Source: Streptomyces asiaticus (GTDB taxonomy: Bacteria > Actinomycetota > Actinomycetes > Streptomycetales > Streptomycetaceae). Taken from it: 64,000 bases of DNA. Below, piece by piece: positions 1 through 64,000 of the stretch (position 1 is its first letter; the number at the start of each line of letters is the position of its first letter). Where the stretch lies: assembly GCF_018138715.1 (NCBI RefSeq), contig NZ_JAGSHX010000006.1, positions 3,348,001 through 3,412,000 on the forward strand, in the 5' to 3' direction. Below the pieces are notes generated by a model that saw nothing but the letters and a program-made list of their open reading frames with translations, was not told the DNA's origin and ran no database searches. A program made the position numbers and the translations under genes.

Positions 1-351
1 GTGGAGTACGACCGGGTCACCCCGGGCGATCCCACCCCGGCGCCGCTGCGGATCATCGCCCACTCCCCCCTGGTCTGCCGGGGGCGGCACAGCCACTCGG
101 ACTCCGCGTACTACACCGTGGCGAGCGGAGCGGGGGTCTTCGCCTCGGGGACGATGCGCTGGGTGGAGGCCCTGATGGCGGGGACCCAGGAGAACGGGCG
201 CGATCACGGGATGGACGCACGCACCAGGGCCTTCGTCACCCGTGTCACGGAGAATCTGCTGCGCGCCTTCGCGGCGGGGCCCGCCGGCAGGGACAAGCCA
301 CGGCCGGAGGACAACGTGCGCAGCGTGTACCGCGCGTCGGCCCCGGCCTGA
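1..351 (+). CDS. N,N-dimethylformamidase beta-subunit-like protein, C-terminal fragment
   Basis: The reading frame is open at the left edge, so only the last 116 residues are visible. The segment HSDSAYYTVASGAGVF followed by ASGTMRWVEAL, and the closing region before EDNV, match what I know of the C-terminal domain of the large dimethylformamidase beta subunit family. That family is common in Streptomyces as long proteins of unknown substrate. The GTG at base 1 is probably internal. Only the family can be proposed; no catalytic residues are in view. The stop lies 83 bp before the preferred start of the next gene on the same strand. Confidence 0.6.
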   Translation: MEYDRVTPGDPTPAPLRIIAHSPLVCRGRHSHSDSAYYTVASGAGVFASGTMRWVEALMAGTQENGRDHGMDARTRAFVTRVTENLLRAFAAGPAGRDKPRPEDNVRSVYRASAPA

Positions 352-434
352 CCAACCACCCCGAACGGGTGCTGTTCTCGGTGCTGTTGTCCTCCCTGGA
401 CCGATCGACACCATCCTTCGGACATACTGTGCGG

Positions 435-2912
435 ATGTCTACGCAAAGGGGAATTCCGCGCGTCATCCACCAGACATGGAAGGACGCGGACGTACCCGCC
501 GTGTGGCGGCGCTGGGCCGAGTCCTGGCGCCGCCACCATCCGGGGTGGGAATACCGGCTGTGGACGGACACCGACAACCGCGCCTTCCTCGCCGCGCATT
601 ACCCCTGGTTCCTGCCGGTCTACGACGGCTATCCCGAGCCGATCATGCGGGCCGACGCGGTCCGGTACTTCCTGCTCGACCACTTCGGCGGCGTCTACGC
701 CGACCTCGACTTCGAGGCCCTGCGCCCGCTGGACGGTCTGCTCGAAGGCCGCGAGCTGGTCCTCGGCCTCGAACCCGAGGAGCACACCCGGCTGCTGTGC
801 GCGCGGCGCGCCGGGTTGCCGCGGGTGGTCGGCAACGCGTTTCTCGCCTCCCGGCCGGGCCATCCCTTCTGGGCGCACGTCCACCGCGAACTGGTCGGCG
901 CCCACACCGCGCCCAGCGCGCTGGACGCGACCGGGCCGTTCTTCCTCACGCGCGCGCTCGACGGCGCCCCGTGCGACGGCACGATCACGGTGCTCGGACC
1001 GGAAGTCCTGTACCCCAAGCCGAGCCCGTACGCCACGGAGGTGTTGGGGCCGAGGACGGTGGACTTGGAGCGGGCGCACGCCGTGCACCACTGGTCGGGC
1101 AGTTGGGCGCACGACGCGGCCTTCACGCCCCGCGTCTCGGAAGGGCGCACGGTCCCCTTCTGGACCAGCCAGGACCTGCGGCCGTGCGCGCGGGGCACGC
1201 TGGATCTCGACGCCCAGCGCGCCCGGTGGGCCGAGGGTGCGCCCGCGCCGCTGGTGTCCTGCCTGATGGTCACCGGAGACCGGCCACGCCTCGCCGAACG
1301 GGCGATCCGCTGCTTTCTCACCCAGACCTACCCCCGCGCCGAGCTGGTCGTCGTGGACGACGGCACGGACGACAGCCTGGAACAGCACGTTCACACCCTC
1401 GCCGATCCACGGGTACGGCTCCACCGGCTGCCGCCGGAGGGACGGCCGCTGGGCGATCTGCGGAACGCCGCGGTCGACCTGGCCACCGGGCCGTACGTGT
1501 GCCAGTGGGACGACGACGACCTCTACGACCCGGAGCGGCTGGACGTCCAGATGGCCGCGCTCCTGGGGCTCGGGGCCACGGCATGCTTCCTGGCCCGGGA
1601 GCGGCTGTGGTGGCCCGCGCGCCGGATGCTCGCCGTCTCGGGGACACGGGTATGGGAAGGGTCGATGGTGTGCGCGAAGGAGGCGCTGCCGCGCTATCCG
1701 GCGCTGAGACGCGGCGAGGACACCCCGGTCGCGGAGCAGGTGGTGCGCACGGGACGGGTGGCGTCCGTGGACGCGCCCGAGCTGTACACGTACGTCCACC
1801 ACGGCGAGAACACCTTCGACGCACCGCACTTCGCGGGCCTCTTCGACGCGGCGACCCAGCTCTGGACGGGCGGTGACTACGCGCCGGCGGTGCGCGCGCT
1901 GGCGGCCCGGCTGCCGGTGGCCCCGGCGGACCTGGTGCACGCGGAGCACGAGGAGCCCGAACGGCAGACCGCGCCGGAGGCGGAAGCAGAGGAGAGAGCA
2001 GGGGCTCCGGTGCGGTGTGAGGGGGCGGCGGTCCCCCGGGCCCGGTCCCTGCCGTCCGTCCCGGCCGAGCGCCCCACGGTCCTGATCCTCACCCCGGTCA
2101 GGGACGCCGCCGACTTCCTCCCCCGCCACCTGGAAAACCTGCGCGCCCTGGACCACCCCCGGGAGGCGCTGTCGCTCGGGCTGCTGGAGGGCGACAGCCG
2201 GGACGCCACATGGGAGCTGCTGGAGGACGCACTGCCCGCGCTCACCGCCGAGTTCGCCCGCGTCACCCTCGTACGGCGGCACTACGGGCTGCGGCTGGCC
2301 GGGCCGCGCTGGGAGCCCTCCGTCCAGCGCACACGACGCTCGGTGCTGGCCCGGGCCCGCAACCATCTGCTTGCCCGGGCGCTCGCGGACGAGAGCTGGG
2401 TCCTGTGGCTCGACGCCGATGTGACGGACTGTCCCCCCGATCTCGTCCGGCGGCTGCTCGACGCGGACGAGGACATCGTCGTCCCCCACTGCGTGTCCGA
2501 GCCGGGCGGGCCCACTTTCGACCTCAACACCTGGGCCCTGACGTCCGACGCCGGGACTCTGGACTGGGACCGCTGGCTGCGGGACGGAATCCTGCAGCCG
2601 CCCAAGGGGTTCGGGCGCGCCTACCTGGACGAGCTGCGGGACCGGGAGCGAGTGCGGGTGGACTCCGTCGGAGGCGCGGGGCTGCTGGTCCGCGCCGATC
2701 TGCACCGTGACGGCCTGGTGTTCCCGGCCGTTCCGTACCGGCGGCTCATCGAGACCGAGGGGCTGGCGGCACTCGCGCACGACATGGGGACGGAGTGCTG
2801 GGCGCTGCCCGCGCTTGAGCTGGTTCATCCGCGCCGTCCACACCGTCCGTACCATCCGCGTTCGGAGCCGGATCCGGCGGCGGAGTCGGAGTGCGCTGCT
2901 CCGGACAGGTGA
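435..2912 (+). CDS. Three-domain glycosyltransferase fusion (OCH1/DXD-type + GT2 + Anp1-like)
   Basis: An 825-aa cytoplasmic-looking protein with three glycosyltransferase-like segments in a row. Residues ~5-250 begin RGIPRVIHQTWK and carry GGVYADLDFEAL, the DXD sugar-transferase (Gly_transf_sug/OCH1) signature. Residues ~270-500 contain SCLMVTGDRPRLAERAIRC and VVVDDGTDD, followed by QWDDDD, a GT2 fold. Residues ~545-825 contain PTVLILTPVRDAADFL and VLWLDADV, resembling Anp1-type mannosyltransferases. A Glu/Arg-rich linker separates the second and third domains. I prefer ATG 435 over an in-frame ATG at 369, because family similarity begins just after 435. Sugar donor and acceptor are unknown; a cell-surface or secreted-protein glycan is an inference. 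No transmembrane segment is evident. Confidence 0.85.
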   Translation: MSTQRGIPRVIHQTWKDADVPAVWRRWAESWRRHHPGWEYRLWTDTDNRAFLAAHYPWFLPVYDGYPEPIMRADAVRYFLLDHFGGVYADLDFEALRPLDGLLEGRELVLGLEPEEHTRLLCARRAGLPRVVGNAFLASRPGHPFWAHVHRELVGAHTAPSALDATGPFFLTRALDGAPCDGTITVLGPEVLYPKPSPYATEVLGPRTVDLERAHAVHHWSGSWAHDAAFTPRVSEGRTVPFWTSQDLRPCARGTLDLDAQRARWAEGAPAPLVSCLMVTGDRPRLAERAIRCFLTQTYPRAELVVVDDGTDDSLEQHVHTLADPRVRLHRLPPEGRPLGDLRNAAVDLATGPYVCQWDDDDLYDPERLDVQMAALLGLGATACFLARERLWWPARRMLAVSGTRVWEGSMVCAKEALPRYPALRRGEDTPVAEQVVRTGRVASVDAPELYTYVHHGENTFDAPHFAGLFDAATQLWTGGDYAPAVRALAARLPVAPADLVHAEHEEPERQTAPEAEAEERAGAPVRCEGAAVPRARSLPSVPAERPTVLILTPVRDAADFLPRHLENLRALDHPREALSLGLLEGDSRDATWELLEDALPALTAEFARVTLVRRHYGLRLAGPRWEPSVQRTRRSVLARARNHLLARALADESWVLWLDADVTDCPPDLVRRLLDADEDIVVPHCVSEPGGPTFDLNTWALTSDAGTLDWDRWLRDGILQPPKGFGRAYLDELRDRERVRVDSVGGAGLLVRADLHRDGLVFPAVPYRRLIETEGLAALAHDMGTECWALPALELVHPRRPHRPYHPRSEPDPAAESECAAPDR

Positions 2913-3003
2913 AGCCGTACGCGCTTCCGAAGCCTCCTCCCTCCGGGCTCGTTGGGCAGGTGCCCGCGGGTGTCTCCGCGGAAGTTCCACGAGGAGGCTT
3001 TTG

Positions 3004-3378
3004 ATGAACATCGCTAGAACTGCCGCCCTGGTGACGGCGACCGCCGGTGCGGTCGCCTTCGGCGGCGGTGTCGACGCCACCGCGCTCGCTCCCGGCGCAC
3101 CGGGCGTTCCCGGCAGCGGCGTCCAGCAGCGCAACGACTGCGACAGCGCGGCCAACTCGCCGATCGCGGCGGTCGGCGCAGGCGTCGGCTGTCTCAACTT
3201 CGCGCGTATCTTCGGCGACCCGAAGAGCGTGGTGCAGAAGAACGAGTGTGATGTCTCCGGCGCCGGCAGCGCCGCCAATGTGGTCATCATGCCGATGACC
3301 GGCACTTCCTCAAAATGCGCCAACATCGCCGTCGATACCCGTTCAGCCGAGGATTCATCCCCCTTCGGAGTCCGATGA
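3004..3378 (+). CDS. Small secreted protein with four cysteines, function unknown
   Basis: A 124-aa protein preceded by a clear GAGGAG ribosome-binding site. It starts with a Sec-type signal (MNIARTAALVTATAGAVAFG) predicted to be removed around residue 27-32. The mature part is rich in Gly/Ala/Val and Asn and has four Cys (RNDCD, VGCLN, NECDV, SSKCA). The size and Asn/Val/Gly composition recall small Streptomyces surface proteins such as rodlins and chaplins, but I do not recognise a defining motif. Its stop overlaps the start of the following GT2 gene (ATG 3375, stop ending 3378), so the two are probably translationally coupled. Confidence 0.7.
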   Translation: MNIARTAALVTATAGAVAFGGGVDATALAPGAPGVPGSGVQQRNDCDSAANSPIAAVGAGVGCLNFARIFGDPKSVVQKNECDVSGAGSAANVVIMPMTGTSSKCANIAVDTRSAEDSSPFGVR

Positions 3379-4358
3379 CGCCGCCCGCTGCCGATCCGGG
3401 CCGCGGCCCCCGGGAGGCGGTTCTCCCGGGGGCCGCGGTCTCGGTGGTGATCCCCTGCCACGGCTACGGCCGCTATCTGCCGCAGGCCGTGGCCGGCGTG
3501 GTGGCCCAGACGTACGACGACTGGGAGCTGATGATCGTGGACGACGGCAGCCCGGACGACACCGCGGAGGTGGCCCGGTCGCTGATCGCCCGGCACCCCG
3601 GCCGGCGGATCCATCTGCTGAGGCAGGCCAACGCGGGGGTCTCGGCCGCCCGTAACGCGGGTATCGCGGCCACCGGTGGCCGCTATGTGCTGCCGCTGGA
3701 CGCCGACGACGTGATCGCGCCGACGATGCTGGAGAAGACCGTCGCCGTGCTGGACCAGGAACCGGACATCGCGATCGTCTCCACCGATGTCTCGGCGTTC
3801 GCCGACGATGAGGACCTGCCCGCCCAGGTGCTGGAGCTGCCCGCGTACCGACCGGAACTGCTCCTCCAGCGACTGATCATGTTCTACTGCTCGCTCTACC
3901 GCCGCGAGGTGTGGGAGACGGTCGGCGGCTACGACGAGTCCATGCGCACCGGTGAGGACTGGGACTTCTGGATCGCCTGCGCCGAGCACGGCTTCACCGC
4001 CCATCACCTCCACGAACCGCTGTTCGGCGCGCGCAACAAGGACGACGGACTGCATGTGGAGGCGGCCGAGAACGACCTGGCGGTACGGGCGCGGATCGTG
4101 GCCAACCACCCGGGGATGTTCAAACCGGTCACCCGTGCCTGGGCGCACGCGGTACTCGAACCCCGGGGGCAGGCCGACGAGCGGGTGCCGGACGACATCC
4201 TCACCCGGGCCGCCGATATGGACCAGTTCCTGCGGTCGGTGCTCTCGCTCCAGCGCACCGCCCGCCTCCAGCACCGCTACATCCAGCGGCTGGAGGCGGC
4301 GCTGACCGGGCACCGTGGCGGGGCTCCCGGGGCCGGGAGCCCCGCCACGGTGCCGTAG
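3375..4358 (+). CDS. GT2-family glycosyltransferase
   Basis: A 327-aa family-2 glycosyltransferase. The N-terminus SVVIPCHGYGRYLPQAVAG, the MIVDDGSPDD motif (nucleotide-binding Asp), the AGVSAARNAGI segment and LPLDADDVI (DXD) give a complete GT-A catalytic half. GYDESMRTGEDWDFWIAC supplies the usual acceptor/base region (ED-W). The ATG overlaps the stop of the upstream small secreted protein gene by 4 nt. The final ~16 codons form one arm and loop of a strong hairpin, and the stop lies only 3 nt from the stop of the convergent cellulase gene. Substrate is unknown; a link with the secreted small protein or the neighbouring GT fusion is only inferred from the operon. Confidence 0.85.
   Translation: MTPPAADPGRGPREAVLPGAAVSVVIPCHGYGRYLPQAVAGVVAQTYDDWELMIVDDGSPDDTAEVARSLIARHPGRRIHLLRQANAGVSAARNAGIAATGGRYVLPLDADDVIAPTMLEKTVAVLDQEPDIAIVSTDVSAFADDEDLPAQVLELPAYRPELLLQRLIMFYCSLYRREVWETVGGYDESMRTGEDWDFWIACAEHGFTAHHLHEPLFGARNKDDGLHVEAAENDLAVRARIVANHPGMFKPVTRAWAHAVLEPRGQADERVPDDILTRAADMDQFLRSVLSLQRTARLQHRYIQRLEAALTGHRGGAPGAGSPATVP
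4309..4354. terminator. Perfect 22-bp inverted repeat inside the 3' end of the GT2 gene
   Basis: Arms 4309-4330 and 4333-4354 are exact reverse complements with a 2-nt loop. The hairpin is translated as the last residues of the GT2 protein, whose TAG stop begins at 4356. The convergent GH48 gene stops at 4362. There is no other intergenic space, so this hairpin is the likely bidirectional terminator. Seen directly; the function is inferred. Confidence 0.8.
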
Positions 4359-4361
4359 CCG

Positions 4362-7253
4362 CTATTCGAAGAGGTCCGCGTACGACCCCATCGCCAGCGC
4401 GATGTCCGCCTGGGCCCAGAACCGGTGGTACGTGAAGCTGGGCACCGCGCCGCCCTTCAGATACGCCTCGACCTTCGACCAGGCCGGGTCGTTCTTGTAG
4501 AAGGAGCGGATCGACATGAAGATGGAGCCGGAGTCGATCTTGTCACCGTTCGGCATGGTCCCGGTCCAGCCGCTGGGCACGTAGACCGGGTCGTCGAAGC
4601 GGTTGTAGTCGGCGCGGGTCTCGGGGACCGCGATGCCGAGGGCGTCCTGGTAGTTGTCCCACATGCCGTCCAGCAGCGCCTTCGCGGTGTCCCTGGCCTT
4701 GGTGTCGCCGGACTTGGCGGCGTAGTAGGACAGGGTCTTGGCGTACGCGGCCGCCACACCGACGTCATTGGTGTAGTCGGCGACGGTGACGTGCAGGTTC
4801 GCGTTGGCGCCGGGGCTGGAGGCGTTCCAGGTGTCGGGCTGGCCGGACCACTGGAGGGTGGACGGGATCTGGTAGGTGCCATTGGCGTTGACCGTGGTCT
4901 TGGACAGCGCCCACTTCACCCACTTGTCCAGGACCGTCTTCGCGGAGGCGTCACCGGTGCGGTTGTAGTACTCCGCGACGCGCTCCATGGACCACGCCTG
5001 GAAGCCGAACCACTGGTTGGACGGCGGGTCGTGGTAGACCGGTTTCTCGTCGTAGTACATGCCGTAGAAGGTGGACGTGCCCGACGGCGGCGTGGCGTAG
5101 CGGCCCTGCCAGCTGTTGGTGGCGCCGCCCGCGATGGCACCCTCGCTGGACTGGAGCCAGCGGTAGAACTCCAGCTGGCGCTTGAGGCTGGTGGACCAGT
5201 CGCTCGCGCCTGTCGCTGACTTGGGCTTGAGGTCGGCGTACGAGCTCAGGGCCCAGGCCGCCATGGGGTTCTGGTAGCCGCCGTGGGCGTGGCTGGAGCC
5301 GATGCGCCAGGACCAGCCCGCGGAGGTGTCGGTGGCGCCGCCCCAGGCGTAGTACCAGGACAGCAGGTAGTGGGAGCTGTTCTTGCCGCTCCCGGCCGGG
5401 CAGCCGGTCTCCCCGACACAGTTACCGATCTTCTTGAAGTACTTGTCGTACATCGCGTAGCGCAGATAGTCGCCCATCTTGGCGGCCTTGGCGATGTTGC
5501 CGGAGATCTGGCCGCCCTTGCCCTGTGCCTTGGCCCACTCCGAGGCCCAGTAGGCGGCCTGGACGACCCGGGCGTCGGCGTCGGGGGCGTTGGTGAACTT
5601 CCACTGCTTGGCGTACGCGGCGTCGCCGGTGAACAGGTCCAGATAGCCGTTCTTGCCGCCGTACTTGAAGCTGTCGCAGGTGGGCTGGGTCACGGTCTCC
5701 CAGACCGACTCCTGCGGGCCCCGCTGGAAGGTGTTGACATAGCTGGGGCCGGTGTCGCTCGGGCCCGCCTCGCACTTGCCGGGCGCGTTGCCGTAGCCGT
5801 AGACGTTGTCGACGTCCTGGATCCAGTGCATGCCGTAGATGTCATCGGTGCCGTACGCGCTCTTCAGCTCGGCGGCGATGGGGTCGTTGCCGACCGGGAC
5901 ATTGCCGTTGAGCTGCGAGGGGTACTGGGAGGGCTGGTCCCATTCGGGGGCGTAGGTGGCCGGCTTGGAGGCGTTGTAGAAGCTGTTGGTGGGCTGGTCG
6001 GCGTGGGTGGGGATCATGTACTTCTCCATGAGGTCCCACGCGTTGTTGAACTTGGCCCAGTCGCCGGTGACCTTGCCGTACATCGCCTGGAGCCAGATCA
6101 GATAGCTGTACGCCTCGGAGGTCGTCTCATGGCCGTGGTCGGGGGCCTCGACGATCAGGGTCTCCACCGAGTGGTACGGAACGCCCTCGGGCGAGAAGTA
6201 GCCCGCCGAGGGTGCGGTGATCTTGTTGTAGAGGTCCAGGAAGCGGGCGTCGTAGACCTTCGCGGCGGCCAGCTGGGTGACGGTGACCTCGGCCTTGGTG
6301 TGGCCGGCGGCGGTCGCGGTGAAGGTCGCGGCGCCGGTGCCGGAGTTCGCGGCGGCGACGGTCACCTGCTGCGCGGTGTCCCAGTTGGCGGGGGTGAAGG
6401 TGAGGGTGGCGCCCGAGGTGATCGTCAGGCCGGTGTTGCCCGAGGTGCGGGCGACGGAGACGGTGACGTCTCCGGACGGCTTGGTGGACAGCTTGACGCC
6501 GAAGGTCCCGGTCCTGCCCTGCTGCACCCCGAGCTGCCCGGGACTGGCCACCAGCGCGGGCCCGGCCGCCACATGGATGCCGACGGGGGTGGACTCGGCG
6601 GCGGCGCCCTGGCTGTCGTACGCCTTGGCGTAGAGCGAGTAGTCGCCGGCCGGGACGTCCGTGTAGTCGAAGGCGTACGGGGAGGTGGTGTCGGTGCCGA
6701 GAAGCTTGGTGTCGCTGTAGAACTCCACCTTGCTGATCGTCGCCCCGTCGGCCGCCGCGGCCGTGGCCGTCATCGGGACGGTGCCGCCGGAGCTGAAGAC
6801 GGCGCCGGGTGACGGGCTGCTCAGCACCGCGATGGGCGGCTGATGGGCGCCCCGGCAGGCCACGCCGTTGACGGCGAAGGAGGTGGGGGCGGCGTTGGTG
6901 CCGCTGTAGGTGAACTGGGCGCCGGTGGTGACATTGCCCCCGGCCGCGATCTTCGCGTTGTGCCCGGCGTTGGTGACGGTGACGGTCTTGCCGGACTGCG
7001 ACCAGCTGCCGTTCCAGCCGTTGCCGAGCTTCTGGTTGCCCGCGTAGTCGTACGTGAGGGTCCAGCCGTCGATCGCGTCGGTGCCGGGGTTGGTGATGGT
7101 GAGATCGGCGGTGAAGCCGGAGCCCCAGTCATTGGTCTTGTAGTCGACCCCGCACTGGACCGCCGCGGCGTGCGCGGGGGCGGCGCCGCCCGCCGCGGTC
7201 ATGGCCACGGGGAGCGAGAGGGCGGCGGCGAGGGTGGTCACCAGCCGTCTCAT
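4362..7253 (-). CDS. Secreted GH48 cellulase with N-terminal CBM2 and Ig-like modules
   Basis: A 963-aa exported processive cellulase that releases cellobiose from chain ends. Order of parts: signal peptide ([18 protein letters not shown], cleaved near residue 30); CBM2 cellulose-binding domain ~31-135 ([20 protein letters not shown], exposed Trp at GWTLTY and GNGWNGSW); two Ig-like modules ~137-320; GH48 catalytic domain ~325-963 with the acid/base region [13 protein letters not shown]. The length fits CBM2-linker-GH48 enzymes of actinomycetes. ATG 7253 was chosen because the signal peptide starts there; an upstream in-frame ATG at 7313 would add a non-signal-like stretch. A perfect CebR box lies 113 bp upstream, so repression by CebR and induction by cello-oligosaccharides is expected. 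Confidence 0.95.
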
Positions 7254-7365
7254 TCGTCGTCGTGCCCCTGATCGTCGTGGGCTGGATAAGGGCGAGCCAC
7301 GCTGTACGCGCATCTGGGGGGACCTCCTCGCGGTTCGTGCGGGTGGTGGGGGATGTGCGAACCAG

Positions 7366-7379
7366 TGGGAGCGCTCCCA
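7366..7379. promoter_or_regulatory. CebR operator (perfect palindrome)
   Basis: TGGGAGCGCTCCCA, an exact 14-bp palindrome identical to the established Streptomyces CebR box and to the copy in front of cebE in this window (19838-19851). It lies 113 bp upstream of the GH48 start. Confidence 0.9.
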
Positions 7380-7508
7380 AGGTTCGTGTCAGCCCGAAGG
7401 AGTGTCAAGTCTTTGAACAACAGCGGGTCGCCGGGCACCCTCGACCGATAATTCGTGAACGGGGTCTGTTGACATGCGCCCGTCGAGCGCTACCTTCACT
7501 TCAACCAG

Positions 7509-7522
7509 TGGGAGCGGTTCCA
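7509..7522. promoter_or_regulatory. CebR-type operator (imperfect)
   Basis: TGGGAGCGGTTCCA, differing at two positions from the perfect box, 49 bp upstream of the GH5 start. The position suits control of the GH5-GH6 operon. Weaker binding than the perfect box is an inference. Confidence 0.75.
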
Positions 7523-7570
7523 GCAGTCTGCGCCACATCGAACGGCGCTTGGACCTCGAGGAGTCGCTCC

Positions 7571-8737
7571 ATGCGAGCACCCCCGCGCCTTTACGCCTTG
7601 GTGGCCGCCGCGGTGTTATCCGTGGCGGGCACCGCCTTGGTGCCTGCCACCGCCTCGGCGGCGAGCGGCCCGGCCACGACCGCTTCGGCCGCGAGCGCCC
7701 CAGCAGTGACCGTGCCCAACGCGGCACCACCGAAGCTCCGCGCCTCCGGCAACAAGCTCGTCGACGAGAACGGAGCCACCCGGCGGCTGCTGGGCGTCAA
7801 CCGCTCCGGCGGTGAGTTCATGTGCGTCCAGGGGCGTGGCATCTTCGACGGCCCCGTGGACGACGCGGCCGTCAAGGCCATCGCCGACTGGAAGGTCAAC
7901 GCGGTCCGGATCCCGCTCAACGAGGAGTGCTGGCTGGGGCTTTCCCACATCAACACGGCCTACGGAGGGGCCAACTACATCGCGGCCGTCAAGGCACTCG
8001 TCGCCCGGCTGGAGGCCCGTGGCATCACGCCCGTCGTCGAACTTCACTGGAGCCACGGCAGATACACCGGCGGGGACAGCCACTGCGCCGACACCGAGTA
8101 CGCCACCTGCCAGAAGCCGATGCCGGACGCGCAGTACACCCCGGCCTTCTGGACCTCGGTCGCCCAGGCCTTCAAGGGCGACCAGGCCGTGGTCTTCGAC
8201 CTCTTCAACGAGCCGTTCCCGGACCGCGCCACCTCCGACCTCACGGCGGCGTGGACGTGCTGGCGCGACGGCGGGAGCTGCCCCGGGATCGACTTCCAGG
8301 TCGCCGGGATGCAGACCCTGCTGAACGCCGTACGGGCCACCGGCGCCAGGAACCTGGTGCTGATTCCGGGGGTCGCCTATTCCAACGATCTACGCCAGTG
8401 GCTGACGTACAAGCCGAACGACCCGGCGGGCAATCTCGCCGCCGCCTGGCACACGTACAACTTCAACACCTGTTCCAGCGAGAGCTGTTTCAACGAACAG
8501 CTGGCCCCGGTCATCGCCCGGGTCCCGTTCGTGGCGGGCGAGATCGGCGAGAACACCTGCTCCCACGGCTATGTCGACCGGGTCATGGCCTGGCTGGACG
8601 CCAAGGGCGCCTCGTATCTGGGATGGACCTGGAACACCTGGGACTGTTCCTCGGGGCCATCCCTGATCAGCGACTACAACGGCACGCCGACCAACTACGG
8701 CGTGGGACTCCGCGATCACCTGAAGGGAATGCAATGA
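7571..8737 (+). CDS. Secreted GH5 endoglucanase-type cellulase
   Basis: A 388-aa exported glycoside hydrolase. A signal peptide (MRAPPRLYALVAAAVLSVAG, with Ala-X-Ala near residue 31) and an Ala/Thr/Pro-rich linker precede a GH5 barrel. Recognisable parts are LLGVNRSGGEFMC, NAVRIPLNEECW, VFDLFNEPF (acid/base Glu in NEP) and VAGEIGEN (nucleophile Glu). No carbohydrate-binding module is present. ATG 7571 follows a GAGGAG site. The TGA stop overlaps the ATG of the GH6 gene (ATGA), so an internal endoglucanase and a chain-end GH6 enzyme appear to be made together. Exact specificity (beta-1,4-glucan versus mannan) is not proven by sequence, but the neighbours argue for cellulose. Confidence 0.9.
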   Translation: MRAPPRLYALVAAAVLSVAGTALVPATASAASGPATTASAASAPAVTVPNAAPPKLRASGNKLVDENGATRRLLGVNRSGGEFMCVQGRGIFDGPVDDAAVKAIADWKVNAVRIPLNEECWLGLSHINTAYGGANYIAAVKALVARLEARGITPVVELHWSHGRYTGGDSHCADTEYATCQKPMPDAQYTPAFWTSVAQAFKGDQAVVFDLFNEPFPDRATSDLTAAWTCWRDGGSCPGIDFQVAGMQTLLNAVRATGARNLVLIPGVAYSNDLRQWLTYKPNDPAGNLAAAWHTYNFNTCSSESCFNEQLAPVIARVPFVAGEIGENTCSHGYVDRVMAWLDAKGASYLGWTWNTWDCSSGPSLISDYNGTPTNYGVGLRDHLKGMQ

Positions 8738-10101
8738 GCCGCAGAATCCGAATGGCGGGCACTCTGCTCGCCGCCTCCGCGCTCACCATGGGGGCGCTGA
8801 CCGGCGTGGCGTCCGCCCAGGTGGACAGCGGCAGGGCGGCCGCCGCGAAGGTCGACAACCCGTACTCGGGCGCCAAGGTGTATGTGAACCCCGACTGGTC
8901 GGCGAAGGCCGCCGCCGAACCCGGCGGCAGCAAGATCTCCAGCCAGCCGACCGGCATCTGGCTGGACCGGATCGCCGCGATCAACGGCACGGGCGGCGCG
9001 ATGGGGCTGCGCGCCCACCTCGACCGGGCGCTCCAGCAGTCGGGCGGCAGCCCGACCGTCGTCCAGTTGGTGGTCTACGACCTGCCCGGCCGTGACTGCT
9101 CCGCGCTGGCGTCCAACGGCGAGCTCGGCCCGACCGAGATCGACAAGTACAAGACGCAGTTCATCGACCCGATCGCGGCGATCCTCTCCGAGTCCAAGTA
9201 CGCCAACTCGAGTCTGCGGATCGTCAACACGATCGAGGTCGACTCGCTGCCCAACCTGGTCACCAACACCGGCGGCAAGCCCACCGCGACGCCCGAGTGC
9301 GACACGATGAAGGCGAACGGCAACTATGTGAAGGGCGTCGGCTACGCCCTGAACAAGCTGGGCTCGATCGGCAACGTCTACAACTACATCGACGCCGGGC
9401 ACCACGGCTGGATCGGCTGGGACGACAACTTCAACCCCACCGCACAGGTGATCAAGCAGGCGGCGACGGCCGAGGGCAGCACGGTCGACAAGGTGGCCGG
9501 CATCATCACCAACACGGCCAACTTCAGCGCGCTGAAGGAGAACAACTTCACCGTCAACGACTCGGTCAACGGCACCACCGTGCGCCAGTCGAAGTGGGTG
9601 GACTGGAACCGGTACGTGGACGAGCTCTCCTACGCCCAGGCGTTCCGCCAGGAGCTGGTCAGCGTCGGCTTCCCGAGCAACATCGGCGCGCTGATCGACA
9701 CCTCCCGCAACGGCTGGGGCGGCTCGGCCCGGCCCAGCGGCCCCGGCGCGAAGACGGACGTGGACACCTACGTCAACGGCGGGCGCTACGACCGCCGGAT
9801 CCACGTCGGCAACTGGTGCAACCAGTCCGGCGCCGGGCTCGGGGAGCGGCCCAAGGCGGCACCCGCGGCCGGGATCGACGCGTACGTGTGGATGAAGCCC
9901 CCGGGCGAGTCGGACGGCTCGAGCTCCTCGATCCCGAACGACGAGGGCAAGGGCTTCGACCGGATGTGCGACCCGACGTACACCGGCAACCCGCGCAACA
10001 ACAACAACATGTCGGGTGCGCTGCCGAACGCTCCGCTGTCGGGCCACTGGTTCTCGGCCCAGTTCCAGGAGTTGCTGAAGAACGCCTATCCGGCGCTGTA
10101 A
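8734..10101 (+). CDS. Secreted GH6 cellulase (cellobiohydrolase/endoglucanase)
   Basis: A 455-aa exported GH6 enzyme. The signal peptide MAGTLLAASALTMGALTGVA is followed directly by the catalytic domain. Family landmarks are VNPDW, VVYDLPGRDCSALASNGE (catalytic/assisting Asp and disulfide Cys), NTIEVDSLPNL, GHHGWIGW, and the C-terminal DAYVWMKPPGESDG. It has no cellulose-binding module, unlike many family members. Translation is coupled to GH5 by an ATGA overlap, and its AAGGGA ribosome-binding site lies inside the GH5 3' end. The pair is controlled from the CebR box at 7509. With GH48 acting from the other chain end, these three enzymes form a compact exo/endo set. Confidence 0.93.
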   Translation: MSRRIRMAGTLLAASALTMGALTGVASAQVDSGRAAAAKVDNPYSGAKVYVNPDWSAKAAAEPGGSKISSQPTGIWLDRIAAINGTGGAMGLRAHLDRALQQSGGSPTVVQLVVYDLPGRDCSALASNGELGPTEIDKYKTQFIDPIAAILSESKYANSSLRIVNTIEVDSLPNLVTNTGGKPTATPECDTMKANGNYVKGVGYALNKLGSIGNVYNYIDAGHHGWIGWDDNFNPTAQVIKQAATAEGSTVDKVAGIITNTANFSALKENNFTVNDSVNGTTVRQSKWVDWNRYVDELSYAQAFRQELVSVGFPSNIGALIDTSRNGWGGSARPSGPGAKTDVDTYVNGGRYDRRIHVGNWCNQSGAGLGERPKAAPAAGIDAYVWMKPPGESDGSSSSIPNDEGKGFDRMCDPTYTGNPRNNNNMSGALPNAPLSGHWFSAQFQELLKNAYPAL

Positions 10102-10125
10102 CCGCACGACCCGTCCCCTGAGATG

Positions 10126-10164
10126 CGGGGCCGGTGGACGCGCACGCGCGCTCCGCCGGCCCCG
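10126..10164. terminator. Hairpin terminator between convergent GH6 and GntR genes
   Basis: Arms 10126-10138 and 10152-10164 pair over 13 bp (one G-U) around a 13-nt loop. It lies just after the GH6 stop and beyond the end of the leftward GntR gene. There is no U-tract, as is usual in Streptomyces. Confidence 0.6.
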
Positions 10165-10236
10165 TCGGCGTATCAAGCCGCGCGTCTGGAGGAGCGCCAT
10201 TTCAGCAGGGGCGCTGGGTGCGGGGCAGCACCGCGG

Positions 10237-10914
10237 TCACTGTGCTGCGCCGTGCTCCGCGCTTGCTCGCAATGCCTGCGATGTCCGGTCGATGTGCTGG
10301 GCGAGCAGATCGGAAGCAAGGTCGGCGTCTCGCGCGACCGCCGCGTTCAGCAGCGCCTGGTGCTCACCGGCGACGTCACGGTCGTAGTCGTGGCCGATGG
10401 GCACGGACCAGCGCCGGTAGATGGTGGCGGCGTCCCGCAAGGACAGGGCGACCCCGAGCAAACGGGTATTGGCACAGCCTTCCAGCAGGCTCTGATGGAA
10501 ACGCTCGTGGACGCCGAACCAGGCCGTGTTGGCCTTGCTGCCGCCGTCAGCCAGCGGCCGAGTCGCCGCCAGGTGGTGATGGGCGGCCACCGCACCGGCT
10601 TCCCACGCCAGGTCGCCACGCTGAATCGACAGACGCAGTGCCGCGCACTCGATCTCGATGCGCGCCTCGGTGAGTTCCTCCAGGTCTGTGAGCGAGAGCG
10701 TCACGACGTGGAAGCCCTGCTGCGGCACGGCGACGACCAGCCCCTGTGCCGCCAGCCGCGTCAGTGCTTCGCGGATCACGGACTGACTGGCGGAGAAACG
10801 CGTCGCCATCTCCACCAACCGCAAGCGTCGGCCGGGCTCCAGAGTGCCGTCGAAGATCTCCTCACGCACCCGCGCGTAGACCGCTCCCGTTCGCGTTTCC
10901 CGCTCGTTCGTCAC
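10237..10914 (-). CDS. GntR-family (FadR/FCD) transcriptional regulator
   Basis: A 225-aa regulator with an N-terminal winged helix (VYARVREEIFDGTLEPGRRL, then SQSVIREALTRLAAQGLV) and a C-terminal all-helical FCD ligand domain (ARIEIECAALRLSIQRGD, HERFHQSLLEGC, EHQALLNAAVARD). The His and Asp residues typical of metal-supported carboxylate binding in FCD proteins are present. It is divergent from the ring-cleavage genes with a 111-bp intergenic region, so it is the likely local repressor, responding to an aromatic acid or a pathway intermediate (inference). An 8-bp palindrome TATCGATA at 10950-10957 is a possible half of its operator. Confidence 0.85.
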   Translation of the reverse strand: MTNERETRTGAVYARVREEIFDGTLEPGRRLRLVEMATRFSASQSVIREALTRLAAQGLVVAVPQQGFHVVTLSLTDLEELTEARIEIECAALRLSIQRGDLAWEAGAVAAHHHLAATRPLADGGSKANTAWFGVHERFHQSLLEGCANTRLLGVALSLRDAATIYRRWSVPIGHDYDRDVAGEHQALLNAAVARDADLASDLLAQHIDRTSQALRASAEHGAAQ

Positions 10915-11025
10915 CTGACGAGTCTATCAAAATCGCGAACCACGAGGAGTATCGATAATACGCCGTGTTCTCGTTAAGGTGAGTGAACGCTGCTGGCAGG
11001 AGCAAGTCGAGCAGGAGGAATCGCC

Positions 11026-11886
11026 ATGCGCATTGCCACTCTTCATGGACGGGTCGTCCTTCGCCGCGGTGAAGGCCATGTGGACGTCGCGACGGCGAGC
11101 GAGGGGCGCTTCGGCCCCGATCCGCAGGCGGTCTACGGGGACTGGGAGGCGTTCGCCTCCTGGGCTCGGGCCCACCTGTCCGGGGGCGCGCACATGGCCG
11201 CCCCGGCCCCGACGAACACCGAGGTCCGCTGGGGACCGCCGGTCCCACGGCCGGCTCAGATCTTCGCCATCGGCCTCAACTACCGTGACCACGTGGCCGA
11301 ATCAGGGCTGTCCATTCCGGACGAGCTAGCTGTCTTCACCAAGTTCGCATCGTCCCTGACCGGCCATCGAGCGCGGGTCGCCCTGCCCGAGGGCAGCGTC
11401 GACTGGGAAGCGGAACTGGTCGTCGTCATCGGCCGGCGCGCACATCACGTCTCCCGGGCCACCGCCTGGTCCCACGTCGCCGGCCTCACCATCGGCCAGG
11501 ATCTTTCCGAGCGACGGCTCCAACTGACCGGACCCGCACCACAGTTCTCGCTGGGCAAGTCCTATCCCGGCTTCGCGCCGATCGGCCCCGAGCTGGTCAC
11601 CGTCGACGAGTTCGACGACCCCGACGACCTGGAGCTGGGCTGCCGGCTCGAAAGCGGCGAAGTACTACAGAAGAGCCGCACCAGCCAGATGATCTTCGAC
11701 GTGCCGGAACTGATCGTCCGGCTCTCGGCCGTCTGCCCGCTGCTGCCCGGCGACCTTGTCTTCACCGGCACCCCGGCGGGGGTCGGCGGCGCCCGCAACC
11801 CCCAGGAGTTCCTCACCCCCGGCGACGAACTCCTGACGTGGATCGAGAGGATCGGCACCCTGCGGACCTCGCTGCACGCGTCCTGA
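11026..11886 (+). CDS. Fumarylacetoacetate hydrolase (FAH) family enzyme
   Basis: A 286-aa FAH-fold enzyme with an N-terminal ~65-residue accessory part and the catalytic domain from AIGLNYRDHVAESG. The metal-binding acidic residues are visible in DWEAELVVVIGR and GQDLSERRLQ; the C-terminal FTGTPAGVGGARNPQEFL is diagnostic. Family members act as hydrolases, hydratases or decarboxylases on 2-oxo-acid enol products. Because the next genes encode an extradiol dioxygenase and a flavin hydroxylase, it most likely processes the ring-fission product (inference). AGGAGG precedes ATG 11026. Confidence 0.88.
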   Translation: MRIATLHGRVVLRRGEGHVDVATASEGRFGPDPQAVYGDWEAFASWARAHLSGGAHMAAPAPTNTEVRWGPPVPRPAQIFAIGLNYRDHVAESGLSIPDELAVFTKFASSLTGHRARVALPEGSVDWEAELVVVIGRRAHHVSRATAWSHVAGLTIGQDLSERRLQLTGPAPQFSLGKSYPGFAPIGPELVTVDEFDDPDDLELGCRLESGEVLQKSRTSQMIFDVPELIVRLSAVCPLLPGDLVFTGTPAGVGGARNPQEFLTPGDELLTWIERIGTLRTSLHAS

Positions 11887-11948
11887 CCGTCCGCCACTCC
11901 CTCCGACACAGCATCCGAAGCCATCCGTCCCGCATCTGGGAGCCCGTC

Positions 11949-12902
11949 ATGCCACTGCACCGTCTGACCCGGATCACCATGGGCGTGCCGAACGTCGAGC
12001 AGACGGCCGACTACTACCGAGAGTTCGGGCTCAGCCCGTCGCACACGGACGAAGGCACGAACAGCACGATCCACACCCTGGCCACCATCGACAGCGGCGA
12101 CCAACTCCGCATAGTCGAGACACCACGACGGTGCCTTCTCGAACTCGAAGTGGGCGCCGATGACCCCGACGACCTTGCCCGCATCGCAGCCCGCCTCGAC
12201 CGTCTCGGGATCCCCGTCGAGCGCACTGCGGACACGGTCAGCGCCCGCGACTCCGGCACCGAGGTCATGGTTCGTGTTGGGATCTCCCCACGACACGCAC
12301 AGACACCCACGCCCGCCCCGGTCTTCAACGCACCGGGGGTGACCCCGCGACTGCACGAGCGCGCCCCCGGGATCCTGCGTGAGCAGCCGGTGCGGCCCCG
12401 GAAACTGGGGCACGTCGTGCTCGGCTCCACCGACCAGGAGTTCTCACAGCGGTTCTTCCAGGAGGGCATCGGGTTCAAGATCAGCGACACCGTGCCGGGG
12501 CTCGCCGCGTTCATGCGCTGTTCCACCGACCACCACAACGTTCTCGTGCAGCAGTCGCCCGTCGCGTTTCTGCACCACACCTCCTGGCAGGTCGACGACG
12601 TTGACGAGGTCGGCCGGGGCGCCACCGTGATGCTGGAGGCCGATCCCGACCGGCACACCTGGGGGCTGGGCCGGCATTTCATCGGCTCGAACTTCTTCTG
12701 GTACCTGAAGGACCCCGCAGGCAACTTCTCCGAGTACTACTCCGACCTCGACTGCATCGTCGACGACGCCCTGTGGAAGCCCGGCGTGTGGGAGGGCGCG
12801 AAGGCACTGTGGGCCTGGGGGCCGCCCCCGCCGCCCTCGTTCCTCGCGCCGGAGGACCTGGCCGGGCTGATGACCGGCGCCCACTCCACGTCGCGAGACT
12901 AG
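11949..12902 (+). CDS. Type I extradiol ring-cleavage dioxygenase (VOC superfamily)
   Basis: A 317-aa protein of two vicinal-oxygen-chelate modules. The N-terminal module (ITMGVPNVEQTADYYREFG) is structural. The C-terminal module has a full 2-His-1-carboxylate iron site: His in KLGHVVLGS, His in HHTSWQVDD, and Glu in NFSEYYSDLD. It should open a catechol-type ring next to the hydroxyls. The linker between modules is short and Pro-rich, and the tail is Trp/Pro-rich (WAWGPPPPPS), as in BphC-like enzymes of actinomycetes. ATG 11949 is preferred to the in-frame ATG at 11838, which would overlap the FAH gene. Substrate is unknown. Confidence 0.85.
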   Translation: MPLHRLTRITMGVPNVEQTADYYREFGLSPSHTDEGTNSTIHTLATIDSGDQLRIVETPRRCLLELEVGADDPDDLARIAARLDRLGIPVERTADTVSARDSGTEVMVRVGISPRHAQTPTPAPVFNAPGVTPRLHERAPGILREQPVRPRKLGHVVLGSTDQEFSQRFFQEGIGFKISDTVPGLAAFMRCSTDHHNVLVQQSPVAFLHHTSWQVDDVDEVGRGATVMLEADPDRHTWGLGRHFIGSNFFWYLKDPAGNFSEYYSDLDCIVDDALWKPGVWEGAKALWAWGPPPPPSFLAPEDLAGLMTGAHSTSRD

Positions 12903-12912
12903 GCGGGCATCC

Positions 12913-14610
12913 ATGAAGTCCACATCCCCCCAACCGGCTCTCACGCACGCCGACGTCGTCATCGTCGGCGCCGGCCCGGTCGGGATGACCTGCGCACTGC
13001 TCCTGGCGAAGCAGGATCACACCGTCATCGTGCTGGAGCGCTGGCCTGCCCCGTACGCCCGTCCCCGCGCTGTCCACTTCGACGATGAAGTCGCCCGCCT
13101 GCTCGCGAACGCCGGCATCGGCGAGAAGACCGCCGCCCTGACCGAGCCGGCCGACACCTACGAGTGGCGGAACGCCCGGGGAGAGACACTGCTTTCCTTC
13201 GACTGGACCGGACCGGGGCCGTCCGGCTGGCCGAAGGCGTTGATGATGTACCAGCCCGACCTCGAACAGACCCTTGCCGATGCCGCTTCCACGTCGGCAC
13301 ACATCACCGTCCTGCGTGGCCACGAAGCCGTGAGCCTGACAGAGCACCCCGACCACGTCGAGGTGACCAGCCAGGCACAGGACGGTACCCGGCACACCGT
13401 CAGTGGTTCCTACGTCGTCGGCTGCGATGGCGCCAACAGCTTCGTCCGCGGCTACCTTCCCCACGGGACGACGGACCTCGGCTTCTTCTACGACTGGCTC
13501 ATCGTCGACGTGCGGCCCCACGAGCACCGCGCATGGAACCCCGTCAACCTTCAGCTCTGCGATCCACGGCGGCCGACCACCGTCGTCTCCGGCGGGCCCG
13601 GTCGACGCCGCTGGGAATTCATGCGCATGCCCGGCGAGACCATCGACGAACTCAATACGGAGGAAACCACCTGGCGCCTGCTCGCGGATTGGGACCTCAA
13701 CCCGGGAAACTGCGATCTCGAACGACACGCCGTCTACACGTTCCAGGCCCGGTGGGCAGACACCTGGCGAGCGGGCCGACTGCTCCTCGCCGGTGACGCC
13801 GCCCACCTCATGCCACCCTTCGCCGGACAAGGTATGGGCTCCGGCATCCGCGACGCGGCCAACCTCGGCTGGAAACTCTCCCTCGTCCTCGATGGCCACG
13901 CCGACGCGGCGCTCCTGGACACCTACGGCACCGAACGCGCCGCGCACATCCAGCATGCCATCGGCATGTCCGTCGAACTCGGCAAGGTCATCTGTGTCAC
14001 CGACCCGGCGGCAGCCGCTCGACGCGATGCCCACATGATCAGCCAGGGCGCCGATCCGGCGAAGATTCTCCCTCCGCTGCCGCCTCCCAGGCTCACCAGC
14101 GGTGTCCTCCACGGCCCTGGGTCGGGCCGGCTGAGTACGCAGGCACGCGTCCGCCGACAAGCGACCACCGGACTGTTGGACGACGTCGTGGGCGGCCGGT
14201 TCGTGGTCGCGGCCACAGCCGACCCGCGCACGTTCCTCACAGAGCGTCAACTCGCTTTCCTGGATGCTGTCGGGACTTCCTTCGTCCGGTTCGTCGAACC
14301 CGGAACGAGTCCCCTCGGCGACATCGACACCGAAGACATCGACCATGTCTACCTGCCGCATTTCGCGGAAGCAGGCCACGGTGCCGCTGTGGTGCGACCC
14401 GATCATTACGTGTTCGGCACCGCAATACAGCTGGGCGGCCTGGGAGCGGTCATCGACGAACTGCAACGCCAACTGAGTGCCCGGAAGGCTGCCGGCGAAC
14501 CGGCACGGCCCACCGGCGGGTCCAGCACCTGGGAAAGCTCCCATCAGGCAACTGTGAGACCGGGCGGGCAGAACTCCGCGAAACCGGCTGACGAGAGGCA
14601 CGACTCATGA
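12913..14610 (+). CDS. FAD-dependent aromatic hydroxylase, MhpA/PheA-like
   Basis: A 565-aa class A flavoprotein monooxygenase. It has the Rossmann motif VIVGAGPVGMTCALLL, the YVVGCDGANSFVR (DG) motif, and AGDAAHLMPPFAGQGMGSG for FAD ribityl/phosphate contacts, plus a C-terminal thioredoxin-like region of the phenol-hydroxylase group. Such enzymes add an ortho hydroxyl using NAD(P)H and oxygen, making a catechol for the dioxygenase encoded just upstream. The last ~35 residues are hydrophilic and low-complexity. Its TGA overlaps the ATG of the amidohydrolase gene, so the two are co-translated. Confidence 0.88.
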   Translation: MKSTSPQPALTHADVVIVGAGPVGMTCALLLAKQDHTVIVLERWPAPYARPRAVHFDDEVARLLANAGIGEKTAALTEPADTYEWRNARGETLLSFDWTGPGPSGWPKALMMYQPDLEQTLADAASTSAHITVLRGHEAVSLTEHPDHVEVTSQAQDGTRHTVSGSYVVGCDGANSFVRGYLPHGTTDLGFFYDWLIVDVRPHEHRAWNPVNLQLCDPRRPTTVVSGGPGRRRWEFMRMPGETIDELNTEETTWRLLADWDLNPGNCDLERHAVYTFQARWADTWRAGRLLLAGDAAHLMPPFAGQGMGSGIRDAANLGWKLSLVLDGHADAALLDTYGTERAAHIQHAIGMSVELGKVICVTDPAAAARRDAHMISQGADPAKILPPLPPPRLTSGVLHGPGSGRLSTQARVRRQATTGLLDDVVGGRFVVAATADPRTFLTERQLAFLDAVGTSFVRFVEPGTSPLGDIDTEDIDHVYLPHFAEAGHGAAVVRPDHYVFGTAIQLGGLGAVIDELQRQLSARKAAGEPARPTGGSSTWESSHQATVRPGGQNSAKPADERHDS

Positions 14611-16268
14611 GTCACGACCCCCGCCCGACAGATGAGAACACGTCCGAGGAGGACATCGGCGACACCGGCACGGTGGAGTCCGAGACGGAGCGAGCCGAGG
14701 CGACGACGGCCTCGAAGGGCAGTACACGCCGCACTCTTCTCAAGAGGGTCGGGCTCGGCGCGGTCCTGATCGGCTCGGGCGCGTTCGGCCGGGAGGCGGT
14801 CGCGCGCGTGATGGCCCCCGACGTGCCGGCCAGGACGCTCGGGAGCGATGCCGCCGACATGCGCATCGACAACGTCACGATCGTGGATCCACTCAACGGC
14901 AGCCGGACCCGCGGCCGGTCGATCGTCCTGCGCAACGGACACATCGCGTCGGTCTTCTCCAGCGGCGATGCACCTGCGGAGACCTCAATGCGCGTCATCG
15001 AAGGCGCCGGACGGTACGCGGTTCCGGGCTACAACGAGATGCACACCCACGTCCTTCAGAAGACGGACACGCGGTTGGCGTACGCGACGATGCTCGCCCA
15101 GGGCGTGACGGGCATGCGGCAGATGCAGGGTTCGGAGGACATACTGACCTACCGCGCCGAGCAGCGCCTGGGCCTGACCGAACACGCACCGAGGCCACTG
15201 GGGATACCGGGCGGCCTCCTGCTGCCGTTCAACGCCGGTTCCACCGACGACGTCCGGGAGGAGATCGCCCGGCAGTGGGACCAGGGCGCGGACTTCATCA
15301 AGATGATCCTGACGGAGCGGGATGTGTTCTTCGCCGCGATCGAGGCCGCGCACAAGCGCGGTATGCGCATCGCCGGACACCTGCCGCCGGCCATCCGGAT
15401 TGAGGAAGCCTCCGAACAGGGCTTCGACTCGATCGAGCACCTCGGGACGGGCTCGAACGTCTTCTTATCCCTCTCGACCACTCCGGACAAGCTCTGGGAA
15501 CAGCAGGACACAAAGTTGCCAATACCGGGCTGGCTGGCCGGACTGCCAGGCGCCGGTGAGGTGTTCGACCGCTTCTTCAAAGACAAGCTGATCTCCTCCG
15601 TCGGCAGGGCCGAGCCGGACGATCCCAGCGTGGTGCTCCTCAAGAAGGCGCTGTCCACGTACTCGGAGGAGCGGGCGACCGAACTGGGCGACATGTTCGC
15701 CCGGAACAGGACATGGCAGTGCCCCACGCTGGCCAACCTGCGCTCGAAGTACCGACTCGACGACCCGGAGTTCCGGTCCGACCCGTGGCTGAAGAAAATG
15801 CCCGCCGATGAGCGCAGGAAAAAGCTGGCCGACATCGACACCTACGAGGCCCTGCACCCCGAAGTGCGGGACATCAACCATCAGTACTACGACCGGGTCA
15901 TCCAGACGATCGGCATCTGGTCCAAGGCCGGTGCCCCCTTAATGGCAGGCACCGACACCTCAGGCCGCGCCGTGGCCAACACCATCCAGCACGAGTTCCG
16001 CGAACTCGCCAGAGCGGGGCTCACACCGCTCGAGGTCCTGCGTACGGCGACGACCGCTCCGGCCACCTACCTCGGACTCGCCCACCGCATGGGCCGGGTC
16101 GTGGAGGACATGGAAGCCGACTTCCTGCTCCTCGACGCGGATCCCCTCGACTCCGTCGACAACCTCGGCGCCATCTCGATGGTCGTGCGCGCGGGCCACG
16201 CCTTCACCTCCGAGGACCTCACGGCGACCGTCGACAAGCTGCTGCGCGCACAGGAGAAGAACGGCTGA
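14607..16268 (+). CDS. Tat-exported amidohydrolase-superfamily enzyme
   Basis: A 553-aa protein with an acidic 38-residue N-terminus, then a twin-arginine signal (STRRTLLKRVGLGAVLIG, residues ~39-56), so the catalytic domain should act outside the membrane. Metal-site landmarks of imidazolonepropionase-like amidohydrolases are the HTH at 146-148, DFIKMIL (Lys), AGHLPP, IEHLG and AGTDTSG (final Asp). The usual D before HxH is replaced in NEMHTH. It overlaps the hydroxylase by ATGA. Within the operon it may cleave an amide or ester from an extracellular aromatic conjugate and so feed the ring-cleavage enzymes; that role is inference. Confidence 0.85.
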   Translation: MSHDPRPTDENTSEEDIGDTGTVESETERAEATTASKGSTRRTLLKRVGLGAVLIGSGAFGREAVARVMAPDVPARTLGSDAADMRIDNVTIVDPLNGSRTRGRSIVLRNGHIASVFSSGDAPAETSMRVIEGAGRYAVPGYNEMHTHVLQKTDTRLAYATMLAQGVTGMRQMQGSEDILTYRAEQRLGLTEHAPRPLGIPGGLLLPFNAGSTDDVREEIARQWDQGADFIKMILTERDVFFAAIEAAHKRGMRIAGHLPPAIRIEEASEQGFDSIEHLGTGSNVFLSLSTTPDKLWEQQDTKLPIPGWLAGLPGAGEVFDRFFKDKLISSVGRAEPDDPSVVLLKKALSTYSEERATELGDMFARNRTWQCPTLANLRSKYRLDDPEFRSDPWLKKMPADERRKKLADIDTYEALHPEVRDINHQYYDRVIQTIGIWSKAGAPLMAGTDTSGRAVANTIQHEFRELARAGLTPLEVLRTATTAPATYLGLAHRMGRVVEDMEADFLLLDADPLDSVDNLGAISMVVRAGHAFTSEDLTATVDKLLRAQEKNG

Positions 16269-16300
16269 GGAGCGCGGCCGATGCGCCACTTGGTGTAGAC

Positions 16301-16429
16301 ATGCCGATGTCGTTGCCGGTAAGCCGATTGCCCTCGGGGAACGGGAAATTCGTCGTGATCACGTTTTACATCGTCACCGCGGTCATAGCGGTAGTCACCG
16401 GCGCGGTGGTGTCCACTTGTTCGGCGTGA
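16301..16429 (+). CDS. Possible 42-aa single-span membrane peptide
   Basis: A short frame starting MPMSLPVSRLPSG and then a hydrophobic helix (VVITFYIVTAVIAVVTGAVV) ending CSA. It has no good ribosome-binding site. It may be real, or the 5' piece of a broken gene continued in another frame by the next small frame. Not recognised. Confidence 0.3.
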   Translation: MPMSLPVSRLPSGNGKFVVITFYIVTAVIAVVTGAVVSTCSA

Positions 16430-16472
16430 CCTCAGCCCGAGGGCAGCGCTGCTGGCCACCGGGTGTCTTGCC

Positions 16473-16664
16473 GTGGCCGTGTGCGCCGGCTGGGTGCTGG
16501 CGCTCTTCCATGTGCTGATCGGTTGTGCGGTCGGGCTGGTGGCCTATCTGGTCATGCGCCGACGACTGACGGGCATCCAGGCGGTGGTGGTCGGTGGCAT
16601 CGGTTACGTCGTCGGCACACTGCTGTCAGTCGTTGCTCTGATGATTGCCCTCAGCGGTATGTAG
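16473..16664 (+). CDS. Possible 63-aa membrane protein
   Basis: A GTG-started frame with two hydrophobic helices separated by MRRRLTG: AGWVLALFHVLIGCAVGLVA and VVVGGIGYVVGTLLSVVALM. The frame is open upstream to 16395 without a better start. That upstream part also reads as protein-like, which suggests either a missed start or a frameshifted relic joined to the preceding small frame. Its 3' end overlaps the antisense end of the ATPase gene by 39 bp. Function unknown. Confidence 0.35.
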   Translation: MAVCAGWVLALFHVLIGCAVGLVAYLVMRRRLTGIQAVVVGGIGYVVGTLLSVVALMIALSGM

Positions 16665-17129
16665 AGCGTCTTGGTGCGGTCCATGCTCCTCCCCTTGAGC
16701 GAGCAGGTCGACCCACACGACTTTGCCCCAGCGGCGGTAGTCCACGCCCCATTCGTGCGCGACGGCTTCCACGATGAGGAGCCCCCGACCCGTCTCCATG
16801 TTGCCGTCCGGCCGCTGTGGGGTCGGCATTGAGCGGGACTTATCGCTGACGGCGAGCCGCACCCGGTCGCCTTCCGCGCGGACGACGATGACGCGCATGA
16901 CGTCACGCCCGCTGTGCCGCACCGCATTGGAGACGAGTTCCGAGATAATCAATATCCCAGGGTCGACGAGATGGCAGAGCCCCCAGGTACTCAAGGCCGC
17001 GTTGACAAGTTGACGGGCGCGAACTGCCGACTCCTCTTCGCAGGGGAGCGTCTGGCTATAGCCGGGGGCTCCAATGGCATGGGGAGCCGGGGGCTCGTTC
17101 GCGCTCAGCACGTCGCTCCCAACGATCAC
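16626..17129 (-). CDS. Anti-sigma-factor-like ATP-binding protein (HATPase_c_2)
   Basis: A 167-aa GHKL ATPase of the RsbW/SpoIIAB type. The N box is ISELVSNAVRHSG, the G1 region is VRLAVSDKSRSMP, and G2 is ETGRGLLIVEAVAHEWGVD. It has no sensor or phospho-acceptor domain, so it is a stand-alone kinase/anti-sigma-type switch. In Streptomyces such proteins commonly sit beside an XRE regulator and a DUF397 protein, as here (divergent genes at 17484 and 18350), forming a WhiJ-type module. The GTG start at 17129 overlaps the stop of a 29-codon upstream frame (GTGA). Base composition looks less G+C-rich than the flanks. Confidence 0.8.
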   Translation of the reverse strand: MIVGSDVLSANEPPAPHAIGAPGYSQTLPCEEESAVRARQLVNAALSTWGLCHLVDPGILIISELVSNAVRHSGRDVMRVIVVRAEGDRVRLAVSDKSRSMPTPQRPDGNMETGRGLLIVEAVAHEWGVDYRRWGKVVWVDLLAQGEEHGPHQDALHTAEGNHQSND

Positions 17130-17215
17130 TCCCAGAGAAGTAACTCTCGAACGTTTTTCGGATTGGCGGCGACAGAAACGCGCATGCGCTTCAGCTCGGT
17201 AATGACAGCGGCCAT
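17126..17215 (-). CDS. Possible 29-aa leader frame coupled to the ATPase gene
   Basis: Begins MAAVITELKRMRVSVAA after a GGAAGG site and ends LLLWE. Its TGA overlaps the GTG of the ATP-binding protein, so ribosomes could pass from one to the other. A start five codons upstream (ATG 17230) is also in frame. No family is recognised; expression is unproven. Confidence 0.4.
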   Translation of the reverse strand: MAAVITELKRMRVSVAANPKNVRELLLWE

Positions 17216-17483
17216 GTAACTGCCTTCCATCACTGAGAAGTTGCTGGGCAGATGGGTTTTCGGGGCGCAGAGATCGGCTGGTTCCCGCCGCCGCCCCAAC
17301 CCGGCCCTCGGTGACTCAACTACTGTTCTGCACTTGCGATCTAACTTGCAAGCTAACGTGCCGCTATCGTGAAAGTGGTACATGCCTCGGCGTCAACAGG
17401 GGCTGTTTCAAGGGGATCTGGTGATGGCAGACTCGGCACAGCAGCGTGCCGGGGCCTGGCAGAGGCACGTGGAGGGAACACAG

Positions 17484-18347
17484 ATGGCAGCACGACGAGG
17501 TGCTACGTTCCGCCGCCGGGAACTCGGTAAAGAGCTTCGGCGCCTGCGCGAGAAGAACGGCCTCACCATCCTGGAGGCGGCCAAGGGGCTCGGGTGCTCG
17601 GAGGCCAAGCTCAGCCGGGTGGAGACCGGTAATAACAGCCTCCCCCGTGTCGCCGACATGGAGGCGCTGCTGGACCGCTACGGCATCACGGACATCGATG
17701 ACCGAGAGACCCTGCTGACACTCCACCGCGACTCGCTCACCAGGGATTGGTGGACCCCTTACCGCAATGTGATGCCATCGGGCCTACACACATTCATCGG
17801 GCTGGAGATGGACGCCCGTGCGATGCGCGCCTGGAATGCGCAGGTCGTCTTCGGGCTGTTGCAGACCGAGAACTATGCGCGGGCGATGTTCATGACCGCG
17901 AAGCCCGTCGAGGAGACGACAACGGCGTTCGTGGAGGACAACACGCGCGTACGAATGGAACGCCAGCAAGTCATCACACGCCGGGACGACCCACTTGAAC
18001 TTCGGGATGTCCTGGACGAGTCGGCGCTCCGCCGAATCATCGGTGGCCCGGAGATCATGCGGGAGCAGTACGAGGCCGTCGCCGAGTTGTGCAGTCTCGA
18101 CAACGTGACCGTCCAAGTCCTGCCACAGTCTCTGGCCACGTACAGGGCAGAGGACAACTTCATCGTTCTTGATTTCGACGGCGGCCTCGACTCAGTCGTC
18201 GCGCTCGACAACAGCACCAACAGCTACACCGATAAGAAGGGTGAGGTCTGGAAACACAATCGCCGCTTCGATGCCATGCGCGAGGGCGCGCTACCTCCGA
18301 CGGAAACGCCTCGCTTCCTCAAAGAACTAGCACGAGAGTTGGTCTAG
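17484..18347 (+). CDS. XRE-family regulator with DUF5753 domain (WhiJ-like)
   Basis: A 287-aa regulator: helix-turn-helix at residues ~10-60 (ELGKELRRLREKNGLTILE, then SEAKLSRVETGNN), then the DUF5753 ligand/partner domain with the typical LQTENYARAM, RQQVITRRDDPLEL and RAEDNFIVLDF segments. ATG 17484 is chosen because GGAGGG stands 7 nt before it; an in-frame ATG at 17382 would add an unrelated stretch. The DUF397 gene starts 2 nt after the stop. Known pairs of this type modulate development or antibiotic production in Streptomyces; the target here cannot be named. Confidence 0.9.
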   Translation: MAARRGATFRRRELGKELRRLREKNGLTILEAAKGLGCSEAKLSRVETGNNSLPRVADMEALLDRYGITDIDDRETLLTLHRDSLTRDWWTPYRNVMPSGLHTFIGLEMDARAMRAWNAQVVFGLLQTENYARAMFMTAKPVEETTTAFVEDNTRVRMERQQVITRRDDPLELRDVLDESALRRIIGGPEIMREQYEAVAELCSLDNVTVQVLPQSLATYRAEDNFIVLDFDGGLDSVVALDNSTNSYTDKKGEVWKHNRRFDAMREGALPPTETPRFLKELARELV

Positions 18348-18349
18348 CC

Positions 18350-18559
18350 ATGAACGTCCGTAAAGAAGCTACCTGGTTCAAGTCGAGCTACAGCGGTCAA
18401 GAGCCGAGCGCCTGCATAGAGATCGCAAACCTGACCACCGCCGTCGGCGTCCGCGACTCAAAGGACGAGACCGGCCCCGCCCTCCTCATACCCCCCGCCG
18501 CATGGGCCGAGTTCGTGAGCGGCGTCCGGACGGGGCGGCTCGGCCGCCCCATCGAGTAG
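18350..18559 (+). CDS. DUF397 small protein
   Basis: A 69-aa protein with the standard DUF397 outline: TWFKSSYSG near the N-terminus, CIEIA, VGVRDSKDETGPALL, and a C-terminal WAEFVSGVRTG. It is encoded 2 nt after the XRE gene and is almost always its partner. It has no DNA-binding motif and probably modulates the XRE protein by direct contact (family knowledge plus inference). Confidence 0.9.
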   Translation: MNVRKEATWFKSSYSGQEPSACIEIANLTTAVGVRDSKDETGPALLIPPAAWAEFVSGVRTGRLGRPIE

Positions 18560-18590
18560 CCGCAGGCCGCGCGAGCGCACCCGCACACGA

Positions 18591-18627
18591 CGGGGCCGGT
18601 GGACGCTCTTCGCGACCACCGGCCCCG
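18591..18627. terminator. Hairpin terminator between DUF397 and cebR
   Basis: Arms 18591-18602 (CGGGGCCGGTGG) and 18616-18627 are exact complements over 12 bp, with three more pairs inside the loop. It lies between two convergent genes and can serve both. Confidence 0.8.
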
Positions 18628-18641
18628 CACCCATTAATGCC

Positions 18642-19688
18642 TCAGGACGACTCCCGCCGCACCAGCTGCGTCGGCAGCACCATCTGTGGCCGCTTGGCCG
18701 TGCGGTCCGAGCGCCCCGCGATCTCCTCCAGCAGCACCCGCACCATCGCCCGGCCCATCTCCTCCGTGGCCTGCCGGACGCTCGTGAGCGGAGGGTCCAT
18801 ATGGCGGGCGACCGCCGAGTCCTCGAAGCCGACCAGCGCCACATCGTCCGGGACGCGGCGCCCGTTCCCGCGCAGCACCTGACGGGCGCCCGCGGCCATC
18901 ACGTCCGACGCGGCGAAGACCCCGTCCAGGTCCGGGCGCTGGCTCAGCAGCTGACGCATCGCCCGGCGGCCGCCCTCCTCGGTGAAGTCCGCGGACGCCA
19001 CCAGCTCCGCCGCCACCTCCCGGCCCGCCGCCCGGACCGCGGCGTGGTAGCCCTCCAGGCGGCACTGCGCGACATACATGTCCAGCGGGCCGGTGATGGT
19101 GGCGACCGTCTCGCGGCCGCGGCCGATGAGGTGCTCCACGGCGGACTGGGCGCCGCCGGTGTTGTCCGAGTCGACGTACGGGACCGATTCATGCGCCGAA
19201 CGGCGGCCGCTCAGCACCGCGGGCATCTCGATCTGCTCCAGCAGATCCGGCAGCGGATCGTCCGCGTGGACGGAGACCAGCAGCACCCCGTCGACCCGGT
19301 GCGCGGAGAGGTAGTCCGCGAGCCGCTGCCGTTCCTTGGGGGTGCGGATGAGGGTGAGCAGCAGCTGGAGATCGGTGTCGGCGAGTTCGGCGCCGACGCC
19401 GCGGATGATGTCGGAGAAGTACGGTTCGGCGAAGAGCCGGGTCTCGGGCTCGGGGATGACCAGGGCGACGGCGTCGGCACGGTTGGCGGCGAGGGCGCGG
19501 GCCACCCGGTTCGGCACATAGCCGAGTTCGGCGACGGCCTGCTCGACGGCCGTGCGGGTGCGGTCGCTGACCCGGGGCGAACCGTTGATCACCCGGGACA
19601 CGGTGCCGCGACCGACTCCGGCGCGGGCCGCCACCTCCTCGAGGGTCGGCCGTCCCCGCCCCGCACCATGCCGCCGCGTTCCTGCCAT
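18642..19688 (-). CDS. cebR: LacI-family repressor of cellulose/cello-oligosaccharide genes
   Basis: A 348-aa LacI/GalR regulator with HTH PTLEEVAARAGVGRGTVSRV and hinge helix NRVARALAANRAD, followed by a periplasmic-binding-type effector domain (residues ~70-340). It is divergent from cebEFG-bglC with a perfect CebR box between them, the arrangement of known cebR genes; cellobiose is the established kind of effector. ATG 19688 gives the family-length N-terminus; an upstream in-frame start at 19790 would add 34 unrelated residues. Four boxes in the window imply control of its neighbours and of the GH48, GH5 and GH6 genes 9 kb away. Confidence 0.93.
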   Translation of the reverse strand: MAGTRRHGAGRGRPTLEEVAARAGVGRGTVSRVINGSPRVSDRTRTAVEQAVAELGYVPNRVARALAANRADAVALVIPEPETRLFAEPYFSDIIRGVGAELADTDLQLLLTLIRTPKERQRLADYLSAHRVDGVLLVSVHADDPLPDLLEQIEMPAVLSGRRSAHESVPYVDSDNTGGAQSAVEHLIGRGRETVATITGPLDMYVAQCRLEGYHAAVRAAGREVAAELVASADFTEEGGRRAMRQLLSQRPDLDGVFAASDVMAAGARQVLRGNGRRVPDDVALVGFEDSAVARHMDPPLTSVRQATEEMGRAMVRVLLEEIAGRSDRTAKRPQMVLPTQLVRRESS

Positions 19689-19837
19689 ATCGCGCCTCCA
19701 GCCGTCCATGCCCAGCAGCTCCAACCCCCCGAATGGGCGGCTGCGGGGACATTCAACAGCAGTGTGGTTTCGGGAAGTTGTTTCGCGCACTCCCTTGACA
19801 CCCCAGCGGGGAGCCGCGACCCTTCAACACATCAATC

Positions 19838-19851
19838 TGGGAGCGCTCCCA
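19838..19851. promoter_or_regulatory. CebR operator upstream of cebE
   Basis: TGGGAGCGCTCCCA, a perfect 14-bp palindrome in the 278-bp cebR-cebE intergenic region, 116 bp before the cebE start and 149 bp before the cebR start. It could govern both promoters. Confidence 0.92.
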
Positions 19852-19966
19852 CCGTACCTGAGCCATACACAACCCGCACGATGCCCACCCGACTCGATGC
19901 ATCTCAAAGAGCCATGTATCACCACTTTTGGCCGGAACCCGTTGGGCGGGGCGCTAGGAGGACGGA

Positions 19967-21301
19967 ATGCGCAGGAACACTGGTAGTCACCGCAGCAGAG
20001 CCGTGGTCCTCGCGGCCGTCGCCGCTTTAGGAGCGGGGGTGCTCAGCGGGTGCGCCGATGACGGCGACGACGGATCCGCCGGCTCGTCCGGCGGCGGCGA
20101 CAGCAAGGGCAAGACGGTGGTGACCGTCGGCACGTACGGCGTCATGGGTTTCAAGCAGGCCGGGCTCTATGACGAGTACACAAAGCTGCACCCCGATATC
20201 AAGATCGAAGAGAATGTGATCGATCCGGCCTCGAACTACTACCCGCAGCTGCTCACCCATCTCGGCTCGGGCAGCGGGCTCGCCGACATCCAGGCGGTCG
20301 AGGTGGGCAACATCAATGAGGTCACCACCACCCAGGCCGACAAGTTCGTTGATCTTTCGAAGGCGGACGGCGTCAAAAAAGAGAACTTCCTCGACTGGAA
20401 GTGGGCGCAGGCCACCGCCAAGGACGGCAAGACGATCGGCCTCGGCACGGACGTGGGCCCGATGGCGATCTGCTACCGCAAGGACCTCTTCCAGCAGGCC
20501 GGGCTCCCGGCCGACCGTGACGCGGTCTCCGCGCTCTGGGCGGGCGACTGGCAGAAGTACCTCGACGCCGGCAAGAAGTACGCGAAGAAGGCGCCGGGCG
20601 GAGCCGCGTTCCTGGACTCGGCCGGCGGACTGTTCAACGCGGCGGTCTCCGGCGGCTCGGAGGTCTACTACGACAAGAGCGGGAAGCCCATCTACAAGGA
20701 CGGCCCGGCCGTCAAGAAGGCGTGGAAGCTGGCGACCGACGCGTCCGCGTCCAAACTCTCCGCCAAGCTCCAGGAGTTCACCAAGCCCTGGCAGCAGGCG
20801 CTCGCCAACGGCAAGTTCGCCACCGTCTCCTGCCCGGCCTGGATGCTCGGCCAGATCAAGGAGTACGCCGGGGACAAGTACAAGGGCAAGTGGGACGTCG
20901 CGGCCGCCCCCCAGCCCGCCAACTGGGGCGGCTCCTTCCTCTCCGTGCCGCAGGCGGCGAAGAACAAGGACGAGGCGGTCAAGCTCGCCACCTGGCTGAC
21001 CGCGCCCGAGCAGCAGGCCAAGCTCTTCGAGAAGCAGGCGAGCTTCCCCAGCGCCCAGGCCGCGTACAGCCTTCCCCAGGTGGCCGACGCCAAGCTCCCC
21101 TACTTCAACAACGCGCCCATCGGCAAGATCTTCTCCCAGGCCGCGAAGGACAGTCCGACGCAGGTCCTGGGCCCGAAGGACGCCATCATCAAGCAGAACT
21201 TCACCGATGTCGGCCTGCTCCAGGTCGAGCAGCAGGGCAAGTCCGCCGCCGAAGGCTGGAAGGCCGCGATCAAGACGAACGACAACGCGCTGGACCAGTG
21301 A
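19967..21301 (+). CDS. cebE: Cellobiose/cellotriose ABC importer, lipoprotein binding component
   Basis: A 444-aa solute-binding lipoprotein. The signal ends in the lipobox VLSGC (Cys29 lipidated), then a Gly/Ser/Asp linker and a cluster B (SBP_bac_1) fold starting KTVVTVGTYGVMGF. It anchors on the outer membrane face and delivers cello-oligosaccharides to CebF/CebG. The gene for the ATPase (MsiK in known systems) is not in the locus, as is normal for this family. The stop is followed after 7 nt by cebF. Transcription is expected to be repressed by CebR at the box 116 bp upstream. Confidence 0.93.
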   Translation: MRRNTGSHRSRAVVLAAVAALGAGVLSGCADDGDDGSAGSSGGGDSKGKTVVTVGTYGVMGFKQAGLYDEYTKLHPDIKIEENVIDPASNYYPQLLTHLGSGSGLADIQAVEVGNINEVTTTQADKFVDLSKADGVKKENFLDWKWAQATAKDGKTIGLGTDVGPMAICYRKDLFQQAGLPADRDAVSALWAGDWQKYLDAGKKYAKKAPGGAAFLDSAGGLFNAAVSGGSEVYYDKSGKPIYKDGPAVKKAWKLATDASASKLSAKLQEFTKPWQQALANGKFATVSCPAWMLGQIKEYAGDKYKGKWDVAAAPQPANWGGSFLSVPQAAKNKDEAVKLATWLTAPEQQAKLFEKQASFPSAQAAYSLPQVADAKLPYFNNAPIGKIFSQAAKDSPTQVLGPKDAIIKQNFTDVGLLQVEQQGKSAAEGWKAAIKTNDNALDQ

Positions 21302-21308
21302 CCTGGAC

Positions 21309-22334
21309 ATGACCGCACCTTCCGGTTTCACCCCTGATACGGCCGCGCCCCCCGCAGGGCAGGGGGGCGCGGCCCCGCGCGCCGCGACCGCGCCGGCGCC
21401 CGACCCGGCCGAGCAGCGGCGTCGCGACCGGCGCAGCCGCCGCTACCGCTGGGATGTGCGATGGAGCCCGTACGCCTTCGTCGCCCCCTTCTTCGTCTTC
21501 TTCGCCGCCTTCGGCCTCTTCCCGCTGCTCTACACCGGGTGGGCCTCGCTGCACCAGGTGGAGCTCACCAGCCCCACCCATATGGAGTGGGCGGGGTGGC
21601 ACAACTACTCCAGGCTGTGGGAAGACGAGTTCTTCTGGAAAGCGCTGCGGAACACCTTCACCATCGGGGTGATCTCCACCGTTCCCCAGCTGATGATGGC
21701 CCTCGGGATCGCGCATCTGCTCAACTACCGGCTGCGTGCCTCGATGTTCTTCCGGGTGGCGATCCTCACCCCGTACGCCACCTCCGTCGCCGCCGCCACG
21801 CTGGTGTTCGCGCTGCTCTTCGGGCATGACTACGGCATGGTCAACTGGTCCCTGGGGCTGGTCGGACTGGACGGCATCGACTGGCAGAACGGCACCTGGA
21901 CCTCGCAGATCGCGGTCTCCACGATCGTCATCTGGCGGTGGACCGGTTACAACGCGCTGATCTACCTGGCCGCCATGCAGGCCGTGCCGAACGATCTGTA
22001 CGAGTCGGCGGCGCTGGACGGGGCCTCGCGCTGGAAGCAGTTCCTGCATGTCACCGTCCCGTCGCTGCGGCCCACCATCCTCTTCACGGTCGTCGTCTCC
22101 ACGATCGGGGCCACCCAGCTCTTCGGTGAGCCGCTGCTGTTCAACACCGCGGGGACGGCCACCGGCGGCGCCGATCACCAGTACCAGACGCTCGGCCTGT
22201 ACATGTACGAGCAGGGCTGGGTGAACCTGCACCTCGGCCGGGCCTCCGCCATCGCCTGGACGATGTTCCTGATCCTGCTGCTGATCGCCGCGGCCAACGC
22301 GCTGTTCGCGCGGCGGCTGCGAAAGAGCCAGTGA
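21309..22334 (+). CDS. cebF: Cello-oligosaccharide ABC importer permease 1
   Basis: A 341-aa MalF-type permease. After a Pro/Ala-rich cytoplasmic N-terminus (~50 residues) come six membrane helices (first: YAFVAPFFVFFAAFGLFPLL). The EAA loop is at YESAALDGASRWKQFLHVTVP, where the ATPase docks. ATG 21309 is 7 nt after cebE. The end overlaps the GTG that could start cebG, so the permeases are translated together. Confidence 0.93.
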   Translation: MTAPSGFTPDTAAPPAGQGGAAPRAATAPAPDPAEQRRRDRRSRRYRWDVRWSPYAFVAPFFVFFAAFGLFPLLYTGWASLHQVELTSPTHMEWAGWHNYSRLWEDEFFWKALRNTFTIGVISTVPQLMMALGIAHLLNYRLRASMFFRVAILTPYATSVAAATLVFALLFGHDYGMVNWSLGLVGLDGIDWQNGTWTSQIAVSTIVIWRWTGYNALIYLAAMQAVPNDLYESAALDGASRWKQFLHVTVPSLRPTILFTVVVSTIGATQLFGEPLLFNTAGTATGGADHQYQTLGLYMYEQGWVNLHLGRASAIAWTMFLILLLIAAANALFARRLRKSQ

Positions 22335-22351
22335 GGGAGACGAGGAGAACC

Positions 22352-23266
22352 ATGAGCGCCACTGTCTCTTCCCGGCAGCCACTCGATCCGGCAGCTCCCG
22401 CGCGCACCACTCCGCGGGGTGAGAAGGGCCGCGGCCGAGCGGGCAGGCAGCTGCACGGGGGCAAGATCACCTACGCCGTGCTGATCCTGTTCACCATCGG
22501 CTCGCTCTTCCCACTGGTGTGGACCGCCATCGCCGCCTCCCGCACCAACACCCGGCTGGCCCAGACACCTCCTCCCCTGTGGTTCGGCGGGAACCTCTTC
22601 AACAACCTGGACAAGGCGTGGAACGGCGCCAACATGGGCACCGCGCTGCTCAACACGACGGTGGTGGCGGGCACGGTCGCGGCGTCGACCGTGCTGTTCT
22701 CGACCATCGCGGGCTTCGCCTTCGCCAAGCTGCGCTTCCGCTTCAAGAACATCCTGCTGATGCTCACCATCGGGACGATGATGGTGCCGCCCCAGCTCAG
22801 CGTGGTGCCGCTGTACATGATGGTGGCCAAGCTGGAGTGGACCGACCAGCTCCAGGCGGTCATCGTGCCGACGCTCGTCAGCGCCTTCGGGGTCTTCTTC
22901 ATGCGGCAGTACCTCTCCCAGGCGCTGCCGACCGAGCTGATCGAGGCGGCGCGGATGGACGGCGCGAGCAGCCTGCGGATCATCTGGCATGTGGTCTTCC
23001 CGGCTGCGCGTCCGGCGATGGCGGTGCTGGGGATGCTCACCTTCGTCCAGTCGTGGAACGACTTCTTCTGGCCGTTCATCGCGCTCACCCAGAACGGCAA
23101 CCCGACCATGCAGGTGGCACTGACCGGTCTGAGCCGGGGATACACCCCGGATCAATCACTGATCATGGCGGGGGCGCTGCTGGGCACCCTGCCGCTGCTG
23201 ATCGCCTTCGTCCTCTTCGGCAAGCAGATTGTGGGGGGCATCATGCAGGGCGCGGTCAAGGGCTGA
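22352..23266 (+). CDS. cebG: Cello-oligosaccharide ABC importer permease 2
   Basis: A 304-aa MalG-type permease with six helices (first: [20 protein letters not shown]) and the EAA loop [24 protein letters not shown] 22352 has GAGGAG 4 nt upstream; the alternative GTG 22331 overlaps the cebF stop. It forms the channel with CebF. The 80 bp to bglC contain a CebR box overlapping the bglC start. Confidence 0.92.
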
Positions 23267-23333
23267 GCGGCCCGCCACCACCACTCCGTCCTCCTCCTCG
23301 TTTCGCCCCGTTTCCCCTCCCCACGACCTCGAA

Positions 23334-23347
23334 TGGGAGCGCTTCCA
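23334..23347. promoter_or_regulatory. CebR-type operator overlapping the bglC start codon
   Basis: TGGGAGCGCTTCCA; its last A is the A of the bglC ATG (23347). The GGGAG inside the operator is also the only purine-rich stretch at ribosome-binding-site distance, so the same bases seem to serve both as operator and as translation signal. Confidence 0.82.
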
Positions 23348-24753
23348 TGACTCTTACCTTCCCGCCCGGATTCCTGTGGGGCGCGGCCTCGGCCGCCTAT
23401 CAGGTCGAGGGCGCCGCCCAGGAGGACGGCCGCACCCCCTCCATCTGGGACACCTTCAGCCACACCCCCGGCAGGGTGCTCGCCGGTGACACCGGTGATG
23501 TGGCGGTGGACCACTACCACCGCTTCCGCGAGGACGTCCGGCTGATGGCGGAGCTGAACCTGGGGGCGTACCGCTTCTCGGTGTCCTGGTCACGGGTGCA
23601 GCCGACCGGCCGGGGCCCGGCCGTGCAGCGCGGGCTCGACTTCTACCGCTCTCTGGTGGACGAGCTGCTGGGCGCGGGCATCCAGCCGGTGGTCACCCTC
23701 TACCACTGGGACCTCCCCCAGGAGCTGGAGAACGCAGGCGGGTGGCCGGAGCGCGAGACCGCCGAGCGGTTCGCCGAGTACGCGGGCATCGTGGCGGAGG
23801 CGCTGGGCGACCGCGTCGAGTTCTGGACCACCCTCAACGAGCCGTGGTGCAGCGCCTTCCTCGGCTATGGCTCGGGGGTGCACGCCCCGGGCCGCACCGA
23901 GCGGCTGGCCCCGCTGCGCGCCGCTCACCACCTGAACCTCGCCCATGGCCTGGGCGCCCAGGCGCTGCGCGCCGCGCTCCCCGCCCGCGCGCAGCTCGCC
24001 ATCAGCCTCAACCCGGCCGTGGTCCGGCCGCTCAGCGACAAGCCCGAGGACCAGGACGCGGCGCGGCGTATCGACGCGCTGGCCAATCGCGTCTTCACCG
24101 GGCCGCTGCTGCGCGGTGCGTACCCCAGCGACCTGATCAAGGACACCGCCTCGATCACCGACTGGTCGTTCGTCCGCGATGGCGATCTGGCCGTCATCAA
24201 GCACCCCCTGGACGCGCTGGGCATCAATTACTACACACCGTCATTGGTATCAGCCGCCACCGACAACGACGGCTCGCCCGCCCGTCACGACGGCCACGGC
24301 GCCAGCGCCCACTCCCCGTGGCCGGGCTCGGAGCGGGTGGCGTTCCACCAGACCCCGGGCGAGCGCACCGAGATGGGCTGGACCATCGACCCGACCGGGC
24401 TGCACGACCTGCTGATGCGCTACAGCCGTGAGGCGCCGGGCGTACCGCTGTACATCACCGAGAACGGCGCCGCGTTCGACGACAAACCGGACGCGGAGGG
24501 CGCGGTCCACGACCCGCGGCGGATCGACTACCTCCGGGCCCATCTGGCCGTGGCCCACCAGGCCATCGCGGACGGCGCCGATCTGCGCGGCTACTTCCTC
24601 TGGTCGCTGATGGACAACTTCGAATGGGCGTACGGCTACAGCAAGCGCTTCGGCGCGGTCTACGTCGACTATCCGACGCAGGCCCGGGTACCGAAGTCCA
24701 GCGCCCGCTGGTACGCCCGGGTGGCCCGCACCGGAGAGCTTCCGGCGGCCTGA
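23347..24753 (+). CDS. bglC: Intracellular GH1 beta-glucosidase
   Basis: A 468-aa GH1 enzyme without a signal peptide. It starts [19 protein letters not shown]; the acid/base Glu is in TTLNEPW and the nucleophile Glu in [24 protein letters not shown] closes the active site. It hydrolyses imported cellobiose and short cello-oligosaccharides to glucose and, by lowering the inducer, also resets CebR control (established for the family). It is the last gene of the ceb operon and is followed by a strong terminator. The start codon overlaps a CebR operator. Confidence 0.94.
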
Positions 24754-24765
24754 CCGGGGCCCGAG

Positions 24766-24805
24766 TCCACGGCGCCGCCCGCTGGGGGGCGGGCGGCGCC
24801 GTGGA
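24766..24805. terminator. Strong hairpin terminator after bglC
   Basis: Arms 24766-24782 and 24789-24805 are perfectly complementary over 17 bp around a 6-nt G-rich loop, 13 bp after the bglC stop. It ends the ceb operon. Confidence 0.9.
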
Positions 24806-24933
24806 TGGCGGCGGAGGCGGGCACCCGGGCGCAAGCCGGCCGGGGTGTTCTTCCTTCAATGGGGTTACGCCCTGATCCACCCGGCGGAAGGACGCCGTCA
24901 TCCGCGGAGAATGCCTGGTAAACCCATTGAGAC

Positions 24934-26625
24934 ATGAGAGCATTTCCGGAGCGCCGGCAGAGGTTCCGCGATGAGCCATCCGGTCGGCGCGCGCCCGCCG
25001 GAAAAGGCGAGGCCCTCGCCGACTGGTTCGACGGCCGGGTGGGCCTCTTCACGATGGCCAAGGCCAATCTGCGTAAGGTCTTTCCCGACCACTGGTCCTT
25101 TCTGATCGGCGAGATCGCCCTCTATACGTTCGTCATCATCATTCTGACCGGTGTCTATCTGACCCTGTTCTTCAAACCGGCGATGAATGAGGTGATCTAC
25201 GACGGCCGCTGGACGCCGCTGAACGGCATCCGCATGTCGCAGGCGTACGCGTCCACGCTGGACATCAGCTTCGATGTGCGCGGCGGACTGCTGATGCGGC
25301 AGGTTCACCACTGGGCGGCGATCGTCTTCATCGCCAGCATGATCGTCCATATGATGCGGACGTTCTTCAACGGCGTCTTCCGCAAACCGCGCGAGATCAA
25401 CTGGCTGTCCGGCGCCGGTCTGCTGATCCTCGGGATGTTCGACGGCTTCATGGGCTATTCACTGCCCGACGATCTGCTGTCCGGCACCGGTCTGCGCTTC
25501 ATGGAGGGCGCGATCCTGTCCATCCCGATCGTCGGCACGTATCTGTCGTTCTTCTTCTTCGACGGCCAGTTCCCGGGAACGGCGGTCGTGCCACGGCTGT
25601 TCACCGTGCATGTGCTGCTCATTCCGGGCATCATGCTCGGGCTGCTGGCGCTCCATATGATCCTGCTCGTCTATCACAAGCACACCCATCACCCGGGGCC
25701 CGGAAAGAAGAACATGAATATCGTGGGGCCGCCCCTTTGGCCGGTCTATGTGGCCAAGTCCGGCGGATTCTTCTTCCTGGTCTTCGGCGTCACCACCCTG
25801 ATGTCGGCCATCGCCCAGATCAATCCGGTATGGTCCTACGGCCCCTACCGGCCCGACCAGGTGTCCACCGACGCCCAGCCCGACTGGTACATGGGCTATT
25901 CCGAAGGGCTGATCCGGCTGATGCCGGGCTGGGAGATCAATCTCTGGGGCCACACCCTGGTGCTCGGGGTGCTGATCCCGTTCCTGGTCTTCCCCACGGT
26001 GCTGCTGGTCATCTGGCTCTATCCGTTCCTGGAGGCATGGATCACCGGGGACCGGCGCGAGCACCATCTCAATCAGCGCCCACGCAACGCCCCGACCCGC
26101 ACCGCGTTCGGCGCCGCCTGGATCGCCCTCTACGCGGTGCTGCTGGCGGGTGGCGGCAATGACCTCATCGCCACCCACTTCCAGCTGTCGATCAACGCGA
26201 TCACCTGGACCTGCCGGATCGGCTTCTTCGTGGTGCCGGTCGTGGTCTTCGTGATCACCAAGCGGATCTGTCTGGGCCTCCAGCACAAGGATCGGCAGAA
26301 GCTGCTGCACGGGCGCGAGACCGGCATCATTCAGCGGCTGCCGCACGGCGAGTACGTCGAGGTGCACGAGCCGCTCTCGCCCGGGGAGAAGTACACGCTG
26401 ACCGCGTATGAGCAGTATCTGCCGCTGGAGCTGCCGCCGTCGGTCGACGAGGCCGGGGTCGCCCGGAAGCTCTCCTTCAAGGAGCGGCTGCGGGTCTCGC
26501 TGTCCCGGAGCTACTTCGGGCGCGACGGGCAGGTCGCCAAGGTCACGAAGGAGCAGGTGGCGGAGCACGAGGAGCATGAGGCGGAGGAGGCGGGGGAGCG
26601 GGCGGAGGAACCGCAGCGGCCGTAG
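24934..26625 (+). CDS. Orphan cytochrome bc1 cytochrome b (QcrB-like)
   Basis: A 563-aa membrane protein with about nine helices. The four bis-His haem ligands are visible in QVHHWAAIVFIASMIVHMMR and in FTVHVLLIPG with LALHMILLVYHKH. The Qo-site motif PDWY is in AQPDWYMGYSEG. The soluble C-terminal tail ends in an acidic Glu-rich stretch. It resembles the actinobacterial QcrB of the bc1-aa3 supercomplex, but no qcrA, qcrC or ctaE is adjacent, so this is a solitary paralogue. It might replace the housekeeping subunit under special conditions (inference). ATG 24934 is the first plausible start; conservation begins near residue 28. Confidence 0.88.
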   Translation: MRAFPERRQRFRDEPSGRRAPAGKGEALADWFDGRVGLFTMAKANLRKVFPDHWSFLIGEIALYTFVIIILTGVYLTLFFKPAMNEVIYDGRWTPLNGIRMSQAYASTLDISFDVRGGLLMRQVHHWAAIVFIASMIVHMMRTFFNGVFRKPREINWLSGAGLLILGMFDGFMGYSLPDDLLSGTGLRFMEGAILSIPIVGTYLSFFFFDGQFPGTAVVPRLFTVHVLLIPGIMLGLLALHMILLVYHKHTHHPGPGKKNMNIVGPPLWPVYVAKSGGFFFLVFGVTTLMSAIAQINPVWSYGPYRPDQVSTDAQPDWYMGYSEGLIRLMPGWEINLWGHTLVLGVLIPFLVFPTVLLVIWLYPFLEAWITGDRREHHLNQRPRNAPTRTAFGAAWIALYAVLLAGGGNDLIATHFQLSINAITWTCRIGFFVVPVVVFVITKRICLGLQHKDRQKLLHGRETGIIQRLPHGEYVEVHEPLSPGEKYTLTAYEQYLPLELPPSVDEAGVARKLSFKERLRVSLSRSYFGRDGQVAKVTKEQVAEHEEHEAEEAGERAEEPQRP

Positions 26626-26935
26626 GGGGTGTCCGACGGTACGCGTACGCCTGCGGCGGGCTGCTTTCCCCCTACCCGCCCCTTCCCTCAACTGGGGCTC
26701 CGCCCCAGACCCCGCTCCTCAATCGCCGGAGGGGCTGGATGGTGGGGCTTGGCCCCGGACCCCGCCGCTCGAACTCCCCCAGCTACCGCTGGGAGGTGCC
26801 CCCTGGAGGGGCTGGGAGGCGGGGCTCCGCCGCAGACCCCGGGATCCAGGGGCGGAGCCCCTGCCACGCGGCGGAGCCGCATATCGAGGCTTCGGGAAGG
26901 GGCGGGGAGGGGAAAGCATCGGGCCGCCGGACACG
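26626..26935. repeat. GC-rich intergenic repeat, copy 1
   Basis: Beginning right after the cytochrome b stop, this stretch matches the one at 30976-31290 over several modules: a CGGTACGCGTACGCCTGCGG segment, a small hairpin CTGGGGCTCCGCCCCAG, a GCCGGAGGGGCTGGA segment, and a CCCAGCTACCGCTGGG hairpin. It has no convincing coding content on either strand. Together with the terminator to its right it fills the 435 bp between the cytochrome b and chitinase genes. Confidence 0.75.
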
Positions 26936-26960
26936 CCGCAGGGCGCCAGGGCGATGGAAA

Positions 26961-27003
26961 CGGCGGGGCGCGGTGGGTGGGGGATTCCTTCCGCGCCCCG
27001 CCG
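26961..27003. terminator. Hairpin terminator for the chitinase gene
   Basis: Arms 26961-26973 and 26991-27003 (CGGCGGGGCGCGG and its complement) pair perfectly over 13 bp with a 17-nt loop. It lies 58 bp beyond the chitinase stop on the minus strand. Confidence 0.65.
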
Positions 27004-27060
27004 TGTGGGGGGTTTCCGTGGGGGGTGGCGAATGCGGGGCTTTACGCGGCTACGTCGTCG

Positions 27061-28113
27061 TCAGCCGTTGAAGGCGCCGAAGGCCTTGGTGAACGCGAGC
27101 TCTTCCTGGTCGATCGAGCTACAGGTCGGCGACGCGGTGTCCTGCGGGCTGGGGCACTGCTTGTCGCGGGTCGCGGACCACATCGACAGCCAGGCCAGGC
27201 CCTTGGACTTGGCGAACTCCACCAGCTGGGAGGCGTCGTCGACCTTGAATATCTCGTTCTTGACGTCGTTGACGCCGAGCATCGGGGTGACCGCCACGGT
27301 CTTCCACGCCTCGTCGTCGCTCAGCCCGAGCGCGTCCTTGATCTGGCCCTGGGTCGCGGTGGCGGCGTCGATCGCGTACTGGCCCATGTCGTCGTCGAAG
27401 GACGCGCCGTAGTCCATCGCCATGATGTTGACGGCGGAGACCTTCACGCCGTTCTTCTTGGCGTCGGCGACGAGGTCGACACCGTCCTGGGTGAGGCCGG
27501 TCGGCAGCACCGGCAGGGTGAAGGAGACATCCAGGTCCGAGTGCTGCTGCTGGAGCTTGGCTATCGCCTGGGCGCGGCGGGTGTTGGCCTCCTTGTTCGG
27601 GAGCGCGCTGCCCTCGATGTCGAAGTCGACCTTGGTGAGCTTGAGGGCGTCCACGACCTTGCCGTAGGCCGCGGCGAGCTCGTCCGCCGAGGTGCAGGCC
27701 AGGCCCAGTTCGGAGCCGGAGGCACCGCCGAAGGAGACCCGGACGTCGCCGCCCTTCGCGCGCAGCGCCTCGGTCTGCTTGGCCACCTCGTTGTCACCGA
27801 CCTCGGTGACGCCGCCCCACTTGGGGGTACAGCCGCCGCCGGAGGTGATGAAGGCGAGGTTGAACTCCTTGACGCCGGTCTTGTCGGCGGTGCCCACCAT
27901 GTCGTAGGCGGGGTAGAGCGAGGTGTCGATGTACGGGGCGAAGCCGCCCGCCGCCGCGGCGGGCTTCTCGGAGGCGGAGGTCTTCTCGGAGACGGTTCCC
28001 GCGTTCGCCGCCCCGCTGAGCGCGAACGCCGTGCCGCCGGCCACGACGGCGGCGGCGGTCGCGCCGATCACCTTGGTGGTCCGGCTCGCCTTGCGACGGT
28101 GCGTACTGCTCAT
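27061..28113 (-). CDS. Secreted GH18 chitinase
   Basis: A 350-aa exported GH18 enzyme. A long Arg/Lys-rich signal (SRTTKVIGATAAAVVAGGTA) is followed by an Ala-rich linker and the catalytic barrel from GGFAPYIDTSLYP. The active-site motif is LTKVDFDIEGSAL, where the final Glu is the proton donor. Further landmarks are SFGGASG and VNIMAMDYGA. It has no chitin-binding module and is similar in size to the small ChiD-like enzymes of Streptomyces. It is a single gene, with a repeat downstream and a two-component system upstream on the same strand. Confidence 0.9.
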   Translation of the reverse strand: MSSTHRRKASRTTKVIGATAAAVVAGGTAFALSGAANAGTVSEKTSASEKPAAAAGGFAPYIDTSLYPAYDMVGTADKTGVKEFNLAFITSGGGCTPKWGGVTEVGDNEVAKQTEALRAKGGDVRVSFGGASGSELGLACTSADELAAAYGKVVDALKLTKVDFDIEGSALPNKEANTRRAQAIAKLQQQHSDLDVSFTLPVLPTGLTQDGVDLVADAKKNGVKVSAVNIMAMDYGASFDDDMGQYAIDAATATQGQIKDALGLSDDEAWKTVAVTPMLGVNDVKNEIFKVDDASQLVEFAKSKGLAWLSMWSATRDKQCPSPQDTASPTCSSIDQEELAFTKAFGAFNG

Positions 28114-28252
28114 CAGGTGCCTGCCTTCGCTGTACGGATGTGGGGGGTTGGTGGTGCGGGCGACACGCTAGCGAGGGGAAGTCGGACAAACGGCAGGATC
28201 CGTGCACGGGCCACGGATCTTATGGCTGTCTTAAGGAACCCATCGGCGGCGA

Positions 28253-29647
28253 TTAATGCTCCGCGGGCTCCTTGGCCCTGCCGCGGCCCCGGGTCCTCTT
28301 CTTACGGCCGCGCCGCCGCTGCCCCGGGTCGGCGGAACCGGCGCCGTTCAGCGAGAGCCACACCCGTACCTCGGTGCCGCCCAGCACGGACCGCCCGATC
28401 CGCAGATCACCGCCCGTGGACTCCGCGACCCGGCGCACGATGTCCAGGCCGAGGCCGGTCGAGCCGGGGCCGCCGTCGCCGTGGCCCCGGCGGAGCGCCG
28501 CGTCCGGGTCGGCGATGCCCGGGCCCGCGTCGGAGACCAGGATGATCACGCTGTCCTCGCCGTTGTGGACGTCGACCGCGAGCGCCGTGCCCTCGGGCGT
28601 GTGCCGGAAGACATTGCCGAGCAGGGCGTCCAGCGCGGCGCCCAGTTCGGGGCGGGCGACCGGCACCCTTACGGTGCGCTCGACCCCGGCCAGCCGCACC
28701 GTACGGTCCTCGTCCTCGGCGAGCGCGGACCAGAACTCCATCCGGTCCCGGATCACCTCGGAGGCGTCACAGCCGGAGGGGGTGTGGGTCTTCTGCTGGC
28801 GCGCGGTGCGGATGATCTGGTCGACCTCGCCCTCCAGCTGGGCGACGGCGGCGCGGGTCTGGTCGGCCGCCGGTCCCTCGCCCAGCGAGGCGGCGTTGAG
28901 GCGCAGCACGGTGAGCGGGGTGCGGAGCCGGTGGGAGAGGTCGGCGGCCAGCTCGCGCTCGCCGGCCAGGAGCTGGACCACCTGGTCGGCCATGGAGTTG
29001 AACGCGGCGGCGGCCGCCCGGAGTTCGGCCGGGCCGTCCTCCGGGACGCGCACCCCGAGCTCGCCCCGGCCCAGGTCGTGCGCGGCCTCGGCGAGCCGCC
29101 CCGCGGGGCGCACCAGCCGGGTGCCGAGCCGGTCGGCGATGGCCACCGCACCGACGATCAGCGCCAGGCCGACACCCGCGAGCACCAGCCAGGACGTGGT
29201 GACCCCGCTGGTGACCACGCCACGCGGGACGTACACCTCGACGACCGCGACCTGACCGCTGCTCAGCGCGGTCGGCTGGAGCAGTGCGTAGCCCCCGGGG
29301 GCACCGGACACCGAGGCGCGGCCGAGCCGCCGCGCGGTGGCCAGCTCGCCCTTGGGCGCACGGCTCTTGCCCAGGTCGTAGCCGCTCGCCCGGTCCCCCG
29401 GCTCATCGGGGACATGCACCGCCATCCGGCCGTCCCCGCCCGCCTGGGTGCTGGCGACCGCGCGCTGGAGCCGCGCCCGCTCGGTGGTGATGGCGAGCGC
29501 CGGGCCGATGGTGGCGGCCTGCCGCTCGGCGTCGGCGAACGCCCGGTCCCGGGCCAGCTCCTTGACGACGAGTCCGAGCGGTACGGCGAAGGCGACCACG
29601 ACCATCGCCGTGACCGCCAGACAGACCTTGACCAGGGCCCATCTCAC
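28253..29647 (-). CDS. Sensor histidine kinase (HisKA type)
   Basis: A 464-aa membrane kinase. TM1 lies at residues ~5-28 and TM2 at ~151-171, flanking an extracytoplasmic domain of ~120 residues. A HAMP region follows, then the phospho-acceptor box ADLSHRLRTPLTVLRL (His239) and an ATPase domain with LGNVFRHTPEG (N box, degenerate), DAGPGI and STGLGLDIVRRV. The tail is Arg/Lys-rich. The GTG start overlaps the stop of the response-regulator gene by GTGA, so the pair is co-translated. The signal is unknown; the adjacent chitinase gene is a possible target only by position. Confidence 0.9.
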   Translation of the reverse strand: MRWALVKVCLAVTAMVVVAFAVPLGLVVKELARDRAFADAERQAATIGPALAITTERARLQRAVASTQAGGDGRMAVHVPDEPGDRASGYDLGKSRAPKGELATARRLGRASVSGAPGGYALLQPTALSSGQVAVVEVYVPRGVVTSGVTTSWLVLAGVGLALIVGAVAIADRLGTRLVRPAGRLAEAAHDLGRGELGVRVPEDGPAELRAAAAAFNSMADQVVQLLAGERELAADLSHRLRTPLTVLRLNAASLGEGPAADQTRAAVAQLEGEVDQIIRTARQQKTHTPSGCDASEVIRDRMEFWSALAEDEDRTVRLAGVERTVRVPVARPELGAALDALLGNVFRHTPEGTALAVDVHNGEDSVIILVSDAGPGIADPDAALRRGHGDGGPGSTGLGLDIVRRVAESTGGDLRIGRSVLGGTEVRVWLSLNGAGSADPGQRRRGRKKRTRGRGRAKEPAEH

Positions 29648-30357
29648 GTGTGCTCCGCCGGGGGCTCCAGCTTGACGCCGACCCCGCGCAGCGTGTGGAG
29701 ATAGCGCGGCCGGGCGGCGGTCTCGCCCAGCTTGCGGCGCAGCCAGGACAGATGGACGTCTATGGTCTGGTCGTCCCCGTACGCCTGCCGCCAGACCTCG
29801 GCGAGGAGCTCCCGGCGCGGCACCACGACACCGGGCCGCCCGGCGAGATAGGCCAGCAGGTCGAACTCGCGCCGGGTCAGATCGAGCGTCACCCCGTCCA
29901 ACTGGGCCTGGCGGCGCAGCGGATCGACGGCAAGACCGCCGACCCGGAGCACCGCCGGGGGCGCCGCCGCGCCGCCCGGCTCGCCCGGCCCGCCCCCGCG
30001 AGCGCGGCGCAGCACGGCGGTCATCCGGGCGGAGAGATGGGCCACGGAGAACGGTTTGACCAGGTAGTCGTCGGCGCCGTCGTTGAGCAGGCGGACGATC
30101 TCACCCTCGTCGTCGCGGGCGGTGGCCACGATGACCGGCACATCGGTGATGCCACGCAGCATCTTGAGCGCCTCCGCCCCGTCCAGATCGGGCAGGCCGA
30201 GGTCCAGGATGACGACGTCGAATCCGATCTGCGCCACCTCGCGCAACGCCTCCAGGGCGGTGCCGACGCTGCGCACGGTATGGGACGCCTCGGTCAACTG
30301 CCGTATGAGGGCTGAGCGCACGAACTGGTCGTCCTCGACCACAAGCACACTTGCCAT
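29644..30357 (-). CDS. OmpR/PhoB-family response regulator
   Basis: A 237-aa regulator: receiver domain with VVEDD and the phospho-accepting Asp52 in ILDLGLPDLDG and DDYLVKPF, then a winged-helix effector (TLDLTRREFDLLAYLAG, IDVHLSWLRRKLGE). It is upstream of and overlapping with its kinase gene. ATG 30357 begins the receiver directly (MASVLVVEDD). A divergent gene starts 34 bp away, so both share a very short promoter region. Confidence 0.92.
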   Translation of the reverse strand: MASVLVVEDDQFVRSALIRQLTEASHTVRSVGTALEALREVAQIGFDVVILDLGLPDLDGAEALKMLRGITDVPVIVATARDDEGEIVRLLNDGADDYLVKPFSVAHLSARMTAVLRRARGGGPGEPGGAAAPPAVLRVGGLAVDPLRRQAQLDGVTLDLTRREFDLLAYLAGRPGVVVPRRELLAEVWRQAYGDDQTIDVHLSWLRRKLGETAARPRYLHTLRGVGVKLEPPAEHT

Positions 30358-30390
30358 GAGCGGCACCGTACGCCATTCGGGTGAGGCAAG

Positions 30391-30975
30391 ATGAGGAAGA
30401 TGCAAAGAGGTCTGGTCCAATGTCTGGCCTGGGTGCTGGCGACCGGCGCCGCGGTCACGCTGTCGTGGTACGGCGTGCGGACGGTGCTGACCGGTACGGC
30501 CTACGACCCGCCGCGCGCGCTGCCGATCACGGACGGCTCCGGGTCGGCGAACGGGTCCTGGTCCTCCTCCACGCGTCGGCCCAAACCGCCCTCCCCCTCG
30601 GCCACTTCACCGTCCTCGCCGTCCTCGCCCTCGCCTCCCGGGACGGACGCGGGGTCCGGCGGGGACAAGGGCAAGGAGTCCGGTTCGGCCGGGCGCACCC
30701 GGAAGCCGACGCAGACGCCGTCCCGGAAGGAGTCGGCGCGGCCGGAGGAGAGCGGGGAGGTGCGCAGCTATCCCGCCAAGGGCGGCCGGGCGGTCTTCGA
30801 CATCCGGGCGGCGTCGGCGGATCTGGTCTCGGCGACACCGGACGGCGGATGGCAGATGCAGGTGTGGAAGCAGAGCGAGTGGATCCGGGTGGACTTCGTC
30901 TCCGGGGCCGAGACCACGACCGTCTTCTGCACGTGGCATGACGGGCCGCCCCAGGTCCGCATCGATGAGCACTAG
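30391..30975 (+). CDS. Membrane-anchored protein of unknown function, divergent from a two-component system
   Basis: A 194-aa protein: one N-terminal membrane helix (LVQCLAWVLATGAAVTLSWYG); a long Ser/Pro/Lys-rich stalk (residues ~50-125) typical of cell-wall spanning linkers; and a small C-terminal domain (YPAKGGRAVFDIRAAS, WQMQVWKQSEWIRVDFV, then FCTWHDGPP). The last domain is probably extracytoplasmic. Being divergent from the response regulator with 33 bp between starts, it could be a target or accessory sensor of that system (inference). A second in-frame ATG at 30400 is possible. Confidence 0.75.
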   Translation: MRKMQRGLVQCLAWVLATGAAVTLSWYGVRTVLTGTAYDPPRALPITDGSGSANGSWSSSTRRPKPPSPSATSPSSPSSPSPPGTDAGSGGDKGKESGSAGRTRKPTQTPSRKESARPEESGEVRSYPAKGGRAVFDIRAASADLVSATPDGGWQMQVWKQSEWIRVDFVSGAETTTVFCTWHDGPPQVRIDEH

Positions 30976-31290
30976 GGGTGTCCGTCGGTACGCGTACGCC
31001 TGCGGCGGGCTCGTCCCCTCCCCGCCCCTTCCCACAACTGGGGCTCCGCCCCAGACCCCGCTCCTCAAGCGCCGGAGGGGCTGGAAGGTGGGGCTCCGCT
31101 TCTCAAACTCCCCCAGCTACCGCTGGGAGGCGCCCCTGGAGGGGCTGGAAGGCGGGGCTTCGCCCGGGCCCCGCTCCTCGGACTCCCCCAGCTACCGCTG
31201 GGAGGTGCCCCCCCGTAGAGGCTGGAAGGCGGGGCTTGGCCCCACGCCTCGGGGTCCAGGGGCGGAGCCCCTGGCACGCGGCGGGCGGTC
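30976..31290. repeat. GC-rich intergenic repeat, copy 2
   Basis: Related to 26626-26935 and placed the same way, directly after a stop codon and opening with nearly the same sequence (GGTGTCCG then CGGTACGCGTACGCCTGCGG). The module ending in CCCAGCTACCGCTGGG occurs twice here, with further GGGGCT/AGCCCC hairpins. It has no supported gene and fills the 313 bp to the next stop. Confidence 0.75.
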
Positions 31291-32179
31291 AGGCGAAGAC
31301 GGCGGGCGGCGGGGCCGGGGAGGGGGCGGCGGTCGCGTCGGTGACGGGGGGCGCGCCACCGGTGAAGTCCGCGAGCGCGCGGCCGTGTTCGACCCGGGCG
31401 GGGTGCGGATCGCCCGCGGCGCGGCGGGTGAGCTCGGCCAGCGGCAGCTCGCGGTCGGCGGCCAGCAGCACGGCGTTGCCGAAGCGGCGGCCGCGCAGCA
31501 GGGCGGGGTCGGCGGTCAGACACACCTCGGCGAAGGCGGCGCGGGCGGTGGCGATCTGGGCCTTCAGATGGGCCAGCGGCGGGCCGTCGGCGAGATTCGC
31601 GGCGTAGCACCCGTCCGGGCGCAGGGCGCGGCGCACCTCGGCGAGGAACTCCGCGCTGGTGAGATGGGCGGGCGTACGGGCCCCGCTGAAGACATCCGCG
31701 ATGATCAGATCCGCCCAGCCGTCGGGCACCTTGGCGAGCCCGGCGCGGGCGTCGGCGCCGCGCACCCGTATCCGGTCACCGGGGTCCAGCGGCAGCTCAC
31801 GCCGGACGAACTGGACGAGCGGGGCGTCGATCTCGATGATCTGCTGGGTGGAGCGGGGGCGGGTGGCCGCTATATAGCGGGCGAGAGTGAAGGCGCCGCC
31901 GCCCAGATGGACCGCGTGCAGCGGACGGCCGGGAGGGGCGGCGAGATCGGCGACATGGCCGAATCTGCGCTGGTACTCGAAGTCGAGATACGCGGGGTCG
32001 TCGAGGTCCACATGCGACTGCGGCTTGCCGTCGAGCAGCAGCGTCCAGCCGCGCGGCCGGTCCCGGTCCGGCACGAGCTCGGCGAGCCCCCCGTCGACGG
32101 ATGCGGTGACCGGCTCGGGGCTGCGTCCCCGCGCCGCTCCGCGCCCGCGCGCGGCTCGCTTGTTCGTGCCTTTCGCCAT
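31289..32179 (-). CDS. Spermidine-synthase-like methyltransferase-fold protein
   Basis: A 296-aa protein with an Arg-rich N-terminus and a SpeE/Rossmann fold: VHLGGGAFTLARYIAATRP (nucleotide/SAM-type loop), IIEIDAPLVQFVRREL (acidic residue at the end of strand 2), VRGADARAGL, and ADLIIADVFSGARTP. Such fused-membrane-less SpeE-like proteins are widespread in Streptomyces; true polyamine synthesis is not established. ATG 32179 is used because everything upstream to 32410 lacks family similarity. The C-terminus runs into the edge of the intergenic repeat. Confidence 0.8.
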   Translation of the reverse strand: MAKGTNKRAARGRGAARGRSPEPVTASVDGGLAELVPDRDRPRGWTLLLDGKPQSHVDLDDPAYLDFEYQRRFGHVADLAAPPGRPLHAVHLGGGAFTLARYIAATRPRSTQQIIEIDAPLVQFVRRELPLDPGDRIRVRGADARAGLAKVPDGWADLIIADVFSGARTPAHLTSAEFLAEVRRALRPDGCYAANLADGPPLAHLKAQIATARAAFAEVCLTADPALLRGRRFGNAVLLAADRELPLAELTRRAAGDPHPARVEHGRALADFTGGAPPVTDATAAPSPAPPPAVFA

Positions 32180-32219
32180 GTGTCCCAGTATGGGGCCGAC
32201 CACTGACAGCCCCCGGGGC

Positions 32220-32825
32220 TCACTGGCAGCGGTCGACGGCCTCGATCGTGCGGGCCGCCTCACCGAGTGCCGCCCGGAGCTCGGCGGGGTCGGTGGCGAC
32301 CGTGTACGCCGCGTGGGGCGGCACCAGCCAGCCGGTGCCGATGCCCGGCGGGGCCTCGTTCCCGGCCGCGCCGGACGCGCCATCTCCGAACTCACTGTCT
32401 CTGGAGTCACCGTCTCCGGATGCCGTGTCTCCGGAACCAGGGGCTCCGGATTCGGTGTCTCCGGATCCGTTGTTTCCGTGTGGGAGGTCTCCGGACGCGG
32501 AGTCTCCGGTTCGGGTGTCTCCGGCCCCGGCGGGGGTGCCGGTGCCGGAGCCGATATTTATCCGGATCCCGCGCCCGGATGTCTGCGTACACGCCGAGCC
32601 CGGCAGGTCCCAGCCGTCCGCCGTACCGGGCGGGACCAGGAAGCCGAGGGTGTCGCAGGCGTTGTCATGCAGGACCGGACCGAGGCCGTCGCGCGCACGG
32701 CGCAGGATGTCCACCGCCTCCAGCCCCTGGCGGGCGGGCACGGTGACGAGATCGCAGTCCTGGCGCTGGGGGTGCTGGGCAGTCGTCCGTGAGCGGCTGG
32801 TATCCACTCCGGCCTCCCTCTCCAT
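32220..32825 (-). CDS. Protein of unknown function with a repeat-expanded linker (PrimPol-associated type)
   Basis: A 201-aa protein. The N-terminal ~75 residues (TVPARQGLEAVDILRRARDG, CDTLGFLVPPGTADGWDLPG) and the C-terminal ~45 residues (GTGWLVPPHAAYTVATDPAE) look conserved and globular. They resemble proteins that Streptomyces annotations connect with bifunctional primase/polymerase N-terminal domains. Between them is a ~50-residue Gly/Asp/Ser-rich stretch made of five-residue repeats (GDTES, GDTAS, GDGDS), encoded by degenerate 15-bp tandem repeats at about 32390-32530. Function unknown. The gene ends 40 bp from the spermidine-synthase-like start. Confidence 0.65.
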   Translation of the reverse strand: MEREAGVDTSRSRTTAQHPQRQDCDLVTVPARQGLEAVDILRRARDGLGPVLHDNACDTLGFLVPPGTADGWDLPGSACTQTSGRGIRINIGSGTGTPAGAGDTRTGDSASGDLPHGNNGSGDTESGAPGSGDTASGDGDSRDSEFGDGASGAAGNEAPPGIGTGWLVPPHAAYTVATDPAELRAALGEAARTIEAVDRCQ

Positions 32826-33011
32826 CGGGTAGCACCTGGTTCAACGCGCGGCGGTGTCAACGGCTACGGCCGAATGCCGCCGTAAAGGATGGCAGTTCAT
32901 GGCAGATCGTGGGCGAGACGTCACATTTGCCGGAAATCTCCGAGTGTCGTGGATCTCACAGCCGGTACGGTTCTCCCCCGCCCACCTGGCATCACCAAGG
33001 GAGAGGCTCAG

Positions 33012-34481
33012 ATGACGCCGCTTCCAGAGCCCCCGCCGCCCCGGCCGAACACCGCGTTCCGCCGACTGCGCGGACAGCTCTCGCCCTCCGAGTTCGCGGC
33101 GTCCGTGCGCCGCGCCGCCCGCGAGATCGGCGAGCAGGTCTCCTGCGACGCCCGCTATATCGGCCGTGTCGAGTCGGGGGCGATCCGCTGCCCCAACTAC
33201 GCGTACGAGCGGGTCTTCCGCCATATGTTCCCCGGCCGCACCCTTACGGATCTCGGCTTCGCCTCCCGTGAGTCGGTGCGCGGCCACCAGGCGCGCGGCC
33301 CCGCGGGCCCTCCCGTCCCCGTGCCCGTCCCCTTACCCGGCCCGCGCCCAGGGCCCTGCGAGCCCCCGGGCAAGGGGTCCGTCGACATCTTCGAGGAGAG
33401 CGAACTGCTGCGCCGCTCGTTCATGGCCGGTGGGGCGGCGGCCGCCGCCGTGGCCGCCGCGCCCCGGGCCGGGACGCCGCCCCGGCGGACGGGACGGCGG
33501 GTGGGCGAGGCCGAGGCCGCCGCCGTGGAGGAGGCCGTACGGCGGATCCGGGTGCTGGACGACCGGCACGGCGCCGACCCCCTCTACGCGCACACCGCCA
33601 AACCGCTGAGCGCCGCCTACGCGCTGCTCGACGCGGGCGGCTACAGCCGCTCGATCGCCGAGCGGCTCTTCGCGGGCGCGGGCGAACTGGCCATCTCGGT
33701 GGGCTGGCTGGCCCATGACTCAGGGCGGCTGTCCGACGCGCGGTCCCACTACGCCGAGGCCCTGGCCACCGCGCGGGTCTCCGGCGACGCCGCCCTGGAG
33801 GCGCACGCGTTCTGCAATACCGCCTTCCTCGCCCGCGACGCCGGACACCCCCGCGAGGCCGTAAGGGCGGCACAGGCGGCCCAGCGGGTCGCCGAGCGGC
33901 TCGCCTCGCCGCGGCTGCTGTCGCTGCTCGCGCTGCGCGAGGCCGGGGGACTCGCCTGGCTGACCGACCGGGGCGGCTGTGAGCGGGCGCTGCTGCGCGC
34001 CCGGACGCTGTTCGGGCGCGGGCCCTGCGATGCCGACCCCGAGTGGATGAGCTTCTTCGGGGAGGCCGAACTGGAGGGTCTTGAGGCGCAGTGCTGGTCG
34101 GCGCTCGGCGACTGGAAGCGCGCCGTGGAGCACGCGCGGCGCGCGGTGGCCCTCCAGAACCCCCACTTCACCCGCAATATCGCGCTGTTCACCACGGAGC
34201 TGGCGAGCGATCTGGTGGCGGGCGGCGCACCGGACGCGGCCGCCGCCTCGGCCGGCCGGGCGCTCGGCCTGCTGGACCAGGTGAAGTCGTCGCGGATCCG
34301 CCGGATGCTCGACGACACGGCCCGGATACTTCGTCCTTACGGTCGCGATGCGGCGGTCGCGGACTTCCTCGCCCGCTACGAGACGGCCGCGCGCCCCGGG
34401 GCCGCCGCACGCCCCGAGCCGACCGCCCGTCCCGAGCCGGCCACACGCCCCGAGCCGGCCGGCCTCACCAGCCCGGTCTGA
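33012..34481 (+). CDS. XRE/TPR regulator of the NsdA-like type
   Basis: A 489-aa protein. An N-terminal HTH-like region (LSPSEFAASVRRAAREIGEQ, ARYIGRVESGAIRCPNYAYE) is followed by a Pro-rich linker and a central twin-arginine-looking stretch (LLRRSFMAGGAAAAAVAAAP), often seen inside this family. A helical TPR domain fills residues ~170-460 (SHYAEALATARVSGD, AVRAAQAAQRVAERL). The tail consists of RPEPTARPEPATRPEPA repeats. Relatives such as NsdA repress sporulation and antibiotic production in Streptomyces; assignment is at family level only. ATG 33012 has GGGAGAGG upstream. Confidence 0.8.
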   Translation: MTPLPEPPPPRPNTAFRRLRGQLSPSEFAASVRRAAREIGEQVSCDARYIGRVESGAIRCPNYAYERVFRHMFPGRTLTDLGFASRESVRGHQARGPAGPPVPVPVPLPGPRPGPCEPPGKGSVDIFEESELLRRSFMAGGAAAAAVAAAPRAGTPPRRTGRRVGEAEAAAVEEAVRRIRVLDDRHGADPLYAHTAKPLSAAYALLDAGGYSRSIAERLFAGAGELAISVGWLAHDSGRLSDARSHYAEALATARVSGDAALEAHAFCNTAFLARDAGHPREAVRAAQAAQRVAERLASPRLLSLLALREAGGLAWLTDRGGCERALLRARTLFGRGPCDADPEWMSFFGEAELEGLEAQCWSALGDWKRAVEHARRAVALQNPHFTRNIALFTTELASDLVAGGAPDAAAASAGRALGLLDQVKSSRIRRMLDDTARILRPYGRDAAVADFLARYETAARPGAAARPEPTARPEPATRPEPAGLTSPV

Positions 34482-34506
34482 CACCGGTTCGGGCCCTCGG
34501 TCGGGG

Positions 34507-34554
34507 TGGCCGGTTCGATGGCCGGTTCAGTGGCCGGTTCAGTGGCCGGTTCAG
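34507..34554. repeat. Four tandem 12-bp repeats between convergent genes
   Basis: Units TGGCCGGTTCRR begin at 34507, 34519, 34531 and 34543, with a partial fifth at 34561. The array lies between the TPR regulator and histidine phosphatase genes and contains the stop codon of the latter (34551-34553). Confidence 0.85.
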
Positions 34555-35144
34555 TCGAGATGGCCGGTGTCGTTCCAGCGCTCGATGGCGGGCTCGCCGT
34601 ACGCCCAGCCGAGCACCGACAGGGACGTGGGATCGAGCCGGATACGGGCGGCGAAGGAGACCTCATGGCCCAGCCAACGGGCGCCCAGCGTCCGCAGGAT
34701 GTGGCCGTGCGCGAAGACCAGCACATCGCGGTCGGCCGAGCGCGCCCACTCCACGACCTCGTCGGCCCGCGCCGCGATCGAGGCGATCGACTCGCCCTCG
34801 GGCACCCCGTCGCGCCAGATGAGCCAGCCCGGCCGGATCGCCTTGATCTCGGCGGGGGTCATCCCCTCGTACGCGCCGTAGTCCCACTCCAGGAGCGCGT
34901 CCCACTCCCGCGCCCGGTCGCCGAAGCCCGCCAGCGCGCAGGTCTCCTTCGCCCGCGCCAACGGGCTGGTGCGCACCTCGGCGTCCGGGAGGCCCGCCCA
35001 GGGGCCGTGGCGCAGCCGCCCGCCGAGCAGTTCGGCGCCGCGCCGCCCCTCGTCCAGCAGCGGGATGTCCGTACGGCCGGTGTGCTTCCCGGCCAGCGAC
35101 CACCGCGTCTGTCCGTGCCGGGCCAGGAGGATGCGTGGGGCCAT
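34551..35144 (-). CDS. Histidine phosphatase family protein
   Basis: A 197-aa branch-1 histidine phosphatase. The phospho-His motif is [11 protein letters not shown], then [16 protein letters not shown] (second Arg), [11 protein letters not shown] (acid region) and [17 protein letters not shown] (second His). It is a soluble, single-domain protein; the substrate could be a sugar phosphate or phospho-metabolite and cannot be deduced. Its last codons are part of the 12-bp repeat array. Confidence 0.88.
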
Positions 35145-35453
35145 GGGGCAGCGCCTTCTTTCACCGGTTCCGCACCGCCGCGCCGCCGTGCGCCATTACA
35201 CGTCGCTGCCTGCGGTTTCGTGCACATCACGGGACCGGCACATGGCCGATCGCCATCCCTCCATCATCGCGCACGTGATCAGCAGGCAACCTCCGGGTCA
35301 CTCCTGGCGTCTTCCAGGCTGCGCGCGAGTCCGCCAGGGGGTCCCGACAGTGGGCGCGCTCGCGGACGGGGGCGGTGCGTAGGTCGCTTCGCCTACACCG
35401 TACGGTTGACCGCGCGCCTTTTTCTGGCCGCCTGAACTTTGGAGAGCGTCCGA
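35145..35453. other. Gene-free divergent intergenic region
   Basis: This 309-bp region between the histidine phosphatase and PAP2 genes has no supported frame. A GTCCGC/GCGGAC inverted pair around 35328-35369 and a small GTAGG/CCTAC hairpin near 35383 are visible. TTGACC at 35406 may be part of a promoter. Nothing stronger is seen. Confidence 0.4.
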
Positions 35454-36479
35454 ATGCCCCACACCGTGCCCCGTGCCGGAGCAGCACCGGGCAGTCGGCC
35501 CCGTTGGTGGACCGAACTGCCGCTCATAGCGGTGGTGTACGCCGCGTACTCGGCCGGTCGGCTCCTGGCCCGCGGCGATGTGTCCACCGCCGTCGATCAC
35601 GGTCTGGCGATCCTCCATTTCGAACAGCGTCTGAACATCGACTTCGAGTCGCCGCTGAACGACCTCTTCACCGCCAACGCGGTCATAGGCATACCGGCGG
35701 ACTTCGCCTACGCCTCGCTGCACTACGTCCTCACTCCGGCCGTCCTGATGTGGCTGTGGAAGCGCCGTAAGGCGTCGGACTACCGCTTTCTGCGCACCTG
35801 GCTGCTGGTCTCCACCGTCATCGGACTCATCGGCTTCACCCTGCTGCCGACGTGCCCGCCACGGCTCCTGGACGCGAGCCACGGCTTCGTGGACACCATG
35901 GCGCAGTACGGCTCGTACGGCTGGTGGGGCGGCGACGCCAGCGCACCGCGCGGGCTCGGCGGGCTGACCAACCAGTACGCGGCGATGCCCAGCCTCCATG
36001 TGGGATGGGCGCTGTGGTGCGGCGTCGCCCTGTGGCGGCACGGGCGCTCGGTGTGGACCAAGGTCCTCGCGGTCGGCTATCCGCTGGCGATCACGCTCGT
36101 GGTGATGGGCACCGCCAACCACTACTTCCTGGACGCGGCCGCCGGCGTCGCCACCATGGGGCTCGGGGCGCTGCTGGCGGGCCCGGCGCTGCGCCTCACG
36201 GAGACCCTGCGCACCCGGCTGCGCCCGGCCCAGGAGACCCCCCTCGCCTCCCGAAACGCGGGTGTGCCCGCGAATGTCGGTGACAAGTGCGAGACTTCGG
36301 CGCGTGAACGGGAACGGATCCCCCGACAGCAGGGCAGGGGCGCGGACAGGCAACGCACCGACGGTGCCGCGGACGACGGCGGCCGGGGAGCCGGTGCCGG
36401 TACCGGCGGCCGGGGCGCCCCGGCCACGGGCGGCGCGACCTCCACGGCAGGCGACGGGGCTCCGGCAGCGGCTCGCTGA
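35454..36479 (+). CDS. PAP2-superfamily membrane phosphatase/transferase
   Basis: A 341-aa protein of the PAP2/AUR1-like group: about six helices, with active-site pieces YAAMPSLHVGWALW (His in motif C2) and GTANHYFLDAAAGV (motif C3 His and Asp). It probably acts on a lipid-linked phosphate at the membrane. After the last helix (~residue 250) the frame continues ~90 residues as a low-complexity Gly/Arg/Ala tail that overlaps the start of the nuclease gene in another frame; the tail may be unimportant. ATG 35454 has GGAGAG 7 nt upstream. Confidence 0.85.
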   Translation: MPHTVPRAGAAPGSRPRWWTELPLIAVVYAAYSAGRLLARGDVSTAVDHGLAILHFEQRLNIDFESPLNDLFTANAVIGIPADFAYASLHYVLTPAVLMWLWKRRKASDYRFLRTWLLVSTVIGLIGFTLLPTCPPRLLDASHGFVDTMAQYGSYGWWGGDASAPRGLGGLTNQYAAMPSLHVGWALWCGVALWRHGRSVWTKVLAVGYPLAITLVVMGTANHYFLDAAAGVATMGLGALLAGPALRLTETLRTRLRPAQETPLASRNAGVPANVGDKCETSARERERIPRQQGRGADRQRTDGAADDGGRGAGAGTGGRGAPATGGATSTAGDGAPAAAR

Positions 36480-37791
36480 GCTGCGCGGCCCGGCCACCGC
36501 TCCCCGTCCGATGGACGCCCGAGCGCTGGCGGCGCTGGCCGCCAACCCGGGCTGCCGCCGCCGCGCGCTGCTGGACGGGGCCGGGGTCGACAAGGGCGCG
36601 CTGGCGCAGGCCCTGGGGGCTCCCGCGAACTTCGGTCAGTCGCAGTTCGCGCATCAGCGCGGCAATTCCTTCGAGGCCCGGGTCAAGGCCGACGGAGGCG
36701 CGGATCTGGTGCGGCTGCTGCACGAGCGGCTGCGCGACGGCTCGGAGCCGCCCGGCCCCGGCGCCGTCGCGACCCCCGATCTGACCGCGCCCGGACCGCA
36801 GGGCCGCACGGCCCGTACGGCGCTCGCGCTGCGGGAGGCCACGGAGGCGGGGCGCTGGGCGCTGCTGGACCATCCGATGGTGAGCCTGGACGTCGCGGGC
36901 TCGCCCGCCTTCCTGGAGCCGGACGCGGTCGTGGTGCACCCCGACGGGTCGTGGACGGTCATCGAGATCAAGTCCTTCCCGATGGTGGACGGCTCCGCCG
37001 ACCCGGCCAAGGTGGGCGCTGCCGCCCGGCAGTCGGCGGTCTACACGCTGGCGCTGGAGCGGGTGGCGTCGATGATCGGCCGGCCGCCGGAGGGCGGCGG
37101 CGACACCGCGGAGGCGGTGGAGGCCGTGGACGTGGCGGAGACGGCGAGCGCGGCGATGACGGCGGACGCGGCGGACCCGGCTGGGACGAAGGAGGCAGCA
37201 ACCTCGGCGGACCCGGCCGAAACGGCGGCGCAGGAGGGCTCGGTGACCCCGGCGGAGGCCGCTCCCGTGCGGGCCCGGGTGCGGCATCAGGTGCTGCTCG
37301 TCTGCCCCAAGGACTTCTCCAACCTGCCGACCGCCGAACTGGTCGATGTGCGCAAGCAGCTGGCGGTCACCCGGCGGCAGCTGGACCGGCTGACCCGGAT
37401 CGAGGAGATCGCCGCCGCCCTCCCCGAGGGCACCACCTTCGACCTCCGGCTCACCGACGACGGCCGGAACCCGACCCGGCCGGTCGAGGAGCTCACGGCC
37501 GCCGTGGACGCGGTGGAGGCGGCGTACGCGCCGGAGTGCCTGTCCACGTGCGAGCTGGCCGCCCACTGCCGGACGCGGTCCCGCGCGGCGGGACAGGTCG
37601 AGGCGCTGGGCCGTGGCGTCCGGGGCGAGCTGGGCGGGCTCACCACCGTGGACGCCGTCCTTACGGCCGCCATGAACGGCCCCGCCGACGAGGCGCCCAC
37701 CGGTGACCCCGCCGTGGACGCCCTGCGCCGCGCGGCGGCCCTGCGCGCCGAGGCGCTCGCGTCCCGCCCCGAGGCGGTGGCATGTCGCTGA
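36304..37791 (+). CDS. RecB/Cas4-type nuclease with Fe-S cysteine set (Dna2 nuclease-like)
   Basis: A 495-aa protein (numbering from GTG 36304) with all PD-(D/E)XK RecB-family motifs. They are His117 and Glu124 in FAHQRGNSFE, Asp207 in FLEPDAVVV, Glu221-x-Lys223 in WTVIEIKSF, and Gln243-x3-Tyr247 in RQSAVY. Cys84 (NPGCRRR) plus Cys412, Cys416 and Cys422 (ECLSTCELAAHC) match the one-plus-three cysteine pattern that holds a 4Fe-4S cluster in Cas4, AddB and Dna2. An Ala/Glu-rich insert lies at ~265-320. It should cut single-stranded DNA ends. The start is uncertain: ATG 36274 or ATG 36511 are alternatives, and all but the last overlap the PAP2 frame. The next gene starts inside its 3' end (10-nt overlap). 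Confidence 0.82.
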   Translation: MNGNGSPDSRAGARTGNAPTVPRTTAAGEPVPVPAAGAPRPRAARPPRQATGLRQRLAELRGPATAPRPMDARALAALAANPGCRRRALLDGAGVDKGALAQALGAPANFGQSQFAHQRGNSFEARVKADGGADLVRLLHERLRDGSEPPGPGAVATPDLTAPGPQGRTARTALALREATEAGRWALLDHPMVSLDVAGSPAFLEPDAVVVHPDGSWTVIEIKSFPMVDGSADPAKVGAAARQSAVYTLALERVASMIGRPPEGGGDTAEAVEAVDVAETASAAMTADAADPAGTKEAATSADPAETAAQEGSVTPAEAAPVRARVRHQVLLVCPKDFSNLPTAELVDVRKQLAVTRRQLDRLTRIEEIAAALPEGTTFDLRLTDDGRNPTRPVEELTAAVDAVEAAYAPECLSTCELAAHCRTRSRAAGQVEALGRGVRGELGGLTTVDAVLTAAMNGPADEAPTGDPAVDALRRAAALRAEALASRPEAVACR

Positions 37792-39488
37792 TCACCACCC
37801 TGGCCCGGATGGAGGCGGTCCGGGAGGGGCGGGCCCAGCCCCTGACCACCGTGCGCCACCGCCATCTGTCGCAGCGTCCGCTGGCGTTCGTCCCGCTCAC
37901 CACCGCCGGTGAGGCGGGGGCGCCGCTCGGGGCGCTGGTGGGCACCGACCGGGACGCGCCGCGGCTGCTGATCGTGGCCCAGCCACGCGACCGCGACCTG
38001 CGGTTCGCGTTCCTCGCCGAGCTCGCGGAGGAGATCCAGCCGTATCTGGACTCGTACGGGGACGAGGTCGAGCTGGAGGAGCGCAAGGAGACCGATCCGG
38101 AGACCGGTAAGAAGGTGCCGGTCCAGGTCGAGCTCTGCCAGGACGCGCCGCAGCTGCTGGTGCCCAGCGCCGCGGGCGTGGCGTTCGTACGGCTGCTGGG
38201 CCGGTCGATGCGGTTCCGGCGGACCGCCGAGCAGGACCCGGAGACGCCCTTCCCCGCGCCCGCGCGCGTACCGCTGCTGGGCCGCTGGCTGACCCACTAC
38301 GGGGAGCGGGCGCGGGTGCCCGGCTCCTGTCTGCTGCTGTCGCTCACCGAGCTGCTGAGCCGTCACTGGGCGACCGGGCAGAGCAATCTCGAGGATCAGC
38401 ACCTGGGCTCGCTGCTGGCCTGGATCGACCCGCCGGAGGGCGTGCCGGGCGCGGAGGCGGCGCTGCGGGCGGAGTCGGAGCGGGACGAGGGGGGCCAGTT
38501 GCGCTGTCCGCCCGCCGGACCGTCCACCGACCCCGCCTTCGACAACAAGCTGCTGGCCCCGGCGATGTCCCGCTATGACGCGGCCCGTGCCGAGGCGTCA
38601 CAGGGCGTGGCCGGGGGCGCGGCGCGGCTGCGGCTCGCCGAGGCGGAGCTGCGCGGGCTGATCGAGTCGCAGCTCCGGCCCACCTGGGACGCGCTGTGGC
38701 ACGGGGTGGATCTGCTGCGCGCCCTCCCGGAGGGCGCGCGGGTGGCCGACCGCTGGAAGCGGGACCGCTGGTCGTACACCGGCCACCGGGACCGGGTCCG
38801 GGCCGGGGAGCCACCGCAGCCCAAGCTGGACGACGCGGTGACGGCGGCGCAGAAGCTCGCCGCGCGCGAGACCGCGCAGGCCCAGCTGGACGCCCATGAG
38901 GCGCTGGACGATCCGCTGGTCATGGCGGGGCGGCGGCTGGCCGGTGAGGCGTTCGCGGGCGAGGTGATCGATGTGGAGATGGCCTGGTCGGACGCGAAGG
39001 TGCCGCGCCCGCGCCCGCTGGTCACGATCCGCACCGAGGACCGTCCGCACCTGGCCGAGCGGGTCAAGCTGCACCGGGTCACGGCCGACGGCAGGGCGCA
39101 GAGCGGGGAGTTCGCCGGTCTCGCGGACCTGGACGGTGCCGACGGGCCCGACGAGGTCGGCGAGGCCGCCGGAACCGATGTCGTGGGCGGCCCGGGCGAT
39201 GCGCACGCCCCGGGCGATGCGCACGGCCCAGGCGATGCGCACGGCCCAGGTCGTGCGCTGGTAGTGCGGCTGACCGGCGGGATGGGCCGGGGCAAGCAGC
39301 CCGAGCCGGGCACGGTGCCCGAGAAGGGCGACCGGGTGTGCTGGACGCTGTTCGAGCACGCCCCGCGCGGCGGCCCCGAGCTGCCCGACGCGGAGAGCAC
39401 CCCATGGACCCACGGCGGCCCGCCGGACGCCGCCGCCCCGGCCCAGAGCCCCCAGCCCGACCCGATGACCGAGGAGGACTATCTGTGA
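37782..39488 (+). CDS. Unknown 568-aa protein between nuclease and helicase genes
   Basis: I recognise no domain. It starts MSLITTLARMEAVREGRAQ, followed by beta-rich segments (HRHLSQRPLAFVPLTTAG, RLLIVAQPRDRDLRFAFL), then VELCQDAPQLLVPSAAGVAF. A long helical middle (residues ~260-400, Ala/Glu/Arg-rich) leads to a C-terminal part that reads like an OB or beta-barrel region (PLVTIRTEDRPHLAERVK, RALVVRLTGGM, GDRVCWTLFEH). Three tandem 18-bp units (39194-39247) encode GDAHAPGDAHGPGDAHGPG. Its start overlaps the nuclease stop and its stop overlaps the helicase start, so the three proteins are made in step. A role as bridge or DNA-binding subunit is inference. Confidence 0.8.
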   Translation: MSLITTLARMEAVREGRAQPLTTVRHRHLSQRPLAFVPLTTAGEAGAPLGALVGTDRDAPRLLIVAQPRDRDLRFAFLAELAEEIQPYLDSYGDEVELEERKETDPETGKKVPVQVELCQDAPQLLVPSAAGVAFVRLLGRSMRFRRTAEQDPETPFPAPARVPLLGRWLTHYGERARVPGSCLLLSLTELLSRHWATGQSNLEDQHLGSLLAWIDPPEGVPGAEAALRAESERDEGGQLRCPPAGPSTDPAFDNKLLAPAMSRYDAARAEASQGVAGGAARLRLAEAELRGLIESQLRPTWDALWHGVDLLRALPEGARVADRWKRDRWSYTGHRDRVRAGEPPQPKLDDAVTAAQKLAARETAQAQLDAHEALDDPLVMAGRRLAGEAFAGEVIDVEMAWSDAKVPRPRPLVTIRTEDRPHLAERVKLHRVTADGRAQSGEFAGLADLDGADGPDEVGEAAGTDVVGGPGDAHAPGDAHGPGDAHGPGRALVVRLTGGMGRGKQPEPGTVPEKGDRVCWTLFEHAPRGGPELPDAESTPWTHGGPPDAAAPAQSPQPDPMTEEDYL

Positions 39489-40870
39489 TCGGCGCGGACC
39501 CGGCCGCCGCCGCGGCCCACCCGGGCCGTGCCCGCGCGGGCGAGCCGTTCGACCCGTCGGCCGCCGCGGCGCGCGCCACCGAGGCGATCCTGCACGACAC
39601 GCTGCACGGAGCGGACCGCGGCGTCGTCGTGGACTCCCCGCCCGGTGCGGGCAAGTCGACGCTGGTGGTGCGGGCGGCGCGGGAGCTGGCCGCCGCCGGG
39701 CGGCCGCTGATGGTGGTCGCGCAGACCAACGCCCAGGTGGACGATCTGGTGGACCGGCTCGCCACGGCGGACCCCGACCTTCCGGTGGGGCGGCTGCACA
39801 GCAGCGATCCGCATCCGTACGACCCGGTGCTCGACGGCCATGAGTCGGTCCGCGCCTCCGCGAAGATCGCCGACCTCGCCGGGCTCGACATCGTGGTCTC
39901 CACGGCCGCGAAGTGGGCGCACATCAGACACGTCGAGCCGTGGCGGCACGCGATCGTGGACGAGGCGTACCAGATGCGCTCCGACGCGCTGCTGGCGGTC
40001 GCCGGGCTGTTCGAACGGGCGCTGTTCGTGGGCGACCCCGGGCAGCTGGACCCGTTCAGCGTGGTGGGCGCCGACCAGTGGGCGGGGCTTTCGTACGACC
40101 CGTCGGCGAGCGCGGTCACCACCCTGCTCGCCCACAACCCGCGGCTTCCGCAGCACCGGCTGCCGGTCTCCTGGCGGCTCCCGGCCTCGGCCGCGCCGCT
40201 GGTCTCGCACGCGTTCTATCCGTACACCCCCTTCCGCAGCGGCACCGGCCACGGCGAGCGGCGGCTGAGCTTCGGGGTGGCCTCCGACGGCTCGGGCCCG
40301 GACCGGGTGCTGGACGAGGCCGCCGCGTCCGGCTGGGGGCTGCTGGAGCTGCCCGCCCGGCGCACCCCGCGCACCGACCCTGAGGCGGTGGCGGCCGTGG
40401 CCCAGGTGGTGCGGCGGCTGCTGGACCGGGGCGCGGTGGCGGTCAGCGAGCGGTCCGACGAGCCGCAGCCGGTCGCGGCGGACCGGATCGCGGTGGGCAC
40501 GGCGCACCGGGACCAGGCGGCGGCGGTCCGGGCGGCGCTGGCGGGGCTCGGGGTCTCCGGCGTCACCGTCGACACCGCCAATCGCCTCCAAGGGCGTGAG
40601 TTCGATGTCACGGTCGTGCTGCACCCGCTGTCGGGGCGGCCGGACGCCACGGCCTTCCACCTGGAGACGGGGCGGCTGTGCGTACTGGCGTCGCGGCACC
40701 GGCAGGCGTGTGTGGTGGTGTGCCGGGCGGGGGTGGCCGAGCTGCTGGACGAGCATCCGTCCACGGAGCCGGTGCAGCTGGGTGTCACGGTGAAGTTCCC
40801 TGACGGCTGGGAGGCCAACCACGCGGTGCTGGCGCACCTGTCCGAGCACCGGGTGGCATGGCGGCCGTAA
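39485..40870 (+). CDS. Upf1/Dna2-type SF1 helicase-like ATPase
   Basis: A 461-aa protein with ordered SF1B motifs: Walker A SPPGAGKST (54-59), Ia AQTNAQVDDLVDRL, Walker B AIVDEAYQM (Asp159, Glu160), III FVGDPGQLDPF (~183-190), IV-like ISWRLP-type segment VSWRLPASAAPLV, V VDTANRLQGREFDVTVV (~362-378) and VI CVLASRHRQACVVV. It lacks nuclease and Fe-S parts of its own; these are in the first gene of the operon. Such helicases move 5' to 3' on single strands (family knowledge). The GTG overlaps the stop of the middle gene (GTGA). The stop codon lies in the first unit of a repeat array. Confidence 0.87.
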   Translation: MIGADPAAAAAHPGRARAGEPFDPSAAAARATEAILHDTLHGADRGVVVDSPPGAGKSTLVVRAARELAAAGRPLMVVAQTNAQVDDLVDRLATADPDLPVGRLHSSDPHPYDPVLDGHESVRASAKIADLAGLDIVVSTAAKWAHIRHVEPWRHAIVDEAYQMRSDALLAVAGLFERALFVGDPGQLDPFSVVGADQWAGLSYDPSASAVTTLLAHNPRLPQHRLPVSWRLPASAAPLVSHAFYPYTPFRSGTGHGERRLSFGVASDGSGPDRVLDEAAASGWGLLELPARRTPRTDPEAVAAVAQVVRRLLDRGAVAVSERSDEPQPVAADRIAVGTAHRDQAAAVRAALAGLGVSGVTVDTANRLQGREFDVTVVLHPLSGRPDATAFHLETGRLCVLASRHRQACVVVCRAGVAELLDEHPSTEPVQLGVTVKFPDGWEANHAVLAHLSEHRVAWRP

Positions 40871-40998
40871 GGGCGTGGCTCGGGGGCCGTAAGGGCGTGA
40901 GGGCACGTTCCCGGTGGCCGTAAGGGTGCGTCTCCGAGGGCCGTGACGGCGCCTCCCCGGTGGCCGTGAGGGCGGCGCGTTCCCGGTGGCCGTACGGT
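40863..40998. repeat. Array of six GGCCGTRAGGG-like units starting at the helicase stop codon
   Basis: Units begin at 40863, 40885, 40916, 40939, 40962 and 40988, spaced 22-31 bp, often with CCCGGT before the unit. The first supplies the helicase TAA stop. The remainder of the 292 bp up to the next gene has no supported frame. Confidence 0.75.
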
Positions 40999-41162
40999 GC
41001 GTCACCGGGGTGAGAGGTGCGGCCATGGTTCAGGGGGCGATGGGGTGGGGAGAGACCCCAGGTCGACGGCGTACGGCGGGGGCGCCCTTGCCCTACGCGC
41101 GACAATGGAGACGACAAGACCCGCGAACCGTACGTGTCTCACGAGCCAGGAGGAGAGATCAC

Positions 41163-41528
41163 ATGCCCGAGCCGGATTCGGCTTACGGCCGGCACGGCTC
41201 CGCGCCCCGGCGGCTGAAGCCCGCGCCCCTGCTCTTCGAACCGGCCGCCGCCGCGTCGGACGAGGCGCACTTCTTCGACCTGGAGTCGATCGAAGACCCG
41301 CGGGAGCTGCTGTCCCGCTCGACGGAGCTGGCGCTGGCGTTCCGCGCGGCGACGGACCGGGCCATGGAGTTCCAGGCGATGGCGGCCGCGCAGCTCGCCG
41401 ACCCGAGGCGGTTCGATCGGCTGACCCCCGCCGTGATCGCCGAGCGTGCCGAGTGGACCGAGGACTACGCCAAGAAGATGGTCGAATTCGGTCGTGAGCT
41501 GATGCGGGGCGGCGAGGTGCTGGACTGA
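41163..41528 (+). CDS. Conserved-looking small protein, function unknown
   Basis: A 121-aa soluble protein after a good AGGAGGAGAG site. The middle is helical (HFFDLESIEDPRELLSRSTE, LALAFRAATDRAMEFQAMAA), and the end is acidic/basic mixed helix (TEDYAKKMVEFGRELMRGG). No signal peptide, cysteines or catalytic motif. I do not recognise a family. It stands alone between the repeat array and the PrimPol-like gene. Confidence 0.65.
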   Translation: MPEPDSAYGRHGSAPRRLKPAPLLFEPAAAASDEAHFFDLESIEDPRELLSRSTELALAFRAATDRAMEFQAMAAAQLADPRRFDRLTPAVIAERAEWTEDYAKKMVEFGRELMRGGEVLD

Positions 41529-41642
41529 CGGCAGGCGTGAGCCCGGGGCATATGCGAGCGGAAGGTACCCGATACCGCCATCCGATGTCCCGGTTTTGTC
41601 TCATCTCTCTACACCGTCCGCGCTGACGGTAAAGGTGGAAAC

Positions 41643-42260
41643 ATGAGCAGATCGCCGCAGGACTCACTTCACACCGCCGCCTTCGTCACCCCGGCGGGCG
41701 CGGACTGGCTCGCCTCGGCCAGCGCCTCCCCGCGCGGTGTGCAGGCCCTGTGGGCCGCTGCCCCGACCGCCCCGGTGACGCTGCCGTGCGGCACGGCGTT
41801 CGACGTGATCAGCATGGACGCGCTCTTCGGCCGCCGGGTCGTGGGCCGGTTATGGACCGACGGGCCCGGCACCGGACCGGTCGCGGCCCAGGGCGGCCGG
41901 GTCATGCTCTTCGCCACCCCGGGGACCGCCCAGCGGCTGCCCGCGCTGCTCGGCTGGGAGGAGTGGGGCGCGGCCGCTCCCCCGCTGCTCTGCTACGGCC
42001 GGGGCGACGCGGTGACCGTGCCGCCGCTGTTCCCGCCGGACCCCGGTCCGCAGGAGGCGGCGCCCCTGGAGCACGACGCCCCGGAATCCGGCGTCGCCCC
42101 GATGCCGCCGCCGCGCTGGCTGGTCGCGCCCGATGTCCGCAGCCCCTGGCTGCCCGGCCCCGAGGTGCTGCTGTGGGCGTGTGTGAGAGCGGCCCGCGCC
42201 GCCGGTGGTGATCTTGTCAGCACGGCCCTGACCAGCGCACCCGCCGCATTTCCGGGCTGA
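41643..42260 (+). CDS. Primase/polymerase-N-terminal-like protein, probably non-catalytic
   Basis: A 205-aa protein. The start (FVTPAGADWLASASASPRGV), TLPCGTAFDVISMDALFG, and RVMLFATPGTAQRLPALLGW resemble the short Streptomyces proteins related to the bifunctional DNA primase/polymerase N-terminal domain. I cannot find the paired Asp metal-binding residues of an active PrimPol, so a binding or regulatory role is more likely. A second protein of related flavour is at 32220-32825. It precedes the tRNA-Lys gene by 56 bp. GTAAAGGTGG stands before ATG 41643. Confidence 0.6.
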   Translation: MSRSPQDSLHTAAFVTPAGADWLASASASPRGVQALWAAAPTAPVTLPCGTAFDVISMDALFGRRVVGRLWTDGPGTGPVAAQGGRVMLFATPGTAQRLPALLGWEEWGAAAPPLLCYGRGDAVTVPPLFPPDPGPQEAAPLEHDAPESGVAPMPPPRWLVAPDVRSPWLPGPEVLLWACVRAARAAGGDLVSTALTSAPAAFPG

Positions 42261-42316
42261 AACTTATCGATTTTCACTCCGTGGCGTCCGGGTGCTAAGG
42301 TCTCCTACGTCAGCAG

Positions 42317-42390
42317 GCGCCGCTAGCTCAGTTGGTTAGAGCAGCTGACTCTTAATCAGCGGGTCCGGGGTTCGAGTCCCTGGCGGCGCA
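42317..42390 (+). tRNA. tRNA-Lys (anticodon CTT)
   Basis: A 74-nt cloverleaf. The acceptor stem GCGCCGC pairs with GCGGCGC (42383-42389); the D arm is GCTC...GAGC; the anticodon stem GCTGA/TCAGC holds the loop CTCTTAA with CTT at 42351-42353; the T arm is CGGGG-TTCGAGT-CCCTG. The 3' CCA is not encoded. The terminator follows after 8 nt. Confidence 0.97.
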
Positions 42391-42398
42391 CAGACAGT

Positions 42399-42430
42399 GA
42401 AAGGCCCCTCACTTCGGTGGGGGGCCTTTC
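42399..42430. terminator. UUCG-loop hairpin terminator after tRNA-Lys
   Basis: Arms 42399-42412 and 42417-42430 form a 14-bp stem (one G-U) capped by TTCG. It ends with TTTC, and the AAAG at its left end makes it usable from the other strand, where the glycosyltransferase gene ends at 42498. Confidence 0.9.
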
Positions 42431-42497
42431 GCGTACCGGGGCCTTTCGCATACCCCGGTGACTACCCCGGCGACACAGGACGCGCCTGACGGCGAAC

Positions 42498-43811
42498 TCA
42501 CACCGCCGGGCCCACGAGCCGGGTGACCGCCTTCACCGCCTTGTCCGGGCCGGGCATCGCGAGCGCCTCCCGGCGCAGGGCATGCGCCGCCGCGGCGTAC
42601 GAGGGCTGCTCCAGCAACGCGAACAGATCCAGCGCCAGCCGGGCGCCCGCCGCCCGCGCCCCGGGCCGGGTGGCGTCGAGCGCGTCGGCGGGCAGATACA
42701 TCCCGGCGCCCGCCCGGGCCAGCCGCGCCCCGTTCAGCTGGTGCTCCAGGCGGGGCGCGACGACCAGCTGCGGCACCCCGGCCATGGCGGCGGCCAGCAC
42801 CGCCGCACCCCCGCCCTGGTGGAGCAGTGCCCGGCAGCCCGGCAGCACCCGGTGCAGCGGCCCGGCGGGCGGCCGCCCCTCGGCGGCGCTTCCGACCCGG
42901 ACGACCTCCACGCCCCGCGCCTCGGCGGCCCACAGCGCGGCCCTTACGGCGTCCGGCGGGCCACCGGCGTCGTCCCACGCCGCGCACACCCGCACCGGCC
43001 CGGAGCGCCTGGGGCCACCGTCCGGCCCGCGCCGCCCGTTCGACGCGGCGGCGTGGAGCCCGGGGTGCCCGGAGTGGCCGGGGCGCCCGGGGCGTCCGGG
43101 CTGCTCGTGGCGCCCGGGGCGCGCCCCGGCGCGGCGGGCCTCGTACGGCGACGGCGTCTCGTCCGGCGACGTCCCGTCGTGCGGCACGAAGCGCACCGGG
43201 AGCCGCCGCGCCCGCGAGGGCAGCGCGAGGCTCGGCGGGCAGGGGTCGAGCCACAGGTCGGGCTCGCGTGCCGGATCGGCGCCGTAACGCCGCATCAGCC
43301 GGGCGTAGCCGGGCAGCGGCGGGCCTTCGAGCCGCTGCCGGTCCAGCCGCAGGACGGCCGCGCTCCCCCACAACTGGCCGACCGCGGGCACACCCAGCGC
43401 CCCCGCGGCCACCGTGCCCGCGTACGCGCCCGCGTCATGCACCACCAGCTCCGGCTGCCAGCAGCGGGCGAAGGCCACCAGCCCCTGGGCCATCGCCTCG
43501 GCGATCCGCACCTGCCGGTCGCCGCACGCGCGCAGCACGCCGTGCTGCTCCGGAGTGAGCGCGGCGGGCCGCACCGGCCATTCCGTGGGCCAGATGCCGC
43601 GCGGTCGGCGCGCCGCGTCCGGCGGTCTGACCACCGCCATGGGCAGGGCGCCGATCTGCACCGGCACCAGGCCGGTCCGGGCGACGGCCGCCGCGCACTC
43701 GGACGGCACCGCGACCCGCACCTGGTGCCCGGCCTCGAGCAGGGCGCGGGCCAGCGGCACCATGGGGACGAGATGGGCGCCCGAAGCCCAGGTCGTGAAC
43801 AGGACGCGCAT
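42498..43811 (-). CDS. GT1 macrolide/aromatic-type glycosyltransferase
   Basis: A 437-aa GT-B fold enzyme of the antibiotic glycosyltransferase group. The N-terminus MRVLFTTWASGAHLVPMVPL holds the acceptor-side loop. The C-terminal nucleotide-sugar site is LLHQGGGAAVLAAAMAGVPQLVVAP followed by LEHQLNGARLARAG. It transfers an activated (often deoxy) sugar to a small natural product. An unusual Gly/Pro/Arg-rich insert (RPGRPGHSGHPGLH) lies between the two halves. ATG 43811 is chosen because GGAGGT stands right before it; GTG 43817 overlaps that site. No deoxysugar biosynthesis genes are in the window. Confidence 0.88.
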   Translation of the reverse strand: MRVLFTTWASGAHLVPMVPLARALLEAGHQVRVAVPSECAAAVARTGLVPVQIGALPMAVVRPPDAARRPRGIWPTEWPVRPAALTPEQHGVLRACGDRQVRIAEAMAQGLVAFARCWQPELVVHDAGAYAGTVAAGALGVPAVGQLWGSAAVLRLDRQRLEGPPLPGYARLMRRYGADPAREPDLWLDPCPPSLALPSRARRLPVRFVPHDGTSPDETPSPYEARRAGARPGRHEQPGRPGRPGHSGHPGLHAAASNGRRGPDGGPRRSGPVRVCAAWDDAGGPPDAVRAALWAAEARGVEVVRVGSAAEGRPPAGPLHRVLPGCRALLHQGGGAAVLAAAMAGVPQLVVAPRLEHQLNGARLARAGAGMYLPADALDATRPGARAAGARLALDLFALLEQPSYAAAAHALRREALAMPGPDKAVKAVTRLVGPAV

Positions 43812-43902
43812 GGTCACCTCCCGCGGAGGTCGAGCCGGCCGGACCGACCCGTCCGGCCGATGGACATGACACCGAGCCGACCCCTCACACCCGCCGGCGG
43901 GC

Positions 43903-44649
43903 TCAGCGGCGCCCCGCGAGCGTCAGCGTCTCGCCGGTGATGGCGCCGTTGGCCGCCGAGCACAGGAAGACGAGAGCGCGGGCGATGTCCTCGGGGCTGG
44001 TCGTGGAGGACTCGGGCGTGGTGAAACCCTCGGGGGCGGTGGGCGGCCGGTCGGGCGGGGTGGGCCCGGGGCATACGGCGTTGAGCAGCACGCCATCCCC
44101 GCCCACCTCGCCCACCAGCCCACGGACCAGACCCCCCAGCCCGGCCCGCGCGACCCCATGGAACTCCCCGCCCGGGTCGCCGCCCGGCACATGCGGCGGG
44201 GCCACCAGCGCGATCCGGCCCCAGCCGCGCTTCCGCATCCCGGCCACGGCCCACTGGACGGTGCGGATCGCGGGCGCGAAGGCGCCGGCGACCAGCGGCC
44301 GCCAGTGCTCCTCCGGGACGTCCTCGAACCGGGCGTGCGGCTCACGCCGCGCGCCCCTTCGCCGGGCGGCCGCCACCAGCACGTCCAGCCCGCCCCAGTG
44401 TTCCTCCACGGCGGCCACGACCCAGCGCGGCGACGCGGCGTCATCCAGGGCGTACGGCACGGCGAAGGCGCGGCCCCGATCCGGTCCGGACAGCTCGACG
44501 GCCAGCGCCTCGGCGGCCTCGCGGCGGTGCCGGAAGGCGAGCGCGACCCGGGCGCCCTGCTCCGCGAAGGCGCGGGCGGCGGCGCTGCCGATGGCGCCGG
44601 TGGCCCCGGTGACCAGGACCGTGCGCCCCTCAAGGCCGAGGTCCAACAT
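43903..44649 (-). CDS. SDR-family protein with substituted catalytic residues
   Basis: A 248-aa Rossmann protein with an intact NAD(P) loop (VLVTGATGAIGSAAARAF) and the C-terminal GAITGETLTLAG of FabG-like enzymes. The catalytic YxxxK is replaced: the aligned stretch is GGEFHGVARAGL, giving His/Arg instead of Tyr/Lys, and the usual Ser is absent in RIALVAPPHV. The NAG motif region reads VAAARRRGA. It may bind a ligand or nucleotide without ordinary ketoreduction, or use another chemistry. It lies between the glycosyltransferase and GlxA-type regulator genes on the same strand. Confidence 0.8.
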   Translation of the reverse strand: MLDLGLEGRTVLVTGATGAIGSAAARAFAEQGARVALAFRHRREAAEALAVELSGPDRGRAFAVPYALDDAASPRWVVAAVEEHWGGLDVLVAAARRRGARREPHARFEDVPEEHWRPLVAGAFAPAIRTVQWAVAGMRKRGWGRIALVAPPHVPGGDPGGEFHGVARAGLGGLVRGLVGEVGGDGVLLNAVCPGPTPPDRPPTAPEGFTTPESSTTSPEDIARALVFLCSAANGAITGETLTLAGRR

Positions 44650-44752
44650 GGGCGCTCCTCGCGGTCGTTCCCACTGAGAAGGCCATGGTCGCCGCCGTGA
44701 CTCGAGCCCGCCTCGACCCGCGCCCGACCCCGTCCGGTGCCTCGCTCGGCGG

Positions 44753-45703
44753 CTATCCGGCGTTTCGCTGGAAGGCGGAGCGATAGCTGTGCGGGCTGGT
44801 GCCGACGACGCGCTTGAAGCGGTCCCGGAAGGAGGTGGGCGAGCCGAAACCCACCTGGGCGGCGATGCGCTCCACGGGGTGGGTGGTGGCCTCCAGCAGA
44901 TACTGCGCCTGGCGGATCCGGGCGCGGTGCAGCCACTGGAGCGGGGTGGTCCCGGTGTGCTCCCGGAAGCGGCGGTTGAGGGTGCGGGTGCTCATGCCGA
45001 CGTGGGCGGCGATCTCGTTGAGGGTGAGGTCCCGTCCGGCGTTGTCCTCCATCCACCGCAGCAGGGGTTCGAACAGCGATCCGCGCGGTACGGGCGGCTG
45101 GTCATGGACGATGAACTGGGCCTGTCCGCCCTCCCGTTCCAGGGGCATCACGGACAGCCGGGCGGCGTCGGCGGCCACGGCGGAGCCATGGTCGCGCCGG
45201 ATGATGTGCAGACACAGATCGAGCCCGGCCGCGGCGCCCGCCGAGGTGAGGAACTGACCGTTGTCCACATAGAGCACATCCGGGTCGACCTGGATCTTCG
45301 GATGGAGCTCGGCGAGCAGCGCGCCGCCGAGCCAGTGCGTGGTGGCGCGGAGTCCGTCGAGCAGCCCGGTGGCGGCGAGGACGAAGGCCCCGGAGCAGAT
45401 CGAGGCGATACGGGTGCCCCGCCCGGCCGCGTCCCGCAGCGCCTGGATCACCTCGTCGGGGAGCGGGAGCAGGGGGTCGACGCGGCCGGGCACGACGATG
45501 GTGTCGGCCTCGGCGAGCGCCTCGAGCCCGTACGGGGCCTGGAGGGCGAACACCCCGGCGTCGACGGCGGGGGCGGGGGCACAGACCCGGACCCGGTAGG
45601 GCTCCCGGCCGTCCGGCAGCCGGGTGCGGGTGAACACCTCGATCGGGGTGGCCAGATCGAAGGCGATGACCTGGTCCAGCGCCAGGATCACGACAGTGTG
45701 CAT
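44753..45703 (-). CDS. GlxA-type AraC-family regulator (DJ-1/PfpI + HTH)
   Basis: A 316-aa regulator: residues 1-185 form a DJ-1/PfpI-like domain with ASICSGAFVLAATGLLDG (the nucleophile-elbow Cys is present), and residues ~205-310 form an AraC DNA-binding domain with two HTH motifs (LTLNEIAAHVGMSTRTLNRR, VERIAAQVGFGSPTSFRDRF). Streptomyces has several of these with roles in development and metabolism; the target here is unknown. Ninety-two bp separate it from the end of the FAD monooxygenase gene on the same strand. Confidence 0.9.
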   Translation of the reverse strand: MHTVVILALDQVIAFDLATPIEVFTRTRLPDGREPYRVRVCAPAPAVDAGVFALQAPYGLEALAEADTIVVPGRVDPLLPLPDEVIQALRDAAGRGTRIASICSGAFVLAATGLLDGLRATTHWLGGALLAELHPKIQVDPDVLYVDNGQFLTSAGAAAGLDLCLHIIRRDHGSAVAADAARLSVMPLEREGGQAQFIVHDQPPVPRGSLFEPLLRWMEDNAGRDLTLNEIAAHVGMSTRTLNRRFREHTGTTPLQWLHRARIRQAQYLLEATTHPVERIAAQVGFGSPTSFRDRFKRVVGTSPHSYRSAFQRNAG

Positions 45704-45795
45704 GGCCTCAACCTAGGCCGTACGGGGCATGGCGCCAATGCCGGGGTGGCGAGAAGCCGGTGTGGAGCTTGTTTCCAGCCATTGAGCTCCGGGTG

Positions 45796-47031
45796 TCATG
45801 TACGGCCGCACACCCCGGCGTCGGCGATACGGATCGAGGGGTTGCCGTAGGCCATGCGCTGGAGGATCTTGCGATAGATCGGCGTATGACGCAGCGCCCG
45901 CGTGAGACGGGGGCGCACCCGGGTGGTGAACGCGCCCTGCGAGAGGATCGCCCGGCTCTGGAGGGTCTGCATCCGCATCACCGCCGCGATATCGGGCCCG
46001 CGCCGCCGCTCGAACTCCGCCAGCCGCTCGGCGCTGGTGTCGCCCTCGGCCAGGGCGCGGGCCAGCAGGGGATGCAGCACCACCGCGTCCTGCACGGCGA
46101 GGTTGATGCCCTGGGCGCCGATCGGGCTGTGGGTGTGGGCGGCGTCGCCGATCAGCACCAGCCCGTCGGCCACCCAGCGCTCGGCACGTGCGGAGAAGAC
46201 ATCGAGCACACCGAGGTCGGCGGGGGTGCGGATCTGATCGCGGATCAGCGTGGCGTACCGCGGCACGGCACGCACCAGCCGCTCCTTGACGTGGTCGAGG
46301 CCGAGGGCGGCGATATGGCCGTAGCGCCGGTGCGGCAGGGTCCAGCCGATCTGGATCCGGTTCGGCCAGGAGCCGTAGACCAGCACCGGGCCGCCCCCCG
46401 TGCGGTACACCCGCACATCGCGGATCGGCGGCTCTTCCGGGGGCGTGCTGAGGGTGCACCACAGCACATCCTGAGCGAACGCGTCGGCGCGGCCCGCCCC
46501 GATGCCGGCCAGCCGCCGGATCCGCGAGAACCGGCCGTCCGCGCCGACCACGACCCGGGCCCGGACGGCACAGCGGCCCGGCGGACCTTCGGCGATGACC
46601 CCGGCGATCCGCCCCTCCCGCCGCAGCAGCGCCCCGGCCCGCCGTCCGGGCAGATAGCGGAAGCCGGGCGAACGGCGGCAGCGGGCGAGGAGCTCATCCA
46701 GCAGATGGGGGCGCGGCACGCTCAGCAGGTGGTCGTGCGGGGCCGGAAGCAGCCGGTAGTCGGCCTCCAGCAGCACCCGCTCGCCCTCGATCACCAGGAA
46801 CCGGTGGTGCTCATGGGCGCCGCGGGCGCGGGCGCCGGCGAGCACATCGAGCGCGTCCAACAGCTCCATCGCGCCGGGCTGGAGTATTTCGCCGCGGGCC
46901 ACGCGCTGATGCGCGCGGGCGCACTCCACCACGGTCACCCGAGCCCCCGACCGCAGCATCAGCAGCGCCAGCACCAGACCGGCCGGGCCGCCCCCGACCA
47001 CGCACACATCGGTGTCGATCTCGCGCATCAT
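45796..47031 (-). CDS. FAD-dependent monooxygenase (PHBH fold)
   Basis: A 411-aa class A flavoprotein: DVCVVGGGPAGLVLALLML (FAD-ADP loop), RVVVGADGRFSRIRRLAGI (DG motif), LVLIGDAAHTHSPIGAQGIN (GD motif). The size and motifs fit oxygenases that hydroxylate or epoxidise polyketide or aromatic intermediates, and also ubiquinone/menaquinone-type hydroxylases. AGGAGG precedes two adjacent ATGs (47031 or 47028). It is followed by a 316-bp G-rich gap to the SARP gene on the same strand. A tailoring role in the adjacent metabolite locus is inferred from position. Confidence 0.87.
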   Translation of the reverse strand: MMREIDTDVCVVGGGPAGLVLALLMLRSGARVTVVECARAHQRVARGEILQPGAMELLDALDVLAGARARGAHEHHRFLVIEGERVLLEADYRLLPAPHDHLLSVPRPHLLDELLARCRRSPGFRYLPGRRAGALLRREGRIAGVIAEGPPGRCAVRARVVVGADGRFSRIRRLAGIGAGRADAFAQDVLWCTLSTPPEEPPIRDVRVYRTGGGPVLVYGSWPNRIQIGWTLPHRRYGHIAALGLDHVKERLVRAVPRYATLIRDQIRTPADLGVLDVFSARAERWVADGLVLIGDAAHTHSPIGAQGINLAVQDAVVLHPLLARALAEGDTSAERLAEFERRRGPDIAAVMRMQTLQSRAILSQGAFTTRVRPRLTRALRHTPIYRKILQRMAYGNPSIRIADAGVCGRT

Positions 47032-47347
47032 CGCGCCTCCTGCTGGTCGGGCTCAGGGTCCAGGGCTCAGGCCATGGGCATCGGGCATCGGGCGCCTGTG
47101 ACAGCCCCTGGACGCGCTACGGCTCCGCTTGCCCGCGCGGGGGGATCGGGCAGCGGAGCCGTAGCAGGCCCGGCTGAAGGGCGGCGCCGGGCGTATGGGG
47201 GGGATGGTTCGCCGGACGGGGACGGCTGGTACGGGGGCTGTCTGCTGTGGGCTGGGGGCCGAGGCTGTGGGCCGGGGGCCGGGGGCCGGGGGCCGGGGAC
47301 TGGGGTCGGTGGCCGGGGAGTCGGCGGCCGGGGGCGGTGGCCGGGGG
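47032..47347. repeat. Gene-free gap with G-rich GGGGGCC tandem tract
   Basis: No supported frame. From about 47250 to 47347 the plus strand repeats GGGCCGGG-type units, the most regular part being 47270-47299 (GGGCCGGGG spaced 8 bp). Many runs of four or five G make quadruplex formation possible in the SARP-transcript 3' region's template strand. The left 200 bp show nothing recognisable. Confidence 0.6.
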
Positions 47348-48172
47348 CTATGCGGCGAACAGGTCGAGCACCGGGCGGCGCCAGTGGCCATCCAGGTCCA
47401 GATCGAGCGCCGGGTCGGAGGCGAGCACCGCCTGCTGGAGCTTCTGAAGCCGCGGCGACGGCTCCAGCCCGAGGTCCTCGACCAGTCTGGCGCGCAGCCC
47501 CTGGTAGACCTCCAGCGCCTGCCAAGGGCGGCCCGCGCGGTAGAGCGCGGCCATGCACTGGGCGTGCAACCCCTCGTGCAGCGGATGACGGGCGGTCAGC
47601 TCGGTGAGCTCCGTGAGCAGCTCGGCATGGCGGCCCAGCCGCAGATCGGCCTCGATACGGCGCTCCAGGACGCCGAGCCGGCTCTCCTCCAAGCGGGCCA
47701 GCTCGATCTCCAGGACCGGTCCGACCTTCACATCCACCAGCGCGGGACCGCGCCAGACGGCCAGCGCCTCGCGCAGCAGCAGGGACGCCTGGACATCGTC
47801 CCCGGCGTCCAGCGCGTCCCGCCCCGCGGCCACCAGCCGGTCGTACTCATGGATGTCCACCGCGCCCGGCTGGGCCTCCAGCACATATCCGCCGTAGCGC
47901 GTGGCCAGCACGTCCTTGGAAGCCTGCGGGGCCTGTGGGCCATAGGCCGCGGCCAGCCTGCGGCGCAGCTGGAGGATGTAGGTCTGCAAAGTGGTGAGCG
48001 CGCTGCGCGGCATCTGCGTGCCCCAGATTTCCTCCATAAGAGTGGGCACCGGGAGCATCTGGTTGGCGTAGACGGAAAGCAGTGCAAGGATCTGGCGCGG
48101 CTTGCCCGCGCTGGGCACGATCGACTGACCGCACGCCTCGACGCTCAGCGGCCCCAACACCTTGATGTCCAT
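47348..48172 (-). CDS. SARP-family pathway-specific activator
   Basis: A 274-aa Streptomyces antibiotic regulatory protein. The OmpR-like winged helix lies at ~1-95 (VLGPLSVEACGQSIVPSAGK, LTTLQTYILQLRRRL) and the bacterial transcription activator (BTAD) domain at ~100-255 (YDRLVAAGRDALDAGD, HPLHEGLHAQCMAALYRAGR). It has the minimal SARP length with no ATPase domain. GGAGGT precedes ATG 48172. Two exact 7-bp direct repeats 11 bp apart lie just upstream, the spacing of SARP binding sites, so it may regulate itself and the divergent precursor/cyclodehydratase genes. Confidence 0.92.
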   Translation of the reverse strand: MDIKVLGPLSVEACGQSIVPSAGKPRQILALLSVYANQMLPVPTLMEEIWGTQMPRSALTTLQTYILQLRRRLAAAYGPQAPQASKDVLATRYGGYVLEAQPGAVDIHEYDRLVAAGRDALDAGDDVQASLLLREALAVWRGPALVDVKVGPVLEIELARLEESRLGVLERRIEADLRLGRHAELLTELTELTARHPLHEGLHAQCMAALYRAGRPWQALEVYQGLRARLVEDLGLEPSPRLQKLQQAVLASDPALDLDLDGHWRRPVLDLFAA

Positions 48173-48185
48173 GGTCGTGTACCTC

Positions 48186-48203
48186 CGTCAACGGTCCGTC
48201 AAG
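48186..48203 (-). promoter_or_regulatory. Candidate SARP binding site: two TTGACGG heptamers, 11-bp period
   Basis: Read on the minus strand the site is TTGACGG-accg-TTGACGG (48203-48197 and 48192-48186). Two heptamers with a 4-bp spacer is the known layout for DnrI/PimR-type SARPs. It is 14 bp upstream of the SARP ATG and 153 bp upstream of the divergent precursor-peptide start. Confidence 0.6.
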
Positions 48204-48355
48204 TGCCTCCTGGCCGCGCGGCCCTGCCACCGAGGCATCTAAGAGCCTCGCTTGTGGGCGGCCTGTGCGGCCAGTGCCGGAGTAACGAGCTCGATATGAG
48301 TTCCAGAGCCCCGCACCATGACAAATTCACACCCCTGGCGATGAGAGAGTCCGCG

Positions 48356-48547
48356 ATGACCGATACGCCCATCCCACATGAGCCCCCGAGCCCCGCCGCC
48401 CTGGCTCATCCCGCCACGCCGGCCAAGCCAGCCGAGGCCGTCCGCCCGCCCGCCGAGGACGACGACCTGGTCATCGAGGACCTCTCCGACGCCGCCTGGC
48501 CCATCCCCGCGCCCGGCATCTGCATCTGCACCGTCGGCGCCGAATGA
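48356..48547 (+). CDS. Candidate azol(in)e RiPP (TOMM) precursor peptide
   Basis: A 63-aa peptide. The first part is Pro/Ala-rich (MTDTPIPHEPPSPAALAHPA). An acidic segment DDDLVIEDLSD then resembles the LxVxDL leader motif recognised by RRE domains in thiopeptide and related pathways. The C-terminus is PAPGICICTVGAE, whose Cys56, Cys58 and Thr59 are the only cyclisable residues near the end. It is encoded 7 nt before the fused cyclodehydratase gene, the normal place for a TOMM precursor. GAGAG lies ~7 nt before ATG 48356; ATG 48341 would add five residues. The cleavage site is unknown (after AAW or PAPG are guesses). Confidence 0.72.
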   Translation: MTDTPIPHEPPSPAALAHPATPAKPAEAVRPPAEDDDLVIEDLSDAAWPIPAPGICICTVGAE

Positions 48548-48554
48548 CCGGGCC

Positions 48555-50975
48555 ATGACCGGCGAACTGGGCTTCACACCACATCTGCGGGTCGAGCCGG
48601 TGCCCGGCGAGGCCGTCTACCTCGTCTCCGAGCACGGCGTCACGGCGCTGCACGGGCGGGCGATCGCCGCGCTGGCGCCGCTGCTCGACGGGTCACGGGA
48701 CCTCGCCCACATCCTCACCGAGGCCGCCGCGCCCGGCCGCGCCGCGGGCCCGCCCGGCGCGGTCCCGGCCGGCGCGGTCCCGGCCGGGCAGGCCGAGCGC
48801 GTCATCGCCCGTCTCCGCGCGGCCGGACTGGTCTCCGAGCGGGAGCACGCCTGGACCCCCGAGGAGGCGTACTGGGAGCTGGCCGGGCTGGGCACGGGCG
48901 GCTCCGCCGCGGCCCCCACGCCCGCGTCCGCCCGCCCCGCCGTGGCCCCGCTGGTCCTCGGCTCGACCGACCCGGACGAGGTGGTCCGGGCGCTGCGCGT
49001 CGCGGGGCTGAGGACCGTGGACGGCGAACCGGCGGACCCGAGGTCCGCGAACGCGGAGGCGGTGAACGGCGATCCGACGACCTCGGGGGCCCATAGCCCC
49101 CGACGAGAGATATGTCAAATCGCCTTCCGTCAACATGACGCCGCAGAACTCACCCTTGTGGTGTGCGATGACTACCTCGATCCCCGGCTCGCCGCCGTGG
49201 ACGCCGCGCACCGCGCCACCGGCCGTCGCTGGCTGCCCGTCAAACCGGTGGGCACCCAGGCGTGGCTGGGCCCGTTCCTCGGCGCCCCCGACGATCCGTG
49301 CTGGGTCTGCATGGCCGACCGGCTGTGGCGCGGACGGCAGGCCGAGGCGTATCTCCAGCGCCGGCTCGGCCGCCCCGGACCGGTGCCGCGGCCGCCCGCG
49401 TCCCTGCCCGCGAGCCGCGCCGCCGCGCTCCAGCTCGCCGCCCTGGAGGCCGCCAAGTGGCTGGCCGGGTACCGGCACCCGGGCCAGCGGGAGCTGCGCA
49501 CCCTGGACAGCCTCACCGCCACCGTGGACCGCCATCCGCTCTCCCGCCGCCCGCAGTGCGCCGGCTGCGGCGATCCGGCGCTGGTCGCGGCCCGGATACG
49601 GGCGCCCCTGTCGCTGCCCTCCCCACGGGAGCCACGGGAGCCACTGGCCGCGACCGGTACCGCCACCGACGCCACCGACACCTCCCCGCGCGGGATCATG
49701 GAGCGCTACGGACATCTGGTGGACCCCGTCACCGGGCTGGTCACCGAGATCCGGCGCGATCCGCGCGGCCCCGCCGTCCTCAACTGCTTCCACGCCCGCC
49801 ACCCTTCGTACGCCGGAGCGGGCCCCCACAGCGGCCTGGACGCCGTAAGGGCCGGGCTGCGGGCCGCCGCCCACGGTAAGGGCCGCACGGCCGAACAGGC
49901 GCGGGCGAGCGCGCTGTGCGAGGCCCTGGAGCACTACAGCGGCCACTTCCAGGGGGACGAGCCGCGTCAGCGCGCCCGCTACCGCGATCTGCGCCCGGAG
50001 GACGCGGTGCACCCGGACACCGTCCAGCTCTTCGACCCGCGCCAGTTCCTCGACCCCGCCCTCCCCGCGCGCCACCGCGTCCAGGATCCGTTCGACGAGG
50101 GCGCGGAGCTGGACTGGACCCCGGTGTGGTCGCTCACCGCCGGACGCCACCGACTGCTGCCCACCGCGCTGCTGTACTACGGCGCCCCGCAGCCCCCGGG
50201 CCACCGCTGCTGCCGGGCGGACTCCAACGGCGCGGCGGCGGGCGGCACCCTGGCCGACGCCGTCGTACGGGGCTTCCTGGAGCTCGTGGAGCGGGACGCG
50301 GTCGCCCTGTGGTGGTACAACCGCACCCGGCAGCCCGCCGTGGCCCTGGACGCCTTCGACGACCCGTGGCCGGCCGCAGTGCGCGCCGCCCACCGGAGCG
50401 TGCGGCGCGAGGTGTGGGCCCTGGACCTCACCACGGACTTCGGCATCCCGGTGGTCGCCGCGCTCTCCCGGCGCCTCGACAAGCCCGCCGAGGACATCAC
50501 CTTCGGCTTCGGCGCTCACTTCGACCGGCACACCGCGCTGTGCCACGCCCTCGCCGAGCTGAACCAGATGCTTCCGGCGGTGGTCGAGGCCCGCGCCGAC
50601 GGCGGGGGTTACGGCGCCACCGAGCCCGAGGCGCTGCGCTGGTTCCGTACCGCGACCCTCGCCGACCACCCGTATCTGACCCCCGATCCGGCCGCCCCGC
50701 CGCCCCCGGGGATATCCGGCCCCCCGCCGGCCCCGGAGGGCGATGCGCTGGCCACCGTGCGGGAGTTGGTGCGCGGACACGGGATGGAACTGCTGGTGCT
50801 GGACCAGACCCGGCCGGATGTGGGGCTGCCGGTGGCCAAGGTGCTGGTGCCCGGAATGCGCCCGCACTGGGCCCGGTTCGCGCCCGGCCGGCTCTTCGAC
50901 GCCCCCGTGGCGCTCGGCCGGCTGCCGGGGCCCACGCCCTACGCGGACCTCAACCCGATTCCGTTTTTCCTGTGA
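48555..50975 (+). CDS. Fused TOMM cyclodehydratase: RRE + E1-like + YcaO
   Basis: An 806-aa fusion. Residues ~1-95 form a winged-helix peptide recognition element (FTPHLRVEPVPGEAVYLVSE, VIARLRAAGLVSE). Residues ~120-340 are the E1/ThiF-like partner with a tetrathiolate zinc site, C249-W-V-C252 and C335-A-G-C338. Residues ~380-806 are the YcaO domain with ATP-binding pieces SALCEALEHYSGH and ADSNGAAAGGTLADAVVRGF, followed by LELVERDA. The C-terminus LNPIPFFL is a shortened version of the Pro-rich tail needed by azoline-forming YcaOs. It should convert Cys/Thr of the upstream peptide to thiazoline/oxazoline rings with ATP. No SagB-type dehydrogenase is recognised in the window. Confidence 0.9.
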   Translation: MTGELGFTPHLRVEPVPGEAVYLVSEHGVTALHGRAIAALAPLLDGSRDLAHILTEAAAPGRAAGPPGAVPAGAVPAGQAERVIARLRAAGLVSEREHAWTPEEAYWELAGLGTGGSAAAPTPASARPAVAPLVLGSTDPDEVVRALRVAGLRTVDGEPADPRSANAEAVNGDPTTSGAHSPRREICQIAFRQHDAAELTLVVCDDYLDPRLAAVDAAHRATGRRWLPVKPVGTQAWLGPFLGAPDDPCWVCMADRLWRGRQAEAYLQRRLGRPGPVPRPPASLPASRAAALQLAALEAAKWLAGYRHPGQRELRTLDSLTATVDRHPLSRRPQCAGCGDPALVAARIRAPLSLPSPREPREPLAATGTATDATDTSPRGIMERYGHLVDPVTGLVTEIRRDPRGPAVLNCFHARHPSYAGAGPHSGLDAVRAGLRAAAHGKGRTAEQARASALCEALEHYSGHFQGDEPRQRARYRDLRPEDAVHPDTVQLFDPRQFLDPALPARHRVQDPFDEGAELDWTPVWSLTAGRHRLLPTALLYYGAPQPPGHRCCRADSNGAAAGGTLADAVVRGFLELVERDAVALWWYNRTRQPAVALDAFDDPWPAAVRAAHRSVRREVWALDLTTDFGIPVVAALSRRLDKPAEDITFGFGAHFDRHTALCHALAELNQMLPAVVEARADGGGYGATEPEALRWFRTATLADHPYLTPDPAAPPPPGISGPPPAPEGDALATVRELVRGHGMELLVLDQTRPDVGLPVAKVLVPGMRPHWARFAPGRLFDAPVALGRLPGPTPYADLNPIPFFL

Positions 50976-51098
50976 TCCCCCGTGATATCCGGTAACTCCG
51001 CGTACACCATGAGCCTTCCACAGGGCCTCTCCACCCCAGGTAAAGATCGGATACTCTCGGGCAAGCCACCCAATCCGGCCCGACCATCCGGAGGACGA

Positions 51099-52334
51099 GT
51101 GCAGGGGAGCCTCTTGCCCGACGATGCCGGGAACCATCCACCGCGCCACCAGGACGGTCTGGCGCCGCGTCTGGCCGTGGTCATCACGGTCCTCGTGCTG
51201 GTGGGGTACTTCGCCGTGGCCGTCACCTATGTGGTCGACGGCAATCGTTCGGGCAGGTCGGTCGACGCGGCGATGCTCGGTCTCGCGCTGCTGCCGATGA
51301 CCGTGCTGCTCTGCCTCCAGATGCTGCACTCCTTCCCCGGCCTCGCGCCCCGGCTCAGCGGTGCGCGGCGCTGGACGCTGGCGCTCCAGGCGGTGCTGAC
51401 CTTCGCCCCCTTCGCCGTCTTCAAGCACGCCTGGCTGGGCATGCCGGGCTTCCTGGCCGGTTCCTCACTGCTGGTGCTGGTCCCGGCGCTGGCGTGGCCC
51501 GCGTTCGCGGCCATCCTGCTGTGCACGGACGTCCTGCTGTTCCAGGTGGGCTTCGGCTGGGGTCAGGTCGCGTACACCACCGTCTCCACCGCGCTGACCG
51601 GGCTGGTGGTCTTCGGGCTCTCGCGGCTGTCCGGGCTGGTCGCCGAGGTGTCCCGGTCCCGGGCGGAGCTGGCCCGGCTGGCGGTGGCCCAGGAGCGGCT
51701 GCGGTTCTCCCGGGACGTGCACGATCTGCTGGGCTACAGCCTGTCCACGATCACCCTCAAATGCGAGCTGGTGCACCGGCTGGTGCCCCGGCAGAACTCC
51801 CGCGCCCAGCAGGAGCTCTCGGAGATCCTCCAGACCTCCCGTCAGGCCCTCGCCGACGTACGGGCGGTGGCCAGCGGCTATCGCATGATGTCGCTGTCGG
51901 CGGAGGCGGCGACGGCCCGGTCGATGCTGGCCGCGGCGGGCATCAGCGCCACGGCCGAGATCGACTGCGGACCGCTGCCGGAGCTGGTGGACACGGTGCT
52001 GGCGAGCGTGTTGCGCGAGGGGCTGACCAATGTGCTGCGCCACAGCAAGGCCGACCACTGCGCGGTCGAGGCGCGGCGCAGCGGGCACCGGGTGTCGCTG
52101 ACCCTCGTCAACGACGGGGTGGGCCGGCCGTCCACGATCCTGCGCGCCGACAGCTCGGACGGCGGCAGCGGTATCGGCAACCTCCGGGTGCGGGTGGAGA
52201 ACCTCGGCGGGCGGCTGCGCGCGGGCGTACGGCCGGACGGCTGGTTCGAGTTACGGGCGGAGCTGGATGTGTCCGTGGACGCGCCGCCGCGAAGCGGCCG
52301 GGAGTACGGCCCGGGGCCGACGGTGACGGCGTAA
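51099..52334 (+). CDS. NarL-type sensor histidine kinase (HisKA_3)
   Basis: A 411-aa kinase. Four to six membrane helices (residues ~23-180) are followed by a dimerisation helix and the phospho-acceptor His208 in FSRDVHDLLGYSLSTITLK, then a GHKL ATPase with REGLTNVLRHSKADHCAV (N box) and SDGGSGIGNLRVRVENLGG (G2). GTG 51099 has GGAGGA just upstream; an in-frame ATG at 50982 lies almost on the cyclodehydratase stop and has no site. Its likely partner is the NarL-family regulator encoded convergently at 52446-53051. The final codons are part of a 12-bp repeat. Confidence 0.88.
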   Translation: MQGSLLPDDAGNHPPRHQDGLAPRLAVVITVLVLVGYFAVAVTYVVDGNRSGRSVDAAMLGLALLPMTVLLCLQMLHSFPGLAPRLSGARRWTLALQAVLTFAPFAVFKHAWLGMPGFLAGSSLLVLVPALAWPAFAAILLCTDVLLFQVGFGWGQVAYTTVSTALTGLVVFGLSRLSGLVAEVSRSRAELARLAVAQERLRFSRDVHDLLGYSLSTITLKCELVHRLVPRQNSRAQQELSEILQTSRQALADVRAVASGYRMMSLSAEAATARSMLAAAGISATAEIDCGPLPELVDTVLASVLREGLTNVLRHSKADHCAVEARRSGHRVSLTLVNDGVGRPSTILRADSSDGGSGIGNLRVRVENLGGRLRAGVRPDGWFELRAELDVSVDAPPRSGREYGPGPTVTA

Positions 52335-52400
52335 CGGGGCTCTGGGACCCCAACGGCGTGACGGGGCCCAACGGCGTAACGGCCTCTGACGGCGCGACGG
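52326..52400. repeat. Four ACGGCGTRACGG-like units spanning the kinase stop codon
   Basis: Units start at 52326 (contains the TAA stop), 52353, 52371 and 52389, mostly 18 bp apart. They occupy the gap between the convergent kinase and response-regulator genes. No long terminator stem is obvious. Confidence 0.75.
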
Positions 52401-52445
52401 AACCCCTGACGGCCTGAGCGGCACGTGGGATGGCCGCACGCCGCC

Positions 52446-53051
52446 TTACAGCCAGCCCGCCTCGCGGGCGATCCGGATGGCGTCCACCCGGTTGCGGGCG
52501 TCCAGCTTGGTCACGGCGGACGTCAGATAGTTGCGCACCGTGCCCACCGACAGAAACAGCTTGGCCGCGATCTGCCCGGAGTCCTCGCCCTTCGCGGCGA
52601 ACCGCAGGACCTCCAGCTCCCGTGGGGTCAGCGGCTGTGGGCCGTCGTCCAGGGCGGCCAGCGCGAGCTGGGGATCGATCACCCGCTCGCCCTTGGCGAC
52701 GGCCCGGATGGCGTCGCTCAGCTTCTCCGGGCTGCTGTCCTTCAGCAGAAAGCCGGAGACATGGGCGGCCAGCGCCCGGCGCAGATTTCCGGGGCGGCCG
52801 AGGCTGGTGAGCATCATGGTGCGGCATTCGGGGACGGCGGTGCTCAATTCGGCCGCGGCGGTGAGCCCGTCCACGCCCGGCAGATCGATGTCGAGCACGG
52901 CGACGTCCGGGCGGAGTTCACGGGCGCGGGGCAGGATTTCGGCCCCGTTGGAGAATTCGGCCACCACATCGATATCCGGTTCGAATTCCAGCAGGGCGAC
53001 CAGTGCCTTGCGCAACATATGCATGTCTTCCGCGATCAGCACCCTGACCAT
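52446..53051 (-). CDS. NarL/LuxR-type response regulator
   Basis: A 201-aa regulator. The receiver (VLIAEDMHMLRKALVALLE) has phospho-Asp54 in VAVLDIDLPGVDG and Lys in GFLLKDSSPEKL. The LuxR-type HTH is LTPRELEVLRFAAKGEDSGQ followed by LFLSVGTVRNYLTSAVTKL. The class matches the HisKA_3 kinase at 51099, which points toward it from the other strand, an uncommon convergent layout for a cognate pair. It may control the RiPP locus or the acyl-AMP-ligase gene upstream of it (inference). Confidence 0.9.
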   Translation of the reverse strand: MVRVLIAEDMHMLRKALVALLEFEPDIDVVAEFSNGAEILPRARELRPDVAVLDIDLPGVDGLTAAAELSTAVPECRTMMLTSLGRPGNLRRALAAHVSGFLLKDSSPEKLSDAIRAVAKGERVIDPQLALAALDDGPQPLTPRELEVLRFAAKGEDSGQIAAKLFLSVGTVRNYLTSAVTKLDARNRVDAIRIAREAGWL

Positions 53052-53191
53052 GCCGCCCCCTGCTTTCCCCGCCCGGCCTCTCCCCGCAGGGGGATTATTC
53101 CCCCGCCCTCTCGGTCATTCCATCGATTCGCGGGGAAATACGCCCGTCGAACGCTCATCCCGTAGCGCGAACGCGACCGCGCGCCCCCTAT

Positions 53192-54835
53192 TCACGCCGC
53201 ACCACCCCGGCAGGGCTCACCGACCCCCGGCCCGAACTCGGCGTGCAGCGCGCGCACTTCGCCCCGCAGATAGCGCTCGCGCAGCAGGGCGCGCCGGATC
53301 TTGGCGGTTCCCGCCCCGCGCACGGTGCCGGGGCGCACCAGCAGCAGCGCGCCGGTCTCGACCCCGAACTCCTCCGCGATCAGGGCGCGGATCCGGGCCG
53401 CCAGCCGGGGCAGCCCGGTGCGCGCCCCGCCCGCCGTACGGACCACCTCCTGGACGACCACCAGCGTCCCCGCGCCGGGCCCGGCGCAGAACACCCGGGC
53501 CGATCCCAGCGCCTTCGCGCAGCCCAGCAGTTCGCGCTCCACGTCCTGGGGGTGCAGGGTGTGGCCGTCCACCAGGAGGGCGTCACGGACCCGGCCGGTC
53601 ATCCGGAGCTGGCCGTTGACCGTAAGGCCGAGATCGCCGGTGCGCAGAAAGCCGCCAGGGCCCTCGGCGACCCGGGCGGCGAACAGCAGCGCGGTGTCCG
53701 ACGGACCGCCCCAGTGGCCGGTGGCCACGGCGGGGCCGCGCACCCAGATCTCCCCGGGCGCCCCGTCCGGCAGCCGGCGCCCGGTCAGCGGGTCGACCAC
53801 GGCGAAGTCCGCGCCCGGCACCGGTGCGCGCCCCCTGGCCAGCGGCACCGGCGCCCCCTCGGCCGGGACGTACCCCGCCACCAGGGTGCCCGGACGCAGG
53901 CCCAGCGGGGCGCAGCGGTGGGGGAAGGCGGCCATGGTCCCGGCCGAGACCGGCTCCCCGGCGTTCAGCGCGGTACGCCAGCGGGAGAGGTCGAGCCCGG
54001 CCGGTGGCTCGTCGCCGAGGAGGGCGGCGCAGCGGGCGTGGAGGATGTCGGGCGCGAGGGTTTCGGTGATGCCGTGGCGGCTGATGGCGCGCAGCCAGCC
54101 GAGCGGATCGGTGCGGTACGGCTCCGCCGGAAGGGTCACGGCGGTGGCACCGAGCCATAAGGGGTGCAGCACCTGCCCGATCAGGCCGGGGGTGTGGTGG
54201 CGGGGCAGCCAGCCGCCGATCCGGGAGCGGCGGTCGGTGCCGAGCGTTCGCCGCAGCCCGGCCATGGCCGCCGTAAGGTTGCCATGGGTCAGCAGGGCGC
54301 CGCGGGGGGCGGTGGCGGGCCCGGAGTCGTAGGCGAGCAGCGCGAGGCTGTCGGCGGTGGTGCGGAGGGGTTGCCGGGGTGCGTCGGCGCCCGCGTCGGG
54401 GCGGAGTCCGTCGACGGCTAGGCAGGTCAGACCGGCGCGGCCGATTCGGGAGAGCCGGCGGGAGGTCTCGGTGGCGTGGGCGGTCTCGGTGAGGACGAGG
54501 TCCACGACGGCGTCCCGGACGATCGAGGCGGTGCGCTCGGCATCGGTCCGGGAGGCGGACGGCGCGGGCACGGGCACCGCGACGGCCCCCGCGTACAGAC
54601 AGCCGAGCAGCGCCACCGCGGCGCACGGACCGGGGTCCATGGCGAGCAGCACCCGGCGGCCGGTGGCGTCCCGGGCGCGCAGCCAGGCGGCCACGGCTTC
54701 GGCACGGGCGTCGAGCGCGGCGTAGGACACGCGGTGTTCGGTGCCATCGGGGGCGGGGTGGGCGAGCGCCGTGCCGTCGGGGCACCGGAGGACCCGTTCC
54801 TTCAGGGCCTCGGCCAGATTCGCGTATCGCGGCAT
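53192..54835 (-). CDS. AMP-binding (fatty acyl-AMP ligase-like) protein
   Basis: A 547-aa ANL-superfamily enzyme of the FAAL/FadD32 type. The start NLAEALKERVLRCPDGTALA is typical. The phosphate loop is degenerate (LLAYDSGPATAPRGALLTHG, with Asp for the usual Thr). Later motifs are kept: AGYVPAEGAPV (A5-like), GEIWVRGPAVATGHWG, FLRTGDLGLTVNGQLRMTGR and the C-terminal Lys in GTAKIRRALLRERYLRG. It would adenylate a fatty or aryl acid for loading on a carrier protein, but no carrier protein, PKS or NRPS is adjacent. ATG 54835 has GGGAG upstream; an in-frame start at 54910 lacks this. Confidence 0.82.
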   Translation of the reverse strand: MPRYANLAEALKERVLRCPDGTALAHPAPDGTEHRVSYAALDARAEAVAAWLRARDATGRRVLLAMDPGPCAAVALLGCLYAGAVAVPVPAPSASRTDAERTASIVRDAVVDLVLTETAHATETSRRLSRIGRAGLTCLAVDGLRPDAGADAPRQPLRTTADSLALLAYDSGPATAPRGALLTHGNLTAAMAGLRRTLGTDRRSRIGGWLPRHHTPGLIGQVLHPLWLGATAVTLPAEPYRTDPLGWLRAISRHGITETLAPDILHARCAALLGDEPPAGLDLSRWRTALNAGEPVSAGTMAAFPHRCAPLGLRPGTLVAGYVPAEGAPVPLARGRAPVPGADFAVVDPLTGRRLPDGAPGEIWVRGPAVATGHWGGPSDTALLFAARVAEGPGGFLRTGDLGLTVNGQLRMTGRVRDALLVDGHTLHPQDVERELLGCAKALGSARVFCAGPGAGTLVVVQEVVRTAGGARTGLPRLAARIRALIAEEFGVETGALLLVRPGTVRGAGTAKIRRALLRERYLRGEVRALHAEFGPGVGEPCRGGAA

Positions 54836-55025
54836 TCGCAACTCCCGGGCACCCGGTGTCGAAAAGGGGCCCACAGTCTCGAAGCGCCACCTCGAAGCCG
54901 ACTTGATCAACGGTGAGGAGCGCGCCCCGGTCCTCGGCGGGGGTCCGTCGGCGGCCCGACCTGCCGCATCGGCGCGGGTCCGGCAGTGGCCCGCCGGGGC
55001 CTCGCGGCCCCGTCGTCAGCCGTCA

Positions 55026-56291
55026 TCAGCGCGCCCTGCGGTTGACCCGGACGGTCCAGCCCCCGTCGGCGGCGCGGCCCGCCACCGTGATCCGTACGGA
55101 GTCCTCCTTGACCGACATGCTGTCCCCGACGCCGAGGGGGGCGTCGGCGAGTTCGGGGTAGACCGACTCGTTCCAGCAGGCGGAGGTGGCGGGGTGGCCG
55201 TCCAGCACCTGGACGGGGCCGTCGCCCGACGCCTTGTCGTTGTGGACGCGGTAGACCAGCACGCCCTCGGTGCAGGTGCCCGCGTCGTTGCCGCGGCCGC
55301 CGCGCGCCTCGATGGCCAGCGCGGTGGTGGGCCCGGTGCGGACCACGACCAGCCGGGTGCGGGTGTCTCCACCGGACCGGCCGCGCGCCATGGGGGTGGC
55401 CAGGGGCTGGAGGGTGTAGCGGCGCGGTCCGGTGGCGCGGTCGCACGCCACCTGGCGCCCGCCGAGCCAGCCGAGCTTCCACTTGTGCCAGCCGAACGGA
55501 TCGGGTGCCATGCCGAACTGGCTTCCCATCAGATCCCAGTCGCCGACGTAGGTGTCCCATTCGGCGTTGCCGTCGGTGTCCTTCGGCCGGTGGTAGAGGT
55601 CGGGAAGGTCGAAGACGTGCCCGGTCTCATGGGCCAGCACATTGCGGTCCGGCGGATGGTGCTCGAAAACGGTGACCAGTCGGCGCAGATCGACACCGTC
55701 CGCGCGCAGTGGCTTTTCGAAGTTGACCACTTTCGTCGCGTCGGCGTCCACACCGGGGGCGTCGGGGTCGGCGACCAGATAGACGAGGTCGTAGCGGGCG
55801 AAGTCGAGGTGCGGATCGGCGGCGGCGATGGCGTCACGCAGATAGGCGGCGCGGCGCTGGGCGTTCCAGTCGCGCTGTATGGCGTACGCGGTGGAGCGCC
55901 GGGGCATGGTGATCCAGCGCCGCAGCGGATGCACCCGTAAGCCGAACTTCCCGTAGGAGGCCCGTTTGAAGAAATCGGGGGTCGCGGGGATGTGGTCGGC
56001 GGCCAGCTGGGCGGGGGTCACCCGGGGCCGGGCGTCCGGGAAGGACAGGAAGACCATCGCCGCGTCCAGGCGGCGGACCGGGCGCGGATAGCGGGAGTTC
56101 CAGGTGTCCACGCCCTCCGAGTGATGGGCATCGGTGCGTTCCAGGTCACAGGGGCCGCCGGGGCCGGCCGCGACCGCCGGACCCGCCACCACGGTGGTCG
56201 CGATGAGCGCGCTCAGCGAGGTGAGCAGGGCTCCGGTCCGACGCAGCCGAGGCTGCCGGTGCACCCCCTCGGGTACCTGAGGACGCACCAT
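55026..56291 (-). CDS. Secreted M6-like metalloprotease
   Basis: A 421-aa exported protease. A signal peptide after an Arg-rich start (RRTGALLTSLSALIATTVVA) is followed by the mature M6-type domain with the zinc site NVLAHETGHVFDLPDLYH (HExxH plus downstream Asp) and DLMGSQFG as the Met-turn region. Cysteines (GPCDLE, QVACDR, GTCTEG, SACWNE) probably pair outside the cell. ATG 56291 has GGGAGGT directly upstream; an in-frame start at 56414 precedes unrelated sequence. Being secreted, it could be a general exoprotease; removal of a RiPP leader outside the cell is possible but unsupported. Confidence 0.85.
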   Translation of the reverse strand: MVRPQVPEGVHRQPRLRRTGALLTSLSALIATTVVAGPAVAAGPGGPCDLERTDAHHSEGVDTWNSRYPRPVRRLDAAMVFLSFPDARPRVTPAQLAADHIPATPDFFKRASYGKFGLRVHPLRRWITMPRRSTAYAIQRDWNAQRRAAYLRDAIAAADPHLDFARYDLVYLVADPDAPGVDADATKVVNFEKPLRADGVDLRRLVTVFEHHPPDRNVLAHETGHVFDLPDLYHRPKDTDGNAEWDTYVGDWDLMGSQFGMAPDPFGWHKWKLGWLGGRQVACDRATGPRRYTLQPLATPMARGRSGGDTRTRLVVVRTGPTTALAIEARGGRGNDAGTCTEGVLVYRVHNDKASGDGPVQVLDGHPATSACWNESVYPELADAPLGVGDSMSVKEDSVRITVAGRAADGGWTVRVNRRAR

Positions 56292-56660
56292 GTCGACCTC
56301 CCGGGCGTAGTCGGAACACCCACTCCACCCTGAGGTGAATTGGCGGGGTACGCCCTGTTGAGTTGGGCTGGTCGAGTGAAGAGGCCGCGATCCGGGTACG
56401 TAACAGACGGTCACAATCGGTCAGAGCGGCTGTTGGCCCGCGCAGAGTCGAACAGATACGACCAAACACATTGTCAAGGTGGCGGTGAGCGCGATGACAT
56501 CGATGGAACGCCCGGAGTACGAGCCCCTATGATCGGCACATTTCCAGCGGGGAATCCCCCTTCAGGCAGGCATTTACGGTCGGCCCGGCACCCGGTGTGA
56601 GACATGCACAAGATGTGTACGAACAACCTGGAAACAACAGACGCCACCTGGGAGCGAGCG
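56292..56660. other. Divergent intergenic region between protease and GGDEF-EAL genes
   Basis: This 369-bp region is less G+C-rich in its centre. A direct repeat CGGTCA (56409 and 56417) is visible. If the GGDEF-EAL protein starts at ATG 56604, the right 57 bp are coding. No operator or promoter can be named with confidence. Confidence 0.4.
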
Positions 56661-58679
56661 GTGAGCGGAACCCCCGACGGGCAGGGACGCGCCCCGGGCG
56701 CGACACTGCCGACGATCACAGAGCGTGAGGCCATGCCGAGCGTCCTCCCGGTCGCGGAGGACCCCGGCGCACCACGTCCGGCCCCCGGCGCGCCGTCGGT
56801 CCTGGGCACGCCCCCGGCCCCCGGCACGCCCCCGGGCGCGGGGCACCCAACGGGGCATACCACCGGGCCCACGGCGGGGCATACCGCCGATCCCGCCACC
56901 GGTCCCGCCACCGGCCATACCGCCGGGCCCGCCACCGGGCATACCACCGGTCCCGCCACCGGTCCCACGGCCGGGCACGCGACCGGCCCCGTGCCCGGCG
57001 ACTACCGCGCCGCCTTCAACGTGGCGCGCCTCGCCATGGCCGTCCTCGACCGCGAGGGCAGGGTGCTCGACGCCAACCCCGCGCTCGGCGCCCTGCTCGG
57101 CACCGATCCGGCCCTGCTGATCACCCGCAGCGCGGCGGACCTGGCCGATCTGCGCGAGGATCCGCGCACCTGGCGGGAGTACCGGGACGTCCTCGGCGGC
57201 CGTGCCGCGCGGCTGCGCCGCACCCGGCGGCTGCGGCGCTCCGACGGCCATGCCCTGTGGGCCGAGATCACCGTCGAGCCCGCGCCGGACAGTTGCAGTC
57301 TGCTGCTGTCGATGGCCGACATCAGCGACCAGCGGGATCTCCAGGGGCGGCTGCGCCATCTTCAGATGCACGACCCGGTGACCCGGCTGCCCAACCGCAG
57401 CCTGTTCTTCGAGCGGATGACCAGGGCGCTGGAGGCGGCCACCTACGACCACGGGGGAACCGGCCGGATCGGGCTCTGCTATCTCGACCTGGACGGCTTC
57501 AAGGCGGTCAACGACACCCTCGGCCACCGGGTCGGCGACCGGCTGCTCGGCGCGGTCGCCCAGCGGCTCACCGACTGCGCGGCGCCCGACGGCCATCTGG
57601 TGGCGCGGCTCGGCGGGGACGAGTTCGCCCTGCTGGTCCGCAACTCCACCGGCACCGAGCAGCTGTGCGACCTCGCCCGGACGGTGCTGGCCGCCCTTCA
57701 GGAACCGTTCGACGTGGGCGGACAGCGGCTGTCGGTGTCGGCGAGCATCGGCGTGGTGGAGCGGCCGGCGGCCGGCACCCACACCACCTGGCTGATGCAG
57801 GCCGCGGACACCACGCTGTACTGGGCGAAGGAGGACGGCAAGGCGCGCTGGACCCTCTTCGACCCGGAGCGCAACGCCCATCGGATGACCCGGCAGGCGC
57901 TGTCCAGCACGCTGCGCCCGGCGGTCGAGCGGGACGAGTTCGTGCTCGACTACCAGCCGCTGGTGGGGCTGGGCGACGGGGTGGTCCGGGGGGTGGAGGC
58001 GCTGGTGCGCTGGGACCATCCGCAGTTCGGGCGGCTGTCGCCGAACCGGTTCATCCCGCTGGCCGAGGAGAACGGCGCGATCGTGCCGCTGGGCCGGTGG
58101 GTGCTGCGCACCGCCTGCCGCCAGGCCCGTGCCTGGCAGCTGGCCGAACCGCCGCATCCGCTGGTGGTCAGCGTGAATGTGGCGGTCCGCCAGGTGTGGG
58201 ACTCCGATCTGGTGGCCGATGTCGGCGCGATCCTGGCGGAGACCGGGCTGCCGCCGCATCTGCTCCAGCTGGAGCTGACCGAGTCGGCGGTGATGGGGTC
58301 CACGGGGCGGCCGCTTCAGGCGCTTCAGGCGCTCAGCGACATGGGGGTGGCCATCGCGATCGACGACTTCGGGACGGGCTACTCCAACCTCGCCTATCTC
58401 AGCCGGCTGCCGGTCTCCACGCTCAAGCTGGACGGCTCGTTCGTCCAGGGGTTCCGGGCGGAGGAGCATCCGAATCCGGCCGACGAGACCATCGTCGAGG
58501 CGCTGGTGCAGCTCGCGCACCGGCTGGGCCTCACGGTGACGGCCGAGTGTGTGGAGAGCGCCGAGCAGGCGGAGCGGCTGAGGCGGATCGGCTGCGATAC
58601 GGGACAGGGGTGGTTCTACTCCCGTCCGGTGCCGCCGGACCGCATCCAGGCGATGATCACCTGCCCGGCGCCGGGTTAG
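56661..58679 (+). CDS. PAS-GGDEF-EAL cyclic-di-GMP protein with a repeat-rich N-terminus
   Basis: A 672-aa cytoplasmic protein (GTG start; ATG 56604 possible). Residues ~50-110 are a Gly/Thr/Pro/Ala repeat ([17 protein letters not shown]) of no known fold. Then come a PAS domain ([20 protein letters not shown]), a GGDEF domain with intact [11 protein letters not shown] and the LTRLPNR-like [14 protein letters not shown], and an EAL domain with [37 protein letters not shown] and [10 protein letters not shown]. Both catalytic sites look complete, so it may make and degrade c-di-GMP, the signal that works through BldD in Streptomyces development. Its stop overlaps the convergent monooxygenase stop by 4 nt. 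Confidence 0.92.
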
Positions 58680-59806
58680 GGCTGCTCCGTCTGCGCCGTC
58701 GGCAGATCGTAGGCATCGGCGATCAGCTCGTACGAGCGCAGACGGGCGGCACGGCCGTGGGCATTGGCCGTGATCTTGACCTCGTCCGCTCCGGTGCGCT
58801 TGATCAGCCCGTCGAGCCCCTCGCGGACCTGGTCCGGGCTGCCGTACTCGACATTGGCGAGCCAGCTGTTGATGAAGTCGCGCTCGATCTCGTTGAACTC
58901 GTACCCCTCGGCCTCCTCGGGCGTCGGCACCAGGCCGGGGCGTCCGGTGCGCAGCCGGATCATGGCCAGGGCGCCGGTGAGCACCTGGCGGTGGGCCTCC
59001 TTCTCGTCCTCGGCGGCGAAGGCCGAGACGCCGATCGAGGCGTACGGCTTGTCCAGCACGGCGGACGGCCGGAAGGTCTCGCGGTAGAGGTCGAGCGCGG
59101 GGACGGTGTTGGCCGCGGAGAAGTGGTGGGCGAAGGAGAACGGCAGGCCGAGCATCCCGGCGAGCCGGGCGCTGAACCCGCTCGAGCCCAGCAGCCAGAC
59201 CGACGGCCGGTCGGCGGACTGGACCCCGCCGAGCACGGTGCCCTGCACCGGCCCCGGCACCGCGTGGATACGGGCGTAGCGGTGGCCGTCGGGGAAGTCG
59301 TCGTCGAGGAAGCGGGTCAGCTCGGCGAGCTGCTGGGGGAAGTCGTCGGCGCCCTCGCGCAGCCGCTCGGTACGGCGCAGCGCGGCGGCCGTGGCCCCGT
59401 CGGTGCCGGGCGCACGGCCGAGGCCGAGGTCCACCCGGCCGGGGGCGAGCGCCTCCAGGGTGCCGAACTGCTCGGCGATGACCAGCGGGGCGTGATTGGG
59501 GAGCATCACCCCGCCGGAGCCCAGCCGGATCCGCTCGGTGTGCGCGGCGAGATGGGCGAGGATCACCGCCGGGGAGGAGCTGGCGACCCCGGGCATGGAG
59601 TGGTGCTCGGCGACCCAGAAGCGCTGGAAGCCCCGGCGCTCGGCGAGCCGGGCGAGCTCGGTGGTGGTCCGCAGCGCCTCGGCGGCCGTCACCCCGCTGC
59701 CGACGGTCGCGAGGTCCAGCACCGACAGGGGCACCGGTGCGCTGCCGAGGGGCCGGGCCCGGATGGGGTCGCGCTGGTCGTCTCGCCGGTCCTGCTCATC
59801 GGCCAC
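58676..59806 (-). CDS. Luciferase-like flavin monooxygenase (LLM class)
   Basis: A 376-aa bacterial-luciferase-fold protein: [13 protein letters not shown] at the start, [19 protein letters not shown] (EHH motif), [31 protein letters not shown], and [16 protein letters not shown]. It would use reduced flavin and oxygen on an unknown small molecule. GTG 59806 is preferred, with GGAGGC 9 nt upstream, over an in-frame start at 59830. The TAA stop shares 4 nt with the TAG stop of the opposite gene. Confidence 0.9.
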
Positions 59807-59974
59807 GGTGGCCCGCCTCCCTGGTCGCACTGCGCGGTGCGCGTATGTCGTGTGCGTGTGCGGCGGTGCGCCGCCACGCCTCTGCGTCTACCGGCGACAT
59901 TCAACCGGAGAAAGGCTCCGCTTTATTCCCGGCCCCGGCCCCGGCCCTCGTTCCCCGGCCTCCGGAGAACGGCC

Positions 59975-60015
59975 GGGCCCGCCGCCACCTGGGGAGGAGG
60001 TGTGGCGGCGGACCC
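59975..60015 (-). terminator. Hairpin terminator after the phosphoesterase gene
   Basis: Arms 59975-59988 and 60002-60015 pair over 14 bp with one mismatch and a 13-nt loop, 36 bp beyond the phosphoesterase stop. Confidence 0.7.
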
Positions 60016-60050
60016 GACGACGGTGTGCCGCGCGCTCGCGCGGAACGGGC

Positions 60051-61925
60051 CTAGCCCGCGGTCCCCGCGGTGCGGCGGCGGTGGAGGGCCAGCGCCGTAC
60101 CGGCGCCGCCGAGCACCAGCACACCCGCCGTGAGGCCGATGGGCAGGGCGGCGGACATGCCCTTGTCGTCGGCGAGACGCCGGGTGGTCAGGGCGTCGGC
60201 GGCCGCGGCGTTCACGATCGGGGCGTGGGCGGCCAGGGCGGAGGTCGTGTAGTGACCGGCCTTGTGGACCGACGCGACCGAGCCGTCGGACTTCAGCAGC
60301 ACCTGGGTGTTGTTGGGGTGACGGAAGTCGAAGAGCCCGGAGAGGGTGTTCGCCCGGCGGTCGAAGGAGGCGTCGCCGATCCGGCCGGTGTGCCAGTTGT
60401 CCTCGATGAAGCGGGTGATCGAGGTCTGCTCGGTCTGGGTGTGGTCAACCTTGTTGGACTTGCTGAAGGGCGAGATCACCAGCAGCGGCTGCCGGGGGCC
60501 GGGGCCACAGCGGTCCTGGTAGCCGCCCGCGGGCTTCGGAGCGGACTGGCAGGCGGGGCTGTCGGTGGCCTTGCCGTTGGACCCCGTGGTCTTGTCGGTC
60601 GACCCGTTGCGGGGCTTGGCGTACGCGTGGTCGTACCAGCCGTCGCTGTCGTCGTACGCGACGACGATCGCGGTGTCCTTCCACTGCGGCGACTTCTGGA
60701 TCGCATTGATCTGCTCGACCAGGAAGTGCTGCTCGTCGACCGGGTCGGAGTAGGCGGCGTGGCCGTCCTGGTACTCGGCGGCCTTCAGGAAGCTGACGGA
60801 CGGCAGATGGCCCGTCTTGAGCGCCGCGTCGAAGTCGGTGAGGTCGTAGTTGTGGTTGGCCCGGCCGCTGTGCCCGATCTCCTGGACGCTCTTCGGCGGG
60901 AGGTGATGCGGGTTCGCCGTGGACTTGTAGTACTGGAACGGCGCGTGGTGCGGGCTGTAGTCCACCGAGGCGGCGCCGCCGACATTCTTGTGGGTGGTGC
61001 CGGAGCACTTGGCATAGTGGTCCTGCTCACCGTCCCAGGCGGTGCTGGGCCGGAAGCCACCCTGGAACCAGCCCCAGCTCACACCCTTGGCGTTGAGCAG
61101 ATCGCCGACGTTCCGGCCCTTCAGCTGAGCCAGGGCGTTGCCGCTGGTGTGGTCCTTGTTGGAGCAGTCGTCGAAGGCCGGGTCCGGGTCGTTGATCACC
61201 GTGCCGACGCCCTTGGCGTCCGGCGAGGCCACCGTGTACGCGTCCGGCTTGTCGGTCTGCTCGGGGTCCTCGGTGGAGGACTTGGGGTCGGTGGAGATCA
61301 CGCCATGGGTCTGGCCCGAGATCAGCTCCAGCGCCCCGGGGGTGGAGGGACCGTAGGCCGAGCTGAAGGAGCGGTCGCTCATCGCGTAGTGCTGGGCGTA
61401 GTTCCACAGGCCGGTGACGGTGTTTCCGTCGTAGTAGTCCATCACCAGACCGGGCTCGCCGAAGAGCCCGGTGCACTTGCTGACCTCGGTGTTCTCCACG
61501 AACTTATCGGCCTTGCCGCCATTGGCGGCGTACTGCTCGGGACCGTAGGAGTGGTTCTGGTCGCAGGTCATGGCCTGGTCGCTGCGCAGCCGCTTGGGCT
61601 TGTAGAGATTGGGGTTCTTCTCCAGCAGCCCCGCGTTCGCGAGGGTGTCGATGTCCTTGGGGGTGTCCTTGGCCGGCGTGAACTTGGTGCCGTCCGTGTT
61701 CGCCGCCTTGGGGTAGGTGCCGAAGTAGTGGTCGAACGAGATGTTCTCGTCGAAGATCACCACCACATGCTTCACCGGGGTCGCGGTGTGGCCGCCCTTG
61801 GCGGGCGCGGCCCATGCGGGGGCCACCCCGCCCACGGTCGCCAGGGCCGCGGCGCCGGCCAGGGCACCCCAGCGCGCGGCCCGGCCACGCCGTCGGCCGC
61901 CTTCGGATCCTGCCGTGCCGCCCAT
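60051..61925 (-). CDS. Secreted, membrane-anchored acid phosphatase/phospholipase C family protein
   Basis: A 624-aa exported phosphoesterase. The signal peptide follows an Arg-rich start (RRGRAARWGALAGAAALATV). The catalytic domain begins VKHVVVIFDENISFDHYFGT, the metal/nucleophile region of the AcpA/PLC family, and continues through NHSYGPEQYA, SSAYGPSTPGALELISGQTH and VVAYDDSDGWYDH. Near the C-terminus a helix (LPIGLTAGVLVLGGAGTALA) followed by HRRR is a membrane or sortase-less anchor. It probably frees phosphate from phosphomonoesters or phospholipids outside the cell. ATG 61925 is chosen for the GGAGG just upstream; ATG 61940 and 62003 are in frame. Confidence 0.88.
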   Translation of the reverse strand: MGGTAGSEGGRRRGRAARWGALAGAAALATVGGVAPAWAAPAKGGHTATPVKHVVVIFDENISFDHYFGTYPKAANTDGTKFTPAKDTPKDIDTLANAGLLEKNPNLYKPKRLRSDQAMTCDQNHSYGPEQYAANGGKADKFVENTEVSKCTGLFGEPGLVMDYYDGNTVTGLWNYAQHYAMSDRSFSSAYGPSTPGALELISGQTHGVISTDPKSSTEDPEQTDKPDAYTVASPDAKGVGTVINDPDPAFDDCSNKDHTSGNALAQLKGRNVGDLLNAKGVSWGWFQGGFRPSTAWDGEQDHYAKCSGTTHKNVGGAASVDYSPHHAPFQYYKSTANPHHLPPKSVQEIGHSGRANHNYDLTDFDAALKTGHLPSVSFLKAAEYQDGHAAYSDPVDEQHFLVEQINAIQKSPQWKDTAIVVAYDDSDGWYDHAYAKPRNGSTDKTTGSNGKATDSPACQSAPKPAGGYQDRCGPGPRQPLLVISPFSKSNKVDHTQTEQTSITRFIEDNWHTGRIGDASFDRRANTLSGLFDFRHPNNTQVLLKSDGSVASVHKAGHYTTSALAAHAPIVNAAAADALTTRRLADDKGMSAALPIGLTAGVLVLGGAGTALALHRRRTAGTAG

Positions 61926-62082
61926 GCCATGCCTCCACATGATTCGCGTTTCACGCCTGCGCCTGATCCTGTGCCACGGGCAGGACTCTCCGATGGAATC
62001 CATGGAGGCGGCCGAGTGAATAGAGGGTCAGAAGAATCCAAGGAACTCTTGAGGTGTTCTTGACCGGATGGTGGGGCGATGA

Positions 62083-63306
62083 TCAGGACAGAAGGGTCCG
62101 TCCCAGCCAGTCGGAGCGGTCCCGCGCCCCGGGGAGCGCGAAGAAATAGCCGCCGCCGAAGGGGGTGATGTAGTCCACCAACGGCTCCCCCGCCAGCCGC
62201 TTCTGCACGGTCTCGAACTGGCGCTCGAGGTCCTGCTGATAGCAGCAGAACAGCAGCCCCATGTCCAAGTTGCCATTGCCGTCCATGCCCCGGTCGTAGT
62301 TGTAGGCACGGCGGAGGATGCGCTGGTCCTCGGTCCGGGCGGTGCGCGGATTGGCCATCCGTATATGGCTGTCCAGCGGAATGATGTCGCCCTTGGGGTC
62401 CTGTGCGAAGCGCGGGGTGTCGAACTCGTGCTGACCGTCCAGCGGGGCGCCCGAGTCCCGGCTGCGGCCGAATATGCGCTCCTGCTCGCTGATCGACACC
62501 CGGTCCCAGAACTCCACCAGCATCCGGATCAGCCGGATCACCTGATAGCTGCCGCCGGTGGCCCAGGCGGGCTCCCCGGAGTGGGCACCCACCCACACCA
62601 GACGGTCCATCGCCCGGGCGTCCCCGGTGTCGGGGCTGGCGGTGCCGTCCTTGAACCCCATGTGGTTACGCGGGGTGCCGGACGGGCGCGGCGGGCTGAC
62701 GAAGCCGTCGATACGCCAGCGGATCTGCAACGCGCCCCGGGTGTGCCGGGCGATGTCGCGCAGCGCGTGCAGCACCGTGTCCGTGCTGTCGGCGCACAGT
62801 TGGAGGCTCAGATCGCCATGGCACCAGTCGGGGTCGAGATCGTCGTCGGGGAAGGACCGCATCGCGTGCAGCCGCCGGGGCTTGCGGTCCCGCAGTCCGT
62901 AACGCTCGTCGAAGAGCGAGGCGCCCACGCCGACGGTCACGGTCAGCCGGTCGGCCGCCACCTCGGGGCCCAGGGTGCCGGAGTCGGCGGGCGGCGCGGT
63001 GATCCCGACCGGGTCGGGGGTGCCTCCGGCGGTGAGGAAGCGGCACCGCTCGGTGAGCGCACGGAAGGCGTCGGCCAGCTCCTTGCGCCCCTCGGCCATG
63101 GTGTCGAACGCGATGAACGCGGTGGCCCGCTGGGGCGGGGTGAGGATCCCGGCCTGATGGGTGCCGTGGAAGGGGACACGGGTGGGCCTCTTCTCCGGTC
63201 CGTCCTCCTTCGCGGCCGCCGTGCCCGCGGCGGCCGCGCCCGCCACCGCGCCGACCGTGCCCGCGGCCGCGCTCAGCAGAAAGCCCCTGCGCAGCACCTC
63301 GCTCAC
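62083..63306 (-). CDS. efeB: Tat-exported DyP-type peroxidase (EfeB/deferrochelatase)
   Basis: A 407-aa haem peroxidase exported by the Tat path (VLRRGFLLSAAAGTVGAV). The DyP signature GXXDG is GFKDGTASP; distal and proximal regions are visible at GTPRNHMGFKDG and QHEFDTPRF, with SHIRMANPR later. In EfeUOB systems it oxidises ferrous iron or extracts iron from haem outside the membrane. GTG 63306 overlaps the efeO stop (GTGA), so the two are co-translated. No efeU follows; the next gene to the left is an unrelated phosphoesterase on the same strand. Confidence 0.92.
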   Translation of the reverse strand: MSEVLRRGFLLSAAAGTVGAVAGAAAAGTAAAKEDGPEKRPTRVPFHGTHQAGILTPPQRATAFIAFDTMAEGRKELADAFRALTERCRFLTAGGTPDPVGITAPPADSGTLGPEVAADRLTVTVGVGASLFDERYGLRDRKPRRLHAMRSFPDDDLDPDWCHGDLSLQLCADSTDTVLHALRDIARHTRGALQIRWRIDGFVSPPRPSGTPRNHMGFKDGTASPDTGDARAMDRLVWVGAHSGEPAWATGGSYQVIRLIRMLVEFWDRVSISEQERIFGRSRDSGAPLDGQHEFDTPRFAQDPKGDIIPLDSHIRMANPRTARTEDQRILRRAYNYDRGMDGNGNLDMGLLFCCYQQDLERQFETVQKRLAGEPLVDYITPFGGGYFFALPGARDRSDWLGRTLLS

Positions 63307-64000
63307 CGGGTCCTCCGCACATCCATCAGCGCCGCCACCTGCGCCAGCCGCTCCACCAGCGCGCCCGTGTCCGCGTTGAGCCGCTGGCGCCCGGTGCGGC
63401 TCAGCCGGTCCAGCGGGGTCCAGCGGTCGCCGTGGTGCGAGCGCTCCAGGGTCCGCTGGGTGCGGTCCAGGTCGCTCTCCAGCTCGGGCAGCCAGGGGGC
63501 ACGGGGCTTCAGCAGCGGCTCCAGCCGGCGCAGCACGGCCCGCGTGCCGTCCAGGTTGGCCCGCGCGGTGGCCAGATTGGTGCCGCTGCCGTAGTCGGTG
63601 CGGCCGGTCAGCTCGAACTGCACGGTGTTCTCCATGATCTCGTGCGCCCGCAGGCCCAGGTCGGCCGGGTCCATCCGCTCCTGCGGCCAATCGTCCCGCA
63701 GCCCTCGGACGTCCCTCACGAGCCGGTCGGCGACCGGGCTCAGCGAGCTCGCGGACTCGCCGTGCCACAGGCCGTACTCGAGGCGGTGGAAGCCGGTGAA
63801 GTCCGGGTCGTGGACCCCGTCGGACAGCCCCGCCGTGGTGCCGTTGATGGCCCCGTCGGCGTCGCCGAAGGTGCCATAGGCGGCGCCCATCCGCTCGTAC
63901 ACCAGATGGGCGGGCAGCCAGACCGCGCGGGCCGTGGCCAGGTCACCGCAGTGGATGGCCGAGCGCAGCGCGTCCGTGCGCCGCACCAGCTCGTCCATCC
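63303..64000 (-). CDS. efeO: EfeO-type imelysin (M75) protein, N-terminus beyond the window
   Basis: The frame enters from the right edge, so the signal peptide and any cupredoxin domain are not seen. The visible ~232 residues are the M75 domain: ARAVWLPAHLVYERMGAAYG, then the iron-site segment GFHRLEYGLWHGES (HxxE type), then a helical end with LSRTGRQRLNADTG. It binds iron outside the membrane and passes it on together with EfeB, whose gene overlaps its stop. efeU would be expected upstream, beyond the window. Confidence 0.92.
   Translation of the reverse strand, partial: MDELVRRTDALRSAIHCGDLATARAVWLPAHLVYERMGAAYGTFGDADGAINGTTAGLSDGVHDPDFTGFHRLEYGLWHGESASSLSPVADRLVRDVRGLRDDWPQERMDPADLGLRAHEIMENTVQFELTGRTDYGSGTNLATARANLDGTRAVLRRLEPLLKPRAPWLPELESDLDRTQRTLERSHHGDRWTPLDRLSRTGRQRLNADTGALVERLAQVAALMDVRRTR

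Follow-up and report, generated by a model that had tools for sequence, protein, structure and literature searches.

A gene set in the window (the whole 64,000-nucleotide stretch of Streptomyces asiaticus DNA analyzed here) was tentatively read, with confidence just short of even, as a RiPP signaling cassette, in which a thiazoline peptide would be read by its own kinase and would switch on neighboring clusters. Judging from locus comparison, precursor, YcaO, kinase, and response regulator appeared to be constant across loci, and the biosynthetic neighbors appeared to be exchangeable (Table 1).

Table 1. Features of the locus and its flanks, with positions in the window
Feature	Position	Strand	Basis
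GT1 glycosyltransferase, EryCIII-like; variable neighbor	42498..43811	-	domain profiles
SDR ketoreductase-like; variable neighbor	43903..44649	-	domain profiles, locus comparison
AraC-type regulator with DJ-1/PfpI domain; variable neighbor	44753..45703	-	domain profiles, locus comparison
FAD_binding_3 monooxygenase; variable neighbor, outside constant module	45796..47031	-	domain profiles, locus comparison
SARP (AfsR-type activator), 274 aa, divergent from precursor	47348..48172	-	domain profiles, clade identity
Two copies of TCCGTCAA, 11 nt apart, upstream of SARP gene	48184..48202	.	visible in window's clade
Conserved promoter element CCAGTG-40 nt-CATGACAAATTCAC, between SARP and precursor	48271..48330	.	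aligned in 31 loci
RiPP precursor peptide, 63 aa	48356..48547	+	43 aligned homologues, ICICT invariant
Leader recognition motif DDLVIEDL (residues 36-43)	48461..48484	+	LVIE-type motif in diverged precursors
Minimal core Cys-Ile-Cys-Thr (residues 56-59)	48521..48532	+	precursor alignment
Fused RRE/E1-like/YcaO cyclodehydratase, 806 aa	48555..50975	+	domain profiles, LynD match, zinc Cys, predicted fold
DesK-like membrane sensor histidine kinase, 411 aa; proposed receptor	51099..52334	+	domain profiles, linkage, model
NarL/LuxR-type response regulator, 201 aa	52446..53051	-	Response_reg + GerE; in 42/44 loci
AMP-binding ligase; family in 12 loci; probably neighbor, not module	53192..54835	-	

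The precursor and YcaO genes were real, confirming the first-pass annotation, which had described a 63-aa peptide ending in GICICTVGAE located 7 nt before an 806-aa RRE/E1-like/YcaO fusion: coordinates and domain profiles agreed, with the precursor running from ATG 48356 to a stop ending at 48547 and YcaO starting at ATG 48555, 7 nt past that stop. A start at the alternative in-frame ATG, 48341, would lengthen the precursor by 5 aa, but 48356 was likelier because most homologues aligned from MTDT. In profile searches, YcaO matched TIGR03882 at residues 224-396, TIGR03604 at residues 441-804 (241.3 bits; cut-off, 219.25), and Pfam YcaO (324 bits); it also matched LynD by sequence (E 3.5e-137), and the best fold matches of its AF2 model (pLDDT 82.1) were LynD (4v1t), TruD (4bs9), and MusD (7u58), which share the RRE/E1-like/YcaO fusion with the window enzyme. 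The zinc-ligand residues Cys 249, 252, 335, and 338 were invariant in 39 aligned YcaO sequences (window's included), bearing out the complete zinc tetrathiolate claimed earlier. The locus thereby displayed a precursor gene adjoining a C-D cyclodehydratase (E1-like plus YcaO), together with a predicted cyclodehydratase fold with RRE (putatively leader-binding) and zinc site, as in TOMM systems; enrichment of the core in Cys, Ser, and Thr, a feature not kept by every TOMM family, was not found in the window precursor. The sequence evidence supported the first proposal of an azol(in)e RiPP with minimal core and fused cyclodehydratase. A strong match to the window YcaO was present in 28/101 Streptomyces genomes searched, its own genome included.

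Conservation of the peptide frame beside orthologous YcaO genes was found across 43 aligned precursors (window's included, one identical to the window's), in all of which I55-C56-I57-C58-T59 was invariant; the hosts were Streptomyces in every named case. The first-pass annotation thereby survived the refuting condition it had set, a lack of such conservation. Conservation of ICICT was taken as meaningful because it was kept where YcaO identity was only 65-80% (L008, L009, L013, and L050). Core conservation among the nine closest loci said little on selection because all 12/12 variable codons among the last 30 were nonsynonymous, and codon-level selection on the core was discarded as uninformative. 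Past the leader motif, the three residues near the end that had been called cyclisable (Cys56, Cys58, and Thr59) were all there, together with Ser44, directly after the motif. Diverged loci carried the core CICW, CFCE, CFCL, or a single Cys, and the number of core Cys in relatives was one to three. The distance from LVIE-type motif to first core Cys behaved as a ruler: it was 13-17 residues in 28/29 precursors, and 20,000 random placements gave at most 13. Some distant precursors (L062, L066, L068, L070, and L116) contained, ahead of the LVIE-type motif, a leader stretch that we take to be NHLP-like; unlike NHLP-leader TOMMs, the window precursor had no such stretch.

A TIGR03605 search (positive in 8/14 control genomes) detected no SagB dehydrogenase in the window's own genome, in agreement with what had been noted from the window, and a missing dehydrogenase encoded elsewhere in the genome was thereby discounted; an additional own-genome dehydrogenase search, likewise without match, ran without positive control. 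SagB-type FMN dehydrogenase, an accessory enzyme that some TOMM systems lack, occurred in 7/44 YcaO loci and in 0/21 of the window's clade. With no dehydrogenase detected, the predicted thiazolines should stay azolines in this clade. Lanthipeptide dehydratase and pyridine synthase were both absent from the neighboring proteins scanned.

The linkage analysis was applied to 44 YcaO loci, 21 of them from the window's clade: the DesK-like kinase was found in 44/44 (43 within two genes, and 6.8 kb off in L073), and the response regulator in 42/44 (8 kb off in L073). Both were also present in 6/6 plasmid loci inspected (L089 being the same locus as L072) and in 2/2 further loci; the pair was seen in 0/12 other YcaO loci within the stretch examined. 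Of the kinase loci scoring 200 bits or more across the 101 genomes, 27/36 adjoined this YcaO, and 27/28 genomes with a strong YcaO match had such a kinase locus. The other 9/36 loci had no YcaO beside them, so the kinase is able to function in the absence of this peptide; kinases near antibiotic clusters are common. Both points weigh against the signaling reading. The window kinase was a multi-helix membrane sensor of DesK/HisKA_3 type, with a model of moderate confidence (pLDDT 74.7 and pTM 0.47). The first-pass annotation had overlooked the kinase, the response regulator, and the conserved promoter element.

Core similarity followed the membrane sensor of the kinase, and neither the kinase domain nor YcaO. 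Given kinase-domain and YcaO identity, it tracked sensor identity with r 0.398 (n=24), with partial r 0.373 (n=29), and with r 0.202 when the window clade was left out (n=24); the sample comprised 24-29 related loci, and the relation was a correlation only. Simulated evolution along the YcaO+kinase, YcaO, and kinase trees reached 0.373 in 0/400 runs for each tree. The leader tracked YcaO and did not significantly track the sensor. Ligand and sensor thus appeared, as a correlation, to diversify together, as in pheromone systems, although other pairs covaried too: the pre-core segment with the kinase domain (r 0.186) and YcaO (r 0.129), and the tail with YcaO (r 0.388).

A divergent SARP was found in 31/44 YcaO loci. 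The composite promoter pattern between SARP and precursor occurred only once in the window's own genome. With a PWM from distant loci, the window site (14.1) was only just ahead of the next one within the window (12.5), and 1/9 control loci scanned scored 15.6. An element also scored in front of the precursor where no SARP was nearby (e.g., L054 and L057-L060), which weakened SARP as its sole owner. The TCCGTCAA repeats presumably resemble the kind bound by SARPs. Beyond these regulators, GT, SDR, FAD monooxygenase, polyketide synthase, and other enzymes varied between loci, the unlike neighbors including (i) Trp halogenase plus NRPS genes, (ii) VlmB-like, (iii) beta-Phe aminomutase, and (iv) pabB plus diiron oxygenase; the window and L050 had both flanks and tRNA-Lys in common but carried different enzymes. 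Because the same kinase and regulator accompanied changing clusters in the strains compared, the peptide may act as a chemical signal controlling antibiotic genes and not as an antibiotic itself.

In the signaling mechanism proposed, the RRE of the YcaO fusion would bind the LVIEDL leader, and YcaO would form thiazolines from one or two Cys set at a constant spacing, in the window Cys56 and Cys58. After putative leader removal and release, the small modified C-terminal piece would be recognized as ligand by the neighboring histidine kinase with its multi-helix membrane sensor, and the kinase would signal to the NarL-type response regulator. This regulator may act on the conserved element that separates SARP from precursor, so that the peptide would induce its own production as well as SARP, and SARP would switch on whatever biosynthetic cluster adjoins.

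Peptide-pheromone two-component systems include Agr and ComQXPA, and nisin-type autoinduction is also known. Like these, the window locus linked the gene for a predicted modified peptide to those for a modifying enzyme, a multi-helix membrane kinase, and a response regulator, and core and sensor covaried; it differed in its DesK/HisKA_3 kinase, its YcaO modification, an output apparently via SARP, and the lack of a constant exporter. No exporter or leader protease family was constant across the loci compared, which weighs against the signaling reading, and an M6 metalloprotease (55026-56291 in the window) was found downstream in 19 loci only, namely the window's clade plus nearest relatives, and was absent from distant loci. 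Unlike cyanobactin systems, no PatA/PatG-like protease or prenyltransferase was present among the window neighbors scanned, and the constant partners of the window YcaO were kinase and response regulator. MusD takes part in making muscoride and, with no protease involved, also removes residues from the C-terminus (PMC10885120). Goadsporin, like the predicted product of the window, is an azol(in)e RiPP from Streptomyces; it has six azoles and two dehydroalanines (PMC5303826), its pathway includes a lanthipeptide-like dehydratase, and at low concentration it promotes secondary metabolism (both PMC4603692), whereas the window precursor had a handful of cyclisable residues and no dehydratase was found among neighbors scanned. 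PMC12402327, a paper featuring YcaO and a two-component system, was set aside as unrelated, since in the part consulted YcaO serves it as a mechanistic analogy. No paper was recognized as describing the cassette in a literature search with subscription papers outside its scope, which makes this weak evidence.

An unlikely but substantial alternative is a conventional bioactive azol(in)e peptide of small size, encoded in a supercluster with antibiotic genes, with kinase/regulator and SARP serving production control or self-protection. The LynD/TruD/MusD type of the cyclodehydratase and the seven loci with SagB would fit it, and lantibiotics that induce themselves via a kinase are known; against it, no exporter or protease family was constant, no immunity gene was recognized (without dedicated search), the cores varied widely, down to one Cys, while recognition spacing and regulators were kept, and neighbors were swapped around a fixed module. 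Type II ketosynthase genes lay within about 10 kb in 12/44 loci, as might be expected if the modified peptide served the neighboring polyketide or other product as building block, carrier, or cofactor, which we consider improbable: at that count linkage to type II PKS was not permanent, the chemistry of neighboring pathways differed, and L097 retained SARP, kinase, regulator, and five L056-cluster genes (74-92% identity for these five) without precursor or YcaO, its genome (G010) giving no YcaO match. A RiPP-polyketide hybrid was rejected on the same count and the same persisting cluster.

Still more improbable is that the locus in the window's clade is the remnant of a decaying type II PKS cluster with little function; no ketosynthase was found among the genes predicted in the 38-60 kb part of the window, and both ketosynthases were found in L013 and L015 and only one in L050, but the frames of precursor, YcaO, kinase, regulator, and SARP were intact and clade-conserved, SARP identity being 92-100% across the clade where present and YcaO identity 65-93% there. 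SARP, GT1 (EryCIII-like), and FAD_binding_3 monooxygenase, all previously reported, were recovered by domain search; that GT1 and the monooxygenase decorate a bis-azoline into a small glycosylated or oxidized product, as then suggested, is the least probable of these accounts. Both lay beyond SARP in the window and closest loci (9 each) but were absent or replaced in most others, where the peptide genes stayed, and in L015 (38% identity) and L051, GT1 relatives were accompanied by type II ketosynthase genes. Such tailoring was abandoned as main reading, since both enzymes were exchangeable neighbors and what the loci shared was precursor, YcaO, kinase, and regulator.

In Streptomyces, gamma-butyrolactones and similar small-molecule hormones activate antibiotic clusters. 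Extending the signaling reading to the genus is a more doubtful step, yet it is possible that widespread ribosomal peptide hormones exist in Streptomyces, with a ruler-placed single or double thiazoline and a strain-specific membrane kinase that recognizes it forming a portable switch that keeps unrelated antibiotic clusters silent until the signal arrives. If true, a ribosomal, genetically encoded class would be added to the hormones that wake Streptomyces antibiotic clusters, and whether minimal-core YcaO products are signals or antibiotics would become testable. Receptor specificity would then be predictable from peptide sequence, so silent clusters would be addressable by a short synthetic peptide.

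The first-pass annotation had placed a short peptide frame directly before a gene for a YcaO fusion, and this observation was confirmed: ICICT was present in 43/43 precursors, and the four zinc Cys residues were kept in the 806-aa fusion. The N-terminal part of the fusion was RRE-like; an E1-like region matched TIGR03882, and the YcaO domain, of SagD type, matched TIGR03604. Sequence alignment related the fusion to LynD (E 3.5e-137) and also to TruD and MusD, and LynD, TruD, and MusD were likewise the top structure matches of its AlphaFold model (pLDDT 82.1, pTM 0.82). Its nearest relatives were proteins from Streptomyces asiaticus and relatives; the 11.88-Mb own genome contained no second YcaO match at E <= 0.001, and a SagB dehydrogenase, looked for in the same genome, was not found.

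Features of the precursor–YcaO module and its surroundings in the window
Feature	Position (nt)	Strand	Remark
tRNA-Lys(CTT)	42317-42391		left border of exchanged genes; likewise in L050, L002, L008, and L009
SARP	47348-48172	-	AfsR-type activator, divergent from precursor
Promoter element	48271-48330		CCAGTG then (A/G)TGA-n5-TCA palindrome, between SARP and precursor; alignable in 31 loci
Precursor peptide, 63 aa	48356-48547	+	C-terminus GICICTVGAE
YcaO fusion, 806 aa	48555-50975	+	start seven nt past precursor stop
Histidine kinase	51099-52334	+	
Response regulator	52446-53051	-	
M6 metalloprotease	55026-56291		downstream of module, in 19 loci of clade and nearest relatives

The database search recovered 43 precursor homologues, one of them identical to the window peptide; the alignment had I55, C56, I57, C58, and T59 identical throughout and the DDLVIEDL motif mostly so, with length differences in the middle part. 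Since all 12 variable codons among the last 30 codons of the closest nine loci were nonsynonymous, the case for the precursor rested on distant loci: ICICT was still present in L008, L009, L013, and L050, where YcaO was 65-80% identical. Judged by sequence, the 63-aa peptide is genuine. Diverged YcaO loci had upstream peptides with other cores (CICW, CFCE, CFCL, CGICF, or a single Cys), some with an NHLP-like stretch; a clear precursor was sought at L067, L073, and L091, and none was found. The first core Cys lay 13-17 residues after the LVIE-type leader recognition motif in 28/29 precursors, a sample biased in that many peptides were chosen by motif pattern and some motif variants were accepted by eye; the 12-14 residues preceding this Cys had a mean identity of only about 12%, random placement of the same Cys brought at most 13/29 into the range (20,000 trials), and two later-added loci matched the spacing (15 and 14 residues). 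The precursors of L064 and L090 contained repeated FTFCAxPDP-like or FTLCAGP units, which suggests several putative cores per peptide.

The window YcaO had matches at E <= 0.001 in 61/101 Streptomyces genomes (own included), 28/101 being strong (E < 1e-90). Of the 27 strong loci lying outside the own genome, 26 were compared over larger stretches, as were two weaker loci; the remaining strong one, L102, was added later, and 17 further loci came from named genomes. Across the 44 YcaO loci counted for partners (21 from the window's clade), the partners were: (i) a one-family histidine kinase at 44/44 loci, at most two genes downstream in 43 (6.8 kb in L073); (ii) a response regulator at 42/44 loci (missing in L051 and L062, and 8 kb off in L073); and (iii) a SARP, divergently oriented and no more than 0.75 kb away, at 31/44 loci, with four of the 13 others ending at a contig edge. 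Public annotation of six plasmid loci (6/7 Streptomyces records with >70% query coverage; L089 was the same locus as L072) gave a TOMM protein and then histidine kinase and response regulator in 6/6, and a small hypothetical gene immediately upstream of the TOMM gene in 5/6 (L091 without). When the kinase was instead the query against these 101 genomes, with 18 candidates scored in each and three tandem genes merged, 36 loci reached >= 200 bits, the next match being 165.6; 27/36 adjoined window-type YcaO and 9/36 did not. At 12 other-YcaO loci (L074, L075, and L103-L112, the latter ten being weaker YcaO matches from the 101-genome search), the same kinase/regulator family was absent in the stretch examined, some stretches being short.

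Long histidine kinases (766-782 aa) replaced the single kinase in L051 (12448-14748), L053, and L093 (8356-10686), and they were tandem fusions judging from double matches in the kinase search. L089 (NBC_00335 plasmid) had a separate second YcaO–TfuA pair (22865-25443) adjoining the module; a response regulator and a sensor kinase belonging to this second pair came next. SARP was 92-100% identical in the window, L002-L017, and L048-L050, while YcaO was 65-93% identical; by these identities, SARP conservation across the window clade is unusually strong for a cluster regulator.

The biosynthetic genes around the module differed between loci: type II ketosynthase genes in 12/44 loci, tryptophan halogenase and NRPS genes in L086, VlmB-like and KSIII genes in L087, phenylalanine aminomutase with acyl carrier and related genes in L088 and L091, and pabB, diiron oxygenase, and ketosynthases in L089. 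The window and L050 shared the left flank, tRNA-Lys, and the right flank, while the tRNA-Lys-to-SARP interval contained (i) GT1, SDR, AraC-type regulator, and FAD-binding monooxygenase (FAD-MO) genes in the window and (ii) ketosynthase, polyketide cyclase, and ABM monooxygenase genes in L050; the tRNA-Lys(CTT) site is a possible insertion hot spot. L097 and L056 had five cluster genes in common (74-92% identity), together with SARP (88%), response regulator (78%), and kinase (59%); precursor and YcaO were absent between SARP and kinase in L097, with 0 YcaO matches in its genome. Because these neighbours change around a constant module, GT1 and FAD-MO appear to belong to another pathway, as its tools or as what is left of it; their proposed tailoring of the peptide was not supported, whereas the other part of the proposed chemistry, a minimal-core azol(in)e RiPP with a cyclodehydratase, was supported. 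The M6 metalloprotease, part of the flank common to its 19 loci, is a candidate for peptide trimming.

A small protein (about 200-250 aa) recurred near the module in L093 (12813-13571), L102 (5202-5879), L086 (21956-22576), and L051 (11627-12313): that of L051 was weakly ThcOx-like, the other three matched no Pfam family, and the L093 gene stood together with kinase and regulator, YcaO being absent. The own genome carried three or more further pairs of type II ketosynthases (G000:C2 38564-72924 and C6 2018320-2020793), whose chain-length-factor-like members were 62-70% identical to the L051-module one.

The halves of the promoter element, measured by regular expression in 29 loci (L053 and L056 were unmatched and left out of the matrix), had start-to-start distances of 25 nt in 8/29 and 46-47 nt in 21/29 loci; these two spacing classes differ by about two helical turns. 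The composite pattern had a single occurrence in the whole own genome, at 48271-48330 of the window. With a matrix from distant loci only, the window promoter held the two best sites in 64 kb, narrowly (14.1 and 13.3 vs 12.5), and 8/9 control loci reached at most 10.6 (L074, 15.6). Similar sites lay upstream of SARP genes (L086 and L096), and such sites or the palindrome also upstream of the small, ThcOx-like gene in L086, L093, and L102.

Once kinase-domain identity and YcaO identity were partialled out, core similarity (8-residue window) correlated with identity of the kinase membrane part (n=24 loci; partial r 0.398, permutation p 0.0005). In the same loci, the core showed no correlation with either the kinase domain (-0.119) or the YcaO enzyme (0.008). 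The value was r 0.373 (p 0.001, n=29) after adding five loci and r 0.202 (p 0.01, n=24) without the window clade. When cores were simulated on trees, none of 400 runs on the YcaO+kinase tree, on the YcaO tree, or on the kinase tree attained the observed value; 26/400 did so on the sensor's own tree. The leader motif tracked YcaO (0.212 and 0.358), its sensor association being not significant. Two results count against a ligand–receptor reading: the pre-core segment covaried with the kinase domain (0.186) and YcaO (0.129), and the peptide tail with YcaO (0.388). The core–sensor pattern, a correlation among few related loci, is as would be expected of ligand and receptor.

In the proposed mechanism, the LVIEDL leader would be bound by the RRE, and YcaO would form thiazolines at Cys56 and Cys58 and perhaps a methyloxazoline at Thr59; this first half follows from known chemistry of the enzyme family. 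The peptide would be released by some protease or by YcaO itself, cleavage activity of the cyclodehydratase itself being described for MusD in a review (PMC10885120). The product would then reach the DesK-like kinase, the response regulator would act at the SARP/precursor promoter, and SARP would switch on the neighbouring cluster, a second half that we infer from linkage and covariation. Compared to cyanobactin-type cyclodehydratases, the enzyme type was the same, but here a small azol(in)e RiPP was tied to a kinase and SARP, a combination for which the literature search returned no recognised description; as in a peptide-pheromone two-component system, the RiPP was tied to its own kinase. 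Tentatively, and with slightly less than even confidence, a level lowered a little on account of the M6 metalloprotease and the duplicated plasmid locus, the cassette may constitute a thiazoline peptide signal that is sensed by its own kinase and switches on the neighbouring cluster.
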